Below, piece by piece: positions 1 through 64,000 of a stretch of DNA of 64,000 nt (positions are counted from its first letter, which is position 1; every line of letters starts with the position of its first letter). The notes under the pieces were generated by a model. The model worked only from the letters and a program-made list of their open reading frames with translations, made no database searches and was not told the origin of the DNA. The stretch spans positions 1 through 64,000 of IMG/VR virus record IMGVR_UViG_3300045243_000058; one strand, given 5' to 3'. The stretch comes from a virus. The translations under genes and the position numbers were made by a program.

Positions 1-231
1 TGGAGCGATTACTGGGAGCGCCTGTTCAAAGACTGGTCGGATGGGAATCCGGTAGAACTTCAGCGGTTCAGGGCGCAGCTAGCTAATTTCACGAGCGTGG
101 TGCGCGCCGACGCCGCCCGGCAGGAGCGCCGGAGGACGCTGATCCAGGCGCACGATATACGGAAGCGCATGGGCGACTTCCTGTTCGAGAACTGGCTCAA
201 CGAGAGAATCCGGGAGGCGGGCGGTGAGTAG
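1..231 (+). CDS. 5'-truncated protein of unknown function
   Basis: The reading frame is open from the first base to a TAG at 229-231, giving at least 76 residues; its start lies before the window. The visible part is charged and rich in Arg, Glu and Trp, probably alpha-helical. Its stop overlaps the GTG start of the next gene by 8 bases, the same coupling used throughout this block. No family is recognised. Confidence 0.6.
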   Translation, partial: WSDYWERLFKDWSDGNPVELQRFRAQLANFTSVVRADAARQERRRTLIQAHDIRKRMGDFLFENWLNERIREAGGE

Positions 232-592
232 GCCAATCATCGTCTGCCTCTGCGGCTCGACGCGATTCTACGAGGTGTTCCAGAGCGCCAACTACCAGGA
301 GACAATGGCCGGCAGGATTGTCCTTTCGGTGGGGTTATACCGACCATCGCCAGAATCGGAGGCGGAGCGGGTGCGGTACGAGCATCACGGCGAGAACATC
401 GGTTGCACGCCGGAGCAGAAGGTCGCGCTCGACGAACTGCACAAGCGGAAGATCGACCTCGCCGACGAGGTGCTGATCCTGAACGTCGGTGGCTATATCG
501 GTGAGAGCACGCGCAGCGAGTTGGGGTATGCGCGGGCGCACGGCAAGCGCGTGAGGTTCCTAGAGCCGGAGTCAGGGGGCGGCGATGAGTGA
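224..592 (+). CDS. Nucleoside 2-deoxyribosyltransferase-like protein
   Basis: A 122-residue protein starting at GTG 224. The N-terminal strand leads into GSTRF (11-15), and the C-terminal part carries DEVLILNVGGYIGEST (81-96) followed by SELGYARAHGK. These features match the phage family of small nucleoside 2-deoxyribosyltransferase-like proteins, which have a Rossmann-like fold and an E-S-T nucleotide site. The inferred role is base exchange or hydrolysis of (deoxy)nucleotides in the cytoplasm during phage DNA synthesis. It overlaps both neighbours by 8 bases, so it belongs to the same transcription unit. The family assignment rests on motifs; the exact substrate cannot be read from the sequence. 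Confidence 0.75.
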   Translation: MSRPIIVCLCGSTRFYEVFQSANYQETMAGRIVLSVGLYRPSPESEAERVRYEHHGENIGCTPEQKVALDELHKRKIDLADEVLILNVGGYIGESTRSELGYARAHGKRVRFLEPESGGGDE

Positions 593-980
593 GCAGACGT
601 TCACGTTCGAGGAGGCGCTTAACACCGTTGGTACAGGAATTGGCTTACAGAACGCTATCGATCTAGTTCGTGCCGCCCACTCCCGCGCCCTGGCTGCGGC
701 GACCGAGGAGATGAGGCGCGAGCGCGATGAGGCGAGGGCGCTCAATCCGACTGGCGCAAAAGTGTCGCTGGTGCCCTGTAAGAAGTGTGGCGCCGGCCCG
801 ATTGTCGGCTGCTATGGCTGCAAGCTGAAGAAGGCCGAGGCCGAGTGCGCGAGGCTGCGGGAGGCGCTGGACTATCACCACCAATATAGCATGACGAAGG
901 CGGAAGAGTGCGAGGCGCACGAGTGTCAGGCCATCGTGCAGGCACGAGATGCCGCCCTCAAGGAGCCGAGCCGTGATTGA
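585..980 (+). CDS. Small protein with CxxC pair and coiled coil
   Basis: A 131-residue protein starting at ATG 585, overlapping the upstream stop by 8 bases. A helical N-terminal half is followed by CKKCGAGPIVGCYGCK, a four-cysteine zinc-knuckle-like cluster, and then by a heptad-like charged helix containing further Cys and His residues. This arrangement is common in small phage accessory proteins. Its function is unknown; zinc binding is inferred from the cysteine spacing only. Confidence 0.6.
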   Translation: MSEQTFTFEEALNTVGTGIGLQNAIDLVRAAHSRALAAATEEMRRERDEARALNPTGAKVSLVPCKKCGAGPIVGCYGCKLKKAEAECARLREALDYHHQYSMTKAEECEAHECQAIVQARDAALKEPSRD

Positions 981-1314
981 CCGGGAGGAAGTGGAGCGTA
1001 GGATGCGGGCGTTCATCGGACCCACGCCTGCTTTCGGCGACATTACGGCATCGGACATGAATTGGATCGTTGACCGTGCGGTAGACGTCGCGTCCAATCT
1101 CCTCCGCGAGTTTGGGCATGTGGCGGGGTGCGGCTGCGCGTTGAATGAGAAACTCCTATCGGGAAAGGCAACCGACCCCCGCTGCTTCCAACAGTCGCCC
1201 GCGAAGGAGACGACGAGCAGCACAGCATGGCATTGCGCGAAGTGCAAGAAGCCGATGCAGTTCTTTGACGGAATCTGTTTCTCCTGCAGTGGAGGCAAAG
1301 ACCCAGGTGACTAA
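973..1314 (+). CDS. Small protein with C-terminal zinc ribbon
   Basis: The GTG at 973 is chosen because AAGGAG lies 8 bases upstream and the start overlaps the upstream stop. The product is 113 residues long. The N-terminal two thirds are helical without a recognised fold. The C-terminus carries CAKCKKP and CFSC, a CxxC-CxxC zinc ribbon. It belongs to a run of small zinc-binding accessory genes in this operon, and no function can be assigned. Confidence 0.6.
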   Translation: MIDREEVERRMRAFIGPTPAFGDITASDMNWIVDRAVDVASNLLREFGHVAGCGCALNEKLLSGKATDPRCFQQSPAKETTSSTAWHCAKCKKPMQFFDGICFSCSGGKDPGD

Positions 1315-1537
1315 GAAGCGGCTAGTCGAGGGTTGGGCTTGGATGGTAGACGGGCATTTGCAAAGTTCCATTGACGGAGCGTTCGTGGCAGGCAAGAAGA
1401 AACCGGCAGCGCGCGTTATTACCGGAGAGGAAGGCGAACAATATCGGGCCGCCGGAAAGTGGGTGCGCGTCGCGGGGTTCGTCATGGAGCGCGGTCATGC
1501 GTTGTCGCCCACGAAGGCGGGAGGGGAGGGAACTTGA
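1307..1537 (+). CDS. Hypothetical protein, 76 aa
   Basis: Start GTG 1307 overlaps the previous TAA by 8 bases, with GGAGG at 1291-1295. The protein is basic with several Trp and Gly residues, including VEGWAWMVDGH near its start. The open frame extends far upstream, but that part is low-complexity Arg/Ser out-of-frame reading of the previous gene. Family unknown. Confidence 0.5.
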   Translation: MTKKRLVEGWAWMVDGHLQSSIDGAFVAGKKKPAARVITGEEGEQYRAAGKWVRVAGFVMERGHALSPTKAGGEGT

Positions 1538-1656
1538 GCGAGATGAATGTACTTGAGGCGATCATATTCGTCCTCGCCGTTCCAATAGCCATTAACCTCT
1601 GCGTGATCGTCTCGCTCCTGTCGAAAATCCTTGCCGCGCTGAAGGTCCGCCCATGA
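1534..1656 (+). CDS. Single-span membrane micropeptide
   Basis: A 40-residue product starting at TTG 1534 in a TTGA overlap with the upstream stop, with GAGGGGAGGG just before it; ATG 1543 is an alternative start. The middle is one long hydrophobic segment (about residues 8-30: EAIIFVLAVPIAINLCVIVS), so it should be an inner-membrane peptide. The next gene is a lipoprotein that starts inside its stop codon. Its role is unknown. Confidence 0.5.
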   Translation: MSEMNVLEAIIFVLAVPIAINLCVIVSLLSKILAALKVRP

Positions 1657-1868
1657 CTTCTCTCTGGCGCAGGCTCGTGTGCTTCGTGGGGCTCGCGGCG
1701 ATGGTGGGGTGCGGGCAGACGACCAATGCGACGAGGATGATGGATCCTGATCGCGTGTGCTGGTCGGAAAGGGAACTCCGCCGCGACTGCTGCTTCCCAA
1801 TCAAGTGGGAGAATGGCATGCCGATCGCAATCGGCAACGCTTCTTGCACAGCATGGAGCTCCCGATGA
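1653..1868 (+). CDS. Small phage lipoprotein
   Basis: A 71-residue protein starting at ATG 1653 in an ATGA overlap. The N-terminus is a lipoprotein signal: Arg-Arg, a hydrophobic stretch, then FVGLAAMVGCG with the lipobox cysteine at about residue 20. The mature part is short and holds three more Cys residues (including a CC pair), suggesting disulphides in the periplasm. It is paralogous to the lipoprotein at 2453-2641: both share a LVAMVGCG-like lipobox, a CW then CC spacing, and a C-terminal ATCTKW/ASCTAW motif. A role in the envelope or in superinfection exclusion is possible but unproven. Confidence 0.65.
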   Translation: MTSLWRRLVCFVGLAAMVGCGQTTNATRMMDPDRVCWSERELRRDCCFPIKWENGMPIAIGNASCTAWSSR

Positions 1869-2080
1869 CCCGCCTCCGTCTCGCTCAGAAGTATCGCGCG
1901 GCGCTCGTTGGCCTTCTGTGGGGAGACGGCTGGGGCGGCAAACTATGCTTCAGCCCCGGCGAGTGTGGCCCGAAGTATTGGCACCGGCCAGCGTGTAGGG
2001 CTGCGCTCAAGGCGATCAATGCACGCCGAATGGAGCAGCGAGCCAGACGACGGAATGGACGCGCCAAGGTGACACCATGA
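1865..2080 (+). CDS. Hypothetical basic protein, 71 aa
   Basis: Start ATG 1865 lies in an ATGA overlap with the lipoprotein stop. The protein contains GDGWGGKLCFSPGECGPKYW and a basic C-terminal helix (ARRMEQRARRRNGR). Two to three cysteines could be structural. No family is recognised; the gene is supported by coupling and by the absence of a better frame. Confidence 0.45.
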   Translation: MTRLRLAQKYRAALVGLLWGDGWGGKLCFSPGECGPKYWHRPACRAALKAINARRMEQRARRRNGRAKVTP

Positions 2081-2115
2081 TCCGTCTCGCTCTCTGCGCC
2101 GTGGGGCCGTCATGA
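2077..2115 (+). pseudogene. Remnant of a lipoprotein leader, 12 codons
   Basis: A 12-codon frame (MIRLALCAVGPS) starts in an ATGA overlap at 2077 and stops at 2113-2115. Its bases CTCTGCGCCGTGGGGC are identical to the start of the lipoprotein gene at 2453. It therefore looks like a truncated copy of that leader left by duplication and deletion. It may still couple translation to the downstream frame. Confidence 0.4.
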
Positions 2116-2198
2116 AGCGCGGAGAGGATTTCTTCATCGGTTGTGAACCACCACCATTGCGAGTCGAGCAGATTCTAGGCCGACTCAAGGAGGCTCAA

Positions 2199-2456
2199 AT
2201 GAGCGCAATTATCAGGCTGAAAATGTCGGTCCAGAGCGTCAAGTCGGTCTCGGACAATCTCGGCAACAAGACATCGGAGGAGATCGCGCTTCTCGCCGTC
2301 TACGGCCCGGACGGCTCTGCGAACAAGCAGTGGTCGAAGTGGACGCCGACCGGCAGCCTCAATTTCACGGTCAACAACCCGGAGGCGTTCGACAAGATTC
2401 GGCCGGGCCAGTTCATCTTCGTTGACCTCTCCGTCACCGACAAGGATTCAATTTGA
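2199..2456 (+). CDS. Conserved phage hypothetical protein, 85 aa
   Basis: ATG 2199 is chosen because a strong AAGGAGG lies about 6 bases upstream. A longer frame from ATG 2112 (114 residues), coupled to the remnant leader, is the alternative. The product is a beta-rich protein with KQWSKWTPTGSLNFTVNNP followed by a KIRPGQFIFVDLS segment. This pattern is seen in many small phage proteins without known function. There are no catalytic motifs. Confidence 0.6.
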   Translation: MSAIIRLKMSVQSVKSVSDNLGNKTSEEIALLAVYGPDGSANKQWSKWTPTGSLNFTVNNPEAFDKIRPGQFIFVDLSVTDKDSI

Positions 2457-2641
2457 CGCGCCTTCTCCTCTGCGCCGTGGGGCTGGTGGCGATGGTGGGG
2501 TGTGGAGACAACGCGCACATCTCATGCTGGAACGATGTCGAGAAGGAGCGCACCTGCTGTCAGCCGATGGTAGGATACGAACTATCGAGTCCGTCCGGCC
2601 CGGCGACCTGCACGAAGTGGAAGATGGAGCCATCCCGATGA
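2453..2641 (+). CDS. Small phage lipoprotein (paralogue)
   Basis: A 62-residue protein starting at TTG 2453 in a TTGA overlap. The leader is MTRLLLCAVGLVAMVGCG with the lipobox cysteine at residue 17. The mature part has CW, a CC pair and ATCTKW, matching the lipoprotein at 1653-1868 in order and spacing. It should be lipidated and periplasm-facing. Two such genes plus a broken copy within 1 kb indicate tandem duplication. Confidence 0.6.
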   Translation: MTRLLLCAVGLVAMVGCGDNAHISCWNDVEKERTCCQPMVGYELSSPSGPATCTKWKMEPSR

Positions 2642-2663
2642 CCCCGACCCTCGCGGCGCGGCG

Positions 2664-3194
2664 ATGAGCTCGACGAACCGTGGTTCCGTCAGGCGTCCCG
2701 GCGACAGCTACATGACGCGGCCCCAGGATATCGAGGCGCTGCTCCGGCACGTCAAGCCGTTCGGATCGTTCCTTGAGCCGTGCGTCGGGACTGGGAACAT
2801 CATGAAGGCGGTCCTGCCATTCGTGGGGCCAACTTCTTGGGCTGAGATCACACAGGGCCGCGACTTCCTGGCCGATGATGCCTTCGTCCTATCGTGGGAC
2901 TGGATCATCACGAATCCACCCTTCTCGTTAGCGCGTGAGTTCATCGAGAAGTCCCTGCGGATCTCCTGTCACGTCGCCATGCTCCTGCCGATGGGCTTCT
3001 ACGCCAGCGCGGAGCGGTTCGAGTGGTGGCAGGACAAGCTGCCGACGGCGCAGTACGTCCTGCACCAGCGGCCCTGGTTCCTCGACTGGGACGGGAAGCG
3101 CGTGCTCGGGAAGAACGGCAAGCCGGGAACCGACTCGGCGACCTACGCCTGGCTGGTATGGTCGCGGTTGTACTCTGGGATTCACGTCATCTGA
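2664..3194 (+). CDS. DNA N6-adenine methyltransferase-like protein
   Basis: A 176-residue protein starting at ATG 2664. Near residues 33-46 it has FLEPCVGTGNIMKAV, the SAM-binding loop. At 84-87 it has NPPF, the catalytic motif of amino-methyltransferases, preceded by WDWIIT. At 176 residues it is a compact single-domain form, as is usual for phage Dam-like enzymes without a target-recognition insert. The inferred reaction is transfer of a methyl group from SAM to adenine N6 in phage DNA, probably to evade restriction. No restriction partner is adjacent. Confidence 0.75.
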   Translation: MSSTNRGSVRRPGDSYMTRPQDIEALLRHVKPFGSFLEPCVGTGNIMKAVLPFVGPTSWAEITQGRDFLADDAFVLSWDWIITNPPFSLAREFIEKSLRISCHVAMLLPMGFYASAERFEWWQDKLPTAQYVLHQRPWFLDWDGKRVLGKNGKPGTDSATYAWLVWSRLYSGIHVI

Positions 3195-3205
3195 AAGGAG
3201 ACTCA

Positions 3206-3496
3206 ATGTCCACGATGGAAGCGGTGCGCCGCGTAGTCCTGTCGACCCTGGAACACGGCCACAGGAAGGCGACGATCTACTTGGCGCGTGACCTGACGGT
3301 GAAGGCGACTCGGCGGCACAAGCGTCGGGAGAACGAGCGGCAGGCCGAGATCCTCGTGACGATCGGGAGGCCAAACTACGAGGAAAGAAAGTTCATCGAG
3401 TCCCGCACTCAGAAATCGGCGCGGCCGTTCCCGTCGAACATCGAGGTCAAGGGGTGGAAGCGTGTGGACCGTCGCCGACCCGCGACTCGTCGGTGA
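3206..3496 (+). CDS. Basic hypothetical protein, 96 aa
   Basis: ATG 3206 follows AAAGGAG with good spacing. The protein is rich in Arg and Lys (KATRRHKRRENERQAE) and ends in an Arg-rich tail, so nucleic-acid binding is plausible. It sits between the adenine methyltransferase-like gene and the resolvase operon. No family recognised. Confidence 0.55.
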   Translation: MSTMEAVRRVVLSTLEHGHRKATIYLARDLTVKATRRHKRRENERQAEILVTIGRPNYEERKFIESRTQKSARPFPSNIEVKGWKRVDRRRPATRR

Positions 3497-3731
3497 CGGT
3501 CCGTACTTCGGGTTCACCGATTCGCGGTACGTTCCGAGACCGAACGAAGTCGAGCGCGTGAAGTGGAAACACTGGCACCTCGGGACCGAGCGACTCGCCG
3601 TGTACGACGCGATCGCCAATCGAGCTCGCCGGTTCCGGCGCACGCCGGCGGGCTGGGACGAAACGACCGGGCACGAGTCGGGCGCCTTCGGGCGCGTGGA
3701 GTTCATCGAGTGCTTGAGGGAGGGACAGTGA
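3462..3731 (+). CDS. Hypothetical protein, 89 aa
   Basis: Starts at GTG 3462, inside the end of the upstream gene, with GGGGTGGAAG ahead. It contains aromatic-rich GDGPYFGFTDSRYVPRP and VKWKHWHLG segments, consistent with a small folded domain. Function unknown; it is coupled to the cysteine-rich peptide that follows. Confidence 0.5.
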   Translation: MWTVADPRLVGDGPYFGFTDSRYVPRPNEVERVKWKHWHLGTERLAVYDAIANRARRFRRTPAGWDETTGHESGAFGRVEFIECLREGQ

Positions 3732-3829
3732 GAAACCTACTGCGCTGGTTTTCGTGCGAACGCTGTCGGTTCACGCGATGCCTCAACCGCGTGTGCCTGT
3801 GCCACTGTCACGATGAGGAGCCGGAGTGA
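3728..3829 (+). CDS. Cysteine-rich micropeptide, 33 aa
   Basis: GTG 3728 overlaps the previous TGA (GTGA) and follows GAGGGAGGGA. The product has CERCRFTRCLNRVCLCHCHD: six cysteines and two histidines in 20 residues, a likely metal-binding knuckle. It runs directly into the RuvC-like gene through another GTGA overlap. Confidence 0.5.
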   Translation: MRNLLRWFSCERCRFTRCLNRVCLCHCHDEEPE

Positions 3830-4308
3830 CGCTCGCGCCCAAGGCGGTCTTGGCAATCGACCCGGGCTCGAGCTGCGGGTGGGCGATCGGCGACGAGAAC
3901 GGAATCGCGGCCTCCGGCGTCTGGCAACTCAAGCCGCGCCCCGGCGACTCGCCCGGGATGCGCTACATCATGCTGCTCGGCCGACTCGAGGACGTCTTGC
4001 GCGCGTACCCGACACTTGACCTTGTCGTGTATGAACAGGCGCACCAGCGCGGACGCGCCGCGACCGAGTACGCGCTCGGAGTCGCGACCCACGTTCAGAG
4101 CTTCTGCGCGCGGCACCGGATCGAGCACGCGAAGGTTCACTCGGCATCGGTCAAGAAAAACGCCACCGGAATCGGTAACTGCGGCAAGGAGGCGATGGTC
4201 ACGGAGGCGAAACTACGGTTCGGCCGCGAGAGCCTCACCGACGACGAGGCCGACGCGCTCTGGATCCTCGACTACGCGCGCAAGGTGATGCTCGGGTGGC
4301 GGGAATGA
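3826..4308 (+). CDS. ruvC-like: RuvC-like Holliday junction resolvase
   Basis: A 160-residue protein starting at GTG 3826. Acidic active-site residues fall where RuvC nucleases have them: D12 in AIDPGSSCGWA, E70 in VVYEQAH, and D140/D143 in TDDEADALW. The length matches RuvC (about 160-175). The inferred role is cutting four-way or branched DNA after phage replication and recombination, before packaging. It is coupled to short genes on both sides, so expression should be co-ordinated with them. Confidence 0.85.
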   Translation: MTLAPKAVLAIDPGSSCGWAIGDENGIAASGVWQLKPRPGDSPGMRYIMLLGRLEDVLRAYPTLDLVVYEQAHQRGRAATEYALGVATHVQSFCARHRIEHAKVHSASVKKNATGIGNCGKEAMVTEAKLRFGRESLTDDEADALWILDYARKVMLGWRE

Positions 4309-4493
4309 TCGATTTCGTGCCGCCGCCACTCTCGTTCGCCGATGGGAAATTGCGCTACCACCTTCGACAGGCCATGAAGGAGATCGAACGCCGCTGTGCT
4401 ATTCCCCCTGAACTCCTCAAAGAGCTCGAACAGAGCACCGCCAAGACGGAGCGCCTCTATCGGATGTTCTTTGGGCCGAGGGAACGGGAATGA
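4305..4493 (+). CDS. Hypothetical helical protein, 62 aa
   Basis: ATG 4305 gives an ATGA overlap with the resolvase stop and is preferred to GTG 4296. The protein is mostly charged helix with KEIERRCAIPPELLKELEQ. No fold or family is recognised. Confidence 0.5.
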   Translation: MIDFVPPPLSFADGKLRYHLRQAMKEIERRCAIPPELLKELEQSTAKTERLYRMFFGPRERE

Positions 4494-4657
4494 TCCGCCC
4501 CTGGCACCTTGTCTGCCTGGGCGCCCTCGTTGGTGCGCTCGTCGTCCTCAAGGTCGGGCCCCACGGGCCGCAGTTGCTTCGCGCCGTCGTTCTCGGGGCC
4601 GTCGGCGGCGTGCTCGGAACTATCCTTTCGATGCTGTTCAGGAGGGTCAAGCGTTGA
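4490..4657 (+). CDS. Two-span small membrane protein
   Basis: A 55-residue frame starting at ATG 4490 in an ATGA overlap and ending at TGA 4655-4657. It has two hydrophobic segments (LVCLGALVGALVVL and VVLGAVGGVLGTILSML) separated by a short charged loop and ends in FRRVKR. Topology and size resemble holin-like or accessory membrane peptides, but it lies far from the lysis genes, so the role is open. Confidence 0.5.
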   Translation: MIRPWHLVCLGALVGALVVLKVGPHGPQLLRAVVLGAVGGVLGTILSMLFRRVKR

Positions 4658-4866
4658 CCGAGCCGCCGAACTACCCGCCCGCGCTCCGCTGTCCCGGCTG
4701 TCCGCTCGTCTGGCCCGTGCCGGACTGGTCCGACAGCGCCGCTGCGGCCGTCTCGATCGCGGCCCTTCGCAACCACCTCGAAGCCACCGGGCACCTCGCC
4801 CGCCTCGGGCACGTCACCGTCGACCAGATCGTCGAGGCCATCAAGGCGGCGACCGTCGAACAGTAA
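4654..4866 (+). CDS. Small zinc-finger-like protein, 70 aa
   Basis: Starts at TTG 4654 in a TTGA overlap, with AGGAGGG 8 bases upstream. It contains CPGCPLVWPVP, then a helix with NHLEATGH, giving a C2H2-like ligand set. It is the last gene of the plus-strand block and is followed by a strong hairpin. Confidence 0.5.
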   Translation: MTEPPNYPPALRCPGCPLVWPVPDWSDSAAAAVSIAALRNHLEATGHLARLGHVTVDQIVEAIKAATVEQ

Positions 4867-4868
4867 AA

Positions 4869-4896
4869 GACCCCGGCCGATGCCTTGGCCGGGGTC
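4869..4896 (+). terminator. Hairpin terminator between convergent operons
   Basis: A perfect 10-bp stem, GACCCCGGCC paired with GGCCGGGGTC, encloses an 8-base loop. AAAA precedes it but there is no T-tract after it. It lies 3 bases after the last plus gene and at the end of the minus-strand operon, so it can serve both directions. Confidence 0.65.
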
Positions 4897-4934
4897 ACGG
4901 GGACGCGACGCGCGCCACGATCCAACCCTTGCAG

Positions 4935-5141
4935 CTACGACACGCGCCGGCCTTCTAAGGGCTCCCGCTTGGCCCCAGGTTGCCGCCCCGCTGTGGGTGA
5001 TACTCTCGCACTGGCCCGGCAGGCGCGCTCCATGCCTCCAGGGGCGCAGATTGGGCCGAGGTGGGCTGCTGAGTGCTGCGGCCGGGGCGTACTCGCCGCC
5101 TGAGCCAGTGGAGCGCCACGGGCGGCCGTTTTCCGGTTCAT
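4935..5141 (-). CDS. Doubtful frame, up to 68 aa
   Basis: The ATG at 5141 forms an ATGA overlap with the stop of the upstream micropeptide, the usual coupling in this operon. The product is rich in Ala, Arg and Pro with no clear domain. Another frame starting near 5120 (VALHWLRRR) and an internal ATG with GGAGG are alternatives. It is retained only because of its position and coupling. Confidence 0.3.
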   Translation of the reverse strand: MNRKTAARGAPLAQAASTPRPQHSAAHLGPICAPGGMERACRASARVSPTAGRQPGAKREPLEGRRVS

Positions 5142-5200
5142 CTCAGGCTCAGGTACAGGAGCAGGCCCAGAGCGACGAGGACCGCGCGCAGGCGTCTCAC
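5138..5200 (-). CDS. 20-residue hydrophobic micropeptide
   Basis: GTG 5200 overlaps the stop of the upstream gene (GTGA). The product (MRRLRAVLVALGLLLYLSLR) is a positive N-terminus followed by one hydrophobic helix. Its size is that of phage membrane micropeptides. Support comes from coupling on both sides and from its coherent composition. Confidence 0.4.
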   Translation of the reverse strand: MRRLRAVLVALGLLLYLSLR

Positions 5201-5406
5201 GGCTTGAGTCCCGCGAGCCGGCACCCGTACCAGGCCCCGACCAGGAACACCACGCAGAGGACGACGAACGCGACGGGCACGGCCCACGACGGCCACGGCT
5301 TGTCCGCCAGGCACCACCCGCAGCGGATGCAGTGGGTGTCGCCGCACTCGCAGTTCATCGGCTCCAGGCAGAGCGGGCAAGGCTCGCCGTGGCGCGGGGG
5401 TCTCAC
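5197..5406 (-). CDS. Zinc-knuckle membrane protein, 69 aa
   Basis: GTG 5406 overlaps the upstream stop. The N-terminal half carries CPLCLEPMNCECGDTHCIRC with CGWC, seven to eight cysteines in a ribbon-like array. The C-terminal half is a membrane span (VPVAFVVLCVVFLVGAWYG). It is probably an inner-membrane protein with a cytoplasmic metal-binding head. Function unknown. Confidence 0.6.
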   Translation of the reverse strand: MRPPRHGEPCPLCLEPMNCECGDTHCIRCGWCLADKPWPSWAVPVAFVVLCVVFLVGAWYGCRLAGLKP

Positions 5407-5573
5407 TCGAGCACCGCCGGAGACGGCGCGATCTCGATGCGGCCGTCGGCCCAGACGCGCAGCTCGGTCGACCGCCCCTCCCGCGCGAACGTCACGACGA
5501 TGTAGGAATCCGCGGCGACGGTGACGCCTTGTCCTCCCCGGTCGGTTCGCATCCAGCCGGTGATCTTGGTCAT
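5403..5573 (-). CDS. Hypothetical protein, 56 aa
   Basis: ATG 5573 lies 5 bases after the upstream stop, with GAGGACTGAGG ahead. The sequence is beta-rich (VTVAADSYIVVTFAREGR, then STELRVWADGRIEI). It is probably a small beta-sheet domain. No family recognised. Confidence 0.5.
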   Translation of the reverse strand: MTKITGWMRTDRGGQGVTVAADSYIVVTFAREGRSTELRVWADGRIEIAPSPAVLE

Positions 5574-5578
5574 GGGCC

Positions 5579-5968
5579 TCAGTCCTCGTCCGGGAGCATC
5601 ACGGTAATGACCGGCTCGGCATCGTCGCCAGGCCCGCACACCGATCGGAGCGTGACCAACTCCTGATGCTCCGGCCTCGTGACCACGGACAACTGATAGG
5701 TCAACTCGGAGCCTTTCGGCGAATTGCGGATCGCGTGGCGCAGCATCCACACGATGTCCCAGAGTCGCCCCGCTTCGTTCTGGATGCCTTCGCAGCCCTC
5801 CGGGACCGCGACGTAGGATTCCCAGACGCCGCGCGTCACGACGACAGGGAACTTGATGCCGGCCTCCTTTGCCGTCGCGCTCACATCGACAAGGACGCCA
5901 TCCTCGATCGCTTGCGCGCGGCTGTACGAACTGATGACCTCTCCGAATACCTCATACGTCTGATTCAC
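5579..5968 (-). CDS. DUF6573-like protein
   Basis: A 129-residue protein starting at GTG 5968, preceded by GGGAGAAAGGGGAG. It begins with FGEVISSYSRAQAIEDGVL, followed by VDVSATAKEAG and KFPVVVTRGVW. This order is typical of the DUF6573 family found in plasmids and phages. The family has no established biochemical function. It is the first gene after the hairpin at 6004-6036 and may be separately transcribed. Confidence 0.65.
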   Translation of the reverse strand: MNQTYEVFGEVISSYSRAQAIEDGVLVDVSATAKEAGIKFPVVVTRGVWESYVAVPEGCEGIQNEAGRLWDIVWMLRHAIRNSPKGSELTYQLSVVTRPEHQELVTLRSVCGPGDDAEPVITVMLPDED

Positions 5969-6003
5969 GGCTCCCCTTTCTCCCCTGCGTGTAGCGCAGG
6001 CCA

Positions 6004-6036
6004 GAACCGCCCCGGTATATATACGCGGGGCGGTTC
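6004..6036. terminator. Perfect hairpin with TATATATA loop
   Basis: GAACCGCCCC (6004-6013) pairs perfectly with GGGGCGGTTC (6027-6036) around a 13-base AT-rich loop. It lies between two minus-strand genes and could be a terminator, an attenuator or a protein-binding site. There is no T-tract. The TATATATA in the loop might act as a -10 box, but no -35 box is seen at the right distance. Confidence 0.5.
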
Positions 6037-6046
6037 GTCGTCTGCG

Positions 6047-6340
6047 TTACTTCCCATCATTGAGGCGGCAGGAGTCATAGCAATCCGCAGGGGCCACGGC
6101 GGGCGGCTGCGGGGCGGACTTATAGCATTCCGGGCACAGGTGATTGGTGTGCAGCGGCAAGTCACGCCGCCCACACTTCTGGCAAGGTATGTGATTGGGT
6201 GGTACGCGCTGCGGCGGTGGCTCGTCCGGCGGGCAGCCGTGAAAATGCGGCAGGATGTGATCGCACGGGCTACCGGGCGCGACGGCTTTCAGCCTCCGCA
6301 CTTCGTCGGAGCGGTGATGCTTCGAGTTGTAGGGTCGCAT
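6047..6340 (-). CDS. Zinc-ribbon protein, 97 aa
   Basis: ATG 6340 overlaps the stop of the upstream gene by one base (TAATG). The protein has a His/Cys-rich first half (CDHILPHFHGCPPDE) and a classic ribbon CQKCGRRDLPLHTNHLCPEC, followed by a Pro/Ala-rich tail. It probably binds zinc and perhaps nucleic acid. Role unknown. Confidence 0.55.
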   Translation of the reverse strand: MRPYNSKHHRSDEVRRLKAVAPGSPCDHILPHFHGCPPDEPPPQRVPPNHIPCQKCGRRDLPLHTNHLCPECYKSAPQPPAVAPADCYDSCRLNDGK

Positions 6341-6513
6341 TAGCGCGCCTCCGGACAAACGCGATTCAATTCGTTGATGATCCAGCCGGCTGCGGCAGCA
6401 AAGTCGGACTGGTCGAGAATCCTGGCCAACCACTCCGCGACCCGAAAGCAGGTCGGGCACGTAATGGCGCTGTGCCTTGCTCGGCGTGTCTGCGGCTTCG
6501 TCGTCTGTGTCAT
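6340..6513 (-). CDS. Hypothetical protein, 57 aa
   Basis: ATG 6513 follows AAGGAGAG with good spacing and overlaps the upstream stop (ATGA). It contains CPTCFRVAEWLARILDQSD and a C-terminal helix ending in CPEAR. The CxxC could be structural. No family recognised. Confidence 0.5.
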   Translation of the reverse strand: MTQTTKPQTRRARHSAITCPTCFRVAEWLARILDQSDFAAAAGWIINELNRVCPEAR

Positions 6514-6689
6514 GGTCTCTCCTTGACCTCGTGTCCCTGGACAAGATGCAGTTCCACCATCCCCGGTAACAACCGGAGCGGCACGTACCGCCGCGCCTGA
6601 CACGCCGCGTCGTGCCCGTCCCCGCGCACGTACCCACAGTCGTGACAGATCCCGCACGACACGCACACCGGACGGGGGTCGGGGGTCAC
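6510..6689 (-). CDS. Cysteine-rich small protein, 59 aa
   Basis: GTG 6689 gives a GTGA overlap with the upstream stop and is preferred; ATG 6701 is the alternative. It contains VCVSCGICHDCGYVRGDGHD, four Cys and two His residues in a short stretch, followed by CQARRYVPLR. It is another small metal-binding candidate of this operon. Confidence 0.5.
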   Translation of the reverse strand: MTPDPRPVCVSCGICHDCGYVRGDGHDAACQARRYVPLRLLPGMVELHLVQGHEVKERP

Positions 6690-7336
6690 GGGAAAATCCA
6701 TTCGCGGCGTCCGGCGTGACGGAACTCGTTGACCATCTGATCGAGTTGCGTTGACTGAGCGGCCCTCGCGGCGTCCCTCGCGGCGTCCCACGCGGCGTCC
6801 CTCGCGGCGTCCCTCGCGGCGTCCCTCGCGGCGTCCCTCGCGGCGTCCCTCGCGGCGGCCCTCGCGGCGGCCCTCGCGGCGTCCAACGCGGCGGCCCTCG
6901 CGGCGTCCCACGCGGCGTCCAACGCGGCGTCCAACGCGGCGTCCCTCGCGGCGGCCCGATCGACTTCCATCCCTTCGCGGAGGTACTTGAGGACGATCGG
7001 CGGCGGGCTCCACTTGTCGATGACGGAGAGCGCGCACCAACGCGCGAAAGCCCGCAGCACGGGCCCGATGTCGTCCACCCAGAGCGTTTCTCGCACGGAG
7101 CAAATGCTCTTGTCGGTGGCGGTGAGGATTTGCCCTCCTGCTTCGACCTCACGCAGGACCGGGCCGGGCGCGTACGGCAAGGCATCGATGATACGGGGCG
7201 AGAAGTGCAGGCCCGAGCTACACATCGTCATCGGACCACGGTGGCGCTCAACGACTCCGGCTTCGATGAGCGTGCCGGTCCTCGGGACCATGCGGTCGGC
7301 GGGCAGGAAGTTCCATCCCTTGACTGGCTTGTTCAC
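6686..7336 (-). CDS. Alanine-repeat protein with DUF7666-like N-terminus
   Basis: A 216-residue protein starting at GTG 7336 after AGGGAGAAC. Residues 1-125 hold CSSGLHFSPRIIDAL and VEAGGQILTATDKSICS, resembling the DUF7666 domain of phage and plasmid proteins. Residues about 127-193 are a run of four-residue units, mostly RDAA with RAAA, LDAA and WDAA variants, predicted to form one long amphipathic helix. The C-terminus returns to ordinary sequence. Repeat proteins of this style occur in actinobacterial and phage genomes; the function is not known. The repeat length should be prone to slippage. Confidence 0.6.
   Translation of the reverse strand: MNKPVKGWNFLPADRMVPRTGTLIEAGVVERHRGPMTMCSSGLHFSPRIIDALPYAPGPVLREVEAGGQILTATDKSICSVRETLWVDDIGPVLRAFARWCALSVIDKWSPPPIVLKYLREGMEVDRAAARDAALDAALDAAWDAARAAALDAARAAARAAARDAARDAARDAARDAARDAAWDAARDAARAAQSTQLDQMVNEFRHAGRREWIFP
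6762..6957 (-). repeat. 12-bp tandem repeat inside a gene
   Basis: About 16 units of GCCGCGAGGGAC (minus strand) with point variants occupy this stretch, coding for A-A-R-D units. The 12-base period keeps the reading frame when units are gained or lost. The other strand also stays open (Arg/Pro/Ser) purely because of the repeat. Confidence 0.85.
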
Positions 7337-7524
7337 CTGTTCTCCCTTCGTGGAAAGTGGGGCGTGACGGGTTCGGGCTTCACGAACAACGGCGCGTCCT
7401 CGTGCGACGCGGGCGCGACGCTCCGGAACTTCCGCTCGTACGCTTGGCGCTCCAACTCCCGCCGGCGGGCATCCAGCATGCGCGCCGTCGCGTGCGGGTC
7501 GTCTCCCCGAAGCGTGCGGCTCAT
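7333..7524 (-). CDS. Hypothetical charged protein, 63 aa
   Basis: ATG 7524 overlaps the stop of the methyltransferase gene (ATGA). The protein is helical and charged (DARRRELERQAYERKFRSV), ending in a Pro-rich tail. It couples to the repeat protein through a GTGA overlap. Family unknown. Confidence 0.5.
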   Translation of the reverse strand: MSRTLRGDDPHATARMLDARRRELERQAYERKFRSVAPASHEDAPLFVKPEPVTPHFPRRENR

Positions 7525-8144
7525 GGATTCACCTCGAAGAAGGCGCGCGCGAATCCCGGCGGTGTGACGGACCGCGCACGCTTGGTCCGCTCCGACTTCC
7601 CGCCATACATTTGCACCCAACTCCCTTGCGTTGTCGTCCTGATGGGCGTCACGGGGCGCGGCTTCGGCAGATTGAACCGCCCCCACAGCAGCGTGCGCTT
7701 TGTATACGGGTCGCCGTAGTCGCACGGGTCGAAGATCAACCGCACGTCGCCCAGCTCCGCGCCGCGCATCCTGCGGAGCCGACCGACCGGGTTTTCTAGC
7801 GCCCACCAGTCCGGCCCAACCATGAACACGATGTCGAGACACGCATCGACCACGGCCAGCGCCTCGGCGGTGCGCCCATCCGCGTCCTTAGCCTTCCAAT
7901 ACTGTGCCCCGCTCACGGAGAAGTGGTCACAGGGCGGCGCGGCAAGAACGCCGTGGAAGCATGGCGCGCACGACTCGCGCCGCAACTCGGCATAGAACTC
8001 GGCCACCGTCCCGTGATACGCCTGACCGTGCGGCAGGTCGGGCGCCTTCGGGTCGACCACGAGTGTTGTATATCCCGCCTCGCGGTACGGCGCCGACCAC
8101 GCGCCGGTGCCCCCGCACAGGTCGAGGATGATACGGTCCTTCAT
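7521..8144 (-). CDS. DNA cytosine-C5 methyltransferase-like protein
   Basis: A 207-residue protein starting at ATG 8144. Motif I is LDLCGGTGAWS (8-18). The catalytic PPC is at 70-72 (AAPPCDHFSVSG, C72), and the ENP of motif VI is at 117-119 (ALENPVGRL). A C-terminal DYGDPYTKRTLLWG matches late motifs, ending with TPPGFARAFF. It is shorter than restriction-type Dcm enzymes because the target-recognition region is minimal, as is usual for phage members. The inferred reaction is methyl transfer from SAM to cytosine C5 in DNA, or hydroxymethylation-type chemistry if repurposed. Confidence 0.75.
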   Translation of the reverse strand: MKDRIILDLCGGTGAWSAPYREAGYTTLVVDPKAPDLPHGQAYHGTVAEFYAELRRESCAPCFHGVLAAPPCDHFSVSGAQYWKAKDADGRTAEALAVVDACLDIVFMVGPDWWALENPVGRLRRMRGAELGDVRLIFDPCDYGDPYTKRTLLWGRFNLPKPRPVTPIRTTTQGSWVQMYGGKSERTKRARSVTPPGFARAFFEVNP

Positions 8145-8323
8145 CGAACGTCCGCCGTGGACAACGCCTCCTCGACGTGCTCATCACACGCCGTCTCCGT
8201 CCAGTCGGTCCACTCCGTTACGGTGTGCAGCAGATAGAACGTCGCCCCGCTCGGCACGCGGTCCTGACAGTCCAGCGTCACGGGACACGGGTTCGCGTTC
8301 GTCAGCGCGGTCTTGGTCGTCAT
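8141..8323 (-). CDS. Hypothetical protein, 60 aa
   Basis: ATG 8323 follows GAAAGGGGAGAG. It is the first gene after the promoter at 8369-8397. It contains CPVTLDCQDR and FYLLHTVTEWTDWTETACDE. Acidic overall, with no recognised family. Confidence 0.5.
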   Translation of the reverse strand: MTTKTALTNANPCPVTLDCQDRVPSGATFYLLHTVTEWTDWTETACDEHVEEALSTADVR

Positions 8324-8368
8324 GCTCTCTCCCCTTTCGTGTCGCAGGTGTGCAGCCTGCTGCCTCCC

Positions 8369-8397
8369 TATATACGTGAGCCTGCCCGAGAGTGCAA
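8369..8397 (-). promoter_or_regulatory. Minus-strand promoter candidate
   Basis: On the minus strand TTGCAC (8397-8392) is separated by exactly 17 bases from TATATA (8374-8369), placed before the 8323-4935 operon. The -35 box matches the consensus weakly and the -10 box fairly well; the spacing is ideal. Confidence 0.5.
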
Positions 8398-8434
8398 GGG
8401 TTATTTGTGGGAAATTATCGTGCCAGCGCACGAG

Positions 8435-8466
8435 AGTCTCACGGACAGTCTCACGGTAGTCTCACG
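8435..8466. repeat. Three direct repeats AGTCTCACG
   Basis: Identical 9-mers occur at 8435, 8447 and 8458, with starts 12 and 11 bases apart, so they lie on one face of the helix. They sit just upstream of the minus-strand promoter, as expected of an operator or iteron-like binding site. Confidence 0.6.
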
Positions 8467-8592
8467 TCAGGCTTTCGGCGCAGGCAGGTCCAAGGAAATG
8501 GACGGCGCGGGCGGTGGCGACCCGTCTCGCCGTTCGCTCGTCCTCGCGCCCTTCCACGTCGCCCTGAGTCGAACGATTTCGTCCTGTCCCAT
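8467..8592 (-). CDS. Doubtful small frame, at least 41 aa
   Basis: Minus-strand frame from ATG 8592 to TGA 8467; it stays open further upstream (to GTG 8886). The part just before the ATG, with DALRWLRRRDRQAGG, looks coherent and could belong to the protein. The C-terminal part is charged, then Pro-rich. No clear ribosome site is present. The element HWLRRR near 5120 in the minus strand is similar, suggesting a related short gene there. Confidence 0.3.
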   Translation of the reverse strand: MGQDEIVRLRATWKGARTSERRDGSPPPAPSISLDLPAPKA

Positions 8593-8922
8593 GTCCTGAT
8601 GCCCGCCGGCCTGTCGGTCGCGCCGCCTGAGCCAGCGTAGCGCGTCGCGCTCCGGTCCATGCTGTAGGTCCCCGACCGCCAAACCGACAGGTCGGCGGCT
8701 TGGTGGGTCGCGCGGTGAGGACGGCAAGGCAGGTCGGCGGGGACGGTGACCATCCCGAGTCGGGGCATGGCGGAGGCGGGGCGTACGGTTCATTGGACGG
8801 GCACTGGCACCCCGGGGCGGATGGAGCGAGGTGGGGGGCGAGAGCACGGGAAGGGGTACCCTCCCGCCGTCGACTTGGACGTACACTCCGGACGCGCAAC
8901 CGAAACATCAGTCAACATTCAC
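8593..8922. other. GC-rich stretch without a convincing gene
   Basis: Frames are open on both strands, but they are low-complexity Pro/Arg/Ala readings without ribosome sites or coupling. An upstream extension of the small minus-strand gene is the only plausible coding use. Base composition shifts to AT-rich from about 8905 onward, where the inverted repeats begin. Confidence 0.4.
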
Positions 8923-8974
8923 AAAATCCCATTTTCGGACACAGTTGGAGAAAAGTGTCCGGTTATGGGATTTT
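8923..8974. repeat. Long inverted repeat, 20-base arms
   Basis: Arms 8923-8942 (AAAATCCCATTTTCGGACAC) and 8955-8974 match at 17 of 20 positions as inverted copies around a 12-base loop. The AAAATCCCAT and CGGACAC blocks are exact. It lies downstream of the primase-helicase gene in an AT-rich pocket. It could be a terminator for that gene, a replication-origin hairpin or a protein-binding site. Confidence 0.65.
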
Positions 8975-9020
8975 CACCAATTCGTTTTGATATGCGATTT
9001 TCGGGCCCTGTTGGGGTCAA

Positions 9021-9065
9021 GGGTTCAAGGTTCACCCCCTACGGGGGTGTGAACCCTTTGAACCC
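9021..9065. repeat. Hairpin with GGTTCA-type repeats
   Basis: GGGTTCAAGGTTCACCCCC pairs imperfectly with GGGGGTGTGAACCC plus TTTGAACCC around TAC. Further TGAACC/GGGTTC copies continue to 9130 (CAATGAACCAATGAACC). The cluster lies between the long inverted repeat and the end of the primase-helicase gene. Confidence 0.6.
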
Positions 9066-9150
9066 AACCCGACCCTCGAACAGGGTTCATCGGGGTCAAT
9101 GGTCCAATGAACCAATGAACCTTTGAACCCAACGCAATTCTTGCGCGAGA

Positions 9151-10956
9151 CTACTTGGCCTCGTTCCAGGCCCTTTTCGCGGTCGAAGAGGATAGTCCGG
9201 CAGCGACGCAGTACTTGATGGCCTCGGCGTAGGTGAGGTCGGGTTTCCGTACCTTCTCGTTGCCGATGATGTTGCGGGCCTGGTCGAGTCGGTTGGTCTT
9301 GCGGGGCTTGATGAACTGGCCGGCGGGTTCCTCGACCTCCTCGAACTCGGTGGACGTGACGTTCCCCTGACTCGAGTCGCGGAGGCGCATGTAGAGGGGC
9401 TCGTCGCGTTCTGGAGCGAGGCGGCACTTTCCGGTCGAAAGGGAGGCGACCCGGCCGCCATCGGTCTCGAGACTCTCGACGTTGAGGACGACGTCGGCGG
9501 CGGCGGACTTCTCTCCGGAGCCGCGCATCGACTCCTTGCGGCTGCGGACGACCCCGGCCATCGGCTTGGCCGGGTGCTCGAGGAGGAGGACGTTGTGGCC
9601 GGCGTTGCGGAGCGGGAGGAAGGCGGAGTCCGCCAAGGTGCTCATGTCTTCGGCGTGGTTCTCGTTCAGGCTGGTGACGCGGCGGAGGGAGTCGATGAAC
9701 ACCCAGGTCGCGGCGTGCTCGTTGGCGAGCGCCATGACGTGCGCGGCCTGCTTCTCGTCCTCGAGCCGGAGGGCCCGGCCGTCCGGGACGACGAACCGGA
9801 GGGCCTCGAGCGTGTCGTTGAGCGTGACACCGTACGCGGCGCAGAGCTTCGGGAGGCGCTGGAGGATCTGGACGTTCGACTCGCACTCGACGAACAGGAT
9901 GCGCTGCTCCCCGTAGGTCTGCTGGCGGATGAACGGCTTCTGCGACACCATGGCGACCGCCCACGACAGCATCAGCCAGGTCTTGAACGAGCCCGAGGAG
10001 CCGGACAGGTAGGTGAACGTCTTGTCCCACAGGAAGTCGTCGAGGACCGGCTTCGGCTCCCAACCGCCTTTCTCGAGGAGCCCGACGACGTCGAGGTCGA
10101 CGAGACTCGAGCCGGGGACGATCCCCGGGGTGGATGCGACGATGGGGGCCGGCTTCTTCTCGGGAGGGGGTTCCCTGTCCGCCTCCGTCGGCTTCCAGAG
10201 CGGCGTCGCCCCGATGAGTTCCTTCAACTCGTCCGCAGTGTGCCCCGCGTCGAGCCAGTCCGACACGTCGCCCTTCGGCGGCAGCCCGGGGATCTCGAGA
10301 ATCCGTATCGACGCCGCGTTGAGCCGGCACGCACGCGCGAGGTCGAGCATGTGCTTCCGGCCCGGCTCGTCGTTGTCCGGGAGCGGGATGATGTGCCGGC
10401 CATCGAAGTGGTGCGTCCAGGCTGGATCCCACTTCGCCCCGGCGCCGCCAACGGTCGTCGTGACGACGAACCCGAGGGCGGCGAGCCGGTCGGCGTCCTT
10501 CTCCCCCTCGACGAGGAGGACCGCCCGGTTCTTGGGAGCGGCGATGAGCTCCGGGTATCGGTACAGGAGCTTGCGGCAGCCGTTGAGATTGTTCACCCAC
10601 TCGCCGTCGGGGCCGCGGCGGCGCTGCGAGAAACCCTTCGGCTCGTAGCGGAGGACCTGGTGGACTACCTCACCCGCCTCGTCCCGGTAGTCGTAGGTTG
10701 CGACGAGGCGCCGGCGCGGTTTCGTCTCACGCGCCGGGGCGATCGTGTCGAAGAACAGGTCCTTCGGTTCACATTGGACCGCGGTGCAGATGGCCGCGAG
10801 CTCACACCCGGCGTGGTCCTTCAGGAGGATCCCCTTGTCGCCAAGGGTGATGGAGAGGGAGGCTTGCTGATCGTCGTGCGCCGGACACTTCGCGTACCAG
10901 TGGTCGCCGGACTGTCGTACTCCCTGGAGCCGCGGCAGGAGGTCGTCGACGGTCAC
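9151..10956 (-). CDS. Primase-helicase (TOPRIM plus RepA-like ATPase)
   Basis: A 601-residue protein. GTG 10956 is chosen because it overlaps the upstream stop (GTGA); a longer frame adds only Arg-rich out-of-frame sequence. The N-terminus has a CHC2-like zinc finger (AKCPAHDD, then HAGC and C). A TOPRIM domain follows with VEGEKDADR (E150) and LPDNDEPGR. The C-terminal half is a RecA-like helicase with Walker A GSSGSFKT (K325) and Walker B WVFIDSLRR. The inferred role is to unwind and prime phage DNA at the fork. The only other replication-associated gene in this transcript is the small zinc protein ahead of it. Confidence 0.85.
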   Translation of the reverse strand: MTVDDLLPRLQGVRQSGDHWYAKCPAHDDQQASLSITLGDKGILLKDHAGCELAAICTAVQCEPKDLFFDTIAPARETKPRRRLVATYDYRDEAGEVVHQVLRYEPKGFSQRRRGPDGEWVNNLNGCRKLLYRYPELIAAPKNRAVLLVEGEKDADRLAALGFVVTTTVGGAGAKWDPAWTHHFDGRHIIPLPDNDEPGRKHMLDLARACRLNAASIRILEIPGLPPKGDVSDWLDAGHTADELKELIGATPLWKPTEADREPPPEKKPAPIVASTPGIVPGSSLVDLDVVGLLEKGGWEPKPVLDDFLWDKTFTYLSGSSGSFKTWLMLSWAVAMVSQKPFIRQQTYGEQRILFVECESNVQILQRLPKLCAAYGVTLNDTLEALRFVVPDGRALRLEDEKQAAHVMALANEHAATWVFIDSLRRVTSLNENHAEDMSTLADSAFLPLRNAGHNVLLLEHPAKPMAGVVRSRKESMRGSGEKSAAADVVLNVESLETDGGRVASLSTGKCRLAPERDEPLYMRLRDSSQGNVTSTEFEEVEEPAGQFIKPRKTNRLDQARNIIGNEKVRKPDLTYAEAIKYCVAAGLSSSTAKRAWNEAK

Positions 10957-11168
10957 AAGGCGCCTCTCAGGTCTGCGAGGCAAACTCCGGAAACGTGTTC
11001 GCCGGATGTCCCGCAGCACTCGCACCAGTCGCCGGACTCGCCGTCGATGCAGTCCGGACATTCCTCGTCGTCGTCGATATAGCCGTCGCCGTAGCAGGAG
11101 GGGCACTCGCGGAAGTCGCTCGGTTTTCCGTTGCAGAGTCGGCAGGTGAAGACTGTTGGCAGCGTCAC
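10953..11168 (-). CDS. DnaJ-type zinc-finger small protein
   Basis: GTG 11168 with GGAGCG upstream gives 71 residues. It contains CRLCNGKPSDFRECPSCYGDG, CPDC and CECCGTSG: repeated CxxCxGxG-like units as in the DnaJ central domain. It is coupled to the primase-helicase by a GTGA overlap and lies first in that transcript. Confidence 0.6.
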   Translation of the reverse strand: MTLPTVFTCRLCNGKPSDFRECPSCYGDGYIDDDEECPDCIDGESGDWCECCGTSGEHVSGVCLADLRGAL

Positions 11169-11220
11169 GGATGACGCTCCGATCGCGCCTGTCTCACTGG
11201 GGTTCCCCTTTCCCGGCACT

Positions 11221-11270
11221 GGCGGGGCCCTCTCTCGACCCGGGGGGATTCCAGGACGCGGGGCCCCGCC
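11221..11270. repeat. Inverted repeat in divergent control region
   Basis: GGCGGGGCCC (11221-11230) is repeated perfectly inverted at 11261-11270 (GGGCCCCGCC) with 30 bases between. It lies inside the 323-base non-coding region between the divergent primase and terminase-side operons, downstream of the minus promoter. It may be an operator pair or a leader hairpin. Confidence 0.5.
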
Positions 11271-11306
11271 GCGCACCGACGCGACCGTCGTCGCGCACGG
11301 CGCCGA

Positions 11307-11335
11307 CTTGTACGCCTGTGTCGGAATCGTGTCAA
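11307..11335 (-). promoter_or_regulatory. Minus promoter for replication operon
   Basis: On the minus strand TTGACA (11335-11330) is followed after 17 bases by TACAAG (11312-11307). The -35 box is a perfect consensus and the -10 box matches 4 of 6. It points to the zinc protein and primase-helicase genes. Confidence 0.65.
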
Positions 11336-11411
11336 CGTCACACCCTCGGGAAAGATCCGTGCCGCGGCATGGCGCGACCGTTGCACGCGGAAAAAAATCT
11401 CGCCGACTCTC

Positions 11412-11441
11412 TTGACACGGCGGAACGAACGGCGCGAGAGT
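11412..11441 (+). promoter_or_regulatory. Plus promoter candidate for terminase-side operon
   Basis: TTGACA at 11412-11417 begins the conserved TTGACACGG element. The -10 region at 17-18 bases (CGAGAG or GAGAGT) is weak, so an activator may be needed. It precedes the plus-strand operon that starts at 11492. Confidence 0.45.
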
Positions 11442-11491
11442 CCGTGGCGCAACGGTCGCCGGCCGCACCGGCGTACACGGAGGGAACGAAC

Positions 11492-11737
11492 ATGAAAGCC
11501 GATTTCAAGATCGCCGCCGACCTCACGATCTCCATGCAGCCCGACAAGCCGAACGAACTCGTCACCCTGACAATCCGCTCCGGGGTGTGCGACGGCACCC
11601 ACCACCCCGCCGCGGACGTGCGCGAAGGGCTGCTCGGGCCGATGTGTACGCACATGGCCGAGGAGCACATCTCCCTGTCGAAGTCCACCGCCCGCGCCAT
11701 CGCCTCGGCAATGATGGGCTGCGCGGCGGAGTTGTAG
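11492..11737 (+). CDS. Hypothetical protein, 81 aa
   Basis: ATG 11492 follows GGAGGGAACG. The N-terminal half is beta-rich (FKIAADLTISMQPDKPNEL, then VTLTIRSGVCDG), and the C-terminal half is helical with ARAIASAMMG. There are single Cys and His residues, but no ribbon. It is the first gene of the plus-strand operon; function unknown. Confidence 0.6.
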   Translation: MKADFKIAADLTISMQPDKPNELVTLTIRSGVCDGTHHPAADVREGLLGPMCTHMAEEHISLSKSTARAIASAMMGCAAEL

Positions 11738-11738
11738 G

Positions 11739-11969
11739 GTGAGCGGCGAAGTTGTTCATCTCGAAGATCGCGACCCGCGTCTCCTGTGGTGGACCGGACC
11801 CGTCATGTGCGTCCGCTGCGGAAAGCGTATTCAACTCGTGGCCCCATTCGAGAAGGAGAAGTGCTCCTGCGAGATCATCAATGGAGACTGCGACTGCGGC
11901 GGTCTGCTCGTGAAGATGGTTCCGTGCGAGCGCCCCTGGGTCACGAGGGAAGGAGGCCACAGGGCATGA
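11739..11969 (+). CDS. Zinc-ribbon protein, 76 aa
   Basis: GTG 11739 starts 1 base after the upstream stop. It carries CVRCGKRI and CSCEIINGDCDCGG, then a C-terminal Cys: two clusters typical of a zinc ribbon. It is one of several such genes in this operon. No function can be assigned. Confidence 0.55.
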   Translation: MSGEVVHLEDRDPRLLWWTGPVMCVRCGKRIQLVAPFEKEKCSCEIINGDCDCGGLLVKMVPCERPWVTREGGHRA

Positions 11970-12145
11970 CCCTCCGCGACCTCCTGAGAATCCCGGGGCA
12001 CAAGGTCCGCCTGCGCTGGTCGGAGACGGGGACGATCTACCGCAGAGAGGACGCGCACCGGCATCAGCTCACCAAGGCCCAGAAGAAGCGGATGCGGCGC
12101 ACGCGGACGAGGGCGCGGCTCCTCGCGAACGGGAGGCTCTCCTAA
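11966..12145 (+). CDS. Basic small protein, 59 aa
   Basis: ATG 11966 in an ATGA overlap, with AAGGAGG upstream. The C-terminal half is strongly basic (KAQKKRMRRTRTRARLL), consistent with binding to DNA, RNA or the ribosome. Family unknown. Confidence 0.5.
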   Translation: MTLRDLLRIPGHKVRLRWSETGTIYRREDAHRHQLTKAQKKRMRRTRTRARLLANGRLS

Positions 12146-12582
12146 TGGGTTACTTCGTCCACCCGGACGGCCGCATCGAGGCGGCGACAGTCGAAGAAGC
12201 CGTCGAACTCGCGCGTCATTTGTCGGGGCAGGCGCCCGCCCCGAAGCGCGCCTACGCGAAGCGCACCGTAGCCTCCATGCCGTCCAACGGCGGCGCCCCG
12301 AAGACCTCTGTGCTCCGCAGCGCGCACGATGGAGTCCAGGTGCCGCGCACCGCCGAGACGCTGACCGGGGCGGACCTGGTCGCGTACCGCCAGCGATGGA
12401 AGATCGCGCAGAACAAGGCCGCTACGCTCATGGGCTTCAGCAACTCCGGTTGGGTGTCGCAGGCGGAGAGTAACGCGAAGGGGCCGTTGCCGCCGAGGAT
12501 GGCGGCGTGGCTGCGCGTGCAGATCAAGGCGGAGAAGGAAGGAACGGGGCCGAGTCCCGTCCGGCAGGGAGCAATCCCATGA
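12145..12582 (+). CDS. HTH (XRE-like) DNA-binding protein
   Basis: A 145-residue protein starting at ATG 12145 (TAATG overlap). The N-terminal 60 residues form a small domain and a Pro/Ala linker. Residues about 76-130 hold a helix-turn-helix with ADLVAYRQRWKIAQNKAATL then GFSNSGWVSQAES, close to the XRE/lambda-repressor pattern. Probably a transcription regulator acting in this operon or on the nearby divergent promoters. The N-terminal domain has no known partner. Confidence 0.6.
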   Translation: MGYFVHPDGRIEAATVEEAVELARHLSGQAPAPKRAYAKRTVASMPSNGGAPKTSVLRSAHDGVQVPRTAETLTGADLVAYRQRWKIAQNKAATLMGFSNSGWVSQAESNAKGPLPPRMAAWLRVQIKAEKEGTGPSPVRQGAIP

Positions 12583-13178
12583 ACCTCCTCGACCTCACCG
12601 AAGCCTGGACCGACATCCGCGGGCACCTGCCGCTCCTCTACGCGATCGCGCGCTTCCTTCCCGTGCGCCTCGGGCTCGAGATCGGCGTGCGCGACGGCAA
12701 CTCGACGCTCGCGATACTCATGGGCCTAGCGGCACAGGAGGATCCCGGGACGCTCATCAGCGTCGATCCGGACGAGTGCGCCAAGGCGAAGGAACGCATC
12801 CTCGGAACGATTCTCGCGCGCCACTGGATCTTCCGGCAGCAGAGGAGCGCTGCGTGTCGGCACTCGGACCTGACGCTCTCCGGGCCGATCGACCTCCTCC
12901 TCATCGACGGCTCGCACGACCTCGCCGACGTGAACGCCGACTGGCTCCTCTGGGGGCCGCTCGTCCGGAACGGCGGTCTCATCCTGTTCCACGACACCGA
13001 GACGTACGACGGGCCGCGGGAAGTCGTCGCGCGGATCCCGCGCGGCCCGGATCTGTTCGAGGTGTGCACGCTCCCGTACGACCACGGCATGACGATCGCG
13101 CGGAAGCGGTGCGACTACTGGTTCGAGGGTGATTTCTACAAGACGTGGAAACCGATAGGAGCATCCGATGGAAATTAG
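12579..13178 (+). CDS. Class I SAM-dependent methyltransferase-like protein
   Basis: A 199-residue protein starting at ATG 12579 in an ATGA overlap. The nucleotide-binding loop reads LGLEIGVRDGNSTLAIL. The acidic residue after strand 2 is in ISVDPDE, strand 4 has DLLLIDGSHD, and strand 5 has GGLILFHDT. This order fits the Methyltransf_24 type, which is often found with sugar or cell-surface modification genes. The substrate is unknown. Confidence 0.65.
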   Translation: MNLLDLTEAWTDIRGHLPLLYAIARFLPVRLGLEIGVRDGNSTLAILMGLAAQEDPGTLISVDPDECAKAKERILGTILARHWIFRQQRSAACRHSDLTLSGPIDLLLIDGSHDLADVNADWLLWGPLVRNGGLILFHDTETYDGPREVVARIPRGPDLFEVCTLPYDHGMTIARKRCDYWFEGDFYKTWKPIGASDGN

Positions 13179-13389
13179 AACCTGCGCCGAGCCGACGTGC
13201 GCGAAGCAGTTCGTCCTGCTCAGGTCCGTCCGCCAGCCAGGGAAGTTCGTCCCCGTCGATATCGACACCGCGACGAGCGACGAGATCAACGCGGAGGACA
13301 CGGAGTACGATGGCGGCCGGGGCCACAAGAACCATTACCTCACCTGCACCAACCCGGGGCGATTCAAATCGCAGATGCACGGGCGATGA
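13168..13389 (+). CDS. Small Cys-containing protein, 73 aa
   Basis: ATG 13168 overlaps the upstream gene by 11 bases, with AGGAG ahead. It begins with CAEPTCAKQF, which could pair with a later Cys (YLTCTNPGRF) and His in a small treble-clef-like zinc site. Function unknown. Confidence 0.5.
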   Translation: MEIRTCAEPTCAKQFVLLRSVRQPGKFVPVDIDTATSDEINAEDTEYDGGRGHKNHYLTCTNPGRFKSQMHGR

Positions 13390-13589
13390 CGATTCGATCC
13401 GTCCTTGAGGCCCACGACTTCTTCTTCAACCTCCGCGCCGACGCGGTGCACTTCAACATCGTCCGCCCGTTCGACGGTTCGCGCCCCTGCGTCGTCTGCG
13501 GCACCGAGTACGACCCGTCGGAAGTGAAACGTGACATGCGACTGTGCCCGGCCCACAGAGCCGTGGCGAGAAGGGAGAAGGAATCGTGA
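13386..13589 (+). CDS. Small zinc-binding protein, 67 aa
   Basis: ATG 13386 in an ATGA overlap. The C-terminal half has CVVCGTEYDP followed by CPAH, a CxxC-CxxH ligand set. The N-terminal helix is aromatic (HDFFFNLRADAVHF). Family unknown. Confidence 0.5.
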   Translation: MTIRSVLEAHDFFFNLRADAVHFNIVRPFDGSRPCVVCGTEYDPSEVKRDMRLCPAHRAVARREKES

Positions 13590-14038
13590 TGGTACGAGGG
13601 TGGACCTGTCCGAAGTGCGGCCGTATCTGGTCTCCGCTTATCGACGGATGCCAGGTCTGCAACGGCGCCGCGGAATTGAGAGCAGCGGTACGCCTGGCGA
13701 ACGACGGCGCCGCGATTGACGCGACCGGGTTCATGACGGCGAAGGCTCCGCTCGGGTGCGGCGGAATCATCCCCCCGCAGCCCTTCCAGTACGACTTTCA
13801 ACAGGTGAGGTCCACCGACGACTGCTGCGCCTTCTCCGGAGCGTTCACCTGTCGCGTGCACGGTCTCGTCGAGGAGGCCCGCCACTTCACCGCTCCGGAC
13901 TCGTACATCCCCCACTGTCCCGCGTGCCACAACTGGTACGGGCAAGTCCCTGGGATCGTGAGTTACAGTGGCGCGCTCCCGATCTTCGTTCACCCGCCCG
14001 AGGACATCGCCAAGGGCCGGAAGGCGTGGCCGGGATGA
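13589..14038 (+). CDS. Double zinc-ribbon protein, 149 aa
   Basis: ATG 13589 is chosen with GGGAGAAGGA ahead; GTG 13586 directly before it is possible. The N-terminus has CPKCGRIWSPLIDGCQVCNG, a complete ribbon. The middle has CGG, CCAF and TCRVHG, and later CPACHNWYGQ. It may carry two or three metal sites. Its role is unknown. Confidence 0.55.
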   Translation: MVRGWTCPKCGRIWSPLIDGCQVCNGAAELRAAVRLANDGAAIDATGFMTAKAPLGCGGIIPPQPFQYDFQQVRSTDDCCAFSGAFTCRVHGLVEEARHFTAPDSYIPHCPACHNWYGQVPGIVSYSGALPIFVHPPEDIAKGRKAWPG

Positions 14039-14310
14039 GTCGTGGAAAACGTGGCACCTCGCGCCCGCACCCGCGCTACAACGGGAAGGTGCTCGTCGGG
14101 TTCTACATTCCGGTCGACATGTACTCCTGGCTCGTCGCCCAAGCCGGGCTGCGCGGCTGCTCGCTCGTGCAGATCGTCCGCGACGTGATCCGCATCCGCA
14201 TGGACGAGGTCGAGAAGAACAAGGCGCGCGGCGTCACCTCGACGATCTCGCGCGGCGTCCAGTCCGTAACCGCCCGGCTCGACGCGCCAATCCCGGAGGA
14301 GCTCCCGTGA
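14035..14310 (+). CDS. Ribbon-helix-helix-like protein, 91 aa
   Basis: ATG 14035 in an ATGA overlap. The middle reads VLVGFYIPVDMYSWLVAQA then a helix with LVQIVRDVIRIRMDE. A strand followed by two helices fits an Arc/CopG-like DNA-binding fold. A role in regulation or as a small-terminase-like DNA-recognition factor upstream of the large terminase is possible; motif evidence is modest. Confidence 0.45.
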   Translation: MSRGKRGTSRPHPRYNGKVLVGFYIPVDMYSWLVAQAGLRGCSLVQIVRDVIRIRMDEVEKNKARGVTSTISRGVQSVTARLDAPIPEELP

Positions 14311-14552
14311 TGCCCGACAAGACCGAAGAGGAGGAAGCGCCCGAACGCCTGATCTTCGGCGACGATCACCTCCTGAAGGCGTCGGTGTACTTCCTCTGCT
14401 GGATTTGCTCAGAGGAGCACAACATCGAGATCATGTTCCATCCGATCGTCGGCGGGTGCGCGCTCCGAAAGACGAAGCCGATCGTCTTCCCATGTGGACG
14501 AAAGAGCGTTATGCTCATCGGCGTGAGCGACGGGACGTCGGGCGTCCACTGA
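14310..14552 (+). CDS. Hypothetical protein, 80 aa
   Basis: ATG 14310 is 8 bases after GGAGGAG; GTG 14307 is possible. The N-terminus is acidic, followed by a hydrophobic beta region with FLCWICSEEHNIEI and CGRKSVMLIGVSD. Four Cys residues could bind metal. Function unknown. Confidence 0.5.
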   Translation: MPDKTEEEEAPERLIFGDDHLLKASVYFLCWICSEEHNIEIMFHPIVGGCALRKTKPIVFPCGRKSVMLIGVSDGTSGVH

Positions 14553-14746
14553 TGCGACTCGCCAATCAGACCCAGGAGGCCGCCCGCAGGCGCCCCAAGG
14601 GGAACGACGGACACCGCATGACCTTCTCGACCCGCATGGCCCGTGGCCCGAAAGAGCCCGCCGTCTTCCGCTGCGTCGGCTGCCGCGCCCTCGTCGACGC
14701 CGGGATGTACTGCGAGTCCTGCCTCAATGGCCCGGTCAGCCGCTAG
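14552..14746 (+). CDS. Zinc-ribbon protein before terminase, 64 aa
   Basis: ATG 14552 overlaps the upstream TGA by one base. The C-terminus reads FRCVGCRALVDAGMYCESC, a four-cysteine ribbon. It overlaps the large terminase start by 20 bases, so translation is likely linked. A small DNA-binding partner of packaging is possible but not shown. Confidence 0.5.
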   Translation: MRLANQTQEAARRRPKGNDGHRMTFSTRMARGPKEPAVFRCVGCRALVDAGMYCESCLNGPVSR

Positions 14747-16436
14747 CCAGGCCGCGCGCGAGCGACTCTCCCCGCAAGAGCAGGCGGACAAGACCCTCTT
14801 CGACAAGGACCCGTGGTGGGCCATCGAGCAGGGACTCGTCTGGACCGAGGACGAGCACGCCGCCGCCGGCGAGTCCGCGCGCAAGCAGTTCCCGAAGGAC
14901 GACTACCTGCGCACGATCGTCGAAATCTACATGAAGAGCGACATCGGCATCGTGATGAAAGCCCGCCAGTTGAAGATGACGTGGCTCTTCTGCTGGCTGT
15001 GGCTTCACGAGGCGATCACGAAGCCCGGATCCCTGTGCGTCCTCCAGGGGAAGCGGGAAGAGGACATCGTCGCGAAGGGGACGAAGGGGCTCATGGGCCG
15101 GGTTAAGTTCATGCGCCGGAACCTGCCGCCCCACCTGCAACCGCACATCCTCGACGAGCCGTCGAAGTCGACGGAGGTCTACTCGCACGACTTCGGCATG
15201 AGCTCGACCCTGATGGCGATCCCGCAGGGGGAAGACATCATCCGGTCGCTCACCGCGAGCCGGGTGTTCATGGACGAGCTGGCGTTCCACCCGAACGGCG
15301 AGCGCGCGTGGACCGCGGCGCTCCCGACCGTCCGGGGCGGCGGCAAGTTGTGGGGCGTGACCACCCCGAACGGTCGCGAGTTCTGCTACCTCCAGGCCGA
15401 CGACCGGCTGAAGTGGGAAAACTGGCGCGAGTGGCCGATGGCGATGGAAGGGCTCTACGGGTACACGAACACGAACAGCGTGCAGTTGCTCGCGCTCCAC
15501 TACACGGCGGACGCGGCGAAGCGTTCGTACGACTACCAGGACAACCTTCGGCGCGGGTACACGAACGTCAAGTACTACCGGCAGGAGAACGAGCTCGACT
15601 TCTCCGTCGAGGCGGGCGACCCCGTGTTCCCGGAGTTCACGCGCACGAGTCACCTCCTCAAGTCGCGGTACGTCGTCAACCCGATGGCGCCTATCTACCG
15701 CGGGTGGGACTTCGGGTACAACGGCCAGGCGTGCGTTTTCCTTCAGCACAACTCCCGCGGCCAACTCGTCTGGTTCGACACCGTGTTCTTCCAGGGCAAG
15801 GCGCTCTCCCTCGTCTGCCAGGAAGTCATCCGGCGCACGCTTCAGCACGCCGGACTCGCTCACGAGAAGGGGTACATGGAGGTCATCCCGCAGCCGCTTC
15901 GGGATCTCGAGGGGCACCCGATCGACAACATCCGCTTGGCGACGCCGGTCATCGGCGGGAGCGGGCTCCTCGTGTTTGACTACGGCGACCCGGCGGCCGA
16001 CGCGAAGAACCGGGAGGGCACGACCGACCGCGACACGCTGTCACGGTTCGGGATGCAGTTGATGACGAAGCCGACCCAGAACCGGAAGCGCGACATCATC
16101 GAACAGGTGCGCGACCTCCTCCTCCTCCGGAGCGACGGAGCGCCGGGTCTCCTCGTGTGCGAGGGCCCGAACGTCGAGCAGCGGTACTCGGTCTCCGGGT
16201 TCGAGGGCGGCTACCACTACCCGGAGAAGTACCAGGGCCGGGCCGACAAGATGCTGCCGCAGAAGGACGGGTTCTACGATCACATCTTCGACGCGCTCCA
16301 GTACTGCATCGACCACGTCAAGCCGATTCGCCCGGGCGTCGCCGGCGACGAGTCGGGAGACGGCGGCTGGAAGGCGACGGAGTGGTTCGACAACCCGCTC
16401 CAAGGTGGCGGTGACGGCGACGGGGTGATCCGGTGA
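14727..16436 (+). CDS. terL: Terminase large subunit
   Basis: A 569-residue protein starting at ATG 14727; the upstream extension is out-of-frame reading of the zinc protein. The ATPase half has the degenerate Walker A KARQLKMTW (78-86) and Walker B RVFMDELAF (D183, E184). The nuclease half has GWDFGYNGQACV (D328), FDYGDPAAD and a late HIFDALQY. Length and motif order fit TerL. It drives ATP-dependent DNA packaging into the prohead and cuts the concatemer. No small terminase is certain; the RHH-like or zinc genes just upstream are candidates. Confidence 0.9.
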   Translation: MARSAASQAARERLSPQEQADKTLFDKDPWWAIEQGLVWTEDEHAAAGESARKQFPKDDYLRTIVEIYMKSDIGIVMKARQLKMTWLFCWLWLHEAITKPGSLCVLQGKREEDIVAKGTKGLMGRVKFMRRNLPPHLQPHILDEPSKSTEVYSHDFGMSSTLMAIPQGEDIIRSLTASRVFMDELAFHPNGERAWTAALPTVRGGGKLWGVTTPNGREFCYLQADDRLKWENWREWPMAMEGLYGYTNTNSVQLLALHYTADAAKRSYDYQDNLRRGYTNVKYYRQENELDFSVEAGDPVFPEFTRTSHLLKSRYVVNPMAPIYRGWDFGYNGQACVFLQHNSRGQLVWFDTVFFQGKALSLVCQEVIRRTLQHAGLAHEKGYMEVIPQPLRDLEGHPIDNIRLATPVIGGSGLLVFDYGDPAADAKNREGTTDRDTLSRFGMQLMTKPTQNRKRDIIEQVRDLLLLRSDGAPGLLVCEGPNVEQRYSVSGFEGGYHYPEKYQGRADKMLPQKDGFYDHIFDALQYCIDHVKPIRPGVAGDESGDGGWKATEWFDNPLQGGGDGDGVIR

Positions 16437-16786
16437 GGAAGATGACCGCGGCCGCGCGCAACCGCAACGACGGCAAGGTGACGTCCGAGAGATACCGCAC
16501 CGGGAAGCGGTGGCGGATGGCGGCGGGCGGAGGCACGAAGAAAGCGGTCGCTCGCAGGAGCGCCGAATGGAACCGCCTTAAGCGCCTCATCGCCGCGACG
16601 GACCACATCGCGCCGTACATTCCGGTGAGCCACTTCCGCGACTACACGAAGTACCGGGACGCCGTCGCCGTCGTGCGCGCCTACGTCAAGGGCGTCATCA
16701 TGACGCTCGACCGGGACCTCCTCGTCCGGCCCGCGACGGACAAGTACAGGAAGCACGACAACGGGTTTCGCCCGAAGGCGGCTTGA
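16433..16786 (+). CDS. Basic hypothetical protein, 117 aa
   Basis: GTG 16433 overlaps the terminase stop (GTGA); ATG 16442 is possible. The protein is rich in Arg and Lys, with KAVARRSAEWNRLKRLIAAT and a helical C-terminus. Its end overlaps the promoter at 16783-16811. It may act in packaging or head assembly; no family recognised. Confidence 0.5.
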   Translation: MRKMTAAARNRNDGKVTSERYRTGKRWRMAAGGGTKKAVARRSAEWNRLKRLIAATDHIAPYIPVSHFRDYTKYRDAVAVVRAYVKGVIMTLDRDLLVRPATDKYRKHDNGFRPKAA

Positions 16787-16811
16787 CACCGCGCCCGCCC
16801 GGGTCTACGTT
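16783..16811 (+). promoter_or_regulatory. Late-type promoter before head genes
   Basis: TTGACA (16783-16788), a 17-base spacer, then TACGTT (16806-16811). The -35 box is perfect. The same TANGTT -10 box recurs before the scaffold/capsid genes and before the ejection genes. Confidence 0.6.
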
Positions 16812-16856
16812 CCACCACGCAAAGGGTCATCGACCCACGACACGGAGGATTCCAAC

Positions 16857-17114
16857 ATGCCCGCAGGATCGAAGATCGCCGACGCGACCAGCCCGAACAC
16901 GGGTCCCTACGAGGCGCCCTCCGTCGAAGGTTCCGGCGAAGGTGCCCTGCCAGGCGTGGAACTGGGCGCGCGCCCTTCCTCGAACAACGGCACGTTCGAG
17001 AACGGCGTCGCGAGCATCGGGAACTATCCGCACAGTCCGGCGGACCCGGAACTCGGCGGCCCCCCGCTCGCGTCCCCGGCCACCCAGGCGACCGCGGCAG
17101 GCCAGCAGAAGTAG
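16857..17114 (+). CDS. Small Gly/Ser/Pro-rich protein, 85 aa
   Basis: ATG 16857 follows GGAGG. It is the first gene after the late promoter. The sequence is low in hydrophobics and rich in Gly, Ser, Asn and Pro (SVEGSGEGALPGVELGARPS), probably disordered. A virion or assembly role is inferred from position only. Confidence 0.5.
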   Translation: MPAGSKIADATSPNTGPYEAPSVEGSGEGALPGVELGARPSSNNGTFENGVASIGNYPHSPADPELGGPPLASPATQATAAGQQK

Positions 17115-17120
17115 GTCGCC

Positions 17121-17492
17121 ATGGCGAAGGACAGACCCAACCCAGGGCAGGGACCGGACCCCGCGTCTCGCGGGGCGATGGAGCAGCCGGGCGAGATGGA
17201 GCGTCTCGACCCGGAGCTCGCCGCGCTCGCGAACGTCCAACGGCCGGTCGACGACGTCTACACGAACGACCAATACAACGAGTCCTGTGACCAGATGGGC
17301 TATGGGACCGTGAGCGTCGCCGGCGGGATGAACGACCCGCCCAAGGACCCGCCCGTCAGCGAGGCGCAGCGCCGGGCGATGTTCGCCGCGAAGGCCGGAC
17401 ACTCGACGCTCGGCATCCCGCAGAAGGTCGGAGCCGAGTTCGCCGACGCGGACAAGGGCGGCCACCTGCCGGCGCGGAAGGGAAAGAAGTGA
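17121..17492 (+). CDS. Conserved phage protein with STLGIPxKVG motif
   Basis: A 123-residue protein from ATG 17121. The first two thirds look disordered. The C-terminal 45 residues hold [20 protein letters not shown] followed by [15 protein letters not shown]. This short motif recurs in many phage head-region proteins and in short stand-alone phage proteins. It may be a protein-protein docking element; function not established. Confidence 0.6.
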
Positions 17493-17713
17493 AAGACGTC
17501 TGCGTCTGCTACCGCACCGGGAACGTCGTAGTCCCGGCGCAGCGGTGTCCGGTGCACGGCGGTCTCACGCGCGTCGGCGACCCGCACTTCTATCTCGCGA
17601 CCTGCATCGACTGCGGACGCCAGGGAGGCGTGCACTACCTGACGTGTCGCTTCGTCCCCGTTCAGGAGATCATCGACTCCGCGTGCGCTCCCGAGGTGCA
17701 CGCCACTCCGTAG
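17489..17713 (+). CDS. Cysteine-rich small protein, 74 aa
   Basis: GTG 17489 in a GTGA overlap. It contains [20 protein letters not shown], then CIDCGRQGG and later Cys residues: enough ligands for two metal sites. It lies between head genes but resembles the small zinc proteins of the upstream operon. Confidence 0.5.
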
Positions 17714-17724
17714 AAAGGGCCTCC

Positions 17725-18258
17725 ATGCCCCGCTGGAAAATCGAGTTCGAGCACAACTGGGAGCCGCGCAAGCGCGACATGGGCAACGCCCAGATCCGCA
17801 AGTGGCTCGCGAACATGGGCGGCGTGAGCGGCATCGACAAGGTCCAGATGATCCTCATGGACCCGCTCGAGAACGAGGCGACCCCGAAGCGCAAGCTCCT
17901 CCGCCTGACGTGCAACTTCTTCCCGAAGAAGACTCTCGCCCGCTGCGGTCACGTCTGGGAGTCGGAGACCTTCTCGGACTGCCCGGTCGGCGGCAAGGCG
18001 CACCGCACCGGCGTCGTGAAACTCGCCGTCGAGGAGTACGCCAGTCATCCTCTGTCCGAAGGGCCTCTGCCGCAGAAGGCAGAGCCGGCCACGCCGAAGT
18101 CGGCGCCGCCGCCGCCCGTCACGGTCATCGAGCCGGAACACCGCGTCGAACCGACTCCCGAGACAGCACCCGGGACCCCCGAGGATGCGCTGCCGCCCGC
18201 CGTCGTCAGTCAGCGCCGGCAAGAGTTCGAGGATAGCGGGTCGCTGCCGAATTACTGA
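17725..18258 (+). CDS. Hypothetical protein before portal, 177 aa
   Basis: ATG 17725 after GAAAGGGCC. The first 110 residues form a domain (WKIEFEHNWEPRKRDMGNAQ, then a NFFPKKTLARCGHVWESE segment). The last 65 residues are Pro/Ala/Glu-rich and likely disordered. It ends one base into the portal start. Likely an assembly or head-associated protein; not recognised. Confidence 0.5.
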   Translation: MPRWKIEFEHNWEPRKRDMGNAQIRKWLANMGGVSGIDKVQMILMDPLENEATPKRKLLRLTCNFFPKKTLARCGHVWESETFSDCPVGGKAHRTGVVKLAVEEYASHPLSEGPLPQKAEPATPKSAPPPPVTVIEPEHRVEPTPETAPGTPEDALPPAVVSQRRQEFEDSGSLPNY

Positions 18259-20366
18259 TGGCCCTGGAAGAAATCGGTCTCAGTCCGCAGGAAGCCACCT
18301 CCAGTCTGCCGACCTTCTCCGCGGCGCGGTCGTGGCAGAAGTTCCCCCTCGTCGGGCCGCTCAACGACCGTCTCGCGACGCTCGTCTCGACGCGCGCGAA
18401 GGACTCGCTCAACTACTGCCAGTCCCGGTTCGAGCGGTTCGCCAGGTACGACAAGATCCTCCAGATGATGTCGAAGCGGAAGCCGTACGAGTGGAAGGCG
18501 AACGTCTTCCTGCCCTACGCGCTCATGGCCGCCGAGCAGAGCGCCGCGATCAAGTTCAAGCGCATGATGCAGCAGCAGCCCATCGTGCCGATCGACCCGC
18601 ACAAGGGCGGCATCCCGGAGGTCGCCGACCACCGCGAGGCGCTCCTCGGCTGGCACTTCGACAACGACCTCGCCTTGAACATCACGCTCCCGGACATCCT
18701 GAGAAGCTGCGAGCGGTACGGGAAGGCCGTCGCGCTCATCGCCCCCGACTGGGACCTCAAGACCATCCGCTACCGCGAGAAGGTGAACATCCCGACGTCC
18801 TTCGGGCCGATCGCGCGCATGGAGTGGAAGACGACGACGGAGCGCGCCTACCGCCTGCGCCTCCAGTCTCTCGACCTCGTGGGCCTCCGTCCGCAGCCCG
18901 GGCGCCAGACGATCAACGGTCCCGACGGGATGGACTGGTTCTGCCGCGAGTACTACCAGCCGCTCGAAGACATCGAGTCGATGGAGCAGGACGGACTCTG
19001 GGGCCCGATGGTCGGCGGCCAGCCCTCGCAGGCCATCACGACGAGCCAGGAGCAGCCGGTCAACGAGTGGGTGCAGCGACGCCTGATGCTCCTGAACCGG
19101 ACGACCATCGACTTTGCGTCGGACCAGTTTGATCGGTACGTGAAGATCGTCGAGTACCAGGGCTTCGTGCCGGAGGAGTGCATCGACCCGACTCTGGCGC
19201 AGATGGAATTGCAGGCCGGCCTCGACCCGCGCTATCGCCTTATCACCTGCGTCAACGAGAAGGTCATCGGCATCAACCAGGCGCTCCCGTGGGACCACGG
19301 GTACAAGTCGTTCGTCGAGATGGACTGCATCCCGAACGTCGGCGACTTCTGGAGCGTCGGCAAGGTCGAGCCCATCGAGCACCTCGTCTACGCCGGGAAC
19401 GAGATCCTGAACATGCGCATCGACAACGTGAAGGCCGCGATCAACGGCCTCATCGGGGTCGACGGGACGCGGATGCCGCCCGGGTGGAAGAAGAAACTCA
19501 TCAGCCAGCCGTTCGGTGTGCACGAGGTTCTCGGGATCCCGAGCGAGATCATGCAGCGTCTCCAGCTCGGGGACGTGACGGCGAGCTCCTACAAGGAGCA
19601 GGACCAGATTTTCGGCCTCATCCAGGAAGCCGACTCGGTGAACGAGACGCTCCTCGGATCCCCGGGTGGGGCCGTGCGCACGCTCGGCGAGCAGCAGTTG
19701 AAAGCCGGCGCCGCCGGAACGCGGCTCGACTTCGAGTTGTCGCGCCAGTCGGCGCAGTTCCTCTCCGCGTCGCGCCAGCGCCCCGGGCTTATCTACATGA
19801 CCCTGATGCTCGACCGCCAGTACATGCCGCTCGGGCAACTGTTCAGCATCATGGACCCGGACGTCCCGGACGCGATGACGCAGTTCTCGCTCGAGCCGGC
19901 CGACCTGTCCGACGACCTCGAAAAGTACTCGTTCATGTACCCGGGTACGCCGCAGGCCCAGGCGGTCGCCGATCGGCGCATGGAGTTGATGAACCTGATG
20001 CAGATCCTCGCGCCGTTCATCCCTATGCTCGCGAGCGGTGGCGTCGACCTTCTCGACCTCATCAAGCAGATCATGAGAGCGCACAACGTCGACACGAGCC
20101 GGATCTTCCGCGGCGCGCAGATGCCGCAGTTGCCGCCCGGGATGCCGGGCGAGGCGCCGGGCGGACAGCCGGGAATGCCGATGCTCCCGCCACCGCCGGG
20201 CGGCGGGAACGTGACGCCGATGCGCGGCCGCGGCGTCGCCGGCGGCCCGATGCGCCCCGACCAGCGCGCGCGCCCCGGCGCCATCGTCGCGCCGCCGTGG
20301 GCCGGGTCGGGCATGGGTCCGGGCGGGTTCCAGCGCATCTCGAACGGAGGACCGAATGTCGGATAG
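18258..20366 (+). CDS. Portal protein
   Basis: A 702-residue protein starting at ATG 18258 (TGATG overlap). It lies between terminase and scaffold/capsid genes. The N-terminal half has a polar core with KRKPYEWKANVFLPYALMAA. The central region includes EPIEHLVYAGNEILNMRIDN and a long helical wing, and the C-terminal 80 residues are Gly/Pro/Met-rich. Length and layout match portals of short-tailed phages with similar capsid genes. It would form the dodecameric DNA channel of the head. Assignment rests on position, size and this domain style. Confidence 0.75.
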   Translation: MALEEIGLSPQEATSSLPTFSAARSWQKFPLVGPLNDRLATLVSTRAKDSLNYCQSRFERFARYDKILQMMSKRKPYEWKANVFLPYALMAAEQSAAIKFKRMMQQQPIVPIDPHKGGIPEVADHREALLGWHFDNDLALNITLPDILRSCERYGKAVALIAPDWDLKTIRYREKVNIPTSFGPIARMEWKTTTERAYRLRLQSLDLVGLRPQPGRQTINGPDGMDWFCREYYQPLEDIESMEQDGLWGPMVGGQPSQAITTSQEQPVNEWVQRRLMLLNRTTIDFASDQFDRYVKIVEYQGFVPEECIDPTLAQMELQAGLDPRYRLITCVNEKVIGINQALPWDHGYKSFVEMDCIPNVGDFWSVGKVEPIEHLVYAGNEILNMRIDNVKAAINGLIGVDGTRMPPGWKKKLISQPFGVHEVLGIPSEIMQRLQLGDVTASSYKEQDQIFGLIQEADSVNETLLGSPGGAVRTLGEQQLKAGAAGTRLDFELSRQSAQFLSASRQRPGLIYMTLMLDRQYMPLGQLFSIMDPDVPDAMTQFSLEPADLSDDLEKYSFMYPGTPQAQAVADRRMELMNLMQILAPFIPMLASGGVDLLDLIKQIMRAHNVDTSRIFRGAQMPQLPPGMPGEAPGGQPGMPMLPPPPGGGNVTPMRGRGVAGGPMRPDQRARPGAIVAPPWAGSGMGPGGFQRISNGGPNVG

Positions 20367-20670
20367 CGCGGAAGACCTCGACGACCTGCGCGAGGAGTAC
20401 TTCATGCTCCAGACGCCGGGGTATCAGCGCCGCGCCGCACGGATGCTGGCGCGCTACCAGGACTACTCTGATAAGTTGACCCTCGGTCTCGTCGAGCCGC
20501 ACGACCCGGAGGCCCTGAGGCTCCAGGGTCGCTGCAAGGAAATCAAGGAACTGTTCGAGGTGGACAAAGCAGTCGAGGCGGCGTGGGAAGCGCACGTCAG
20601 GCCGCCCGAGGAAGAGAACCTCCCCGACGAGGGAGGCCCGGTCGCCCCCGCGTACGAAGCGGCGGGATAG
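20356..20670 (+). CDS. Small acidic protein after portal, 104 aa
   Basis: ATG 20356 overlaps the portal end by 11 bases. The protein is helical and acidic (EDLDDLREEYFMLQTPGYQR, then QGRCKEIKELFEVDKAV), with a disordered Pro/Glu tail. It may be a portal-associated or head-assembly factor. No family recognised. Confidence 0.5.
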   Translation: MSDSAEDLDDLREEYFMLQTPGYQRRAARMLARYQDYSDKLTLGLVEPHDPEALRLQGRCKEIKELFEVDKAVEAAWEAHVRPPEEENLPDEGGPVAPAYEAAG

Positions 20671-20678
20671 GAGACGAC

Positions 20679-20996
20679 ATGACGGACCTGATGCACCGAA
20701 TCCAGGTGGGCCGAGAGGGTCAGCAGATCCGCCAGATTGTCCACGGCAACCTGACCATCAACACCGGCGGCGTCGCGGCCGGAGCCGTCGCCTCCGCGAG
20801 CGCCGCGGCGGCCGGCCTGCGTACCGACATGAGGATATTCCACACGACGCGCGGCCAGCAGCAGAGCCCGTACGTCGCCGTGACCGGGACGCAGTGTGAC
20901 GCCGACGACACGATCACGATCTGGATGGTCAACTCGACGACCGCGAACGCGACCGCATCCTCGGCGCTCTCTCTGGACTACCTGGCGCTGCGGTGA
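20679..20996 (+). CDS. Capsid-associated paralogue 1, 105 aa
   Basis: ATG 20679 after GGAGACGAC. It begins with a polar helix (REGQQIRQIVHGNLTI), passes through an Ala/Gly/Ser-rich middle, and ends in a beta segment finishing SLDYLALR. This plan recurs in the genes at 24144, 24520 and 24916. The set fits decoration or head-stabilising proteins of the virion shell. No enzyme motifs. Confidence 0.55.
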   Translation: MTDLMHRIQVGREGQQIRQIVHGNLTINTGGVAAGAVASASAAAAGLRTDMRIFHTTRGQQQSPYVAVTGTQCDADDTITIWMVNSTTANATASSALSLDYLALR

Positions 20997-21187
20997 ACGA
21001 GGACCTGACTTGCGCTATCTGGGACGACGAGCCGGAGCGTCTCTCCATCGAGGAGGAGCGGGCGCGAGCGGCCGTCGAAGATGCGCAGGACGCGCACGAC
21101 GAGCGTATCAGTCGGATGCTCTTCGAGAGGTTCGGAGCGCACTTCGACAGGCGCGGGAACGTCGTCATTCCGTTCAAGGTCTATTGA
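20993..21187 (+). CDS. Acidic hypothetical protein, 64 aa
   Basis: GTG 20993 in a GTGA overlap. It has a charged helix (RARAAVEDAQDAHDERISRM) and a short beta end. It ends inside the promoter at 21184-21212. Function unknown. Confidence 0.5.
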   Translation: MNEDLTCAIWDDEPERLSIEEERARAAVEDAQDAHDERISRMLFERFGAHFDRRGNVVIPFKVY

Positions 21188-21212
21188 CACGCGGAAATTG
21201 CGTGAGTAGGTT
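21184..21212 (+). promoter_or_regulatory. Late-type promoter before scaffold and capsid
   Basis: TTGACA (21184-21189), 17 bases, then TAGGTT (21207-21212). It is followed by a 53-base leader with AAAGGAA before the scaffold start. Same -35 element (TTGACACGCGG) as the promoter at 57578. Confidence 0.6.
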
Positions 21213-21265
21213 GACCCCGAAGTCCTGAGCCCCCGGCGTAGCCGGACACGGCGAAAGGAATCTGG

Positions 21266-22450
21266 ATGCCCCAGGGAAACGTCAGACCCTCAAGTTTCAA
21301 CGAGCTCCCCGAACTCGGACAGGGTGAAATCGCAAGGCTCGAGACGAGCGCGCCGGGGGTCGACCTCGAGGCGCTCGCCGACGCCTTCAGCATGGGCGGT
21401 CACAAGCCCATGGACAATCCCATCTTCGGGGGACAGCGTCCGCAGGCAGTCCAACCGCAGGAACAGCCGCAGCCGCAGCCCGTCGCCACGGCCCCGGCTC
21501 CTGCACCTCAGCAGCCGCCAGCCGCGCAGGCCCCGGTCCAACCGGACACGCCCGCCGCCGCTCCGGCGTGGGGAGTGGCACCTCCATCTCCCGGAGTCCT
21601 CACTCCGGAAGAGATGCAGCAGCGGGTCAACACCGTGCTCCAGAAGTACGGCGGCGATCCGCAGGCGACCGCAAGAGCGTACGTCGAGGTCACACGCAAG
21701 GCCACCGAGCTCGGGCAGAACAACGCCGCGCTCGTGGGGGCTCTCGGCCCCCTGTACCAGGAGATCACCAATCTCCGGGACATGGTCGCGCGCGTGACGG
21801 CTCCGGTGGCACCGGCCGGTGTTCCCGGCTACCAGCCGCCGCAGCGCCCGCCCTCCGACCCCAACATGCCAGGGGCCGACAGCGCGAGCGCCGACGAGTT
21901 CCTCCGCGATCCGCGGGGCAACGTCGCTCAAGTGGTCCGCGAGGTGTTCCGCACAGAGATGGCGACATTCACGCAGGCGCAGAGACAGGCCGAGGCCGAG
22001 CGCAAGGCGACCGACGACTACTACGCGGTGTACAACCAGAACCGCGCGGAAGCGGAGGCCCTTCGTCCGGTCATGGACCAAATCTACGCCCAGAACGCAA
22101 CGGCCTTCCAGAGAATCCCTCCCGCCGAACGGCTCACCATGCTCATTCAGATGGCGCGCGACCGCGTGGACGGGTGGAACGGCCGGCAGGCGATCCAGGA
22201 AGTGCAGGGCATCTTCAGCGCGAACGGCGGGGCCGCCACGGCTCCCCCGGGAACGTCGGGAGCCCTCCCGTCCGGGATGCCGGCGCGTGGCGTGCCAGGC
22301 GCACAAGCACCGCGTCCCGGGGACCTGTCCAGAACGCCGGCCATGCAGCGGCTCTGGAGAGCGCCCGGGAACAGTCTCGAGGAGGACCGTGCCGTCATGG
22401 ACGTCTTCCGCGAGCGCGGGCACTTCGCCAATCTCGCTCCACGTTACTGA
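21266..22450 (+). CDS. Scaffold-like protein
   Basis: A 394-residue protein from ATG 21266. Residues 50-110 are a Pro/Gln/Ala-rich linker. The middle (about 115-190) is helical with VLTPEEMQQRVNTVLQKYGG. The C-terminal third has further helices and Gly/Pro loops. Position directly before the capsid gene, high charge, coiled-coil style and length fit a head scaffold. It should guide prohead assembly and then leave. No protease gene is obvious nearby. Confidence 0.65.
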   Translation: MPQGNVRPSSFNELPELGQGEIARLETSAPGVDLEALADAFSMGGHKPMDNPIFGGQRPQAVQPQEQPQPQPVATAPAPAPQQPPAAQAPVQPDTPAAAPAWGVAPPSPGVLTPEEMQQRVNTVLQKYGGDPQATARAYVEVTRKATELGQNNAALVGALGPLYQEITNLRDMVARVTAPVAPAGVPGYQPPQRPPSDPNMPGADSASADEFLRDPRGNVAQVVREVFRTEMATFTQAQRQAEAERKATDDYYAVYNQNRAEAEALRPVMDQIYAQNATAFQRIPPAERLTMLIQMARDRVDGWNGRQAIQEVQGIFSANGGAATAPPGTSGALPSGMPARGVPGAQAPRPGDLSRTPAMQRLWRAPGNSLEEDRAVMDVFRERGHFANLAPRY

Positions 22451-22462
22451 GGAGTACACCCC

Positions 22463-23476
22463 ATGGGTGCCGTTGCCGACTCCTATACCTTGGGAGTATC
22501 GGGAGGGGCCTACATCGGCGCAGCGGTCCACGAGGACCTGCTCGACGTCGTCACCCTCCTGAGTCCGACCGACACGCCGCTCTTCACCATGATGCGCAAG
22601 ACGAAGGTGAAGAACGCCGAAGTCTCCTGGCTGGTCGACAAACTCCAGACCGCGTCCTCGAACGCGGTCGTCGAAGGATCGACCGCCGCCTTCAACACGA
22701 TCCAGGCCCGTGCCCGACTCACGAATTACGTCCAGACCTCGCGCCACGCCTACGAGGTCACGGACACCATGCGCGCGATCGACCCCGCCGGTATCCAGGA
22801 CGAGTTCCTGTACCAGATGGGGAAGGCCGCGAAGCAATGGAAGCGCGACGTCGAGTACGACATCGTGAACCAGAGCGCCTTCTCCGGCATCGGCGTCACC
22901 GGCGCCGGCACCGGGCAGGCGCGCTCCATCCAGGGCATCTACAACTGGCTGGTCCTCACCGCCGGCTCCGGGAACTCCAGCGGCGTCACCGGCTCGAACA
23001 CCGCGAACCTGATCCAGGAGGCGGACTTCAACGCCCGTCTCCAGGCTCTCTGGGTGAACGGCGGGATGGCCGACTACGTCGTCTGCACCCCGAACACCAA
23101 GGGGCAGGTGAGCTCCAACTTCTCCGGCTCGGCCAACAGCCGGCGCAACATCCCGATGACCGAGAACACGGTCATCAACGTGATCGACTACTACTTCTCG
23201 GACTTCGGGAACGTCAAGCTGCTCCCGCATCGCTGGTTCAGCTCGGCGGCTCCGACCGGGTCCGTGAACATCCAGAGGGCGACGCTCTTCCTCCAGTCGG
23301 ACATGTGGATGATCGGCATCCTCCGACCGCCGAAGAACGTCCCGCTCGCCAAGCTCGGGTCGTCCGAGCGGGCGATGATCGAGGGGGACTGGACGCTCAT
23401 CTGCCGGCACCCCTCGGCCAACGCGGCACTGACCGGACACGCTTCGGGCGTGGGGCCGAATCTCTCGACCTCGTAG
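22463..23476 (+). CDS. Major capsid protein (DUF5309/SU10-like)
   Basis: A 337-residue protein from ATG 22463 after GAGGAG. The N-terminus has VTLLSPTDTPLFTMMRKTKV, the hallmark loop of this capsid family, then VEGSTAAFNTIQARARLTNY and VQTSRHAYEVTDTM. The middle holds a segment predicted to form the spine helix (AAKQWKRDVEYDIVNQSAF), and the C-terminal P-domain ends near SSERAMIEGDWTL. Length is usual for the family. It forms the HK97-fold icosahedral shell. Its own promoter and terminator support high expression. Confidence 0.85.
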   Translation: MGAVADSYTLGVSGGAYIGAAVHEDLLDVVTLLSPTDTPLFTMMRKTKVKNAEVSWLVDKLQTASSNAVVEGSTAAFNTIQARARLTNYVQTSRHAYEVTDTMRAIDPAGIQDEFLYQMGKAAKQWKRDVEYDIVNQSAFSGIGVTGAGTGQARSIQGIYNWLVLTAGSGNSSGVTGSNTANLIQEADFNARLQALWVNGGMADYVVCTPNTKGQVSSNFSGSANSRRNIPMTENTVINVIDYYFSDFGNVKLLPHRWFSSAAPTGSVNIQRATLFLQSDMWMIGILRPPKNVPLAKLGSSERAMIEGDWTLICRHPSANAALTGHASGVGPNLSTS

Positions 23477-23498
23477 CCTGAGCAGTACCCCGACCAGT

Positions 23499-23528
23499 AC
23501 CCCGGAGGGGGCGCGACCCCTCCGGGGT
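23499..23528 (+). terminator. Hairpin terminator after capsid gene
   Basis: ACCCCGGAGGGG (23499-23510) pairs perfectly with CCCCTCCGGGGT (23517-23528) around GCGCGA. It lies 22 bases after the capsid stop. There is no long T-tract, so partial read-through to the tail genes is likely. Confidence 0.7.
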
Positions 23529-23545
23529 CTTCACCGGGAGGCCCG

Positions 23546-24136
23546 ATGTCGACCGAGAACCGCAGCCCGAGTTACAACGCCCTTCGCGACTTCGTGCGCA
23601 AGTGGACCTCGACCACGAAGGAAGGCGACTTCGCGCGCCAGAACGCGCGCCTGTGGTCGCGCCGCGGCGACGCCTCCCATGTGTTCGACGACGATCACTG
23701 GACGAACTGGAAGGACTGGTGGCTGGAGAACCGGAACAATCTCGCCGTCGCCAGGGAGAACGTGGCGTGCCAGGAAGCCTTCCGCACCGGCGTCGCCCCC
23801 GAGGGCCTGCGGTTCCAGAGATTCTGCCGGATCCCCACCGGATACCACTTCCGGCGCATCGCGGAGACCGGCAACCCGGAGTACTGGAACGACCGCGTGA
23901 CCGTGCTGCGGGAGGTCATGGAGAACCCGTGGTTCGCGACAGTCCCGCTCGATCGCATCCGGGCGGAACTGGAGAACGTGATGCCCAAGGGGAAGACGAT
24001 CGCTGTCTACGACGCGATGGGGAACCCGGTCAAGACGGCCGAGGAGAGCGCCGCCGACGAGCCCGTGGCCGTCATTCCGGTGCCGATGAACGTGACCGAC
24101 TTGAGTGCTGCGTCCGATTCCATTTCGGCCGCGTGA
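23546..24136 (+). CDS. Hypothetical structural-region protein, 196 aa
   Basis: ATG 23546 after GGGAGGCC. The protein is charged, Trp-rich and helical (DDDHWTNWKDWWLENRNN), with a Pro/Val-rich C-terminal stretch. It follows the capsid terminator. It may be a head completion protein. No family is recognised. Confidence 0.5.
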   Translation: MSTENRSPSYNALRDFVRKWTSTTKEGDFARQNARLWSRRGDASHVFDDDHWTNWKDWWLENRNNLAVARENVACQEAFRTGVAPEGLRFQRFCRIPTGYHFRRIAETGNPEYWNDRVTVLREVMENPWFATVPLDRIRAELENVMPKGKTIAVYDAMGNPVKTAEESAADEPVAVIPVPMNVTDLSAASDSISAA

Positions 24137-24143
24137 GGAGAAC

Positions 24144-24509
24144 ATGCCCAACTTCCCAGAGGGACTCATGGTCATGCCGCCGGGGACGCTCATTGTGGGC
24201 GACCGCGACGAGTCGACGAAGATCCTCGAGATCGTCTGGGGACAGGTGACGCTTGCATTCCCGATTGCCGCCCCGTTCGGAGTGGTCAGCGCGACCGCTG
24301 CTCTTGCCGCGATCGACACCGGCAAGTCCGGGACCTGGGAGGTCTTCGCCTCGTGGATGGGCGGCTACGCGGACGGCATGTTCACGGACATCGTCGCGGC
24401 CATCGCAACGGCCGGCGGCATCCTCGCGAGCGGACTGAATCTCTCGACGTCGGTGACGGCGTCGGCGACCACGGCCAGGACGGCGATGGTTCTCGCCATC
24501 CGGCACTGA
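24144..24509 (+). CDS. Capsid-associated paralogue 2, 121 aa
   Basis: ATG 24144 after GAGGAGAAC. The segment ILEIVWGQVTLAFPIAAPFG and SATAAL align with the neighbour at 24520, and the end is ARTAMVLAIRH. It is mostly beta with Ala/Gly/Thr-rich loops. Probably a virion decoration or head-tail accessory protein. Confidence 0.55.
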   Translation: MPNFPEGLMVMPPGTLIVGDRDESTKILEIVWGQVTLAFPIAAPFGVVSATAALAAIDTGKSGTWEVFASWMGGYADGMFTDIVAAIATAGGILASGLNLSTSVTASATTARTAMVLAIRH

Positions 24510-24519
24510 GGAGCCAGCC

Positions 24520-24906
24520 ATGAAAATCGACGAAGACGTCATCATCGAGCCCCCCGGGTGCATCCGGTTCGCCGAGAACGAACTCGCCTACGAGATCCAC
24601 GAGATCCTCTGCGGCCAGGCGGCGCTCACCTACGGATCGATCGCGGCGAACGGGGCCTCGGCGACGGCGACGGCGAGCCTTCCGGCGGCTACCCTGACGA
24701 CCCGAGGGAACCAGGTCGCCAACCTCGCGTGGGACGTCTGGCTCTCTCCGATCACGCAGGCCGACCAGGTGTCCATCGAGTGCGGGGCGATTTCGAGCGA
24801 GGGAGTCCTCATGGCGACGGCGGTGAATCACAGCACGGCCGCGGTCAACACGGGCGCCCGGACCGTCTCGTACCTCGCCATCCGCTCGAAGCGAGCGGCG
24901 GACTGA
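24520..24906 (+). CDS. Capsid-associated paralogue 3, 128 aa
   Basis: ATG 24520 after GAGGAGCC. It contains AYEIHEILCGQAALTYGSIA and ASATATASL, matching paralogue 2 in order and spacing, and ends GARTVSYLAIRSKRAAD. Same inferred virion role. The basic extension after the shared end is unique to this copy. Confidence 0.55.
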   Translation: MKIDEDVIIEPPGCIRFAENELAYEIHEILCGQAALTYGSIAANGASATATASLPAATLTTRGNQVANLAWDVWLSPITQADQVSIECGAISSEGVLMATAVNHSTAAVNTGARTVSYLAIRSKRAAD

Positions 24907-24915
24907 GGAGGAACG

Positions 24916-25314
24916 ATGCCCACGATCATCCGGGAGAAGCTCATCCTGAACGGCGGTGATGGAGGCGACCGGGTTCGCCTTCGTGTCGGACCGGCGGACG
25001 ATGCCCACGACATCCGCGGTCTGATGCTGCACCGCGAGGTCAACAATGCCAGGAATCTCGGCTTCGGAAACATGACCCCGGGGGCCGGGGCGACCGCCGC
25101 GTCGGCCGCGGTGCAGTCTGGCCCATCGTGGAACGCCGGCCTATCGCTACTCCTGCGTCCCTCCCCGCAGGCGAACCCGTTCTCTATCTACGGCGTGGCC
25201 CGATTCGTGGCCGTCGTCCCGAACGCGACCGGGATTCTCGCCACCGCTTTCAACCCGAACACGGCCTCTAAGACCCTCACTCTTCCGGGATTGATGTCCC
25301 TCGCCATTCGCTGA
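24916..25314 (+). CDS. Capsid-associated paralogue 4, 132 aa
   Basis: ATG 24916 after GAGGAGGAA. It has an N-terminal beta segment, an Ala/Gly-rich middle (GAGATAASAAVQSGPSWNAG) and the shared end LTLPGLMSLAIR. It is the most diverged of the four. Virion role by position and family resemblance. Confidence 0.5.
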   Translation: MPTIIREKLILNGGDGGDRVRLRVGPADDAHDIRGLMLHREVNNARNLGFGNMTPGAGATAASAAVQSGPSWNAGLSLLLRPSPQANPFSIYGVARFVAVVPNATGILATAFNPNTASKTLTLPGLMSLAIR

Positions 25315-25323
25315 AAGGAGCCC

Positions 25324-27330
25324 ATGAACGCAGGAGACAAGGTCTCGGTCGTCATCCCCACCCGCGGTCTCTCCGACATGCTCGCGAACTGCCTTCGGAG
25401 CCTCGCGGCCTTCTGGCCGTCGCTCGAAGTCATCGTCGTCGAGCACGACACCCATGACGCGAAGGAGCTGCTCGAGGAGACGTTCCCGAACGGGATCTAC
25501 GTGCAGGCGCTCGACGAGGACGCCCCGAAGCGTGGCGAAGGGAAACCGGCGGGTCACTCCTACTCGACCCTGAACAACCTCGGGGTGGCGAAGGCGACGC
25601 GGCCGTACGTTCTCCTGATGAACAACGACGTCACGGCGCGCAAGGGCGCGCTCGACGCGATGGTCGAGGTGCTCGACTCCAAGGCGGATGTCGGCATCGT
25701 CGGCGCGAAGCTCCTGACCCCGAAGAACAAGATCCAGCACATCGGCGTCGTGTTCGACCACTTCGGCGTCCCGGGGCACCTCGCCTACGGGCAGGAGCAC
25801 GAGCGCACCTATCTGCCGGCGTGGCGCAGCGAGTACTACGACGCCGTCACGTTCGCCGCGGCCATGGTGCGAAAGGATCTGTGGGACGAGATCGGCGGCC
25901 TCGACGACGTCTACTTCTTCAACTACGAGGACATCGACTTCTGCCTCAAGGCGGCGCAGAAGAAGAAGCGGTGCTACGTCACCCAGGTCGCCATCTTCAC
26001 GCACCTCGAGGGTGGCAGCGCCGAGCACCGTAGGACCGGGCACCACTCGATCGTGCGAAACCTGACCATCTTCCGCGACCGCTGGATCGAGACCGGGCTC
26101 ATCGAGGACATCACCGGCCTGAAGCTCAGGACCGGGCAGGGCCCGCTCGCGATGGAGAACATGAACCTCATGATGATGCCGAGCGGCCGTGGCGCCGGCG
26201 TGTCGTGGTGGCGCATGGACCTCATCGGCCAGAAGATCGCCAAGAAGAAGCTCGCGAACGTGATGTTCGCCTACTCCAGCGATCCGCGCGAGGTGCTTAT
26301 GGAGGGCTTCTCGCGCGCCGACGTCGTCATCATCCAGGGCCACCACGGCGGCGATCTCATCAAGGCGCTGCGGGACCCCGGGCGTCCGTTCAAGGCGGTG
26401 TTCGACCACGACGACCACCCGGTCCACTTGAGCCCCTACGCCGAGGTCTACCGCAGCCTCGGGACGCAGGAGATCCAGCTCGCCGGGAACGACGGCTCCG
26501 AGGTCTGGCTCTGGCGCGACGGGCAGAGCGGCTTCGACCTCGCGAAGAACCGCACGCAGAAGGCCAGCCTCCTCGAAACGATGGCCGCCTGCGACGCCAT
26601 GACGACGACGACCGTCCCCCTGGCCGATTACTTCCGCTCCATCAATCCCCGGGTGTTCGTCCTCCCCAACTGCATCGACTTCGACTTCTACCCGCCCGTG
26701 TACGACCGTTTCAGACGCGCGCCCGACGATGGCGTGCGGATCGGCTGGTGGGGCGGTGACAATCACTGGCACGACATGGTCGAGATGGGGCCTTGGACCA
26801 AGGACTACGTCAACGGGAGCGACACGGCGAAACTCGTCCTCATCGGCGCCTTCTACAAGGGGCCGTTCCGCGGCATCGACATGAGCAAGGTCGAGGACCA
26901 GACTTGGGTGCACGTCGAGGCGTGGCCGTACAAGCTCGCGACCGCCGGTCTCGACATCGCCGTCATCCCGCTCGCGAACCCGGCGCAGCCGTTCATGGCG
27001 TTCAACCACTTCAAGAGCGACATCAAGTGGCTGGAGGCGGCGGCCTACAAGATCCCGTGTCTCGTTCAGGCCGGCGTCGCGCCGTACGAGAGCTGTCTCG
27101 ACGGAGTCAACGCGCTCACGTTCGCGTCGAAGGACGAGTACCTCGAGAAGCTCGACCGCCTCGCGAAGGACCCGCTCCTCCGGAAGCGTCTCGGCCAGGC
27201 GGCCTACGACTACGCGCGCGAGCACCGCAACCTCGACAAGAACATCGACCTCTGGATGGAGGCGTACCACCAGCTCGCCAAGGGGCAGCCAGAGGACAGC
27301 GCGGCGGCCCCTGAAGCCAAGGTCCCGTGA
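25324..27330 (+). CDS. Two-domain glycosyltransferase (GT2 plus GT4-like)
   Basis: A 668-residue protein from ATG 25324 after GAAAGGAG. Residues 1-240 are a GT-A fold: VSVVIPTRG start, metal-binding NND (100-102) in LLMNNDVT, and NYEDIDFCLKA (E202, D203, D205) for the acceptor side. Residues about 300-668 look like a GT-B enzyme, with DIAVIPLANP and a late KWLEAAAYKIPCLVQAG donor-site segment. It therefore could transfer two sugars in turn. It is embedded among head and tail genes with coupled start and stop, so a virion protein or a host surface polymer may be the acceptor. Confidence 0.8.
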   Translation: MNAGDKVSVVIPTRGLSDMLANCLRSLAAFWPSLEVIVVEHDTHDAKELLEETFPNGIYVQALDEDAPKRGEGKPAGHSYSTLNNLGVAKATRPYVLLMNNDVTARKGALDAMVEVLDSKADVGIVGAKLLTPKNKIQHIGVVFDHFGVPGHLAYGQEHERTYLPAWRSEYYDAVTFAAAMVRKDLWDEIGGLDDVYFFNYEDIDFCLKAAQKKKRCYVTQVAIFTHLEGGSAEHRRTGHHSIVRNLTIFRDRWIETGLIEDITGLKLRTGQGPLAMENMNLMMMPSGRGAGVSWWRMDLIGQKIAKKKLANVMFAYSSDPREVLMEGFSRADVVIIQGHHGGDLIKALRDPGRPFKAVFDHDDHPVHLSPYAEVYRSLGTQEIQLAGNDGSEVWLWRDGQSGFDLAKNRTQKASLLETMAACDAMTTTTVPLADYFRSINPRVFVLPNCIDFDFYPPVYDRFRRAPDDGVRIGWWGGDNHWHDMVEMGPWTKDYVNGSDTAKLVLIGAFYKGPFRGIDMSKVEDQTWVHVEAWPYKLATAGLDIAVIPLANPAQPFMAFNHFKSDIKWLEAAAYKIPCLVQAGVAPYESCLDGVNALTFASKDEYLEKLDRLAKDPLLRKRLGQAAYDYAREHRNLDKNIDLWMEAYHQLAKGQPEDSAAAPEAKVP

Positions 27331-28076
27331 GCCTGACGATCGCGCTCGCGACGGCCTCCCCGACGCCGTCCGCCGGCGACGATTCCTACGGCTCCATGAA
27401 GCGCCAGATCGCCGCCATCGCAGGGCGCCAGCGCGACCCGAAGGGGCTCGACCTCGCCGGCTCCTTCATCCGCGACCGCATCGACGACCTGAACCGGATG
27501 CAGGTCTGGGACTTCAACATCGTCACATCCCCGGACATCACGACGAGCGTCGGGGTCGCGACCTACGCCATCCCCGGCGACTTCTGGAAGATCTACAACA
27601 CGCGCAAGACGGACATCATCGACTTCCAGTTGAGCACCATGCGCCAGCGCACCTTCGACACGCTGTTCGTTTCCCAGAGGAACATCCAAGGGTATCCGTA
27701 CATCCTCGTCATCAAGAATACGTTCCGCGGCGGGACCGTGACGCTGTTCCCGACGCCGTCGGGCGCGTACACGATCAGCATCAACTACTACAAGCTGATC
27801 GCGAAACCGTCTCAGGACGACGACGTGCTCGACATCCCGCAACCGTACCAGGGCGCCGTGAAGTACCACGCGATGATGCGCATGGCCGCGCTCGCCGGCG
27901 ACCAGGTCAGCCTCGGAATGTACCGGGACCTTGCGAACGGCGCGTACGCACAGATGAACAGGGCGGACGACGAGATCCCCGATGAGATGCTGCGATTTGT
28001 CCAGGCGGAGGAACTGTCGTACCGAAGTGCCTATATGGACGTGAACGTGAGGCCGCGCAGCTATGATCTGTGGTGA
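27327..28076 (+). CDS. Head-tail connector / tail tubular-like protein
   Basis: A 249-residue protein from GTG 27327 (GTGA overlap). It starts with a low-complexity segment, then a helical region (LAGSFIRDRIDDLNRMQVWD), a beta part with YAIPGDFWKI, and a helical C-terminus. The layout resembles tail tubular protein A or gp4-like adaptors of short-tailed phages that sit under the portal. Position before the fibre and tail genes supports this. Exact identity uncertain. Confidence 0.6.
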   Translation: MSLTIALATASPTPSAGDDSYGSMKRQIAAIAGRQRDPKGLDLAGSFIRDRIDDLNRMQVWDFNIVTSPDITTSVGVATYAIPGDFWKIYNTRKTDIIDFQLSTMRQRTFDTLFVSQRNIQGYPYILVIKNTFRGGTVTLFPTPSGAYTISINYYKLIAKPSQDDDVLDIPQPYQGAVKYHAMMRMAALAGDQVSLGMYRDLANGAYAQMNRADDEIPDEMLRFVQAEELSYRSAYMDVNVRPRSYDLW

Positions 28077-28085
28077 GGTGATCTG

Positions 28086-29378
28086 ATGGCCCAACTCGGA
28101 AGATTCAACTTCCTCCTCACCGACGCCGCCGGCAACGCGCTCCAGGGGATCTCGATCGAGATCCGCAAGCAGGCCGCGATGGTCAACGGCGCTCAGGTCG
28201 TGTCGAGTGGCGGGAGCATCCTGTGTTACCACGTCGGAGGTCTCGCGTCTGGCGACACCTGCGTCGTGAACGCCGCCGCAACCGCCTACACGGGAACGGT
28301 CGTCGACGCGACGCACGTCCAGCTCTCAGGATTCGCGGGCACCCTGAGTCTCAACGACGGGGACCGGATTCACGCTTCCGTGCCGCTCATCTCGGCCTAT
28401 CAGAACCCGGTTGCCAGCGGGTCGCCCCTGACCTTCCCGCTCGTCACGGACCAGTACGGCAAGGCGTCGTGCGATGCCCTCGTGCGCCCGTACACGATCT
28501 ACATGTACGGTGGCGCCCTGGCGGCCCCTGACATCAGGTACGACGAGGTTCCCGTCGGCGTCGAGTCGATGGTCAGCGAGGTCTACACGACTGGGACCGC
28601 CGTCGCCTACAAGCGCGACACGCGCCGCTCCCTATCCGCGGGCGACATCCACACGCAGTTCTCGGTCGCCGGGTCCGACGTCCTGAACATCGGGTACAAC
28701 GGTGCCCTCACCGGAGCGGCCGGCGGCGCGCTCCTCCTCGGAGCCGGGCTCACACTGGCGGGCGCCCTGACCGGAGCGACGACCGGGGCCTTCAGCGGCA
28801 ACGTGACCGTCGGTGGCACCCTCGGAGTCTCCGGCGCGTCGACCCTGGCGGCAGCGACGTGCTCCGGGCTGCTCACCGCGTCCGCCGGCCTGACGGTCGT
28901 CGGGGCGGTGACGCTCCCGGCCGCGTCTCTTTCTGGCTCCGAACTCGCCGCTAACGCCGTGACGATCAGCAGCACCGTTAACGGCAACGTCGGGTCCGAC
29001 CAGACGGTCACGACGGAGGCGGTCGTCTCCGGATTGACCACGAGTTACACGGGCCAGACGGGTAACGCGGGCGCCCTCGTGGAAGTGAACGTCCCGTGCG
29101 ACGTAACGGGCGGCACCAACACGGCCGGAGTCATGCAAGTGCGCCTCTACTACGACAGCGTCCTCAAGGGGTTCGGGGCGCTCGGTGGCTCTACAGGAGC
29201 GAACGAGATATTCGACAATGCGTCGACGGTAAACTTCTCCGTCTTCATTCCGAATCTGGCAGCCTCGGCGAAGACGCTCGAAGTCAGGGCGATCCGGTTC
29301 ACCGGCACCGCGACATGCAAGGTTACCGCGGCCACCGTTGGACAGCCGACAATGAGAATCACCGAGTTCAAGAAGTGA
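28086..29378 (+). CDS. Tail fibre-like virion protein
   Basis: A 430-residue protein from ATG 28086. The N-terminal 130 residues are a beta domain (FNFLLTDAAGNALQGISIEI). Residues about 205-300 are repeated Gly/Ala/Thr units (LAGALTGATTGAFSGNVTVG, then similar strings), a triple-helical or beta-roll shaft pattern. The C-terminal 100 residues form a beta sandwich-like head. This is typical of tail fibres or spikes that contact the host. Confidence 0.65.
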   Translation: MAQLGRFNFLLTDAAGNALQGISIEIRKQAAMVNGAQVVSSGGSILCYHVGGLASGDTCVVNAAATAYTGTVVDATHVQLSGFAGTLSLNDGDRIHASVPLISAYQNPVASGSPLTFPLVTDQYGKASCDALVRPYTIYMYGGALAAPDIRYDEVPVGVESMVSEVYTTGTAVAYKRDTRRSLSAGDIHTQFSVAGSDVLNIGYNGALTGAAGGALLLGAGLTLAGALTGATTGAFSGNVTVGGTLGVSGASTLAAATCSGLLTASAGLTVVGAVTLPAASLSGSELAANAVTISSTVNGNVGSDQTVTTEAVVSGLTTSYTGQTGNAGALVEVNVPCDVTGGTNTAGVMQVRLYYDSVLKGFGALGGSTGANEIFDNASTVNFSVFIPNLAASAKTLEVRAIRFTGTATCKVTAATVGQPTMRITEFKK

Positions 29379-30388
29379 CGCACTTCGCCGTGAAGTTGGC
29401 GGCCCCGACGGTCTACGACTCGGTGGCCGTGGACGGCGGGCTCATCCTCTACTGCGTGGGGGACCGGCTCTGGCACGAGTACCGCTTCATCGAGGACCCG
29501 AATAGGGCCTGGAGTTTCATCGTGCAGGACGCGCGCCGACACGAGTCGGTCCCGGCTGGCATACCGATCGTCGACTCGCTTGCCCCGAAGAACCTCTGGA
29601 TCGGAGATACCTACCGCGTGCGACGATTCAGCAAGATCGGGGTTTCCGCCGGTCAGTTCATCGAGAGGAGCGCGGCTTGGGACCTGCCGCAGCCGATGAC
29701 GGAGTACGCGGGCGGCCTCGCCGTGCGCGCCGGAGTCTATCTCCCGCAGGACGACGGCCTGTACCACCTCGTCGTCCCGGTCCTGCAAAACGGGCCCGTC
29801 GTCGACCCGGGCGACTGGACCTGGGTGACGGACGACACCGATTCGGATCTCATCGAGGCCGGGAGCGTTCAGTCCAAGAGGATGCTCCCCGTCTCGTCTC
29901 CCGGGAACTCCGGAACGTTCAACTTCAACGTCTCGGCCAACTCGACCGTCATCGCCTACTTCTTCTCGGGGCCAGGCTCTCCCGGGAGCGACCTGTGGTC
30001 GTCGCTCGCGACAGTCGTGCAGAACGCCTTCGTGACGACGGCAAACAGCCGCATCGAACTGGCGGTGCAGCTCGCGCGCGTCTCTGCAAACGGCATGTTC
30101 CGCCAGTCCTACGCCTCTTTTCAGGGGACGCTCAACCTCGGCGGCACCGGGTCGAAGGTCTTCGCCATGACCCCGGTCCAGCAAATCGGCGTCGAGGAGA
30201 CGGACAGGCTCCGCGTCGGTCTTGTATTCACCCGTGGCCTGAGCCTCGGGACGGGTGCCGTTTCGATCAGTTTCGGTGACGTCTCGCACGATACGCTTGT
30301 CACGCCGATCTCCTACCCGACGACCGCGATCGTCGCGCTCGAAGACATCGGCGCGAAGAATTACGTTCCGTTCTCAGGGGCCGCGTGA
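29375..30388 (+). CDS. Virion protein of unknown function, 337 aa
   Basis: GTG 29375 in a GTGA overlap with the fibre gene. It is beta-rich throughout with VAVDGGLILYCVGDRLWHEY, a WTWVTDDTDSDL turn, and several Gly/Ser strands. No catalytic residues are evident. It sits between fibre and stem genes, so a tail or receptor-binding accessory is likely. Confidence 0.5.
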   Translation: MTHFAVKLAAPTVYDSVAVDGGLILYCVGDRLWHEYRFIEDPNRAWSFIVQDARRHESVPAGIPIVDSLAPKNLWIGDTYRVRRFSKIGVSAGQFIERSAAWDLPQPMTEYAGGLAVRAGVYLPQDDGLYHLVVPVLQNGPVVDPGDWTWVTDDTDSDLIEAGSVQSKRMLPVSSPGNSGTFNFNVSANSTVIAYFFSGPGSPGSDLWSSLATVVQNAFVTTANSRIELAVQLARVSANGMFRQSYASFQGTLNLGGTGSKVFAMTPVQQIGVEETDRLRVGLVFTRGLSLGTGAVSISFGDVSHDTLVTPISYPTTAIVALEDIGAKNYVPFSGAA

Positions 30389-30413
30389 CCAACCGCACAT
30401 AGAAAGGGAGACC

Positions 30414-30653
30414 ATGGAGATTCAGGACGACGTGTTCCGCGAGATACTTCAAGCCGCAGGCTCCATCGCGATCGACCGGGAGCGCCTGAACGTGCGCCTT
30501 GTGTCGGCTCTCAACGATCTGGCCGCCGCGGCGAAGACGATCGAGGATCTCAAGGCCGAGCAGGAGAAGATCAGGGCCTCGATCGCCGAGACGACGCACG
30601 CTTACCAGGTGGAGACTTCACACCTTGAGGCCGTACCCGATCCCGGTCAGTGA
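30414..30653 (+). CDS. Coiled-coil small protein, 79 aa
   Basis: ATG 30414 after AAAGGGAGACC. One long helix (LNDLAAAAKTIEDLKAEQEK) with heptad spacing predicts a coiled coil. Its end overlaps the following tail gene by 29 bases. A virion trimerisation or chaperone role is possible. Confidence 0.5.
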   Translation: MEIQDDVFREILQAAGSIAIDRERLNVRLVSALNDLAAAAKTIEDLKAEQEKIRASIAETTHAYQVETSHLEAVPDPGQ

Positions 30654-32619
30654 AGGTTGCGAGTACGGCAAGCCGCCCGACACCATCAGCCGCGGCGCGC
30701 TGCGCATCGCTCGCAACTACTTCTACGAGCCGGAGAACCCCACCCTCGTCCAGTACCCGTGGCGCAGTCTGTTCGGCACCATGCAGAGCGGGAAGACGCC
30801 CGCCGGCCTGTCGGTCGTCCGCTTTCGGAGCGGGTCCCGGTTCCTCATGGGCGCCGCCGGCACGAAAATCGTACAGGCCCCGCTCGGCACCACGGGCACC
30901 TTTCAGGTGCTCAAGACCCTCACGCAGCAAGTCGGCCGGATGGACTTCGCGTACTACAACCTGACCGACCGGCTCTACATGACCGACGGCGTGAACCCTC
31001 CCCAGGTCTGGAACGGCGTCTCCGGGTCGACGCGCGACATGGGCCTCAACGCTCCCACGACCGCGATGACCTCGGCCCTCGTGAGCAACGCAGACACGAC
31101 CTATCAGGTCGGCGACACGTTCTCCTACGTCATGTCGGAGTACGACTCCGTGAACGTCGTCGAGAGCGGCCCCGGCCCGGTCATCGTCGTGTCGCTCACG
31201 ACCAACGGGCAGACCGTCCGCCTGAACCTCCCCGCGGCGCTCAACGTCGAGACGACCCACCTGAACATCTACCGGACGCAGGCGGGCGGGACCGTCTGGT
31301 ACTTCCTCGCGCGCGTGCCCATCGGAACGCTGCGCTACTACGACGGCCAGGACACCGAGGCGCTCGGAAACGGCAGCGACAACCTGACGCAGTACGGATT
31401 CGCGACTATGGACGACCTGTTCATCTCCGGGCGCCAGGTCATGCCCATGATCGGCGAGCCGCTCCAGAACAACTACGTCACCCAGAACGGCGTCCCGCCG
31501 TTGGGCGACATGGCGACGATCTTCCAGGATTGCCTCTGCATCTCCGGAGTCCCGGCGTTCCCGCAGCACATCTACTACAGCCTGCCGTTCCTGCCGGAGT
31601 CCTTCTCTCCGGTCTACTTCCTCGCCGAGGAGAACGACCAGGGAGACCCGGTCACCGGCATGTGCGTCGCGAACGACCGCTTCCTCGCCTTCTGCAACAA
31701 CAGCGTGTGGCGCCACGACCGCCTGCCATTCGTGAACGACCCCGGGTTCGGTACCGGGTCGGCGACCCGGAGCCGCGTCGCGAACGACCACGGCTCCATC
31801 GCCAAGCGCGCCGTCTGCTCCTACAGCGTCGGGTTTCCCAACGACCGGGCGTTCTACCTGAGCAACCGCGGGCCGTACTCGACGGACGGCTACGTCACGG
31901 TGCCGCTCGGCGGAGACCTCAACTGGGACAAGGCGAAGATCAACTTCTCGGCCATCTCAGGGGCGGTCGCGGTCGCGTGGCCGAAGTACCGCATCGTCAT
32001 CCTGTGCCTGCCGAGTCCGTCGTCTTCGGTCAACGACTTCGCGCTCATCTACCACTACGACCCACGGCACGCGAAGCGCGGCACGGGCGTCGGTAAGTGG
32101 ACGGGGCCGATCGACTTGCGCGCCGTCGCCATGGCGGTCAGCCACGACGCGGACACCGAGACGCGCCTCTACACCGCCGACAGCCGGGCGAATGGTCAGG
32201 TCTACCTCGAGGACAACGGAGACCACGACGCGGCGCAGACGCTCAACTCCGCGGGCGACATCCTTGCCGAGTGGGAAACCGGCGACCAAGTCGTCGGCGG
32301 CCGTAGCAGCCAGAACTTCCTCGGCAACGTCTACGTCAGCATGGCGGACACGAACGACACGAATCCGACTCTCCTCGCGACGGTGAACCGGAACGACGAC
32401 GAGTGGGAACTCCCGATGGAGAACCTGACGCCGAACCAGGCGTCCCTTGAGGGCCTCGGGACGTCGTCGGTCTCGCGTGACAAGGGGCGCACGCTCGTCG
32501 CTGGAATCTGGGAAATGGCGTCGGAAGTCCGGCTGCACATGAAGGAAACGAGCCACGGCACGCGGCGCCGCGTCGTTGACGTCGAGTGCGAGGCGGAGCC
32601 TCGGGGGCGGCGGAAGTGA
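30625..32619 (+). CDS. Large tail/stem virion protein
   Basis: A 664-residue protein. TTG 30625 is taken as start, since GGTGGAG lies ahead and no closer ATG or GTG is suitable; it overlaps the coiled-coil gene. The protein is beta-rich with repeated aromatic strands and has a late DLRAVAMAVSHDADTETRLY. Composition and size fit stabilisation or stem proteins of podovirus tails (gp10-like). Likely part of the tail nozzle. Confidence 0.55.
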   Translation: MRPYPIPVSEGCEYGKPPDTISRGALRIARNYFYEPENPTLVQYPWRSLFGTMQSGKTPAGLSVVRFRSGSRFLMGAAGTKIVQAPLGTTGTFQVLKTLTQQVGRMDFAYYNLTDRLYMTDGVNPPQVWNGVSGSTRDMGLNAPTTAMTSALVSNADTTYQVGDTFSYVMSEYDSVNVVESGPGPVIVVSLTTNGQTVRLNLPAALNVETTHLNIYRTQAGGTVWYFLARVPIGTLRYYDGQDTEALGNGSDNLTQYGFATMDDLFISGRQVMPMIGEPLQNNYVTQNGVPPLGDMATIFQDCLCISGVPAFPQHIYYSLPFLPESFSPVYFLAEENDQGDPVTGMCVANDRFLAFCNNSVWRHDRLPFVNDPGFGTGSATRSRVANDHGSIAKRAVCSYSVGFPNDRAFYLSNRGPYSTDGYVTVPLGGDLNWDKAKINFSAISGAVAVAWPKYRIVILCLPSPSSSVNDFALIYHYDPRHAKRGTGVGKWTGPIDLRAVAMAVSHDADTETRLYTADSRANGQVYLEDNGDHDAAQTLNSAGDILAEWETGDQVVGGRSSQNFLGNVYVSMADTNDTNPTLLATVNRNDDEWELPMENLTPNQASLEGLGTSSVSRDKGRTLVAGIWEMASEVRLHMKETSHGTRRRVVDVECEAEPRGRRK

Positions 32620-33245
32620 CAGTCAAACGGCTGCGCGGCTACAAGCGGGCCTCCACGGGCGCACAGAACCTCAACGAGTTGAACCGGCAGATGAGCGAGG
32701 TCGATCTCGCGATTCACGACATCGAGCGCGTCATCGGTGAACTCACGACCGAGGTGAACAAGATCCTGAACGGAACGATCGACGTCGTCCCAAGGCACGC
32801 ATTGACTCATCTGCCGGACGGTTCGGACCCGCTCACGACGGTCGCGCCGACTTTCTCGTTCTCGACCGCCGCCGCCGCGGGGGTCGCGTTGTCATTCATC
32901 CGCTCGGACGCCACGCTTGCGCTGTTCGATGCGACGGTGCCGAGCATCCTGAGTAACGCCGCGGCCGTCGGCGCGGCAGGCAAGGCGGCGCGTCGCGATC
33001 ACACGCACAAGTCGGAGACCTCGGGAGACTGGTACGCGGACACGAACGGGAAAGGGCTCGTGACGGTGGACGCCCAGGGGACGCCGCGGTACTGGCGAGT
33101 CAGCGTCACGAATGGAGCCGGGAATCCTACCGGCGGCGCGACCCTATCGATATCGAACCTCGGCGTCCTGACCGCCGCCCGCGACGCGCTCGCAACAGGA
33201 ACGCTCCAGATACGGATCGACGATCTCGGGACGACTCCTCCATGA
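32616..33245 (+). CDS. Tail fibre or spike-like protein, 209 aa
   Basis: GTG 32616 in a GTGA overlap. The N-terminus is helical. The middle has HALTHLPDGSDPL and VGAAGKAARRDHTHK, the short DH(T/V)H motif typical of phage fibre and baseplate proteins. The end is beta-rich. Probably the last tail gene before the ejection operon. Confidence 0.55.
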   Translation: MTVKRLRGYKRASTGAQNLNELNRQMSEVDLAIHDIERVIGELTTEVNKILNGTIDVVPRHALTHLPDGSDPLTTVAPTFSFSTAAAAGVALSFIRSDATLALFDATVPSILSNAAAVGAAGKAARRDHTHKSETSGDWYADTNGKGLVTVDAQGTPRYWRVSVTNGAGNPTGGATLSISNLGVLTAARDALATGTLQIRIDDLGTTPP

Positions 33246-33250
33246 CGATA

Positions 33251-33279
33251 TTGCGAAGCCATTGCGATTCCGGTACGTT
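33251..33279 (+). promoter_or_regulatory. Late-type promoter before ejection genes
   Basis: TTGCGA (33251-33256), a 17-base spacer, then TACGTT (33274-33279), the same -10 box as at 16806. It lies in the 86-base gap before the ejection genes, which also holds a short GGTCCCC/GGGGATG hairpin at about 33291-33310. Confidence 0.5.
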
Positions 33280-33331
33280 ACCGGCCAGAAGGTCCCCATG
33301 AGGGGATGCCCGAGCGGCGGAGGTACCTGAG

Positions 33332-34498
33332 ATGTGGGAAATCGACCCGACGTCCGGACAGCTCGTCTTCGTCTCGAGCCCGGGAGGCGGCTCCGGCGGG
33401 GGCGGCAGCACCTTCAACGATCCCTACGGCATCGGTGGCGACCCCCACGTCGGCGGCGGGGGAATGTCGGGCTCCGGCTACTACTGGGATCCGGCGCAGA
33501 ACAAGTACGTCTCTCTCCCGAGTCCGTACCCGTCGAACGCTCCTCCGGGCTACATGATCTGGAACGGATCCCAGTGGGTCCAGAACCCTAACTTCGCTTC
33601 AAGCGGCGCCGGAGGAACGCTCGGTGGACAGGGCGACACCGGACATCAGGGTCAGCCCGGACAGGGTGGCGGGGCCGGCGGCCTCGTTCCCCTTCCGTCG
33701 CATCCCGGGTTCATGATGAATCCGTCTACCGGGCAGGTGTTCTTCAGCAACGGCCAGCCGTTCGTGAATCAGGGACAGCAGGTCTACTACAACAGCGGGA
33801 TGAATCAGTTCAGCACGACTCCTCCGGGCCCGATGACCCAGCAGCCGCAGACGAACAATCCGGCCGATCCCACGGTCCCGGGCGGCACGGGTCCGACGGC
33901 CGGAGGTGGAACCGGGTCGTGGGCGAAGTACGCGCCGTTCGTCTACGGCGGTCTCAACGCGATCCAGGGGTTTCTGGGTTCGAGGAATGCGGCGGCAGCG
34001 TACAAGGCGGCGGCGAACGCTCAGAACGCAACGCGCGCGCAGAGCATGGCGCTCGCGTCGCCCGGGAACCTCCAGGCCGACATCACGGGCCAGATCCCGT
34101 TCTACCAGCAGCTCTACAAGCCCGGCGTGCTGAACCAAGGGCAGGCGATCTCGCTCGCGCGCGAGGGGAACCTCCAGTCCTTCGACGCCGACGTGGCGCG
34201 CCGTGGCCTCGGCGGTAGCGGAATCCAGGCGTCTGGAGAGAATGCCATTCGCGGCGGGGCGACGGCGGCCTACAGCGACGCGCTCCGGAAGTACAACGAG
34301 GACGTCTACACCGGCGCCGTGAACACCGGCAGCGACATCTATCACACGCAGGTCGGGGCGTCCCAGGGGACGCCGATTGCTTCAACCTTCACTCCCTCGG
34401 CCGGGAGCGATGCGCTCAACGCGCTCATCTCGGGCGGCGGGGCCTACGCGCTCGCCAAGACGCTCAAGAACTACCCGTACCTCTACCCGGGTCAGTGA
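33332..34498 (+). CDS. Internal virion (ejection) protein, Gly-rich
   Basis: A 388-residue protein from ATG 33332 with GGCGGAGGTAC ahead. Residues 1-200 are Gly/Pro/Ser/Asn-rich with alternating Tyr and Gln (SGSGYYWDPAQNKYVSLPSP). Residues 205-330 are helical with KAAANAQNATRAQSMALAS. It leads the operon that ends in the giant protein. Podovirus internal core proteins are of this kind, and it probably enters the host cell with the DNA. Confidence 0.6.
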   Translation: MWEIDPTSGQLVFVSSPGGGSGGGGSTFNDPYGIGGDPHVGGGGMSGSGYYWDPAQNKYVSLPSPYPSNAPPGYMIWNGSQWVQNPNFASSGAGGTLGGQGDTGHQGQPGQGGGAGGLVPLPSHPGFMMNPSTGQVFFSNGQPFVNQGQQVYYNSGMNQFSTTPPGPMTQQPQTNNPADPTVPGGTGPTAGGGTGSWAKYAPFVYGGLNAIQGFLGSRNAAAAYKAAANAQNATRAQSMALASPGNLQADITGQIPFYQQLYKPGVLNQGQAISLAREGNLQSFDADVARRGLGGSGIQASGENAIRGGATAAYSDALRKYNEDVYTGAVNTGSDIYHTQVGASQGTPIASTFTPSAGSDALNALISGGGAYALAKTLKNYPYLYPGQ

Positions 34499-34507
34499 GG
34501 TGACGCG

Positions 34508-34798
34508 ATGCCGACCGATCCGTACGGTCTGAATTACCAGTACGGCGGCCCTCCGCCGGCTCCATCGCCGGGCGCTCCCTCGCCGTACTACCCGGGTGCA
34601 CCTACTGGCGGACCCACCGGCGGTTCCGGCTATCAGTACGGCGGTCCGCCTCCGTCGCCGTATCGTGGAGTCGCGGGAGGAGCCAAGACTCCGTGGGCCG
34701 CGTGGGGACCGCAAGACCACATGTCGTACTGGAATCATGTGATGGGGCACTACATGGCTGCGCTCGCCGGGCGAGGGCAGATCAAATACCCCTACTGA
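34508..34798 (+). CDS. Pro/Gly-rich repeat protein, 96 aa
   Basis: ATG 34508 after GAGGTGACG. It holds two YQYGGPPP(A/S)P units with Pro/Gly/Tyr spacers and a helical C-terminus (HMSYWNHVMGHYMAALAG). Likely a flexible internal virion protein of the ejection complex. Confidence 0.5.
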   Translation: MPTDPYGLNYQYGGPPPAPSPGAPSPYYPGAPTGGPTGGSGYQYGGPPPSPYRGVAGGAKTPWAAWGPQDHMSYWNHVMGHYMAALAGRGQIKYPY

Positions 34799-34807
34799 GG
34801 CATCGCC

Positions 34808-35992
34808 ATGGCCTTGAGGCCCGTCGCTCCTCCGCCCTACGCCGCGCCGCCGCCGGTCGACCCGATGAACGCCGGGATGAACGCGCCGCCGCAGGGGCCG
34901 CCTCCGCCTCCCTATATGCCCGGGAGCGGCCAGCCCCCGTGGGCGCCGAACGTGAACGTCGCTCCGCCTCCTCCGCCGCCTTCCCCGGGCGGGGCAGCCC
35001 CCGACTACTCACAGCCGGGCGGTGAGGCACCGTTCGGCGGCACGCCGTACTGGTCGGGCGTGATGCGCAACTACATCGACATGATCACGAAGCCGCAGGC
35101 GACCCCGCGGCCCGCGCCGCTCGACAACTCCCAGATCGCCGCGTACATGCTCAACCCTGGGATGCGCGGCGAGCTGATGAACATGTACAACACGCCGTAC
35201 CAGGCGGCCATCGCGCAGGCGCGCAGCCATGAGGAGATGATCGGCCACGGGCTCACCGGGGCCGCCCACATGCTCTCGGCCGCCGGCGAGTACGAGCAGC
35301 GCCAGCACGAGGACGCGCGCGAGACGGCGCAGCGAAACTACTCCTCGGCGAAGACGGCCGCGGAGTCCGGGGACGTCACGTTCGACTACAAGGCGGCGGG
35401 CGCGCCGGAACTCTATTCGGTCGCGCAACAGCGGGCCCAGATGTTCGGGACCATCCACAACCCGGAGACCAAGCCGCAGGTCGAGGAGCGGAACCGGAAG
35501 GAGTGGTACGGGCGCCTCGACAAACTCCAGTCCCAGTTGAACGACATCCAAGCGGCGCGCGACAAGCTCCAGTCGAACCCGAACCTGGCGTTCCTCCTCG
35601 ACCCCGAGAAGCGCAAGGGCAACGCGGGCTACGGGACGGCGAGCAACCTTGAGAAGTCGATCAACGACCGGAGCGCCCAGCTCGACCAGCAGGAAGCCGA
35701 CATCCGTAAGGAGATGGACGCGCTCAGGACGATGTCTCCGGCGCTCGGCCCGCACGGCGAGCCGTCGACCTTCGAGCGGTACAACAAGATGTCGGGGCCG
35801 GAGCAGGAGCAATACGTTCAGAAGCGCGCGACCGTGATCCAGACGCTCAAGGCGCGCCCGCAGCGTCCCGGCCAGCCCTCCGACTACGAATTGTTCTCCA
35901 AGCTGTCGCCCGACCAGCAGGACGCCTTCGTCGAGCAGTTCGTGAAGGGACAGGAGGCGCGCCGGTCCTACGCCACGGCAGCGAGCCCCTGA
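34808..35992 (+). CDS. Internal virion protein, coiled-coil
   Basis: A 394-residue protein from ATG 34808. The first 80 residues are Pro-rich. The rest is helical and charged, with QSQLNDIQAARDKLQSNPN and SINDRSAQLDQQEADIRKEM, typical of core proteins. The stop overlaps the giant gene's start by one base. The inferred role is ejection into the periplasm or cytoplasm together with DNA. Confidence 0.6.
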   Translation: MALRPVAPPPYAAPPPVDPMNAGMNAPPQGPPPPPYMPGSGQPPWAPNVNVAPPPPPPSPGGAAPDYSQPGGEAPFGGTPYWSGVMRNYIDMITKPQATPRPAPLDNSQIAAYMLNPGMRGELMNMYNTPYQAAIAQARSHEEMIGHGLTGAAHMLSAAGEYEQRQHEDARETAQRNYSSAKTAAESGDVTFDYKAAGAPELYSVAQQRAQMFGTIHNPETKPQVEERNRKEWYGRLDKLQSQLNDIQAARDKLQSNPNLAFLLDPEKRKGNAGYGTASNLEKSINDRSAQLDQQEADIRKEMDALRTMSPALGPHGEPSTFERYNKMSGPEQEQYVQKRATVIQTLKARPQRPGQPSDYELFSKLSPDQQDAFVEQFVKGQEARRSYATAASP

Positions 35993-38900
35993 TGCCGCCG
36001 GAGGCGCCGAGCGCGTACGACGAGCTCCTCCGCCGGTACGGAATGGACCAGCCGTCGTCATCGGCGCCGTCCGCCGGGCCCGGCCCGGCCGATCACTCCT
36101 CCCTAGAAGCGCAGAACGGCCTGCCGCCCGGCCTCCTGGACGCAGTAGCGCAACAGGAGTCCGGAGGGAACCCGAACGCCGTGTCGAAGGCCGGCGCTGT
36201 CGGCAAGTTCCAGTTCATGCCCGCCACAGCGCGCGCCTACGGGCTGCGGGTCGACGCCGGCGCCGACGAGCGCCGAGACCCCGTCAAGAGCGCCGCCGCT
36301 GCGGCCCTCCTCCTCGGTGACCTGCACCGTCGGTTCAGCGGGCGCACCGACCTCGCGCTCGCGGCCTACAACGCCGGGCCGGGCGCCGTGAAGGACGCCG
36401 GGAACGCCGTGCCCGACTTCCCCGAGACCCAGAACTACGTCCGGTCGATCATGGGGAAGATGGGCGCGAGCGCGGCACCCGCCGACACCGGGGCGATGGA
36501 CGAACTCATGCGCCGCTACGGTCTCTCCGGCGACCAGGATATGCCAGCGCCGGCGGCGCCCGACACGACTGGCGCTCCCGCGCCGCCTCCGAGCGCCGCG
36601 CCGGCCGCTCCGGCGCCGCAGATACCCGGCACCGGCGGCTACCAGTTCCCGGCCGCGGGCATGGTGGCGCAGGGGCCGGGCGGCGACATCGCCTTCCCGC
36701 CGTCCGCGCGCGCTCCGCAAGGCGAGGTCCAGGTGCCCCCGAAGTCGGCGACCGACGCAGAGGAACGGCAGCGACAACTGGCCGACTGGTGGGAGGGCGG
36801 CGGTAAGGCCATGAGCCCGCAGCAGATCGCCGCGCTCGGCCCAGAGTACCAGGCGTTCTACGAGGAAACGACCGGGAAACGACCGACGATGGGCGCGCCG
36901 CCATCCGAGTTCCAGATGACCGGCGCGCAGCTTGCGCAGTCGACCGGAGAGCAGGCGTACGCCGGGTTCGCCGGCGCCGTGGCACCGTACGTCCCGAACA
37001 TCCCCGGGGCCGACGTCGTGAAGTGGCAGCGCGAGGTCGGCGCGTCCGGGCCGATCGGGGTCGCCGCCGGCGCCGCGGGGGCCATCGCCGGGTACTCGAC
37101 GCCGACTCCGCTCCCGGTTGCGGCGCGGACGGTCGGGAAACTCGCCTCCGAGATGCTCATCGGCCGCGGCGCTATCGAGATGGCCGACAAGGCGAAGCAG
37201 GCGCTCTTCGAGGACTCCCTCGACGCGCTCCTCAACGGAGAGCACGGTCCGAAGGTGGTCCGTGCCGCGCAGGCGGCGCGCGCCGCAGCGATGGACGCCG
37301 GGGCCTCCGTGGAGGACGCGGCGACTGCCGGGACCAACGCCGCCCACGACTACATCACCGCCAACGTCGCCCCCACGGCCCAGAGGTTCGCCGACGCGAT
37401 GGGCGACCAGCTCCTCAAGGGGATGTCCGGAAGCGCCCGCGTGTGGGCGGCCCGCAATCTCCTCGACCCGGCCGCGGCCGGCCTGACCGCCGGAGGCATT
37501 GAGTCGGCGACCGGCCTCGCGACCGGAGAGGTGAAGCCGGAAGACCTCCCGGACCACCTCGTCGGGACGTCGCTCGGGTTCCTCGTCGCGCACCTCGGAT
37601 GGAAGGGCGTCAGCGCCGCCATGCGCAATCTCGGGCTCACAGAGGGTGACGTGATCTGGAAGGCGCGCAACGGCAAGGAGTTGAGCGACGACGAGAAGGA
37701 CATGCTCAACCGCCTCGTCCAGCGGGTGCGCGCCGGAAGCCAAGGCCCGGGCCGGTCGGAGTACCCGCAGGCGGCCATCGCCGGCACGCCGCCGCAGGCG
37801 CCGGGCGGCCCGGTGGCGCCCGGCGAGGCGCTCGAGCGCAGCGGTCAGGCGCAGGCGCTCGCTGACATTCTCCAGCCGGCCCGGGACGCTCGCGCGGCCG
37901 AAGCGTCCGATGCCGCCGCGCGCGCGGCGCGCGCCGCCGACAAGCAGGCCCGGGAAGCCTCCGTCGCCGCGGCACGGGCGCAGGACGTCTCGGGCGCGAT
38001 GGCCCCCCTCCAGGAGCGCGCGAAGTTCTACGTGGAACAGGGGTTGCTCTCTGCGGAGGAAGTGCAGAGCATGGGGTCTCCTGACGCCCTGTCGCGCCTC
38101 CTCGACGTAGCGCAGAACCGTCGGGCCGAGGAGGAGCAACGGAAGCTCGCCACGTTGGCTCAGGGCGCGCGATTGTCCGGAACGGGACTCGTGACTCGCA
38201 TCCCCGCCACGGAGCCGCAGGCCGCCCCCGTAGCGCCACAGCCGGAGCCGCCTCCGCCGGCGCCGGCGCCGCCGGAATCGGTCCCGGAGCGGTACATCCC
38301 CGGACAGCGGGATCGGTTCTGGGTGCAGAGCATCCTCGCGCGCGCGCCGAACGTGAACGAGGCGGTCAAGATGGCGCAGGAGCGCATCGGTGCGCAGCCG
38401 GGGCTCGACGACTACGTCCGGGCGCGCTGGAACGACAAGTTCCAGGCCGGCCAGAAGGAGCAGGCGACTCGAGACCTGATTCGGCAGGCGAATCAGTCCG
38501 AGCAGGCGCGCCTCCAGCGCGGCGAGAACCGGGCGAAGGTCGCGCGCGACATCGCCGACCGCCTGGCGAGCGACCAGAAGATCAAGGAGAAGCAGCAGTT
38601 GGCGAACGCGGGGCGTGAGGTCCCCACTGAGATCGGCCACGCGCAAGACGTGTCGGCCTTCCACGACCTCCTCGGCCCGGAGACACCACCTGCCGCCACA
38701 CCGGCCCCTGCCCCGACGGAACCGACCGTCGCGGCACCTTCCCCCGCGGCGTCCACGGGGCAGGAGCCGGCGAACGCCGCGCCAGTCGCTCCATCGACTG
38801 GATCCATAAATGCGGGGAAAAAGTCCTTGACTCCGAAGCGCACGAAGGAGCAGCAGTCCTATGTCGACGCTCTCGGGGACGCCATCGGCCACTGGGGGAA

Positions 38901-41900
38901 GATGCTCATCGACCACGTCGGCGCGGTGCGCATCGACACCCAGAAGGCCATCGCGAAGACCGGCCCGCGCGACACCACGACGTTCGACCTGCACCCCGAC
39001 ACCATCAAGGTCCTGAACGACACGCGTCTCGGGATGGTCAAGGGCCTCATCGTGAACAGCGACGGCGTCCCGATCGACGAGGCGGCGGACGCGATGGCGC
39101 GCCTCGGGTTCGCCGGCGGCGACCGGGCACACGCGAAGAAGGAACTCCTCGGCCTGATCCAGAAGATCGCCGGAGACGCGAGCGCCGGTCGCTACAGCGA
39201 CGTGAAGGACCGGATGAAGTGGGGCAAGGCGATGGAAGACGTCGGCGGGGCGATGATCCAGCCGGTCGCCGGCGGAGACCTGAAAGTCGGCCAGGAGTTC
39301 ACGACGCACGACGGCACCAACTGGACCGTCACGAGCACGAAGCCCGGGGCCATCACCGTCGAGAGCACGACGGGCGGGAAGAAGGTCAAGGTCGACGAGT
39401 TCGACAAGATCCCGACCATCGGCGGGGTGAGCGGGCCGTCCTCGTTCGGTGAACAGCGCGGCGCCTACGTCGCTGGCGGGAAGACGATTCAGGCGTTGCA
39501 GGCGCGCTCCTACCTCGTGCGCGAGCCGGCCGGCGCAGACTGGAAGACGGCGAGCGACAAGTTGAAGGGCGTGCTGATTCGCATCGGCGCGTACCACATG
39601 CGCCGCGGCGCCGTGGACCTCGCCGGTCTCGAGAAGGCGATGGTCGGGGAACTCGGCCCGCGAGCGCAGGCTTTCGTCCCGGGCGTCTTTGGTGTACTGT
39701 CCAAGATGCCGGCCTTCGCAAAGCCGGCGGCGCAGGCGGCGGGTGCCCCGGCGGTCAGCGTGTCGTCTCCAGGCGGCGCGGGCTCAACGGTGGCGGCTCC
39801 CTCCCCACCGGCAGTCACCGGGGCACCCGCCGCGAAGCCAGGAGGCACCGATGTCGGAACTCAGCCTGTACGACCTGTCGCAGGCGTCGGAAGACCCGGA
39901 GGAGCAGAAGCAGGGCAAGGTGTACATGCCCCCGGGCCCGGAGGACGAACGAGTCCTCGGGGAGATGTTGCGGCGCCTCCGGCCGAAACTCCTCCAGCGA
40001 AAGCGCCAAAGGCCGCCAAGCCCGAGGAAGTAGCACCGACCCGCACCCTCCGCCCCGGCGGCGTCGCGACCATCTCAAAGGAACTCCTGCCCCGACTCGA
40101 ACCCGAGTGGAAGTCACTCTACGACCGTCTCGCCGCGCCCGAAGGGCTCGACAAGATGGCGAAGATGTTCGGGATGCGCCCGCTCGAGCACCAGGTCGAG
40201 AACCTCGTGCGCATCCTCCGGTCGCTCAAGGCCGACCGCGCGCCCGTGCTCGCGGACGGGACGGGCACCGGGAAGACCCTCTCGGCCGTCATGGTCATCA
40301 ACGAGCACCTGCTCGCCAACCCGCACAGCCGGCAACTCGTCGTCCTGCCGAACGCGGAGATCAAGAGACAGTGGGAGAAGACGCTCAAGCGGGCCGGCAT
40401 CAATTCGCACTACGTCGAGGAAGCCTTCTCGACGAAGCCGATGACGGTCAACTTCATGACCTACCATCGCCTCGGGATCTGGGGACGCGAGAAGCGGATC
40501 GGTCTCATCGAGGGGTTCAACCCCGACCTCATCACCTTCGACGAGGCGCACCGGCTCCGGAACTTCTTCACGGGTGACACGGCCTGGGCACGCATCGGCG
40601 AGGAAATCTCCCGCGCGCCCTACTCGAAGAAGGCGCTCTTCCTATCCGCGACGCCGTTCCAGTCCTTCCTGCACACCAAGTACCTGACGCGCACGCAACT
40701 CTGGGATCCGAAGCAGGCGTGGCCCGACTGGCTGTACCAGAACTTCGGCATCTACAAGGACAAGGACGGGTCGTGGAACGGCGCGTCGCCGAAGTCGCTG
40801 CGGAAGATTCACGAGTCGATGTACCGCTCCGGCGTGCTCCTGAAACACGAGGTCGACTTCAAGGGCCTCAAGAACTCGAAGGGCGAGACGATCACGTACG
40901 CCTCGGAGAACCGCATGGTCTCGGGGTCGCAGGAGCACGTCGCGCAGCAGGCGAAGTACACGAACCTGTTCCAGACGGTCATCGCGGGCCTGATGGAAGA
41001 CCCTGCGAAGAACCGCCGGAACATCATGATCGTCAAGGGCGTCCAGCACCTCTTCAACCGATCGATGGACGAGATCGAGAAGGTGCGCGGCGTCATCGAC
41101 ACGGCGCGCGCCGACCTGGCCGCCGGCAAGAGCGTCATCTTCATGCTCCTGCGGAAGAACGAGACGTCCGCGGAACAGTGGTACGCCGACTGGGAGGCCG
41201 GGAAGCGCGAGTACAAGAAGGGCTCGTACATGCCGGACCTCCTGAAGGTCATGCGCGACCACGAGGTTTCCGTGCCGAGCCCCATGGAGACGCTGCGGAC
41301 GGCCTTCCCGCAGGCGACGTTCATCACGGGTGACCAACCGAGCGGTGGCGGCGCGCGCGCGTCGAGCATCGACGAGTTCCAGTCCGGGCGCGCAAAGGTC
41401 GCCGTCGTCACGATGGCCGCCGGCGCCGAGGGGCTCGACCTCCAGGACCGCATCGGCGCGCACCCGCGGTCGATGTACGTCCTGAGCGTCCCGTACACGG
41501 CAGGGGAGACGGCGCAGGTCGCCGGGCGCCCGTTCCGCCTCGGGAGCGAGTCGAGCGCGAGCGTCACCTGGCTCTATACCGACTCGGCGCAGGACGTGAG
41601 ACAGGCGAAGCTCGTCGCCAACCGCATCCGCGAGATGGGCGCGCTCATCAAGGGCGAGGTCGAGAGCCCGGGCGCGGACGAGATCGAAAAGTTCAACTTC
41701 CCCGAGCTCGACCAGCAGCGCATGAAGCAGGTCGACTCCACGGTCGGCCCGAACCACGTCCCGGTCACGCTCGAGGACATGCAGTACCTCGACATGGAGC
41801 CGGACGGCGACTTCAACGTCGGCGAGAACCGGCAGCGGTACAAGACGACCGCGGGCGAGCAGGGCACTCTGTTTCAGACGCCGCAACAGGTCCGGTACGC

Positions 41901-44900
41901 GAGCGAGAGCGCCAAGCGCGCAGGCGCCATCCTGTCGCAGGACAGCGCCCTCTGGAACCGGCTCAAGGCGACGGGCGAGACGCTCCCGATCTACGGAGCG
42001 ACGCTCGAAAGCCCGGCCGACGTCGCGAAGATGTTTCAGTTCCTCGAGGACCGCGGGCAGGAGAACGTCTACCTCCTGCTCACCAAGGGCGACACTCCCA
42101 TTGGTGTCGTGCACCACGCCATCGGTGGCAAGAGCCACGCGACCGTCATCCCGCCGATCCTCTTGGCGCAGGTCAAGGCAAGCGGCGCCGACGGCCTGCA
42201 CCTCGTCCACAATCACCCGAGCCAAGACCCGACCCTGAGCGACGACGACGTCAGGCTCGCGGAGAACTTGGCGGGCCTCCTTCGCGAAATCGGCGTGACC
42301 GTGCGGAGCGCCATAGCCACGGACATCGATCGCTTCGGGTACGTGAACACCGGGAACGGTGAGTTCCGCAAGCAGATACTCCACCGCGGAGAGATGGGCA
42401 GCCCCGTCGGGCAGGTCGCCATGATGGCGCTCCACACTGAGCGTGCGCGACCGGAGAAGGGCGACTACCTGAGCAACCCGCCGAAGGCCGTCATGGCGTG
42501 GCACGCCATCGTCACCGACCGCGCGTCACCGAAGACGGCGTTCCTCCTCCTCAACAAGGACCGGCGGGTCACCGGCCACGTCCTCGTTGCAGGCGATTTC
42601 AAGGAACTCATCGAGTCGCCAGACAACCGCGAGACCATCGCGGCTCTGAGCAACTTTCTGGCGGCGGCGGCGCACAACGAGGTGGCCGTCGTCAGCAACT
42701 CCATCGCCGGCCGTCGCTGGAGCGCGGAAGAGGCGCGCGCGGGCGCATCCGACACGCTGCGCGCCTACGGAGAACTGGCGCGGTCGTATCTCGGGAATCG
42801 CTCCGACATGCTCGACTTCATCCACGTCCTCAAGAACGAGGCGGGGGATGTCGCGGCGTTCTCCTACCGCGGCGACATGGCGGTCGAGAAGGCCAAGGCG
42901 AAGAAGTTCGAGGTCTCGGAGAACAAGCCCGGGCGCGGCCTCGGTGGCCTCCCGGCCCGCAGCGAAATCGTCAAGCAGGCGGAAGAGATCCTCGGGACGG
43001 CGATCCGGTACAAGCGCATGGGCAAGACGCCGAAGGCGGTGCGCGGGTTCTACCAGCCGGTCGGCGGGAACATCAGGATTCGGCGCCCGCTCCAGATGGA
43101 CACGATCTTCCACGAACTCGGGCACCGTCTCGACCACCTTGTCTTCGGCCAGCAGGGACCGAATCTCGGAAGCGTACAGGCGCTCCGCCGGTTCCGCGCC
43201 GAACTGCTCCCGCTTGCGACGATCCCGGGCCCGGGTCAGGACGCGCTCCCCGAGGCGTTCGCCGAGTTCATGAAGCACTACGTCATGGACCCCGCGAAGG
43301 CCGCGCGCGTCGCGCCGACGTTCTACCCGTACTTCGAGACCTTCATGCAGAGCGCCAAGGACACCAAGGTCCTGCACGAAGGCATCCTCGCGCTCCGGGA
43401 CCTGATGGGCGAGTGGCGCACGGGCGACAAGTGGGACCGGATGGGAAGCAGCATCGTGAGCGGCGAGATGCCGTTCCACCACTTCCAGCACGAGGCGACC
43501 TGGCGCCACCTCTACTCGTACACGTTCGACCAACTCCACTTCCTCCGGTGGGCGCAAGGGAAGATTGAGGCGCTCGCGGACGGCGCGCCGCTCCGCCCGG
43601 ACCAGAACCTCAAGGTCCTCGCGACCACGATCACCGGCCGCATGGGGATCGCCGAGGTCATGGTCAACCACGGGATGACGACGTTCGGGAACCCGGAGCG
43701 CCGCGTCGGTCCCTCTCTGCGCGAGATCGCCGAGTCGGTCGGGAGCAAGTGGCCGAAGTACGAGTCGTACGTCAAGGCGCTCAGGACGCTCTACCTGATG
43801 AACCGCGACAAGATGGGCGCGAAGGAGTTCATCGGCGACTACGTCACCGACGACGACGTGCGCGGCATCGTGCGGGACGGAAAGGCCGACTTCCTCCATA
43901 CCTACGGTCTCCAGAAGCAGTACAGCACGGGGCTGCTGCGCTACTACTTCGGGGCGGGGATGCTCACCGAGAAGGGCATCGCGGACATTGAGGCGCACAA
44001 CCTCGTCTACTCGCCGTTCCAGCGGCTCATGGACCCGGAGGAGTTGTCGCGCCCGGGCGGCGGCGCCGGCACGGGCGGCCGGATGGCGAGCCTGTACCGG
44101 GGGCTCTACAAGTTGACCGGGAGCCAGAGGGAGACGTTCCCGGCGCTCGAATCGCTCCTTCGCATGACGCACACGATGGTCGACCGGGCGGAGAAGAACG
44201 CGGTCGTCGTCGCGCTTCTCGATCAGTCCAAGAACCTCAAGGACGCCGGCGTGCACCTCGCCGAGTGGGTCCCCGAGGAGAAGGTGCCTATCGAACTGCG
44301 CGTCGGGACGATCGCCTCGCGGCTCCGTCAGGAACTGGGCATCAAGATCCCCGGCCTGACCCAGGATCAGATGGACGAGTACCTGACCCTGTTCATGCCG
44401 TCGACGAGCTTGCCGAAGCCGCCCTACGTCTGGGCGTGGAAGAACGGGGTCCGCCGGTACGCCTGGATCAACCCGGACGTCTACGACGCCCTCATGAGCC
44501 TCGAGCGCGACCAGCTCCCATGGTTCCTGTCGTGGATGAAGGCCGGCCCGACTCTCGTGCGTGGCGGTGCCGTCGTGCTCAACCCGGGGTTCTGGGGATG
44601 GAACGAGGCCCGCAAACTCGCGACGGTCATTGTGCAGAGCCACCAGCCGTGGAAGAACCTCATGTACGTCCCGACCTCGTTCATCGACGGGCTCCTGAAG
44701 ACCGAGCGGTATCACAAGTACATGGTGACCGGGGCGGCCTACGCGACATTCGTGCGCCAGACCCAGGACGGGGTCGCCGAGGCCGTGCGCCGGATGGTGG
44801 CCGCGCGCGCTCACCCGGTCGCCTTCTACTCGAATCCGGTGAACGCCATCCGTGGCATCTACTCGCTCGCCGGTCGCGTGCTCGCCGCGTCGGACATGGC

Positions 44901-46059
44901 GCCGCGCATCGCAGAGGCGCGCGTCCTCGGCCTCGACCAGGCGCAGGGGCGCGCCGATCTTCTGCCGATCGGCGCCGCCGCGGCGGACGTGACGCTCGAT
45001 TACCGGCGGGTCGGGTCGAAGCTGAAGACGCTCTCCGGGGTGACCGCCTTCCTGACCGCGCACATGCAGGCCATCGACCGGCCGGTGCGCTTCGCGAAGG
45101 ACCATCCGGCGCGCGCCGCTGGCGTCGCCGTCGCCGCGTTCCTCCTCGGGATCACGTACTACATGATGAACCGGGAGAAGAAGCAGTACCAGGACGAGGC
45201 GCAGGAGAACAAGGATCTCTACTGGTATTTCTATCCCAGCGACGAGGCGGACGACGCCGGCTTCCGGCTCCCGAAGCCCTACGCTTACGGCTGGTTCGCG
45301 ACCGCGGCGGAGCGGACGATGGAGTCGATGGAGAAGCACCAGCCGGAGATGTTCCGCCAGTTCGCCGAGGACTTCGGGCGCGGCATGACACCCAACTTCG
45401 TGCCGACGATGCTCCAGCCACCCCTCGAAGTCCTGATGAACCGGAGCCTGAACACCGGCCGGAAGGTGCAACCCGACACGGGGCTTCCGCAGGAGCGCCG
45501 CTGGCCGTGGACGACAGAGAGCGCGGTCGACATCGCCCGCGCGATATCGAGCGAGGGCGCCGGCGTCAGCGGCCCGGTCATCGAACACCTCGCCGGCGGC
45601 CTGACCGGCGGCCTCGGGATGGACGCGCTCCGACTGTCCGACAAGTACATCCTCGGGGTCCAACCGAAGCGTCCGTCGTACCTGGCGGACGAGCCGGTCA
45701 TCGGGCGCTTCTTCTCGCGGCAGCCGAACTTCTCGACGGACGCGGTACGCCGGTTCTACGAGGCGTGGGGGCCCGCGTCCGACGCCTACGCGAGCCAGTC
45801 CCAGGCGCGCGCCGAAGGGACGCAGGCGGTCATGGACTTCGAGAAGGCGTACGGGCACACCGGCGGCCATCTGCTACAGCGGTACTTCGAGATGCAGGGA
45901 GCGCACGCGGCGCTCGCGGCGGCGTGGAAGGAACTCGACCACCTCGACCAGGAGAACCTGAGCGACGAACAAAGGAAGGATCGGGAAGCGGCGATTGCCC
46001 GTAGAATTACGTGGGCAGCGAACATGGGTCTCGCGGCGATACGAAAGGCGCCGCAGTAG
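35992..46059 (+). CDS. Giant polyvalent ejection protein (SLT, helicase, JAMM, zincin, LPD38)
   Basis: A 3355-residue protein, the largest gene here. Residues 40-155 are a lytic transglycosylase domain (E56 in QQESGG, AYNAGPG at 125-131). Residues about 1380-1900 are an SF2/Snf2-type helicase: Walker A DGTGTGKT (K1428), DEAH (1517-1520), SAT (1552-1554) and QVAGRPFRLG (1842-1851). Near 2073-2086, HNHPSQDPTLSDDD is a RadC/JAMM metal site. HELGH (2374-2378) with EAFAE (2421-2425) is a zincin. About 2850-3150 resembles LPD38 with a membrane segment near 3044-3060. Long Ala/Pro linkers join them. Such polyvalent proteins are known in phages and conjugative elements and are thought to be delivered with DNA to act on host defence and the cell wall. 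Confidence 0.85.
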   Translation: MPPEAPSAYDELLRRYGMDQPSSSAPSAGPGPADHSSLEAQNGLPPGLLDAVAQQESGGNPNAVSKAGAVGKFQFMPATARAYGLRVDAGADERRDPVKSAAAAALLLGDLHRRFSGRTDLALAAYNAGPGAVKDAGNAVPDFPETQNYVRSIMGKMGASAAPADTGAMDELMRRYGLSGDQDMPAPAAPDTTGAPAPPPSAAPAAPAPQIPGTGGYQFPAAGMVAQGPGGDIAFPPSARAPQGEVQVPPKSATDAEERQRQLADWWEGGGKAMSPQQIAALGPEYQAFYEETTGKRPTMGAPPSEFQMTGAQLAQSTGEQAYAGFAGAVAPYVPNIPGADVVKWQREVGASGPIGVAAGAAGAIAGYSTPTPLPVAARTVGKLASEMLIGRGAIEMADKAKQALFEDSLDALLNGEHGPKVVRAAQAARAAAMDAGASVEDAATAGTNAAHDYITANVAPTAQRFADAMGDQLLKGMSGSARVWAARNLLDPAAAGLTAGGIESATGLATGEVKPEDLPDHLVGTSLGFLVAHLGWKGVSAAMRNLGLTEGDVIWKARNGKELSDDEKDMLNRLVQRVRAGSQGPGRSEYPQAAIAGTPPQAPGGPVAPGEALERSGQAQALADILQPARDARAAEASDAAARAARAADKQAREASVAAARAQDVSGAMAPLQERAKFYVEQGLLSAEEVQSMGSPDALSRLLDVAQNRRAEEEQRKLATLAQGARLSGTGLVTRIPATEPQAAPVAPQPEPPPPAPAPPESVPERYIPGQRDRFWVQSILARAPNVNEAVKMAQERIGAQPGLDDYVRARWNDKFQAGQKEQATRDLIRQANQSEQARLQRGENRAKVARDIADRLASDQKIKEKQQLANAGREVPTEIGHAQDVSAFHDLLGPETPPAATPAPAPTEPTVAAPSPAASTGQEPANAAPVAPSTGSINAGKKSLTPKRTKEQQSYVDALGDAIGHWGKMLIDHVGAVRIDTQKAIAKTGPRDTTTFDLHPDTIKVLNDTRLGMVKGLIVNSDGVPIDEAADAMARLGFAGGDRAHAKKELLGLIQKIAGDASAGRYSDVKDRMKWGKAMEDVGGAMIQPVAGGDLKVGQEFTTHDGTNWTVTSTKPGAITVESTTGGKKVKVDEFDKIPTIGGVSGPSSFGEQRGAYVAGGKTIQALQARSYLVREPAGADWKTASDKLKGVLIRIGAYHMRRGAVDLAGLEKAMVGELGPRAQAFVPGVFGVLSKMPAFAKPAAQAAGAPAVSVSSPGGAGSTVAAPSPPAVTGAPAAKPGGTDVGTQPVRPVAGVGRPGGAEAGQGVHAPGPGGRTSPRGDVAAPPAETPPAKAPKAAKPEEVAPTRTLRPGGVATISKELLPRLEPEWKSLYDRLAAPEGLDKMAKMFGMRPLEHQVENLVRILRSLKADRAPVLADGTGTGKTLSAVMVINEHLLANPHSRQLVVLPNAEIKRQWEKTLKRAGINSHYVEEAFSTKPMTVNFMTYHRLGIWGREKRIGLIEGFNPDLITFDEAHRLRNFFTGDTAWARIGEEISRAPYSKKALFLSATPFQSFLHTKYLTRTQLWDPKQAWPDWLYQNFGIYKDKDGSWNGASPKSLRKIHESMYRSGVLLKHEVDFKGLKNSKGETITYASENRMVSGSQEHVAQQAKYTNLFQTVIAGLMEDPAKNRRNIMIVKGVQHLFNRSMDEIEKVRGVIDTARADLAAGKSVIFMLLRKNETSAEQWYADWEAGKREYKKGSYMPDLLKVMRDHEVSVPSPMETLRTAFPQATFITGDQPSGGGARASSIDEFQSGRAKVAVVTMAAGAEGLDLQDRIGAHPRSMYVLSVPYTAGETAQVAGRPFRLGSESSASVTWLYTDSAQDVRQAKLVANRIREMGALIKGEVESPGADEIEKFNFPELDQQRMKQVDSTVGPNHVPVTLEDMQYLDMEPDGDFNVGENRQRYKTTAGEQGTLFQTPQQVRYASESAKRAGAILSQDSALWNRLKATGETLPIYGATLESPADVAKMFQFLEDRGQENVYLLLTKGDTPIGVVHHAIGGKSHATVIPPILLAQVKASGADGLHLVHNHPSQDPTLSDDDVRLAENLAGLLREIGVTVRSAIATDIDRFGYVNTGNGEFRKQILHRGEMGSPVGQVAMMALHTERARPEKGDYLSNPPKAVMAWHAIVTDRASPKTAFLLLNKDRRVTGHVLVAGDFKELIESPDNRETIAALSNFLAAAAHNEVAVVSNSIAGRRWSAEEARAGASDTLRAYGELARSYLGNRSDMLDFIHVLKNEAGDVAAFSYRGDMAVEKAKAKKFEVSENKPGRGLGGLPARSEIVKQAEEILGTAIRYKRMGKTPKAVRGFYQPVGGNIRIRRPLQMDTIFHELGHRLDHLVFGQQGPNLGSVQALRRFRAELLPLATIPGPGQDALPEAFAEFMKHYVMDPAKAARVAPTFYPYFETFMQSAKDTKVLHEGILALRDLMGEWRTGDKWDRMGSSIVSGEMPFHHFQHEATWRHLYSYTFDQLHFLRWAQGKIEALADGAPLRPDQNLKVLATTITGRMGIAEVMVNHGMTTFGNPERRVGPSLREIAESVGSKWPKYESYVKALRTLYLMNRDKMGAKEFIGDYVTDDDVRGIVRDGKADFLHTYGLQKQYSTGLLRYYFGAGMLTEKGIADIEAHNLVYSPFQRLMDPEELSRPGGGAGTGGRMASLYRGLYKLTGSQRETFPALESLLRMTHTMVDRAEKNAVVVALLDQSKNLKDAGVHLAEWVPEEKVPIELRVGTIASRLRQELGIKIPGLTQDQMDEYLTLFMPSTSLPKPPYVWAWKNGVRRYAWINPDVYDALMSLERDQLPWFLSWMKAGPTLVRGGAVVLNPGFWGWNEARKLATVIVQSHQPWKNLMYVPTSFIDGLLKTERYHKYMVTGAAYATFVRQTQDGVAEAVRRMVAARAHPVAFYSNPVNAIRGIYSLAGRVLAASDMAPRIAEARVLGLDQAQGRADLLPIGAAAADVTLDYRRVGSKLKTLSGVTAFLTAHMQAIDRPVRFAKDHPARAAGVAVAAFLLGITYYMMNREKKQYQDEAQENKDLYWYFYPSDEADDAGFRLPKPYAYGWFATAAERTMESMEKHQPEMFRQFAEDFGRGMTPNFVPTMLQPPLEVLMNRSLNTGRKVQPDTGLPQERRWPWTTESAVDIARAISSEGAGVSGPVIEHLAGGLTGGLGMDALRLSDKYILGVQPKRPSYLADEPVIGRFFSRQPNFSTDAVRRFYEAWGPASDAYASQSQARAEGTQAVMDFEKAYGHTGGHLLQRYFEMQGAHAALAAAWKELDHLDQENLSDEQRKDREAAIARRITWAANMGLAAIRKAPQ

Positions 46060-46069
46060 GGGGCCACGA

Positions 46070-46606
46070 ATGACCGACGAGGAAGTCGCCGCAGCCTTCG
46101 AGAAGGCTATCGCGGACCACGCGAAGGACCTGCACGCCCCGGCCAGCATCGACCCGCAAGCCCTCCTGCGCGCCATCGCCATGAAGGAATCGACCCGGCT
46201 GTCCCGGTGGCAAGCGCCGCGCCATGAACAGTCCTACTGTTATGGCGGCAGCAACCACATGAAGAACGACCCCGGACAGAAGATGGTCGACTGGAAGTGG
46301 GGCTGCGCTGCTCACTCCTCGTGGAGCCCGTGGCAGATCATGTTCCGCACGGCCGTCGAACTTGGCTTCGACCCGACCCGCGACCCAGCGGATCTCAAGA
46401 ACCCGCTCGTGGCCGTGGACTGGGTCGTGCTCTACCTCAACCGGCGCCTGTTCGATACGACGCCGACGCCGACGCTCGCCGATGCCTTCGATGCCTGGAA
46501 CTCCGGCACCGCCAGCGACCGCAACGTTCCCGAGGAGTACATCAAGGAGGCGACCGCACTCTACGACATCATCGTCGCCAACGGGGGAAAGGGGTGGACG
46601 ACGTAA
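46070..46606 (+). CDS. Lytic transglycosylase-like endolysin candidate
   Basis: A 178-residue protein from ATG 46070. AIAMKESTRLS (E40) matches the SLT/lysozyme catalytic Glu region, SSWSPWQIMFRTAVELGF resembles the SYGLMQI motif, and AWNSGT (142-147) resembles the AYNAG motif. A helical C-terminus completes a lysozyme-size fold. It cleaves peptidoglycan, probably at lysis, as it precedes the membrane-protein cluster. It lacks a signal peptide, so a holin would be needed. Confidence 0.65.
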   Translation: MTDEEVAAAFEKAIADHAKDLHAPASIDPQALLRAIAMKESTRLSRWQAPRHEQSYCYGGSNHMKNDPGQKMVDWKWGCAAHSSWSPWQIMFRTAVELGFDPTRDPADLKNPLVAVDWVVLYLNRRLFDTTPTPTLADAFDAWNSGTASDRNVPEEYIKEATALYDIIVANGGKGWTT

Positions 46607-46998
46607 CCGGGGACGAGGATCGTCGCTTCATCTGTCCTGCGTGTAGTAGCAGGCACATCGAGATTTCAGGAGAGCCCCTACGCCTGCTCGCCGGGAAATC
46701 ACTACAATGTCTCGAGTGTCGCTGTTTCATCGAGATCCGCGTCGACCCGACGGGGCGCGTCGAGACCTACCTGGTGCCGATTGGCGGGAAGCAGCACATG
46801 GAGGTGGCTCATGCCACGCAACGCGAAGAGGTCAGGCGCATCGCTCGAGCAGAAGTCGTCACAGTGCCTCACGTCCCTGGAGAAGACCGAGGAGCTGCTC
46901 GGCAGTCTCGTGGCCGCCGTACAGTCGGGCGCTACTTTGCCGGCCGTGACGGTCGACAAGATCGTAGCCAGAGTGATCCGCTTGGGAGCGTCCCTTGA
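46594..46998 (+). CDS. Zinc-ribbon protein with long out-of-frame overlap
   Basis: GTG 46594 overlaps the end of the endolysin-like gene. The product, up to 134 residues, has FICPACSSRHIEI and LQCLECRCFIEIRVDP, a clear zinc ribbon. Its last 62 codons overlap a better-supported gene in another frame (46811-47077). Their Arg-rich composition suggests that the functional part ends near residue 72 or that both frames are used. Confidence 0.5.
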   Translation: MDDVTGDEDRRFICPACSSRHIEISGEPLRLLAGKSLQCLECRCFIEIRVDPTGRVETYLVPIGGKQHMEVAHATQREEVRRIARAEVVTVPHVPGEDRGAARQSRGRRTVGRYFAGRDGRQDRSQSDPLGSVP

Positions 46999-47077
46999 GT
47001 CACTGACGCATCCCGCGGAGACCAAGCCGCCCGTGCCGGGGGCGACGCCGGAGGATGGCAACGGAGACGCGGCGTGA
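46811..47077 (+). CDS. Helical hypothetical protein, 88 aa
   Basis: ATG 46811 follows GGAGGTGGC. The protein is a charged helix pair (LTSLEKTEELLGSLVAAVQS, then VTVDKIVARVIRLGASLESL) with a Pro-rich end. It lies inside the tail of the zinc-ribbon frame. No family recognised. Confidence 0.55.
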   Translation: MPRNAKRSGASLEQKSSQCLTSLEKTEELLGSLVAAVQSGATLPAVTVDKIVARVIRLGASLESLTHPAETKPPVPGATPEDGNGDAA

Positions 47078-47445
47078 TCCCGCTCGTCGCCGCGCTCGCC
47101 CTGACTGCCTGTCCCTACTTCTACTCGGCGCCGGAGAAGGCGGTGCCGGCGTGGATTCAGGCCATCACCAAGCACAAGATGAACGTCGTCGTCCTCGATC
47201 CGGCGCAGCGGTTCAACTGGATCGTGCCGCTCCGGTGGGACGGCAAAGTCAGCCCGGACAACGTCGACATCCTCTCGCAGCATGACGTGTCGCAGAAACT
47301 GAAGGCCGAGGAGGCGCTCGCGGTCTGCATGTGCGGGGGCAATACCAAGGTGGAGACAGCGGCGAAAGCGATCGTGCAGTGGCGCCACCACCTCAGTCGG
47401 GAGGCACCGTTCAACGGGCCCGGCGGGTGTCCCGTTTCACCGTGA
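47074..47445 (+). CDS. Small lipoprotein in lysis region, 123 aa
   Basis: GTG 47074 in a GTGA overlap. The leader VIPLVAALALTAC puts a lipobox-like cysteine at residue 13. The mature part is a compact domain (VPAWIQAITKHKMNVVVLD, with CMCGG). It could be an outer-membrane spanin partner or a periplasmic accessory; no Pro-rich spanin pattern is seen. Confidence 0.5.
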   Translation: MIPLVAALALTACPYFYSAPEKAVPAWIQAITKHKMNVVVLDPAQRFNWIVPLRWDGKVSPDNVDILSQHDVSQKLKAEEALAVCMCGGNTKVETAAKAIVQWRHHLSREAPFNGPGGCPVSP

Positions 47446-47543
47446 ACGACCCGGGCCCCGGGTGGGTCAACCTGATCTTTGGGGCCGTACTCCTGGTGGT
47501 GCTCGTCGTGCTGATCTGGGCCTACAGGAGGGATAGAGAGTGA
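47442..47543 (+). CDS. Single-span membrane peptide, 33 aa
   Basis: GTG 47442 overlaps the lipoprotein stop (GTGA); GTG 47427 is an alternative. It is one hydrophobic helix (WVNLIFGAVLLVVLVVLIWAY) followed by RRDRE. Size, topology and position fit a small holin-like or lysis-accessory peptide. Confidence 0.5.
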   Translation: MNDPGPGWVNLIFGAVLLVVLVVLIWAYRRDRE

Positions 47544-47611
47544 CATGGCTGCGCGACATGGCCGTTCTCGGGATCATCTTCTACCTGTTCCTGAAGGCGC
47601 AGAAGCGATGA
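47540..47611 (+). CDS. 23-residue membrane micropeptide
   Basis: GTG 47540 overlaps the previous stop (GTGA), and the stop overlaps the next ATG at 47608. The product (VTWLRDMAVLGIIFYLFLKAQ plus KR) has a single hydrophobic span flanked by charges. Double coupling supports it as a real gene despite its size. Confidence 0.45.
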   Translation: MTWLRDMAVLGIIFYLFLKAQKR

Positions 47612-48183
47612 ACGGGAAAGAGTGGACCCTCCTAGAGATCGATGTCCGAGCCTTCATCGAGCGTGTGCTGAAGGAGCGGCACGATCTATACATGGAGAAG
47701 TTTCAGTCCAGCAAGGAAGCCGTGACTACGGCCCTGGCTGCGGCGAAGGAGCAGACCGCTTCCGCCTTCGCATCTTCTGAGAAGGCAGTTGGCAAGTCCG
47801 AGGAGAATCAGAAGGAACTGAACCAGAAGAACAACGAGTTCCGCCAGCAGTTGAAAGACCAGGCTGAAGCGGCGAGCCGCGACTTAATGCCGCGCCTTGA
47901 GGTTCAGGCAATCGTCAAGAACCAGGATGAGAAGATCGATGCACACGGAGTCGCCATCGGGAAACTTCGTGAGGAGTTGAGCATGACGGCCGGGCGGGCA
48001 ACACTAGCCGATCCTCAGTTGGCTCAACTTCTGATCGAGGTGAAGGCGTTGAACAGCGGCAGGTCCCAGGCGACCGGCGCGAGCAACATCGTCGGGCCGC
48101 TGATAATCGGTCTGTCGGTCATGGCCGCCGGAACAATCTTTGCTGTTGCCTGGGCCTTCGTCCAGAGCCGCGGCGGACAATAG
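47608..48183 (+). CDS. Coiled-coil tail-anchored membrane protein, 191 aa
   Basis: ATG 47608 overlaps the micropeptide stop. Residues 1-30 are a helix, residues 30-130 a long charged coiled coil (SSEKAVGKSEENQKELNQKN), and the C-terminus has one membrane span (VGPLIIGLSVMAAGTIFAVA). It resembles tail-anchored phage envelope proteins. It may link inner membrane and cytoplasm during lysis. Confidence 0.55.
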   Translation: MNGKEWTLLEIDVRAFIERVLKERHDLYMEKFQSSKEAVTTALAAAKEQTASAFASSEKAVGKSEENQKELNQKNNEFRQQLKDQAEAASRDLMPRLEVQAIVKNQDEKIDAHGVAIGKLREELSMTAGRATLADPQLAQLLIEVKALNSGRSQATGASNIVGPLIIGLSVMAAGTIFAVAWAFVQSRGGQ

Positions 48184-48193
48184 GAGGTCGGAA

Positions 48194-48394
48194 ATGCTCT
48201 CTCTCGTCATTACACTGGTTGTGATCGGTATCTGTCTGGGACTCCTGAACAAATACGGCCCCACGTTCGGTCTCGACGGCAAGATCCTCACGATCATCAA
48301 CGTCGTCGTGCTCATCTGCGTCATCGTCTGGCTGCTCTCCGTGTTCGGACTGTTCAACGGGTTCCACGATGTACCCGTGCCGCGGGTGCATTAA
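48194..48394 (+). CDS. Two-span small membrane protein (Thivi_2564-like)
   Basis: A 66-residue protein from ATG 48194 after AGGAGGT. Two hydrophobic spans (LSLVITLVVIGICLGLLNKY, then ILTIINVVVLICVIVWLLSV) flank a short Gly/Asp loop. The pattern matches a widespread family of small bacterial and phage membrane proteins. Function unknown; holin-like behaviour is possible. Confidence 0.6.
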   Translation: MLSLVITLVVIGICLGLLNKYGPTFGLDGKILTIINVVVLICVIVWLLSVFGLFNGFHDVPVPRVH

Positions 48395-48927
48395 TGGACG
48401 ACCGCAACCAGCCAGAGGAGCATCGCCATACCAAGCACATCACCGTGAAGATCGACGGTCCGATTCGGATCGTCCTCGAGCAGGCACCGCCACAGACCAG
48501 TTCGGCTCCCGTGACCATGAGGGCCACGATCGGGCCGTTCGTTCCGAAAGGCAGTTCAACCCCAGGAGGCACGATTCTCATGGCCCACGACGTCACCAAG
48601 ATCAACGACGACCAGAAGACCACGATCCACATCACCGAGATCGACACCGCCGACAACAAGCCGGCGAAGATCGACGGCCCGATCGCCTGGAGTTCGAGCG
48701 ACACGAGCCTCGCCACGGTCGTGCCGTCCGCGGATGGCATGTCCTGTGACGTGATCACGGGCGTGTCGACCGTGCAGGACGCGCCCGTGGACATCATCGC
48801 CACGGCCGACGCGGACCTGACGGCGGGCGTCTCGACGTTCCAGGACGTGTTCCCGTTCCAGGTCAGCCCGGCGGCCGGTCGCGCGGCGCAGTTCATCGCG
48901 ACGATCGATCCGCCGAGTCCGAAGTAG
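48394..48927 (+). CDS. Ig-like (BIG2-type) domain protein, 177 aa
   Basis: ATG 48394 overlaps the previous stop by one base. The N-terminal 40 residues are charged. The rest is beta-rich with DNKPAKIDGPIAWSSSDTSL and ATADADLTAGVSTF, like BIG2 domains on phage surface proteins. It has no signal peptide. It may decorate the virion or bind surface sugars. Confidence 0.6.
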   Translation: MDDRNQPEEHRHTKHITVKIDGPIRIVLEQAPPQTSSAPVTMRATIGPFVPKGSSTPGGTILMAHDVTKINDDQKTTIHITEIDTADNKPAKIDGPIAWSSSDTSLATVVPSADGMSCDVITGVSTVQDAPVDIIATADADLTAGVSTFQDVFPFQVSPAAGRAAQFIATIDPPSPK

Positions 48928-48940
48928 GCCACGTTCACTC

Positions 48941-48981
48941 GGGAGCCCGGTCGCGTCCTCATCCCGCGCGTCCGGGCTCCC
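48941..48981 (+). terminator. Hairpin terminator
   Basis: GGGAGCCCGG (48941-48950) pairs perfectly with CCGGGCTCCC (48972-48981) around a 21-base loop, 14 bases after the Ig-like gene. No T-tract follows. The next gene has its own ribosome site. Confidence 0.6.
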
Positions 48982-48999
48982 ATTCCGGGAGGTGCCGCG

Positions 49000-49434
49000 A
49001 TGGGCGAAGGCAGGCGACAATATACGAGCTGGCCCGTCGCCACCTTTGCAGCCGTGCTCGTGGCGTGTGGCAGTTTCCTGGTGTGGTACGGGACACGCGA
49101 GAGGGCCCACCAGTCGGAGACCGACCGCATCGCGTCTTTGGAGTCAGCGAACAAGAAGCTCGAGGAGCGGCAGGGAGCCTCTGAAGTGCGGCAGGAAAAT
49201 AGCGACTCCCTCCAGACGTGGACCGTCGTAGTGCTCTCCATGATCGCGGACAGACAGGGGATCAAGAATCTCCCGCCAATCCCCCTGATGCGTCCCGTCC
49301 CGCGCGTAACGAGTTGGGTGGCGCCGCAGCCCGTCAAGACGGGGAGCGACAGCGTGATGGGCCTCATATTCCGGCTCGAGGAGGCACGGCGACAAGAGGA
49401 CCAGCCGGCAAACGCAACAGGAGGTCAGCGATGA
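49000..49434 (+). CDS. Membrane-anchored coiled-coil protein (spanin-like candidate)
   Basis: A 144-residue protein from ATG 49000 after GGGAGGTGCC. Its N-terminal span is VATFAAVLVACGSFLVWYG, followed by a heptad helix (SLESANKKLEERQGASEVRQ) and a Pro-rich C-terminus. Type II membrane topology with a periplasmic coiled coil resembles i-spanins. The following lipidless, Cys-rich membrane protein could be its partner. This is inference only. Confidence 0.5.
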   Translation: MGEGRRQYTSWPVATFAAVLVACGSFLVWYGTRERAHQSETDRIASLESANKKLEERQGASEVRQENSDSLQTWTVVVLSMIADRQGIKNLPPIPLMRPVPRVTSWVAPQPVKTGSDSVMGLIFRLEEARRQEDQPANATGGQR

Positions 49435-50024
49435 CGATCGACGACAACAAGATGACGAAGGGCGAAAAGTGGGTGGCCGCGGCGATCGTGACGTTCCTGG
49501 TGGGCGGTGGCGCCCTGATGCTCACAAAGGCGCACAACGCGCCGCCCCCGAGCGAGGCGCCGCAGGGGAGACTCCACGATGGCGTCATCAGCGAGCAGAC
49601 GTTCCCGGCCGGGTTCGACGTGACCGGGGAGCCGGACACGGGCCACCTGTGCCACGGCCTCGAGCACATGCTCCCGGGCGGGAAGACGGAGACGTTCAAG
49701 TTCCACCGCATCATGGACCGCGACTTCCGTGACGGGACGGTGGCGGACAAGGAGCGTTGGATCACCGCCGACGTGAGCGATGACGCTTCCGAGGTTGGGA
49801 TCGCGTGCGGAGGAGGTGGCGGCGAGGAGTCGCCGTTCTTTTCCCCGGCCTACGCTGACACGCGCAGGTGTGATGATTGCGGCGGTGACGGGTGCATCGC
49901 CTGGACCTGTCCCGCGACCTTCCACGAGAACACCACGCCGCCCTGCTCACTGAACGGGTCGACGTGCGCGATCACCTATCTCTGTTGCCCCGGACCTGGA
50001 TTGACCTGCGTGCCCTCGTGCTGA
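49431..50024 (+). CDS. Membrane-anchored, Cys-rich exported protein
   Basis: A 197-residue protein from ATG 49431 after AGGAGG (ATGA overlap). One N-terminal span (WVAAAIVTFLVGGGALML) leaves about 160 residues outside. The last 60 have eleven cysteines in pairs (CDDCGGDGC, TYLCCPGPGLTC), typical of disulphide-rich secreted domains. It is unusual for lysis genes; host contact or stability in the periplasm is plausible. Confidence 0.5.
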   Translation: MTIDDNKMTKGEKWVAAAIVTFLVGGGALMLTKAHNAPPPSEAPQGRLHDGVISEQTFPAGFDVTGEPDTGHLCHGLEHMLPGGKTETFKFHRIMDRDFRDGTVADKERWITADVSDDASEVGIACGGGGGEESPFFSPAYADTRRCDDCGGDGCIAWTCPATFHENTTPPCSLNGSTCAITYLCCPGPGLTCVPSC

Positions 50025-50452
50025 ACTCCCCGCCGCTCTGGCTGTTCGCGGTCGGAATTATCTGCGGCGAGTTGTATCAGCAATGGCAGTGGATCGTCCG
50101 CCACCCCGGAGCGAAGTGGCGCGGCTACTGGAAGGTCGGGGTCCCGCACCTTCTCGGCAACAGCATCGTCATCGTCGGGACGTACGTCCTATGGTCCGCC
50201 GGGCTGCTCGACAAGGCGATCAACGCCGTCATCCCAGAGAAGATCGCTGGTGTCTGGTCGAACGTCGGCATCCCATTCACGCCCCAGGTCGGGTTCTTCG
50301 TCGGCGCCGGAGCGGATGTCTTTGGCGATCAAGTCGCCTACATGATCCGGCTCCTGATTGGGAGGTGGTGGCCCTCGACCGCCTCGACCATCGCCCCTGC
50401 GTCGACCCCGGCCGCACCGCAGCCCCCTGTTCCTGCGCCGCCCGGACCGTGA
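50018..50452 (+). CDS. Multi-span membrane protein (holin candidate)
   Basis: GTG 50018 overlaps the previous stop; upstream codons in frame are out-of-frame reading of the Cys-rich gene. Three hydrophobic segments are seen (LWLFAVGIICGEL, LLGNSIVIVGTYVLW, and VGFFVGAGADVFG to LLIG), and the tail is Pro/Ala-rich. Size and topology fit a class I/III holin. It is the last gene before the tRNA. Confidence 0.5.
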   Translation: MLNSPPLWLFAVGIICGELYQQWQWIVRHPGAKWRGYWKVGVPHLLGNSIVIVGTYVLWSAGLLDKAINAVIPEKIAGVWSNVGIPFTPQVGFFVGAGADVFGDQVAYMIRLLIGRWWPSTASTIAPASTPAAPQPPVPAPPGP

Positions 50453-50470
50453 TAGCCTTCCGTGCCGTGA

Positions 50471-50545
50471 ACCTGGGTGGAGCAATGGTAGCTCGTCGCG
50501 TTCATACCGCGAAGGCTGCGGGTTCAAGTCCCGCCCCAGGCACCA
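50471..50545 (+). tRNA. tRNA with CAU anticodon (Met or Ile2)
   Basis: A full cloverleaf can be folded. The acceptor is ACCTGGG/CCCAGGC with one A-C mismatch at position 1-72, the D-stem is GAGC/GCTC, and the anticodon stem is TCGCG/CGCGA with loop TTCATAC (CAT at 50503-50505). The T-stem is GCGGG/CCCGC with TTCAAGT, and the encoded end is ACCA. The CAU anticodon reads Met, or Ile AUA if C34 becomes lysidine. The anticodon stem lacks the three GC pairs of initiators. Confidence 0.9.
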
Positions 50546-50573
50546 TCCTCCCCACCAACCAAAAGGAGACCGC

Positions 50574-51143
50574 ATGAAGATCCGATCCGCTCTGTTCGCC
50601 GTCCTGCTCATCGCCGTCGCCGTCCCTGCATTCGCGCAGACCACCGTCCCGCCGCCTCCGGCCCCGTGGCAGCACAAGACGCAGGAGATCATCGGCTCGC
50701 TCGACATCGCCAACGACCAGGCGTCGAACCACACCGTCGTCTCGATCGAGACGAGCTGGGCCTACTACACCAGCGACAAGACCGAGGTGGGCGCGGTCGT
50801 CTCCGTCATCAAGGGCCGCGTCGACGCGCAGGGAAACGCCGTAGACGGCTACGGAGCGGGTCCGTTCTACATGTACAACCTGCCGAAGCTCAAGAAGGGC
50901 AACTTCTACATCGGCGGGTACAGCCAGGCGCTCACGGGAGACCTACTCGACGCCGCGAAACTACAGGCCGCGACGATCGGTGGCTACCGGCTTTACATCG
51001 GGAAGTCGAGCGCGATCAGGATCGAGGCGTTCCATACGGCCGCGCTCGCCTCGAACAACCCTGACGGTGGGCAGCCGCTCAACTCGAACGGCGTCCGCGT
51101 CGGCTTTTCGTTAGGTGTGGGACCCGGAACCGTGGTCAACTGA
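50574..51143 (+). CDS. Exported outer-membrane-barrel-like protein
   Basis: A 189-residue protein from ATG 50574 after AAAAGGAGACC. Residues 1-22 are a Sec signal (LFAVLLIAVAVPAFA then QT). The mature part alternates polar and hydrophobic strands (TVVSIETSWAYYTSD, GAGPFYMYNLPKLKKG, SNGVRVGFSLGVGPG) and ends with a short strand, like a small beta-barrel. No active site is seen. It could change the host surface, for example in superinfection exclusion, or form a pore. Confidence 0.6.
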   Translation: MKIRSALFAVLLIAVAVPAFAQTTVPPPPAPWQHKTQEIIGSLDIANDQASNHTVVSIETSWAYYTSDKTEVGAVVSVIKGRVDAQGNAVDGYGAGPFYMYNLPKLKKGNFYIGGYSQALTGDLLDAAKLQAATIGGYRLYIGKSSAIRIEAFHTAALASNNPDGGQPLNSNGVRVGFSLGVGPGTVVN

Positions 51144-51847
51144 TGGGCTTCGCGGACCTCATGGAGAAAGCCGACGGCCCCGGCGCAATCGGTACCGCGC
51201 CCGTCATCCCGGCGACGCCGCCTCCTCCGCAGCGCCTCGTCGTCCTGATTCCCGGCATCCACGAGGGGAGGGAGAAGGCGCTGCGCTGGATGCAGCCGTT
51301 CGCCGACTTCCTCGCGTCGCCCGGAACCGAGGTTCTGATCTACACCCACGCCTGGCTCTCGGCGCTCGCCACCTTCCTACCGGGCATCGGGAACGTCGTC
51401 AGGGAGCATCAGGTCCGGAAGTTTCAGGTCTGGCTCGCGGCCACGCTCGTGACGCGCCCAGGGGCTGTTGTGGACGCCGTAGGCCACTCCTTTGGGGGCT
51501 ATATCCCTTTCGCGGCCATGACCGCCGAGGGAGGCCCTGGAGCGGTCTACAGGCGCTTGGCGCTGATGGCAGCGACCGTCTCGAGCCGGGAGGACTTCAA
51601 GAGCGCGGTGGGGCACTTCCAGGCCATCCTGAACCTCTACAGCACGACCGACACGGTGGTGCTCCTGTCGACCATCGGACAGGCCGGGCGCATCGGCTTC
51701 GCCAACGGCATCCCGTTCGACCGGAAACTCGGCAAGCACGACACCGACCCGATGGTCCGGAACCTCGACTGCACGCCGTACCGCCACCGGGACTACGAAA
51801 ACCCCGGCGAGGCGTGGGACGCCGTGCGGGCGTTCCTGGCGACCTGA
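51143..51847 (+). CDS. Alpha/beta-hydrolase (serine hydrolase)
   Basis: A 234-residue protein from ATG 51143 (TGATG overlap). The nucleophile elbow is GHSFGG with S116, preceded by RLVVLIPGIHEG, a lipase-like oxyanion strand. A late HDTDP or YRHRD segment could give the catalytic His. It lacks a signal peptide. Such enzymes act as lipases or esterases; with adjacent envelope genes, an envelope substrate is plausible. Confidence 0.65.
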   Translation: MGFADLMEKADGPGAIGTAPVIPATPPPPQRLVVLIPGIHEGREKALRWMQPFADFLASPGTEVLIYTHAWLSALATFLPGIGNVVREHQVRKFQVWLAATLVTRPGAVVDAVGHSFGGYIPFAAMTAEGGPGAVYRRLALMAATVSSREDFKSAVGHFQAILNLYSTTDTVVLLSTIGQAGRIGFANGIPFDRKLGKHDTDPMVRNLDCTPYRHRDYENPGEAWDAVRAFLAT

Positions 51848-51861
51848 AGTTCGTGTAAGTT
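51833..51861 (+). promoter_or_regulatory. Weak promoter candidate
   Basis: TTCCTG, a 17-base spacer and TAAGTT (51856-51861) fit the TANGTT pattern of the late promoters but with a poor -35 box. It overlaps the hydrolase end and precedes the gene at 51883. Confidence 0.3.
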
Positions 51862-51882
51862 GCCGCCGTAAAGGAGAACCCC

Positions 51883-52254
51883 ATGTTCAAGAGAAACATC
51901 TTCCCGTTCTTGTCGCTCATCGCCATCGTGGCCCTCGGGGCTGTCTTTCTCATGGGGGCAAGTTCGAGCACGGTGCGCGGACAGTCCCCGACGAACGTGG
52001 CCGTGACGTTGACGACCGGAGGAACAGAATACTGCTCGACCATGACCTCCGAGACGGTCGCGTTCGTGGCCCACAATCGCCAAGGGCACGACATGAAGCT
52101 CGCTTTCGCGACCGGGGGCACGAACACCTCCAACTACCTGACTCTCGTCGGAGGCACCTACTGGGGCGGCGACATCTTCCTCAAGAACGGCGAAGTCATC
52201 TGCTTCCAGTCCGCGGCGAGCGGCGACGTAGCCGAACTCGTTCTTCTCCATTAG
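51883..52254 (+). CDS. Exported small beta protein, 123 aa
   Basis: ATG 51883 after AAAGGAG. The N-terminus is a signal or anchor (IFPFLSLIAIVALGAVFLMG). The mature part is beta-rich with two cysteines far apart (EYCSTM, VICFQS), which could form a disulphide. It is likely periplasmic or on the surface. Family unknown. Confidence 0.5.
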   Translation: MFKRNIFPFLSLIAIVALGAVFLMGASSSTVRGQSPTNVAVTLTTGGTEYCSTMTSETVAFVAHNRQGHDMKLAFATGGTNTSNYLTLVGGTYWGGDIFLKNGEVICFQSAASGDVAELVLLH

Positions 52255-52263
52255 GAGGCCACC

Positions 52264-52512
52264 ATGACGCGCCGTGAACTGATCCTCTGGGTGCTCCTGA
52301 TCAGCGTGTTCACGATGGGGGCCTTCTGGGGCAACTCCATCACGATGTACAAGTCCGGTCGCATCTCGTTCACTCCCGGAGCGAACCGCATGTCGATCCC
52401 GCAGTGCCCTGCGGGATACGCCGGGATGGAGAATGGGACGATATGCTTTGACTACACCGCCGTGAAGCCGGTCTTCGTCATCAAGGACGCGAACGGCCCG
52501 AGGTCACTCTGA
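52264..52512 (+). CDS. Membrane-anchored small protein, 82 aa
   Basis: ATG 52264 after AGGAGGCC. Residues 6-25 are hydrophobic (LILWVLLISVFTMGAFW). The mature part has CPAGYAGMENGTICFD, a disulphide-like pair. Coupled to the following beta-helix gene by a one-base overlap. Confidence 0.5.
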   Translation: MTRRELILWVLLISVFTMGAFWGNSITMYKSGRISFTPGANRMSIPQCPAGYAGMENGTICFDYTAVKPVFVIKDANGPRSL

Positions 52513-54755
52513 TGCGCCACGCGCTCGCGGTCCTCGGGCTGCTCGTCCTCGCAAGCCTGCCGGCCTCGGCGGCCTCCTACTACTTCTCCGACTGCGGCTG
52601 TGACCCCGCTGGCACCGCGAAGCAGGCCGATGCCTGCAACCGTCCGACTCTCGCCGACGCCTACTGTGCTGGCGACTTCAGCGACTCCGGGACGTTCTAC
52701 TGCGGCAAAACGTGCGGCGGCTTTCCACCGATCTGTCTCGATGCCTGCACCGGAGCGACCGCCGTCGCCACCTTCAACTGTGGCGGGGCGATCCCGAATG
52801 GCGGCCAACTGGCGAACCCATGGTGCCTCGCCCCGGAATCGTTGCCGAACGGAACCGTCGTCTCGACCCGTAACTCCTTCGCCGCGATGCAGGATGGTGG
52901 TGCTGGATCGAACCTGACTACCGAGCTCGCCGCCGGCGACACGGTGAACCTCTGCGCCGGTTACTGCGATGGGCAGGGCTCGGCGACTTGGTATATCCAG
53001 CCAGGAGTCAAGACGTGCGTTGGGGGGAGCAATGCCGGGGCGACGTGCTCTACCGGCGGCGATTGCAACAGCGGATCCTGCGTCCTCACAACGTTCCTCG
53101 GCGTTCGCAACGCCGGCACCGATTCCTCGCATCAGATCACGATCCAGCCCTACCCCGGCGAAACGGTCGCGCTCGTTGGCGACAGTAACCATAACGGCAT
53201 ATGGGATTCGGGCGAGGTGGTGTCGTGGATGAAGGGCAACACCACGGCCCCGAATGTCATTCCGAATTGGTGGAAGTTCGAGGGCGACCCGAACAATACC
53301 GGTACCACTCACTTGAGCTTCGGCAAGGTCAACGGCAGCACCACCCCGGCTATGTTCGATGTGGCTGGAAACTTCGCTGGGCTGGGAAACTTCACCATGC
53401 ACGGCGTCGAGGTCTATGGCGACGTGCCGGCGATTTGGAACGGAGCGGACTTTGGCGGGGTGCAGGGATCATGCAACAGCGGCGACGGCGCCTACACCCT
53501 CCACTTCGACAACATGAATACCGGCACGGTCAGCATCACCAACAACTACTTTCACGACATCTGCGGCATCCTCAACCGACTGAATCGCAACAACACGATT
53601 GCGATGCCAACGGCTTCGGTGTTCAAGTTCGACAACAACCGGGTCGTCAACGTCGGGTCGGTGTCATCGAGCAATGTGTTCTCGATTCGTGGGCAGTACG
53701 ACGCCTCCACGACCGCCGAGGTCATTGGCAATACGATCACCGACTCTGGCGGCATCACCTTCCGCGACAACTACCAGCATGTGACCGTGACCGACAATAC
53801 GATTAAGATGACCGGGCGCATCATCAACGGCACGAACGAGGTCGCCATCGCCTTTCGCAATGAGGACGCCGGCCCGAACTGCACACAGACCTGCTCGATC
53901 AGTGGAGATGATTGCGGCAATATCGGCGCTTGCGCGGGAGGCGCCGGGTCTTGCACCGGCCCCGCCGACTGCTCGATGGACGACATCTACGTCGCTCGGA
54001 ATCTCATTCTCGGAGCCGCGCATGTGGCTTACGCGCAGCCCGCGTTACCCAATCCCGGCGACATCATCACGGGGATCAACATCACGGGTTACTATAACCA
54101 CGGCGGCGCGACCGCCTATCCCACCCGTTTCGTCATCGAGAACAACATGATCGGCTACCAGCAGGAGCGGGTCGATGGATCGCAGTGCGGTTCTCTCGGT
54201 GGGGCGGGGATCTACTGGCAGTCGCCGACGACGGGGGGCGTCATCCGCAACAACACGCTCTACAAGAACTCGCACCCAGCCATCCTCTGCAACGGCCCGG
54301 TTGCCTTCACTGACAACATCGTCGCCGCTGGTGGCAACCCTGTCATCCTGAACGCCGGGGCGACCGCATCGACAATTCAGTACAACGACCTATACGGGCC
54401 CTCGACGATCCTCAATAACAATGGTACGACGTACGCCTGCGCCGCTGCCGCTACAATCGGCACGGGCGACATCTGCTCCGCGCCGATCTTCGCTACCTGC
54501 GACAACACGACTTACTGCTCGACGATCTCGGGGGCGCCTTCGACTTGGGATCTCCATCTCTCTGGCGCGCAGGCGTGTGTCGATGCGGGGGCTTCCTGCT
54601 CGTGCTTAGATTTCGAGTCTCAGGCACGTCCAGGCGTCTGCACAACGACGGTGCCGACTTGTGACATCGGCGCCGACGAGTGGTTCTCGTCTTTCACCGC
54701 GAATCCGAGCTTCATCCTTCTCCCCCTGCCGCCGCCCTCATCGGCGGCGCGCTAA
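52512..54755 (+). CDS. Secreted right-handed beta-helix protein, 747 aa
   Basis: ATG 52512. Residues 1-20 are a Sec signal (LAVLGLLVLASLPASAASYY). Residues about 20-130 are Cys-rich (CGKTCGG, CTGATAVATFNCGG), and CVGGSNAGATCSTGGDCNSG follows near 175. From about 270 to 690, strand-turn units (FTMHGVEVYGDV, DNMNTGTVSITNNYFHD, VIRNNTLYKNS) fit PbH1 repeats. It may be a polysaccharide-binding or depolymerising protein or a surface adhesin. A phage gene with a bacterial signal peptide is unusual. Confidence 0.65.
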   Translation: MRHALAVLGLLVLASLPASAASYYFSDCGCDPAGTAKQADACNRPTLADAYCAGDFSDSGTFYCGKTCGGFPPICLDACTGATAVATFNCGGAIPNGGQLANPWCLAPESLPNGTVVSTRNSFAAMQDGGAGSNLTTELAAGDTVNLCAGYCDGQGSATWYIQPGVKTCVGGSNAGATCSTGGDCNSGSCVLTTFLGVRNAGTDSSHQITIQPYPGETVALVGDSNHNGIWDSGEVVSWMKGNTTAPNVIPNWWKFEGDPNNTGTTHLSFGKVNGSTTPAMFDVAGNFAGLGNFTMHGVEVYGDVPAIWNGADFGGVQGSCNSGDGAYTLHFDNMNTGTVSITNNYFHDICGILNRLNRNNTIAMPTASVFKFDNNRVVNVGSVSSSNVFSIRGQYDASTTAEVIGNTITDSGGITFRDNYQHVTVTDNTIKMTGRIINGTNEVAIAFRNEDAGPNCTQTCSISGDDCGNIGACAGGAGSCTGPADCSMDDIYVARNLILGAAHVAYAQPALPNPGDIITGINITGYYNHGGATAYPTRFVIENNMIGYQQERVDGSQCGSLGGAGIYWQSPTTGGVIRNNTLYKNSHPAILCNGPVAFTDNIVAAGGNPVILNAGATASTIQYNDLYGPSTILNNNGTTYACAAAATIGTGDICSAPIFATCDNTTYCSTISGAPSTWDLHLSGAQACVDAGASCSCLDFESQARPGVCTTTVPTCDIGADEWFSSFTANPSFILLPLPPPSSAAR

Positions 54756-54765
54756 GGTGACGACG

Positions 54766-57474
54766 ATGCGACGACTACTCCTCTCCCTCGTGCTCCTGAT
54801 TGGCTCCGCTGTGGTCGCTCAGGCCGCCACCTGCACCCTCAATGCGACATGCGTCGCCGATGCCACGCACGCCCCCTGCGAGTGCAATAGCGCCGGTAGT
54901 TGGACCGACTGCGGCCACGTCCCGACTCAGGCGACGTCGGACGTATGGAGCGTACCGGCCGGGAAGCAATGCTTCTGGAAGACCGACCCGAACACCCTCG
55001 GGGGCACCGGCACGATCAGCGGGACGATGGAGTTCGACGAGACGACCTCCGGCCGTGACGCCTCCGGGTTCCGCAACCTGACCGTTACGGGGGTCGCTGG
55101 TGCCGACATCACCATCGCCTCGGGCGGCAAGCTCGTCATGCGCCGCGGCGATCGGCTCAAGTGTGACTCGACGACCGATGTATGCGAGATCGTCGTCAAC
55201 GACGGGGGACTCCTCGATGTCGAGGGCGACACGTTCGATACGACCATCGCAGCGGGCGGTGTCGCCACCTCCACGCCGGGCGGTGCCTGCGGTGCTGGAC
55301 CGCAATACGTCCTCACTCTAACCGACCCACTCGTCCTCCCGGCCTCCGCGACCGCCGCTACTCAACTCATCGGCCGCCGCCTTCTCTTCAAGTCGGGGCA
55401 GATGGTGGACCGCCAGTTCGAGATCACCACTGCCGCGCTACAGGCTGCCCCGCTCCCGACGACCCCGCCGCGTGTCGTCAGCGTCACGATCTGCCCCGAC
55501 GCCACCGACACGGCGAACGGTATCTTACAGCGGCTCACTCCGCACGCGACCTTGGCGGCTCGCACCAAACCGGCGGCGCACCACCTCCAGCCGTCCATTG
55601 GCGCGAACGCGGCCTGCACAGGCGCGGACGCCCCGGCGACCTTTGGTTGCTGCACCGGGGCCGGGGCTGGCTACTGCTCCCTCGTCGCTCCACTTGCCGG
55701 TGACGCCATCACCATCATCCGCGATGCCCACATCGTCGAGAGCGCGGGCGGGAAGGGGATCTGGATTCACACCGCGACCGGCGGCACCACGACGCCCCCG
55801 GTGTTCAGCGCGGTCAATTTCGCCCTCCGCGATGCCGACACCAACACCGACGCGGTGGTGCGGATCAGCGCGAAGCAGAACGGTGTCGCGACGAAGCCGT
55901 ACACCTATATCAACCTCCACGACTCGAACGCCTCCAACGGATTCAAGGTCGAGGGCTTCCAGAACGTCGTCTGGATGTGGGGGGTGTGTCACGATGAGCA
56001 GGCGAACGCCGGCACGACGCAGGGCTGCTTCTACCTCGACGGCCTCCAAGCCGGGACGAATGGCTGCTCCGCCGGCTGCCCCTACGACAGCTCGATCTTC
56101 TCCCACAACGAGGGCTTCCGCTGCAAGCAGAATTGCCTCGCCTACGGCTCAAGTGACGCGACCGCTTCCCTCGGCGCGGCCGGCGACTACAACCTCGTCT
56201 ACCAGGGCTGCGCCGCCGGTTCGGCTGAGTGTCACGGCTTTGAGATGGCGCAGGCTGGTTCGGCGGCAGGGAGGGTCTCCCACGCTACCGGCAACGTGAC
56301 GTACGACCTGTACGTCAACGGGATCAACAGCGAAGGCGCTCACTCTGGCGGCTCCGCTCTCGGTGCGGCCGTCGTCAACGACTCCTTTACTGTCAACGTC
56401 ACCGGCCCGGGCGTCGGACTCGGCCCGAACGATGTCGGCACACGCAACTACGTCAGCCATACGAAAGTCTCCTCCGCCGCCGGCACGCAGAGTTCCATCG
56501 CCGGCAAGCACTACAGCGGCATCTACAAGAACGCCAATCTCGGCAACGTGACCCCCGGTGCGATGATCTTCGATCCCGTCGCGGTCTACGGGACCTACTT
56601 CATGCCGCTCGATGATGTGCTCGTCGGCGGGACCGACTGTCCTGGTACGGACAATCAATGCACCAACTCGACGCTGCAATTCATCAACGTCGCCTCGCCA
56701 CCGCCGCTCGTCTTTATCCTCGACAACATCCTCGGCCCGCTCGCGCTGACGGGCGCCTCGGGTGATGCCTGCGGCTCCATCGGACTCACCTGCTCGGGCA
56801 GCGGCTCGCCGGTCAACTTCGGTCTCACTATCGGCCACAACGTCTACGACGACCGCAACCGGATGGTCGTCGAGTCAAACGGTCGCCATCGCTTCATCTT
56901 CGAGGGCTTCGGTGGCGGTTCAGGCAGCGGCAACACCTTCACCCTCTACGACAACGCCTACATGGGCGGGGCCACGGGGGTCAACTCCATCGCACCTTCC
57001 GGCCCCGGCACCTGGAACGTCACGAACACTTGGGTCAAGAACACGACCACAAGCGGCGTCGATGCGTGGAGCGACCCGAATGGCGCCCTCACCACGAACA
57101 CCCTTTACACCCGCGTCCCGTCGCTCGACTACTTCGGCGCCGCCTACTCCAATTTCACTCTCCCCGCCGGCGCTCCGATGCTGACCTCCGGCACCAACCC
57201 TGCCGGGTCCGCTGTCGGCCCGCGAGGCTTCCTCTACAACCGCAACGCGATCAACTCCCCGTGGGGATACGGCCTCCCGTTCGATGGCGAGATGCCGACC
57301 AACTTCTCCAACGGTTCCTGCACCGTGACGCTCAACGGCATACCGACGGTCGAGCCCTGCGGCACCGATACCGACGGCGACGGCGTTCTCGATATTCACG
57401 ACGACTGCCCCACGGACTTCGACCCGGGGCAGTTCGACGCCAACAGTGACGGCGTCGGGGACGCCTGTCAGTGA
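54766..57474 (+). CDS. Secreted beta-helix-like protein with TSP3 repeat, 902 aa
   Basis: ATG 54766, with AAGGTG ahead; GTG 54757 is possible. Residues 1-22 are a Sec signal (LLLSLVLLIGSAVVAQA). The mature part is Cys-rich at first (CTLNATCVADATHAPCECNS), then long strand-rich repeats. The C-terminus (about 867-902) reads DTDGDGVLDIHDDCPTDFDP then DANSDGVGDAC, a calcium-binding thrombospondin type 3 repeat. It shares design with the previous gene; both should be exported and surface-associated. The strong terminator follows. Confidence 0.65.
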   Translation: MRRLLLSLVLLIGSAVVAQAATCTLNATCVADATHAPCECNSAGSWTDCGHVPTQATSDVWSVPAGKQCFWKTDPNTLGGTGTISGTMEFDETTSGRDASGFRNLTVTGVAGADITIASGGKLVMRRGDRLKCDSTTDVCEIVVNDGGLLDVEGDTFDTTIAAGGVATSTPGGACGAGPQYVLTLTDPLVLPASATAATQLIGRRLLFKSGQMVDRQFEITTAALQAAPLPTTPPRVVSVTICPDATDTANGILQRLTPHATLAARTKPAAHHLQPSIGANAACTGADAPATFGCCTGAGAGYCSLVAPLAGDAITIIRDAHIVESAGGKGIWIHTATGGTTTPPVFSAVNFALRDADTNTDAVVRISAKQNGVATKPYTYINLHDSNASNGFKVEGFQNVVWMWGVCHDEQANAGTTQGCFYLDGLQAGTNGCSAGCPYDSSIFSHNEGFRCKQNCLAYGSSDATASLGAAGDYNLVYQGCAAGSAECHGFEMAQAGSAAGRVSHATGNVTYDLYVNGINSEGAHSGGSALGAAVVNDSFTVNVTGPGVGLGPNDVGTRNYVSHTKVSSAAGTQSSIAGKHYSGIYKNANLGNVTPGAMIFDPVAVYGTYFMPLDDVLVGGTDCPGTDNQCTNSTLQFINVASPPPLVFILDNILGPLALTGASGDACGSIGLTCSGSGSPVNFGLTIGHNVYDDRNRMVVESNGRHRFIFEGFGGGSGSGNTFTLYDNAYMGGATGVNSIAPSGPGTWNVTNTWVKNTTTSGVDAWSDPNGALTTNTLYTRVPSLDYFGAAYSNFTLPAGAPMLTSGTNPAGSAVGPRGFLYNRNAINSPWGYGLPFDGEMPTNFSNGSCTVTLNGIPTVEPCGTDTDGDGVLDIHDDCPTDFDPGQFDANSDGVGDACQ

Positions 57475-57515
57475 GCATAGAGAACATCTAGCCACAACCC
57501 AACCCCGCGAGTGAG

Positions 57516-57548
57516 CCCGGCCGGTCTAGACGGCCGGGATTTTTCTTT
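57516..57548 (+). terminator. Rho-independent terminator
   Basis: CCCGGCCG (57516-57523) pairs perfectly with CGGCCGGG (57531-57538) around GTCTAGA, followed by ATTTTTCTTT. This is the best intrinsic terminator of the window and ends the secreted-protein module. Confidence 0.9.
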
Positions 57549-57577
57549 GGCACGAACATCGCATGCCGAAATAAACC

Positions 57578-57606
57578 TTGACACGCGGGCAGACTGACGG
57601 CAGTAT
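57578..57606 (+). promoter_or_regulatory. Promoter for recombination module
   Basis: TTGACA (57578-57583), a 17-base spacer, then CAGTAT (57601-57606). The -35 element TTGACACGCGG equals that at 21184, but the -10 box differs from the late type. Transcription should start near 57613. Confidence 0.6.
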
Positions 57607-57613
57607 CCGTCGC

Positions 57614-57883
57614 ATGACAAGAACAGCGGGCACCGACAGGGAGTACGAGGCGGCCTACCACGCGGCGTACAAGCGCAAGATCGCCAGGAAGAAGTGGCTG
57701 GCGCGCATCGCGTTCGCCGAGGCGAGACTGAAGGGCGAGAAGACACCCGCCATCCGCGACAAGATCCGGGCCGTCATCGCCGAGTACAAGGCGAAGCTCG
57801 ACGTCATCGAGACGATCGAGCGGCACTCCGGATTCGTGCCTCGCGGGAATCGCTGGTACAACCACAGTAAGAAGGGCGCGTGA
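57614..57883 (+). CDS. Basic helical protein, possibly leaderless, 89 aa
   Basis: ATG 57614 lies 8 bases after the -10 box, and no ribosome site is seen, so the message may start at the ATG. The protein is basic and helical (YHAAYKRKIARKKWLARIAF, then VIAEYKAKLDVIETIER). It may bind DNA or act as a regulator; no family recognised. Confidence 0.55.
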   Translation: MTRTAGTDREYEAAYHAAYKRKIARKKWLARIAFAEARLKGEKTPAIRDKIRAVIAEYKAKLDVIETIERHSGFVPRGNRWYNHSKKGA

Positions 57884-57909
57884 CCGCCGAGCGCCTTGGA
57901 CCGCGCGCG

Positions 57910-58019
57910 CCCCGCTCTCGTCGCGGGGATCCTTACCGCCCGCGGTCGGCGGGTTCGCCGACGGGACCCCGGGTGCCCCCGCCTTCTGGAATCAAGCCGG
58001 GGGCGCTCGGGGTGGTCCC
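57910..58019 (+). ncRNA. Highly structured region, candidate RNA element
   Basis: Several nested stems are readable: CCCCGC/GCGGGG at 57910-57928, GTCGGC/GCCGAC at 57945-57962, and an extended stem from GGGACC (57963-57968) to GGTCCC (58014-58019) enclosing GCCCCCG/CGGGGGC (57975-58004). It lies between the basic protein and the next gene. It could be a leader, attenuator or small RNA. It also falls within a possible frame from GTG 57880. Confidence 0.45.
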
Positions 58020-58029
58020 GGTGCGCCTC

Positions 58030-58269
58030 ATGGTCATCTCGAAAATTCTTGAGGCGGTGTCCGATCTGACGATGTGGCAACTCGCGCATCTGGATCGCCT
58101 AGTAATCACGAAAAGGTCGGGTCGCTTTGTCGTCAGTTCCAAGATGAAGAAGAAGTTCCGTAACCCGTACAGGAAAAATGGCGCCGGATGCACCCTCCCA
58201 GAACGCGGAAGGATCGATAGGTCGGAAGGTATCTTTTGCGCAACGCATGATCTCAAGGAGCCGAAATGA
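58030..58269 (+). CDS. Small basic protein, 79 aa
   Basis: ATG 58030 is taken because the in-frame sequence before it, from GTG 57880, is low-complexity and fully covered by stems. The product has a helical start (ISKILEAVSDLTMWQLAHLD), a basic middle (KMKKKFRNPYRKN) and Cys residues near the end. It overlaps the next start by 4 bases. Family unknown. Confidence 0.45.
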   Translation: MVISKILEAVSDLTMWQLAHLDRLVITKRSGRFVVSSKMKKKFRNPYRKNGAGCTLPERGRIDRSEGIFCATHDLKEPK

Positions 58270-59459
58270 TCGAAGGATTCCTCCGCCAGTCCGCCCTGCC
58301 GCCGCGCATCGCGAAGATCCGTCTCGGCGTCAAGCGCACGAACCAGTCCGGCAAGGAGTACCCGTCGGACACGGATCACTTCGTCCTGACCGACTGCCCC
58401 GAGGTCGGCAAGCGGTACGGTGACAAGCCCCAGGCCCTCGTCGTGCTCTTCGCCTCGGACGCGATCGAGTACAACTTCCCGACCCGACTCGAGGCGTGGA
58501 AGGGCGCCGGTGCGCAGGCGGGGCAGCCGTCGAAGGCGTCGCTCTTCTGTTGGAGCAACGGCCGGGACGCGCACCGCATCTACGTCGGCGACAAGGACCC
58601 CACGGGCCACGGGTGGGTGCAGGCGATGGACGCCGACGACCGCCCCGACGTCGGCGAGATGTTCGACATGCCGTGCCCGTATCGCGAGTGCCCCTACTAC
58701 GAGAAGAACCAGTGCAAGGAGGTCGGGCGCCTCAATGTCGTGCTCCCGGAGGTCACGCTCGGCGGCATCTACCAGATCGAGACGTCGTCGGCCTACGGGG
58801 CGTCGAACCTCCTCGACATGATCGACTCGACGCTCGACGAGAAGAACGAGCCGCGCGGGTGGGCGATGAAGATGACCCGGTCGATGGAGCACCCGCTCGG
58901 TCACATCGCCTGGACGGTGCCGTTCATCCTCGAGCGCGTCCCGCAGAATATGCAGCACGACGGTAAGGCGATGATCAAGCACGTCCTTCGGCTCCGGCCG
59001 CTCGACGACCCGGAGAAACTCGCCGGGCTCAAGATTCACGTTCCGGCGTGGATGACCGGGCGCAACGTCTTTGCCCAGTTCGGGCCGCCGCCCGAGGACC
59101 ACCCGCAGGACCTCTTCCCGCCCGTCGCGACCGACGCGCCGCCGCAGTTGCCGCCGGCCCGGGTCGTCATCGAGACCGCCCCGGTCGCGCCCGCGGCGCC
59201 GGCACCCGTGGACGAAGTGACGGAGTGGGCGAAGAAGGCAGGCATCACGACCGCGGGGCTCGAAGGACTCAAGCTCGCGATGCGCGGCGACGTCGGGAAG
59301 ATCGTCGCCGAGCTCAAGGGGCGCGTCGAGAGGAAGACGAAGAAGGATGCGCCGAAGCCCGCGCCCGCGACCGCCGCTCCACCGAAGCCGCTGCCCGCCA
59401 CGAAACCGCAGCCCGACGAGCCGGAGGGTCCGGGCGGCCAGACGGACCTGGTGTTCTGA
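58266..59459 (+). CDS. Recombination-directionality-factor-like (gp3-type) protein
   Basis: A 397-residue protein from ATG 58266 after AAGGAG. Residues 15-160 fit the gp3 family: RIAKIRLGVKR start, a Cys set C95, C137, C142, C150 (CPYRECPYYEKNQC), then GRLNVVLPEVTLGGIYQIET. The C-terminal 160 residues are Pro/Ala linkers and a short helix (AGITTAGLEGLKLAMRGDVG). In gp3 of serine-integrase phages this domain controls integration direction, but many relatives lie in recombination modules without integrase. The adjacent nuclease and ATPase suggest a DNA-binding recombination role here. Confidence 0.65.
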   Translation: MIEGFLRQSALPPRIAKIRLGVKRTNQSGKEYPSDTDHFVLTDCPEVGKRYGDKPQALVVLFASDAIEYNFPTRLEAWKGAGAQAGQPSKASLFCWSNGRDAHRIYVGDKDPTGHGWVQAMDADDRPDVGEMFDMPCPYRECPYYEKNQCKEVGRLNVVLPEVTLGGIYQIETSSAYGASNLLDMIDSTLDEKNEPRGWAMKMTRSMEHPLGHIAWTVPFILERVPQNMQHDGKAMIKHVLRLRPLDDPEKLAGLKIHVPAWMTGRNVFAQFGPPPEDHPQDLFPPVATDAPPQLPPARVVIETAPVAPAAPAPVDEVTEWAKKAGITTAGLEGLKLAMRGDVGKIVAELKGRVERKTKKDAPKPAPATAAPPKPLPATKPQPDEPEGPGGQTDLVF

Positions 59460-59980
59460 TGATGGCGAGATGCAGCGTCTACATGTGCATGGAGGAGGCG
59501 ATCAGCGTTTACTGCACAAACGAGGAGGGTCGCACCTTCGGGGTCTGCGCCAAGCACGTTCGTGAGGCTAACCAGCACATGCGCGCCGTCGAGGGGGACG
59601 TGGACAGAAAGTACAGGCTCGGGGTGTGCGCGTCCGAGGGATGCGACAACAGGCAGTCGTCCTACAACATCTGGTGCCTGAGCCACCAGCCGCGAATGTC
59701 GATGCCCATCCCGCTCAAGACCCTCATCGAGCACAACAGGGACGTACAGCGCGACGTGGGCATCGACCTATCGGCCGGTGTCCGGTGCGTAGCCTGCGGC
59801 ATGGAACTGATCTACTCCCATTCGGCGTGGAAGAACGCAACAGCCGTGCCGACTGCTCCGCTGATACGCAAGAGCGTGACGTGCCCGTGGTGCGATTGGG
59901 AGGGAACGAAGCTCGACCCGAATCCAGACTACAAGTCGAAAGGAGCACATGCGCCAAGCCCTGTCCCACAGCCGGATTGA
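59459..59980 (+). CDS. Multi-zinc-finger protein, 173 aa
   Basis: ATG 59459 overlaps the previous stop. It has CSVYMCMEEAISVYC with a later CAKH (first site), CASEGCDNRQSSYNIWCLSH (second), and CVACGMEL with CPWCDWEG (third). Three zinc sites suggest DNA, RNA or protein binding. It overlaps the nuclease gene by 32 bases. Confidence 0.55.
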   Translation: MMARCSVYMCMEEAISVYCTNEEGRTFGVCAKHVREANQHMRAVEGDVDRKYRLGVCASEGCDNRQSSYNIWCLSHQPRMSMPIPLKTLIEHNRDVQRDVGIDLSAGVRCVACGMELIYSHSAWKNATAVPTAPLIRKSVTCPWCDWEGTKLDPNPDYKSKGAHAPSPVPQPD

Positions 59981-61121
59981 ACTGTTCGAGACCTGCCCCC
60001 GGAAGTACCGCGCCATCACGATCGACAAGATGCCGTGGAAGAAAGGCATCCCGCTCTACGCCGGCGGGTTCCTCCACGACCTCGCCGACGGGTACATCAA
60101 GGCCATCGGAGAGGAGGGCCGCCAGACCGACCTCGAAGGCGGGATGAAGTTGTTCGCCGACCGCTGGCTGGCGCGCCACGAGCACGAGGAGTTCAAGAAC
60201 ATCCCGGAGCAGGAGGCGAACCAGCTCCTCGAGGCGTGGACCGGGTTCCTGGAGAACCACGTCTTCGACTTCGAGACCGTCGTCGGGTCGGAAATGGAAG
60301 TCGCCCTGACGGAGACGTGGGAGCCGACCGACTGGTTCGCGAAGGACGTCTTCTTCCGCGCCAAGATGGACCTCGTCACCCTCCCGGACGACAAGCCGAC
60401 GATCACCGACTTCAAGTCGTCCTACGCCGTGCCGGGGAAGGACGAGGCCGAGAACAGCCCGCAGTTGCGCCGCTACGTCATGGCGCTCCTGTCGACCCCC
60501 GGGAAGCTCGGCGCCGCGGAGGAGTACCGGGTCGTCCTCGACTTCATCCGGCCGAACGTGCAGCGCGAGGTGATCCTGCCGCGGGGCGTCGGGATGGAGG
60601 AGCGCGAGCGCACGATGGCGATCAGCGACGCGATGGAGAAGATGATCGCCAAGAACAGCAAGGACGCCTGGCCGGCGCGCCCTGGGAACGAGTGCGGCGA
60701 CTGTCCGCTGTTCGCGAACGGGTGCCCGGCGCAGAACCTCGCCGAGCCGGAGCGCGGGATTCAGGACCCCGAGTCGGCCGAGACCCAGTTCGCCCGGCTC
60801 ATCATGCTCAACGAGGAGGCGAAGCGGATCCGGGGCGCCCTGGAGTCGTACACGGCGAACGCAGGGACCGTGAGGGGCGGCGGCGTCGAGTTCGGCCCGA
60901 AGGTGACGGAGGACTACGAGTGGGACGTCCTGACGCTCCGTGAGTGGGCCAACCGGAACGGCATCAGTATCGAGGACATCGTGCGCACCCGCTCGCGCAC
61001 CGACCTTGAGAAACTCGCCAAGAAGTCGGCCGACAAATCGAAGGCGATGGCCGAGTTGCTTGGCATCGCGACCATCAAACGCGGGACGGAGTACCGCATC
61101 AGGAAGGCGGCCATCGAGTGA
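59949..61121 (+). CDS. RecB/Cas4/AddB-type PD-(D/E)XK nuclease
   Basis: A 390-residue protein from ATG 59949 after GAAAGGAG. The fold shows SEMEV (E115-E117), D141 in RAKMDLVTL, DFK (154-156) and QLRRY (172-176). C16 in CPRKY with C249, C252 and C259 (CGDCPLFANGC) form the four-cysteine iron-sulphur cluster of AddB/Cas4 enzymes. The C-terminal part is helical with an Arg/Lys tail. It should cut or resect DNA ends. The next gene, a Rad50-like ATPase, starts inside its stop. Confidence 0.8.
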   Translation: MRQALSHSRIELFETCPRKYRAITIDKMPWKKGIPLYAGGFLHDLADGYIKAIGEEGRQTDLEGGMKLFADRWLARHEHEEFKNIPEQEANQLLEAWTGFLENHVFDFETVVGSEMEVALTETWEPTDWFAKDVFFRAKMDLVTLPDDKPTITDFKSSYAVPGKDEAENSPQLRRYVMALLSTPGKLGAAEEYRVVLDFIRPNVQREVILPRGVGMEERERTMAISDAMEKMIAKNSKDAWPARPGNECGDCPLFANGCPAQNLAEPERGIQDPESAETQFARLIMLNEEAKRIRGALESYTANAGTVRGGGVEFGPKVTEDYEWDVLTLREWANRNGISIEDIVRTRSRTDLEKLAKKSADKSKAMAELLGIATIKRGTEYRIRKAAIE

Positions 61122-62968
61122 AGATCGACTCCCTCTCCATCGAACGCCTCCGCAGCCACGTCAAGACCGACCTCCAGGGACTCGCCAACGTCGTCTTCTT
61201 CCTCGGCCAGAACGCCGCCGGGAAGTCGACGATTGTCGACGCCGTGTCCATCGCCCTCCGGGGGACCTGCCGCGGCTTGAACGAGGCCGGCGCCGGGGTC
61301 GAGCACCTCGTCACGAACATCGGCCCGATGCAGGAGACCTCCTGTCGGGTGACCCTACAGACAGACCTCGGGGTCATCACGAGGGAACTCCCGGGTCAAG
61401 GAGTCAAGAGCGCCGTCCAGGCGCAGATCGACGGGATGTTCGCCGGCGACCGGACCGTCCCGCTCGACCTCCGGGTCCTCACCGAGACGCCCCGGTTCCT
61501 TGAGTGGCCCGCCAGAGACCAGCAGGTGTGGCTCCAGAAGGTCATGACGCCCCGACTGCCGGCGGGGTGGGCCCAAGGGATGATGGGAGACGATTTCGCG
61601 TTCTTGGAGCCCCTCAGGCTCGACTGGACCGATCCTGCGACGCTCGACCGGGCGGAGAAGTTCACCCGGGAGCGCCGCGCCCAACTCAAGAACGCCCTCG
61701 AAGGGGTCGAGACGGTCAACCTCGATCAGTTCCCGGAGTCGTGGAAGAAACTCACGATCCCCGAGGCCGAGACGCAGGTCGCCAACGCCGAGCGGTCCCT
61801 CGGAGCCCTCCGCCAGCAGGTGAACGCCGGGTCACCCGACCTCGACGCCCTGCAACGGATGGCGACGCTCGCGACCGACGCCATGGGCCAGGCCGCCACC
61901 CTCCACCGCGCCGCCCAGGAGGAGCCGGAAGTCGACCTGAAGGCGCTCAAGGCCAAGGTCAAGAAGGCGGGCGAGAGTCTCGAACGGGCCCGGGACCTCC
62001 TGTCGACCGCCAAGGCCGAGGCCCGGGGGCTCGCGGCGGTCGAGGGGGAACTCGAGACCCTCAAGGCGAACGACGTCTCGGTCTGCCAGGCGTGCAAGCG
62101 CCCACTCGATACGGACAGCAGACGCGAGCGTATCGAGCAACTCGAGGCGGCGGTCGCGGTTGGGCGCGCCGCGGCCGAACGCGAGAGGAACCTCGGGCCG
62201 GACATCGAGCGCCTGTCGAAGGAGTCGGCCGAACTCGGCTCCGCGCTCCTGAAGGCGACGGGGCGCATGGAGCGCATCGCGAAGACGAAGGCCGACTGCG
62301 ACCGCGCGGAGTACGCGGCCGGCGAGGCGTCGAAGATTTACGACGAGGCCAAGGCGAAGGCGCTTCCGCAGGAGGAGCGTGACGCCCTCCACGCCCGCAT
62401 CACGAAGGGGGAAGGCATCGTCGCCCAGATGCGCTCCTACATCTCGTCCCGCTCGGCCCAGGAGAAGCTCGACCGCACGCTCGCCCTGAGCCGTCGGGAA
62501 CTCGCGGTCGCCGAGCGGCTCGTCGAGAAACTCGGCCCCGGCGGTATCCGCAACGAGGCCCCCGGGTCGGCGTTCGCGCAGTTCCAGTCCGAGTTCCAGC
62601 AGATCGCCGACTCCTACGGGCTCGCGGCGAACCTGACGCTCGACCCGTACGCGCTCATGGTGAACGGGCGGCCGACGTCACTCCTGTCGTCCTCCGAGCG
62701 GCTCATGGTCGGGTTCGCCTTCCAGGCCGCCGCGGCGCGCGTGACCGGTGTGCGGTGGATGGCGTTCGACAACGCCGACGTCCTCGACGACGCGCACCGG
62801 CGCGTCCTGCACCAGCTCCTCGCGGGAGAGATCGTCGACCAGGTGTTCGTGTGCGCAACCCTGAAGATGCCCGACGACAAGTTCGTCGTCCCGAAGCCGA
62901 TTCCCAACTGGCAGTTCTACCTCGTCCAAGCCAAAGACGGCGTGTCGAACGTCCGTCTTATCGCGTGA
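61118..62968 (+). CDS. Rad50/SbcC-like SMC ATPase
   Basis: A 616-residue protein from GTG 61118 (GTGA overlap). Walker A is GQNAAGKST (30-38). A long coiled coil has CQACKR (C323, C326), the zinc hook. The C-terminal head has SLLSSSERLMVGFAFQAA (signature) and WMAFDNADVLD with D551 (Walker B). It is shorter than bacterial SbcC (about 1000), as in phages. No Mre11/SbcD gene follows; the upstream nuclease may be the partner. Confidence 0.85.
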   Translation: MKIDSLSIERLRSHVKTDLQGLANVVFFLGQNAAGKSTIVDAVSIALRGTCRGLNEAGAGVEHLVTNIGPMQETSCRVTLQTDLGVITRELPGQGVKSAVQAQIDGMFAGDRTVPLDLRVLTETPRFLEWPARDQQVWLQKVMTPRLPAGWAQGMMGDDFAFLEPLRLDWTDPATLDRAEKFTRERRAQLKNALEGVETVNLDQFPESWKKLTIPEAETQVANAERSLGALRQQVNAGSPDLDALQRMATLATDAMGQAATLHRAAQEEPEVDLKALKAKVKKAGESLERARDLLSTAKAEARGLAAVEGELETLKANDVSVCQACKRPLDTDSRRERIEQLEAAVAVGRAAAERERNLGPDIERLSKESAELGSALLKATGRMERIAKTKADCDRAEYAAGEASKIYDEAKAKALPQEERDALHARITKGEGIVAQMRSYISSRSAQEKLDRTLALSRRELAVAERLVEKLGPGGIRNEAPGSAFAQFQSEFQQIADSYGLAANLTLDPYALMVNGRPTSLLSSSERLMVGFAFQAAAARVTGVRWMAFDNADVLDDAHRRVLHQLLAGEIVDQVFVCATLKMPDDKFVVPKPIPNWQFYLVQAKDGVSNVRLIA

Positions 62969-62979
62969 AAGGAGAGTCA

Positions 62980-63402
62980 ATGGACTCAGGCACCGGAGCG
63001 TTTATTTCCTTGGCGGTCATGCTGCTCATTGTCGTTGCGCTCCTCGGGATGTGGGGTTGTCCGCAGTACGCGGTCTACCAGCAGCGCCTCGAAGGGGAAG
63101 CGGAATTGGCGAAGGCCAACTACTCGCGCCAAGTCGCGGTCGTCGAGAGCGAAGCGAAGAAAAACAGCGCCGAGAACCTCGGGCAGGCCGAGGTCATACG
63201 TGCCAAGTATTTGGCACAGGCGAACACGATCGTCGGCGACAGTCTGCGCGGACGCGAGGAATACCTGCGCTACCTGTGGATCCAGGGCATCGACCACGTC
63301 ACCGGGCAGATCATCTACGTGCCTACCGAGGCGAACCTCCCAGTTCTCGAAGCGAGCCGGTACATGATGCCCCAACCTTCACGGCCGGCGAGAGGGAGGT
63401 GA
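62980..63402 (+). CDS. Membrane-anchored protein with band-7-like stalk, 140 aa
   Basis: ATG 62980 after AAAGGAG. The N-terminal span is LAVMLLIVVALLGMWG. The rest is an Ala/Glu/Lys-rich helix (RLEGEAELAKANYSRQVAVV, then ENLGQAEVIRAKYLAQ) as in SPFH/band-7 stalks. Similar proteins occur in many phages without assigned function. Probably inner-membrane bound. Confidence 0.55.
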   Translation: MDSGTGAFISLAVMLLIVVALLGMWGCPQYAVYQQRLEGEAELAKANYSRQVAVVESEAKKNSAENLGQAEVIRAKYLAQANTIVGDSLRGREEYLRYLWIQGIDHVTGQIIYVPTEANLPVLEASRYMMPQPSRPARGR

Positions 63403-63404
63403 CC

Positions 63405-63794
63405 ATGCGCACCAACGAATCCCGAGAACTGAAGGTCGAGCTCACCGAGAAGGAAAAGCTCGAGTACGGCCAGAAGGTCGCCCGCGAGTGCCAGCTCCTC
63501 GCCGGCTGCGAGGAGGAGAAGGCCGAAGCGTCGAGCGGGTTCACCGCGCGGATCAAGGTCCACAAGGCCGAGATCAACTCCCTGTCGACCGTCCTGCAAC
63601 AGGGCTACGAGTACCGCCAGGTGAAGTGCGAGCGGATCATCGACTACAAGAAGGGCACGCTCGTCGTCATCCGCCTCGACACCGGCGAGGTCGTCCAGGA
63701 GCGCGAGCTCAACGAGGCCGAGAAGCAGCGCAACCTGCCGATCGAGCCGACGGCGACGGCGGGGCCGGAAGACAAACCGACGATCGAGGTGTGA
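63405..63794 (+). CDS. Conserved phage hypothetical protein, 129 aa
   Basis: ATG 63405 after GAGGGAGGTG; GTG 63399 is an alternative. It is helical at the start (LTEKEKLEYGQKVARECQLL) and then beta-rich (YKKGTLVVIRLDTGEVVQER). Similar proteins occur beside phage recombination genes without assigned function. Confidence 0.55.
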   Translation: MRTNESRELKVELTEKEKLEYGQKVARECQLLAGCEEEKAEASSGFTARIKVHKAEINSLSTVLQQGYEYRQVKCERIIDYKKGTLVVIRLDTGEVVQERELNEAEKQRNLPIEPTATAGPEDKPTIEV

Positions 63795-63795
63795 C

Positions 63796-64000
63796 GTGGC
63801 GAGCATCGCACAGAAACACGCCGAGCACATGAAGGGCCTGCGGGCGTACTCGCGGGTGCTCAACGACAAGACGCGCGAGGCGCAGGTCCGCGTCGAGAGT
63901 CCGACCAACCCCGGCCGCATTCTCGCGTTCGTCCTCGAGGACGGCAGCGTCTACACCCTGGAGTTCAAGCTCGACCCGGTCGAGTGCCAGGCGCTCGCGA
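63796..64000 (+). CDS. 3'-truncated protein of unknown function
   Basis: GTG 63796 follows one base after the upstream stop, with an open frame to the window end (68 codons). The start is helical (QKHAEHMKGLRAYSRVLNDK) and then beta-like (RILAFVLEDGSVYTLEFKLD). Its C-terminus lies outside the window. Confidence 0.5.
   Translation, partial: MASIAQKHAEHMKGLRAYSRVLNDKTREAQVRVESPTNPGRILAFVLEDGSVYTLEFKLDPVECQALA

What the first reader, a model, noticed from the sequence alone, without database searches (positions are those of the whole stretch)
35992..46059. Giant ejected polyvalent protein with five enzyme-like domains
One 3355-residue chain carries a lytic transglycosylase (E56), an SF2/Snf2 helicase with full motifs, a RadC/JAMM site (HNHPS...DDD), a zincin (HELGH with EAFAE) and an LPD38-like C-terminus with a membrane segment. 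Motifs are read directly. Polyvalent proteins of this kind are known and thought to be injected with DNA. The specific order, and a helicase plus JAMM plus zincin in an ejection protein, is a rich and possibly novel combination that could act on cell wall, DNA entry and host defence.
Basis: partly seen in the sequence, partly recalled or inferred. Interest (0 to 1): 0.85.

Follow-up and report, generated by a model that had tools for sequence, protein, structure and literature searches.

The report
Giant multi-enzyme phage injection protein
A bacterial virus carries one very large protein that joins a cell-wall-cutting enzyme, a DNA motor, a RadC-type zinc domain and a zinc protease to a tail end shared with known virus-particle proteins; such multi-tool proteins are already known, but the pairing of an intact RadC domain with an apparently dead copy of the same fold, seen here and in many other giant virus proteins, seems not to have been described.

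Summary
ORF 35992-46059 (+, 3355 aa) is a real gene of a 65 kb phage genome; a 60%-identical protein with the same domain order lies in a related phage contig. It carries an SLT transglycosylase, a SNF2/Strawberry-notch-type ATPase, a RadC/JAMM domain with all motif residues, a gluzincin (HELGH + PEAFAEF) and LPD38. Zincin + C-terminal module recurs in 13 other viral contigs behind swapped cargo; RadC occurs in about 50 giant viral ORFs. What differs: the ATPase lacks the usual adenine-methylase partner; RadC stands there instead. What is new: the ~150 residues after RadC model as a second RadC fold without JAMM ligands (all significant fold matches are RadC 2QLC), a JAMM(+)/JAMM(-) tandem like MPN+/MPN- pairs; such a region follows RadC in 31 of 51 loci. 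In the window, sequence alone does not show this; it rests on the model and the family profile. Verdict: new variant of a known kind.

The parts
35992..46059 (+). Giant polyvalent protein, 3355 aa (whole ORF)
36106..36417 (+). SLT lytic transglycosylase domain, res 39-142 (catalytic Glu56)
   Evidence: Pfam PF01464 E=2e-28; PDB matches incl. T7 gp16; Glu56 conserved in relative
36487..40041 (+). Long spacer, res 166-1350; parts of it Ala/Pro/Gly-rich (166-340, 1241-1350); no domain found
40057..41886 (+). SF2 ATPase of the SNF2/Strawberry-notch type, res 1356-1965 (Walker A 1421-1429, DEAH 1517-1520, SATPF 1552-1556, QVAGRPFRLG 1842-1851); no methyltransferase attached
41959..42381 (+). RadC/JAMM domain, res 1990-2130; Glu2024, His2073, His2075, Ser2083, Asp2086
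   Evidence: Pfam RadC E=2e-10; profile of 5 viral copies hits RadC 2QLC E=1e-9; motif conserved in 57-58 of 58 sequences
42439..42891 (+). RadC-like fold without metal ligands (pseudo-RadC), res ~2150-2300
   Evidence: AF2 model, core pLDDT 81-91, pTM 0.72; top 5 PDB fold matches all RadC 2QLC, E 2.5e-5 to 2.9e-4; family profile vs RadC 87-92%; not significant from the window sequence alone
42949..43416 (+). Gluzincin-type metallopeptidase domain, res 2320-2475 (HELGH 2374-2378; PEAFAEF 2420-2426)
   Evidence: motifs invariant in 13 homologues; weak profile match to LF/PPEP zincins
43498..46011 (+). C-terminal module res 2503-3340 containing LPD38 (res 3064-3218, nt 45181-45645) and one weak hydrophobic segment (res ~3041-3060)
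   Evidence: Pfam LPD38 E=3e-23; module HMM and BLAST hits in phage giant proteins; fold matches to viral LPD-annotated proteins (low-confidence model)
34808..35992 (+). Upstream gene (394 aa, no family) overlapping the giant ORF by one base (TGATG)
14643..16436 (+). Terminase large subunit (context)
   Evidence: PHROG 2 E=9e-25
22463..23476 (+). Major capsid protein (context; 82% identical in the related phage)
   Evidence: PHROG 1328 E=7e-72
30499..32619 (+). Internal-virion/structural-like protein (context)
   Evidence: PHROG 511 E=1e-8 and 3287 E=2e-7

Best explanation
This is a virion-internal ('ejection') polyvalent protein of a podophage-like virus. Inferred course: it is made late and packaged through its conserved C-terminal part (zincin + LPD38 module). 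At infection it leaves the particle with the DNA. The N-terminal SLT domain opens the peptidoglycan. The rest reaches the cytoplasm, where the zincin may cut the chain to free the enzyme domains. There the SNF2-type ATPase tracks along the entering double-stranded DNA and presents the RadC/JAMM domain, probably regulated by its catalytically dead RadC-like partner as MPN+ enzymes are by MPN- partners, which removes or cuts a host defence factor (or a modified end) at the DNA. Shown here: coding status, domain identities, JAMM and zincin residues, RadC-fold model of the partner, shared C-terminal module, absence of a methylase signature. Inferred: packaging, ejection, self-cleavage, target of RadC.
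For: Domain searches and conservation. Position in the late gene block after terminase and capsid, same strand, directly behind a gene it overlaps. Zincin + C-terminal module shared with 13 other viral contigs (some near-copies; L019 is cut by its contig end inside the module) behind different N-terminal cargo: none, methylase, methylase + SNF2/Sno helicase. C-terminal module also in Shewanella X14, Thalassomonas BA3, PTXU04, ARM81mr (annotated virion structural protein), CF418P1 and a Pelagibacter phage. JC1 gp69 (LT, methylase/SNF2, LPD3, LPD38; 4515 aa) found in CsCl-purified virions with 51 unique peptides (PMC9144972). P1 DarB is a head protein believed to enter the cell (PMC9024508). Partner domain. 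Evolution: zincin and C-terminus are highly conserved (70%, 67%; dN/dS about 0.4), RadC (48%) and its partner (35%, dN/dS about 1) least, as expected if RadC/partner face a changing host target.
Against: No proteomics on this uncultivated phage. The 1054-residue zincin + C-terminus model is poor (mean pLDDT 58.5) and had no significant PDB match. In the window itself RadC and the partner show no sequence similarity above shuffles (score 27 vs mean 27.5), profile probability only 1.6%, and an X profile built without the two relatives does not find it; the claim rests on the fold model and on other family members, and the model used an alignment of those same members. High dN/dS of the partner may be relaxed constraint. 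The biochemical role of RadC was not settled in anything I read.
Confidence: 0.55

Rival explanations
1. RadC acts on DNA rather than on protein: with the SNF2 motor it forms an end- or junction-processing enzyme that readies the entering genome (circularisation, recombination), as Iyer et al. propose for polyvalent RadC domains.
For: Iyer et al. argue RadC lacks the groove for ubiquitin tails and is more likely nucleic-acid processing (PMC5512222). The phage carries other DNA-processing genes (exonuclease and SbcC-like). RadC sits next to a DNA motor here, where other family members have a DNA methylase.
Against: I found no established nuclease activity for the JAMM fold; the JAMM motif is complete and the next fold neighbours of the partner are deubiquitinases and their partners, at weak E-values. 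RadC also occurs in giant ORFs without a DEAH helicase motif.
Confidence: 0.3
2. DarB-like antirestriction protein that simply lost or outsourced its methylase: the ATPase alone protects entering DNA, and RadC/zincin are accessory.
For: SNF2-type ATPases of polyvalent proteins are strongly associated with an adenine methylase (PMC5512222); Skulduggery gp28, whose helicase matches and which also has an SLT domain, has helicase + methylase.
Against: No methylase motif or Pfam hit in the protein; the one Pfam-supported methyltransferase among the genes scanned (12507-13178) is Methyltransf_24, not a DNA-adenine type.
Confidence: 0.15
3. Not ejected: a late scaffold or tail protein that stays outside or is consumed during assembly.
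For: No virion data for this phage; SLT domains also occur in tail tape-measure proteins of other phages.
Against: The LPD38 giant protein of the comparable phage JC1 is a virion protein; upstream genes include an internal-virion-like protein.
Confidence: 0.1
4. The post-RadC region is not a RadC-like domain but an unrelated alpha/beta domain, so there is no JAMM(+)/JAMM(-) tandem.
For: Window sequence alone gives chance-level similarity; TM-scores to 2QLC are moderate (0.56-0.63 on the target).
Against: The five significant fold matches out of 350,542 chains are all RadC, and further JAMM/MPN proteins (BRCC36/KIAA0157, PfJAMM1, EMC8, RPN8-RPN11) come next, though at E 0.04-0.25; family profile 87-92% while control profiles give at most 0.3%.
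Confidence: 0.25

Closest known systems
Burkholderia phage JC1 gp69 / Bcep22 gp75 (DarB-like, Lessievirus)
   Same: Podophage late operon; giant protein; N-terminal LT domain, SNF2-type helicase, C-terminal LPD38; in virions by MS for JC1 (PMC9144972).
   Different: Has a methylase-helicase (YtxK/COG4646) and LPD3; no RadC listed; 4515 aa.
Polyvalent proteins (Iyer et al. 2017, PMC5512222)
   Same: Every domain type here (lysozyme-like, SWI2/SNF2, RadC, zincin MPTase, LPD38) is named there; late phage context.
   Different: They present SNF2 as coupled to adenine methylase-LPD36; the passages I read describe no dead RadC-like partner.
Pseudomonas phage Skulduggery gp28
   Same: SLT at N-terminus and the best-identity helicase match in named phages (31% over 170 residues).
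   Different: Methylase after the helicase, LPD39 instead of LPD38, no RadC motif.
Shewanella X14 / Thalassomonas BA3 giant proteins
   Same: Zincin followed by the same C-terminal LPD38 module (about 23% identity over ~950-1030 aa).
   Different: Methylase-like cargo; no helicase or RadC motif; X14 has no SLT hit.
T7 gp16 ejection protein
   Same: N-terminal SLT domain in a large internal virion protein.
   Different: Similarity limited to the SLT region.
MPN+/MPN- pairs (BRCC36-KIAA0157, RPN11-RPN8)
   Same: A metal-competent JAMM domain beside a ligand-less copy of the fold; KIAA0157/Abraxas are essential for BRCC36 activity (PMC4579573 abstract).
   Different: Separate eukaryotic subunits acting on ubiquitin; here one viral chain, target unknown.

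Membership tests
Polyvalent proteins (Iyer 2017) | Several domains of unrelated biochemical activity in one chain | tested here: met
Polyvalent proteins (Iyer 2017) | Encoded among late/structural phage genes | tested here: met
Polyvalent proteins (Iyer 2017) | Packaged and delivered into the host with DNA | not testable with these tools
   only by analogy to JC1 gp69 and P1 DarB
DarB-like methylase-helicase | SNF2-type ATPase | tested here: met
DarB-like methylase-helicase | Adenine methyltransferase in the same protein | tested here: not met
   no Pfam hit up to E=1, no [ND]PP[YFW] motif
RadC/JAMM | E-xn-HxH-x7-S-x2-D motif | tested here: met
   E2024, H2073, H2075, S2083, D2086; motif definition PMC300881 abstract
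RadC/JAMM | RadC fold | tested here: met
   by sequence profile only: 2QLC E=1e-9
RadC-like partner (X) | RadC fold without metal ligands | tested here: inconclusive
   model supports; window sequence alone does not
Gluzincin metallopeptidase | HExxH plus downstream Glu in a conserved helix | tested here: met
Gluzincin metallopeptidase | Zincin fold | tested here: inconclusive
   profile E=0.002 to LF type; no significant fold match
LPD38 virion-type C-terminus | Pfam LPD38 above cut-off | tested here: met
   83 bits vs cut-off 27
T7 gp16-type ejection protein | Homology beyond the SLT domain | tested here: not met

The most novel reading that the evidence does not exclude
Giant virus proteins widely carry a built-in JAMM(+)/JAMM(-) tandem: an intact RadC domain followed (starting about 42-105 residues after its HNHPS motif) by a ligand-less RadC-fold partner, injected as a regulated enzyme module against host defence. 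In this phage the module stands where relatives carry a DNA methylase.
Probability: 0.4. Interest if true: 0.65.

Novelty: new variant of a known kind. Interest (0 to 1): 0.45.

Why it matters
It separates what is conserved in these ejection proteins (zincin plus LPD38 tail, probably packaging and processing) from what is swapped (the cargo). It also gives a testable reason why RadC, a domain whose function is disputed, is common in giant phage proteins: it may work as an active/inactive JAMM pair. If so, the pair could be expressed alone and tested for protein or nucleic-acid substrates.

Tried and rejected
Missing JAMM glutamate: I first took the Glu of the strand after the first hairpin of RadC as catalytic and thought it lost; alignment to 2QLC and 57 other sequences shows the invariant Glu is 2024 ('QEN'), so the motif is complete. 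A His at 2042, shared by half of the viral copies, is left unexplained. Within-window RadC repeat by sequence: chance level. An apparent strong RadC-partner match in L061 is a 26-residue repeat beyond the partner, not homology of the partner. Whole C-terminus fold: model too poor, no PDB match. Close relatives in bacterial genomes: none found with the patterns used. Membership in the DarB family: rejected, no methylase. Uniqueness of helicase + RadC + HExxH: rejected, L054, L055, L060 and L084 carry all three motifs. Bcep22 itself could not be fetched under the accession tried, so JC1 is cited from its paper.

Full report
WHAT IS THERE. The window is bases 1-64000 of a 65,152-base virus record. 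The reading frame 35992-46059 (+) is open for 3355 codons, has the codon-position GC pattern of the neighbouring genes (0.68/0.48/0.90) and starts one base inside the stop of the preceding gene (TGATG). A scan of IMG/VR with the major capsid protein found one related phage contig, IMGVR_UViG_3300010401_000038 (64,488 bases, capsid 82% identical). It encodes a 3387-aa protein, 60% identical over its length. Overall dN/dS between the two is about 0.46. So the gene is real and constrained.

DOMAINS. Pfam-A finds SLT (39-142), SF2 ATPase hits in both lobes (ResIII/AAA_34/DEAD 1396-1579; Helicase_C_4 1794-1903), RadC (2006-2104) and LPD38 (3064-3218); the relative gives the same set. PHROGs agree for the transglycosylase and the helicase. 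The zincin is not in Pfam's reach, but across 13 homologues the residues H, E, H of HExxH and P, E, F, A, E, F of PExFAEF never change, and a profile of them weakly matches lethal-factor/Pro-Pro-endopeptidase zincins (best E=0.002). Iyer et al. connected a polyvalent zincin to the same type (PMC5512222). RadC is secure: a profile of five viral copies hits the RadC structure 2QLC with E=1e-9, and Glu2024, His2073, His2075, Ser2083, Asp2086 are conserved in 57-58 of 58 aligned copies.

Residues ~2150-2300 follow RadC. Similar regions follow RadC in other giant viral ORFs: an HMM seeded from eight of them is found downstream of RadC in 31 of 51 loci (seven of these were seeds). A profile of the family aligns to RadC with 92% probability including the window pair, 87-89% without it; unrelated control profiles give at most 0.3%. 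An AlphaFold2 model of the window's own stretch, with 23 family members as alignment, has core pLDDT 81-91 and pTM 0.72. Foldseek against 350,542 PDB chains returns RadC 2QLC as the only matches below E=0.001 (five chains, E 2.5e-5 to 2.9e-4, TM 0.56-0.63 on the target), followed, at E 0.04-0.25, mostly by BRCC36-KIAA0157, PfJAMM1, EMC8 and RPN8-RPN11 entries. The motif search lists no H[NS]HP[SN] in these stretches. The limits are plain: in the window, sequence similarity between RadC and this stretch is at chance, and an HMM made without the window pair does not find it. I therefore call it a probable RadC-like fold without ligands.

SURROUNDINGS. Terminase (14643-16436), major capsid protein (22463-23476) and an internal-virion-like protein (30499-32619) lie upstream on the same strand. 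Two further genes of 388 and 394 aa without recognised family precede the giant gene.

RELATIVES. Against 50,697 phage records, residues 1340-3355 match 36 records. In the best-covered ones, from Vibrio, Shewanella and Thalassomonas phages, the match is zincin + C-terminus; most others match the C-terminus only, and a few match the helicase. A scan with conserved zincin-region peptides gave 14 loci: the known relative and 13 others, some near-copies of each other. Their ORFs carry HExxH followed by the C-terminal module; L019 is truncated by its contig end inside the module. Their N-terminal cargo differs: none, methylase, methylase + Strawberry-notch helicase, methylase + SNF2. In the helicase-bearing ones that were scanned (L024, L026, L027) a methylase signature, some of it weak, is also present; in the window RadC + partner stands instead. 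Scanning for RadC gave 51 loci, all in large ORFs (968-5976 aa, some cut by the contig), eight with two RadC motifs. Four of those loci other than the relative combine DEAH helicase, RadC and an HExxH motif in one ORF (L054, L055, L060, L084; the first three alike). Nothing but the relative shares the SLT-to-LPD38 order.

HOW IT PROBABLY WORKS. JC1 gp69, with transglycosylase, methylase/SNF2, LPD3 and LPD38, was identified in CsCl-purified virions with 51 unique peptides (PMC9144972). P1 DarB is packaged in the head and believed to enter the cell (PMC9024508). By this analogy the present protein is packaged and ejected. SLT would open the wall; the zincin may process the chain; the ATPase would move on entering DNA; RadC with its dead partner would act there. 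Between the two relatives SLT, helicase, zincin and C-terminus are 65-70% identical, RadC 48%, the partner 35% with dN/dS about 1: either a host-facing, fast-changing part or relaxed constraint. Whether RadC cuts protein or nucleic acid is open; Iyer et al. favour nucleic acids or nucleotides.

VERDICT. Observation confirmed. Kind already known, specific architecture new, RadC/partner tandem the new point worth testing.

Noticed in passing
L036-L086 (51 IMG/VR loci): All RadC domains found by the scan lie in large viral ORFs of 968 to 5976 aa; eight loci carry two RadC motifs in one chain, mostly each followed by the partner-like region.
   Followed up: partly
window res 2042 (nt 42115-42117) and alignment: A histidine is shared at this position by 29 of 58 RadC copies, where 2QLC has Ile; not one of the JAMM residues. 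Unexplained.
   Followed up: no
25324-27330 (+): 668-aa protein with two different glycosyltransferase domains (GT2-like and GT1-like) among the structural genes.
   Followed up: no
59949-62968 (+): Exonuclease followed by an SbcC-like ATPase gene, overlapping by a few bases.
   Followed up: no
58266-59459 (+): Recombination-directionality-factor-like Gp3 family protein (PF18897, E=1.5e-28).
   Followed up: no
52512-57474 (+): Two large ORFs (747 and 937 aa), overlapping by 95 bases, without any PHROG or Pfam match.
   Followed up: no
9151-11106 (-): Primase/helicase-like protein on the opposite strand, with AAA_25 domain.
   Followed up: no
50471-50545 (+): tRNA-Met (CAT) gene.
   Followed up: no
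L061 ORF, RadC N-terminus and a stretch about 270 residues downstream: A 26-residue stretch at the RadC N-terminus is repeated after the partner region, perhaps a remnant of a further RadC copy.
   Followed up: no
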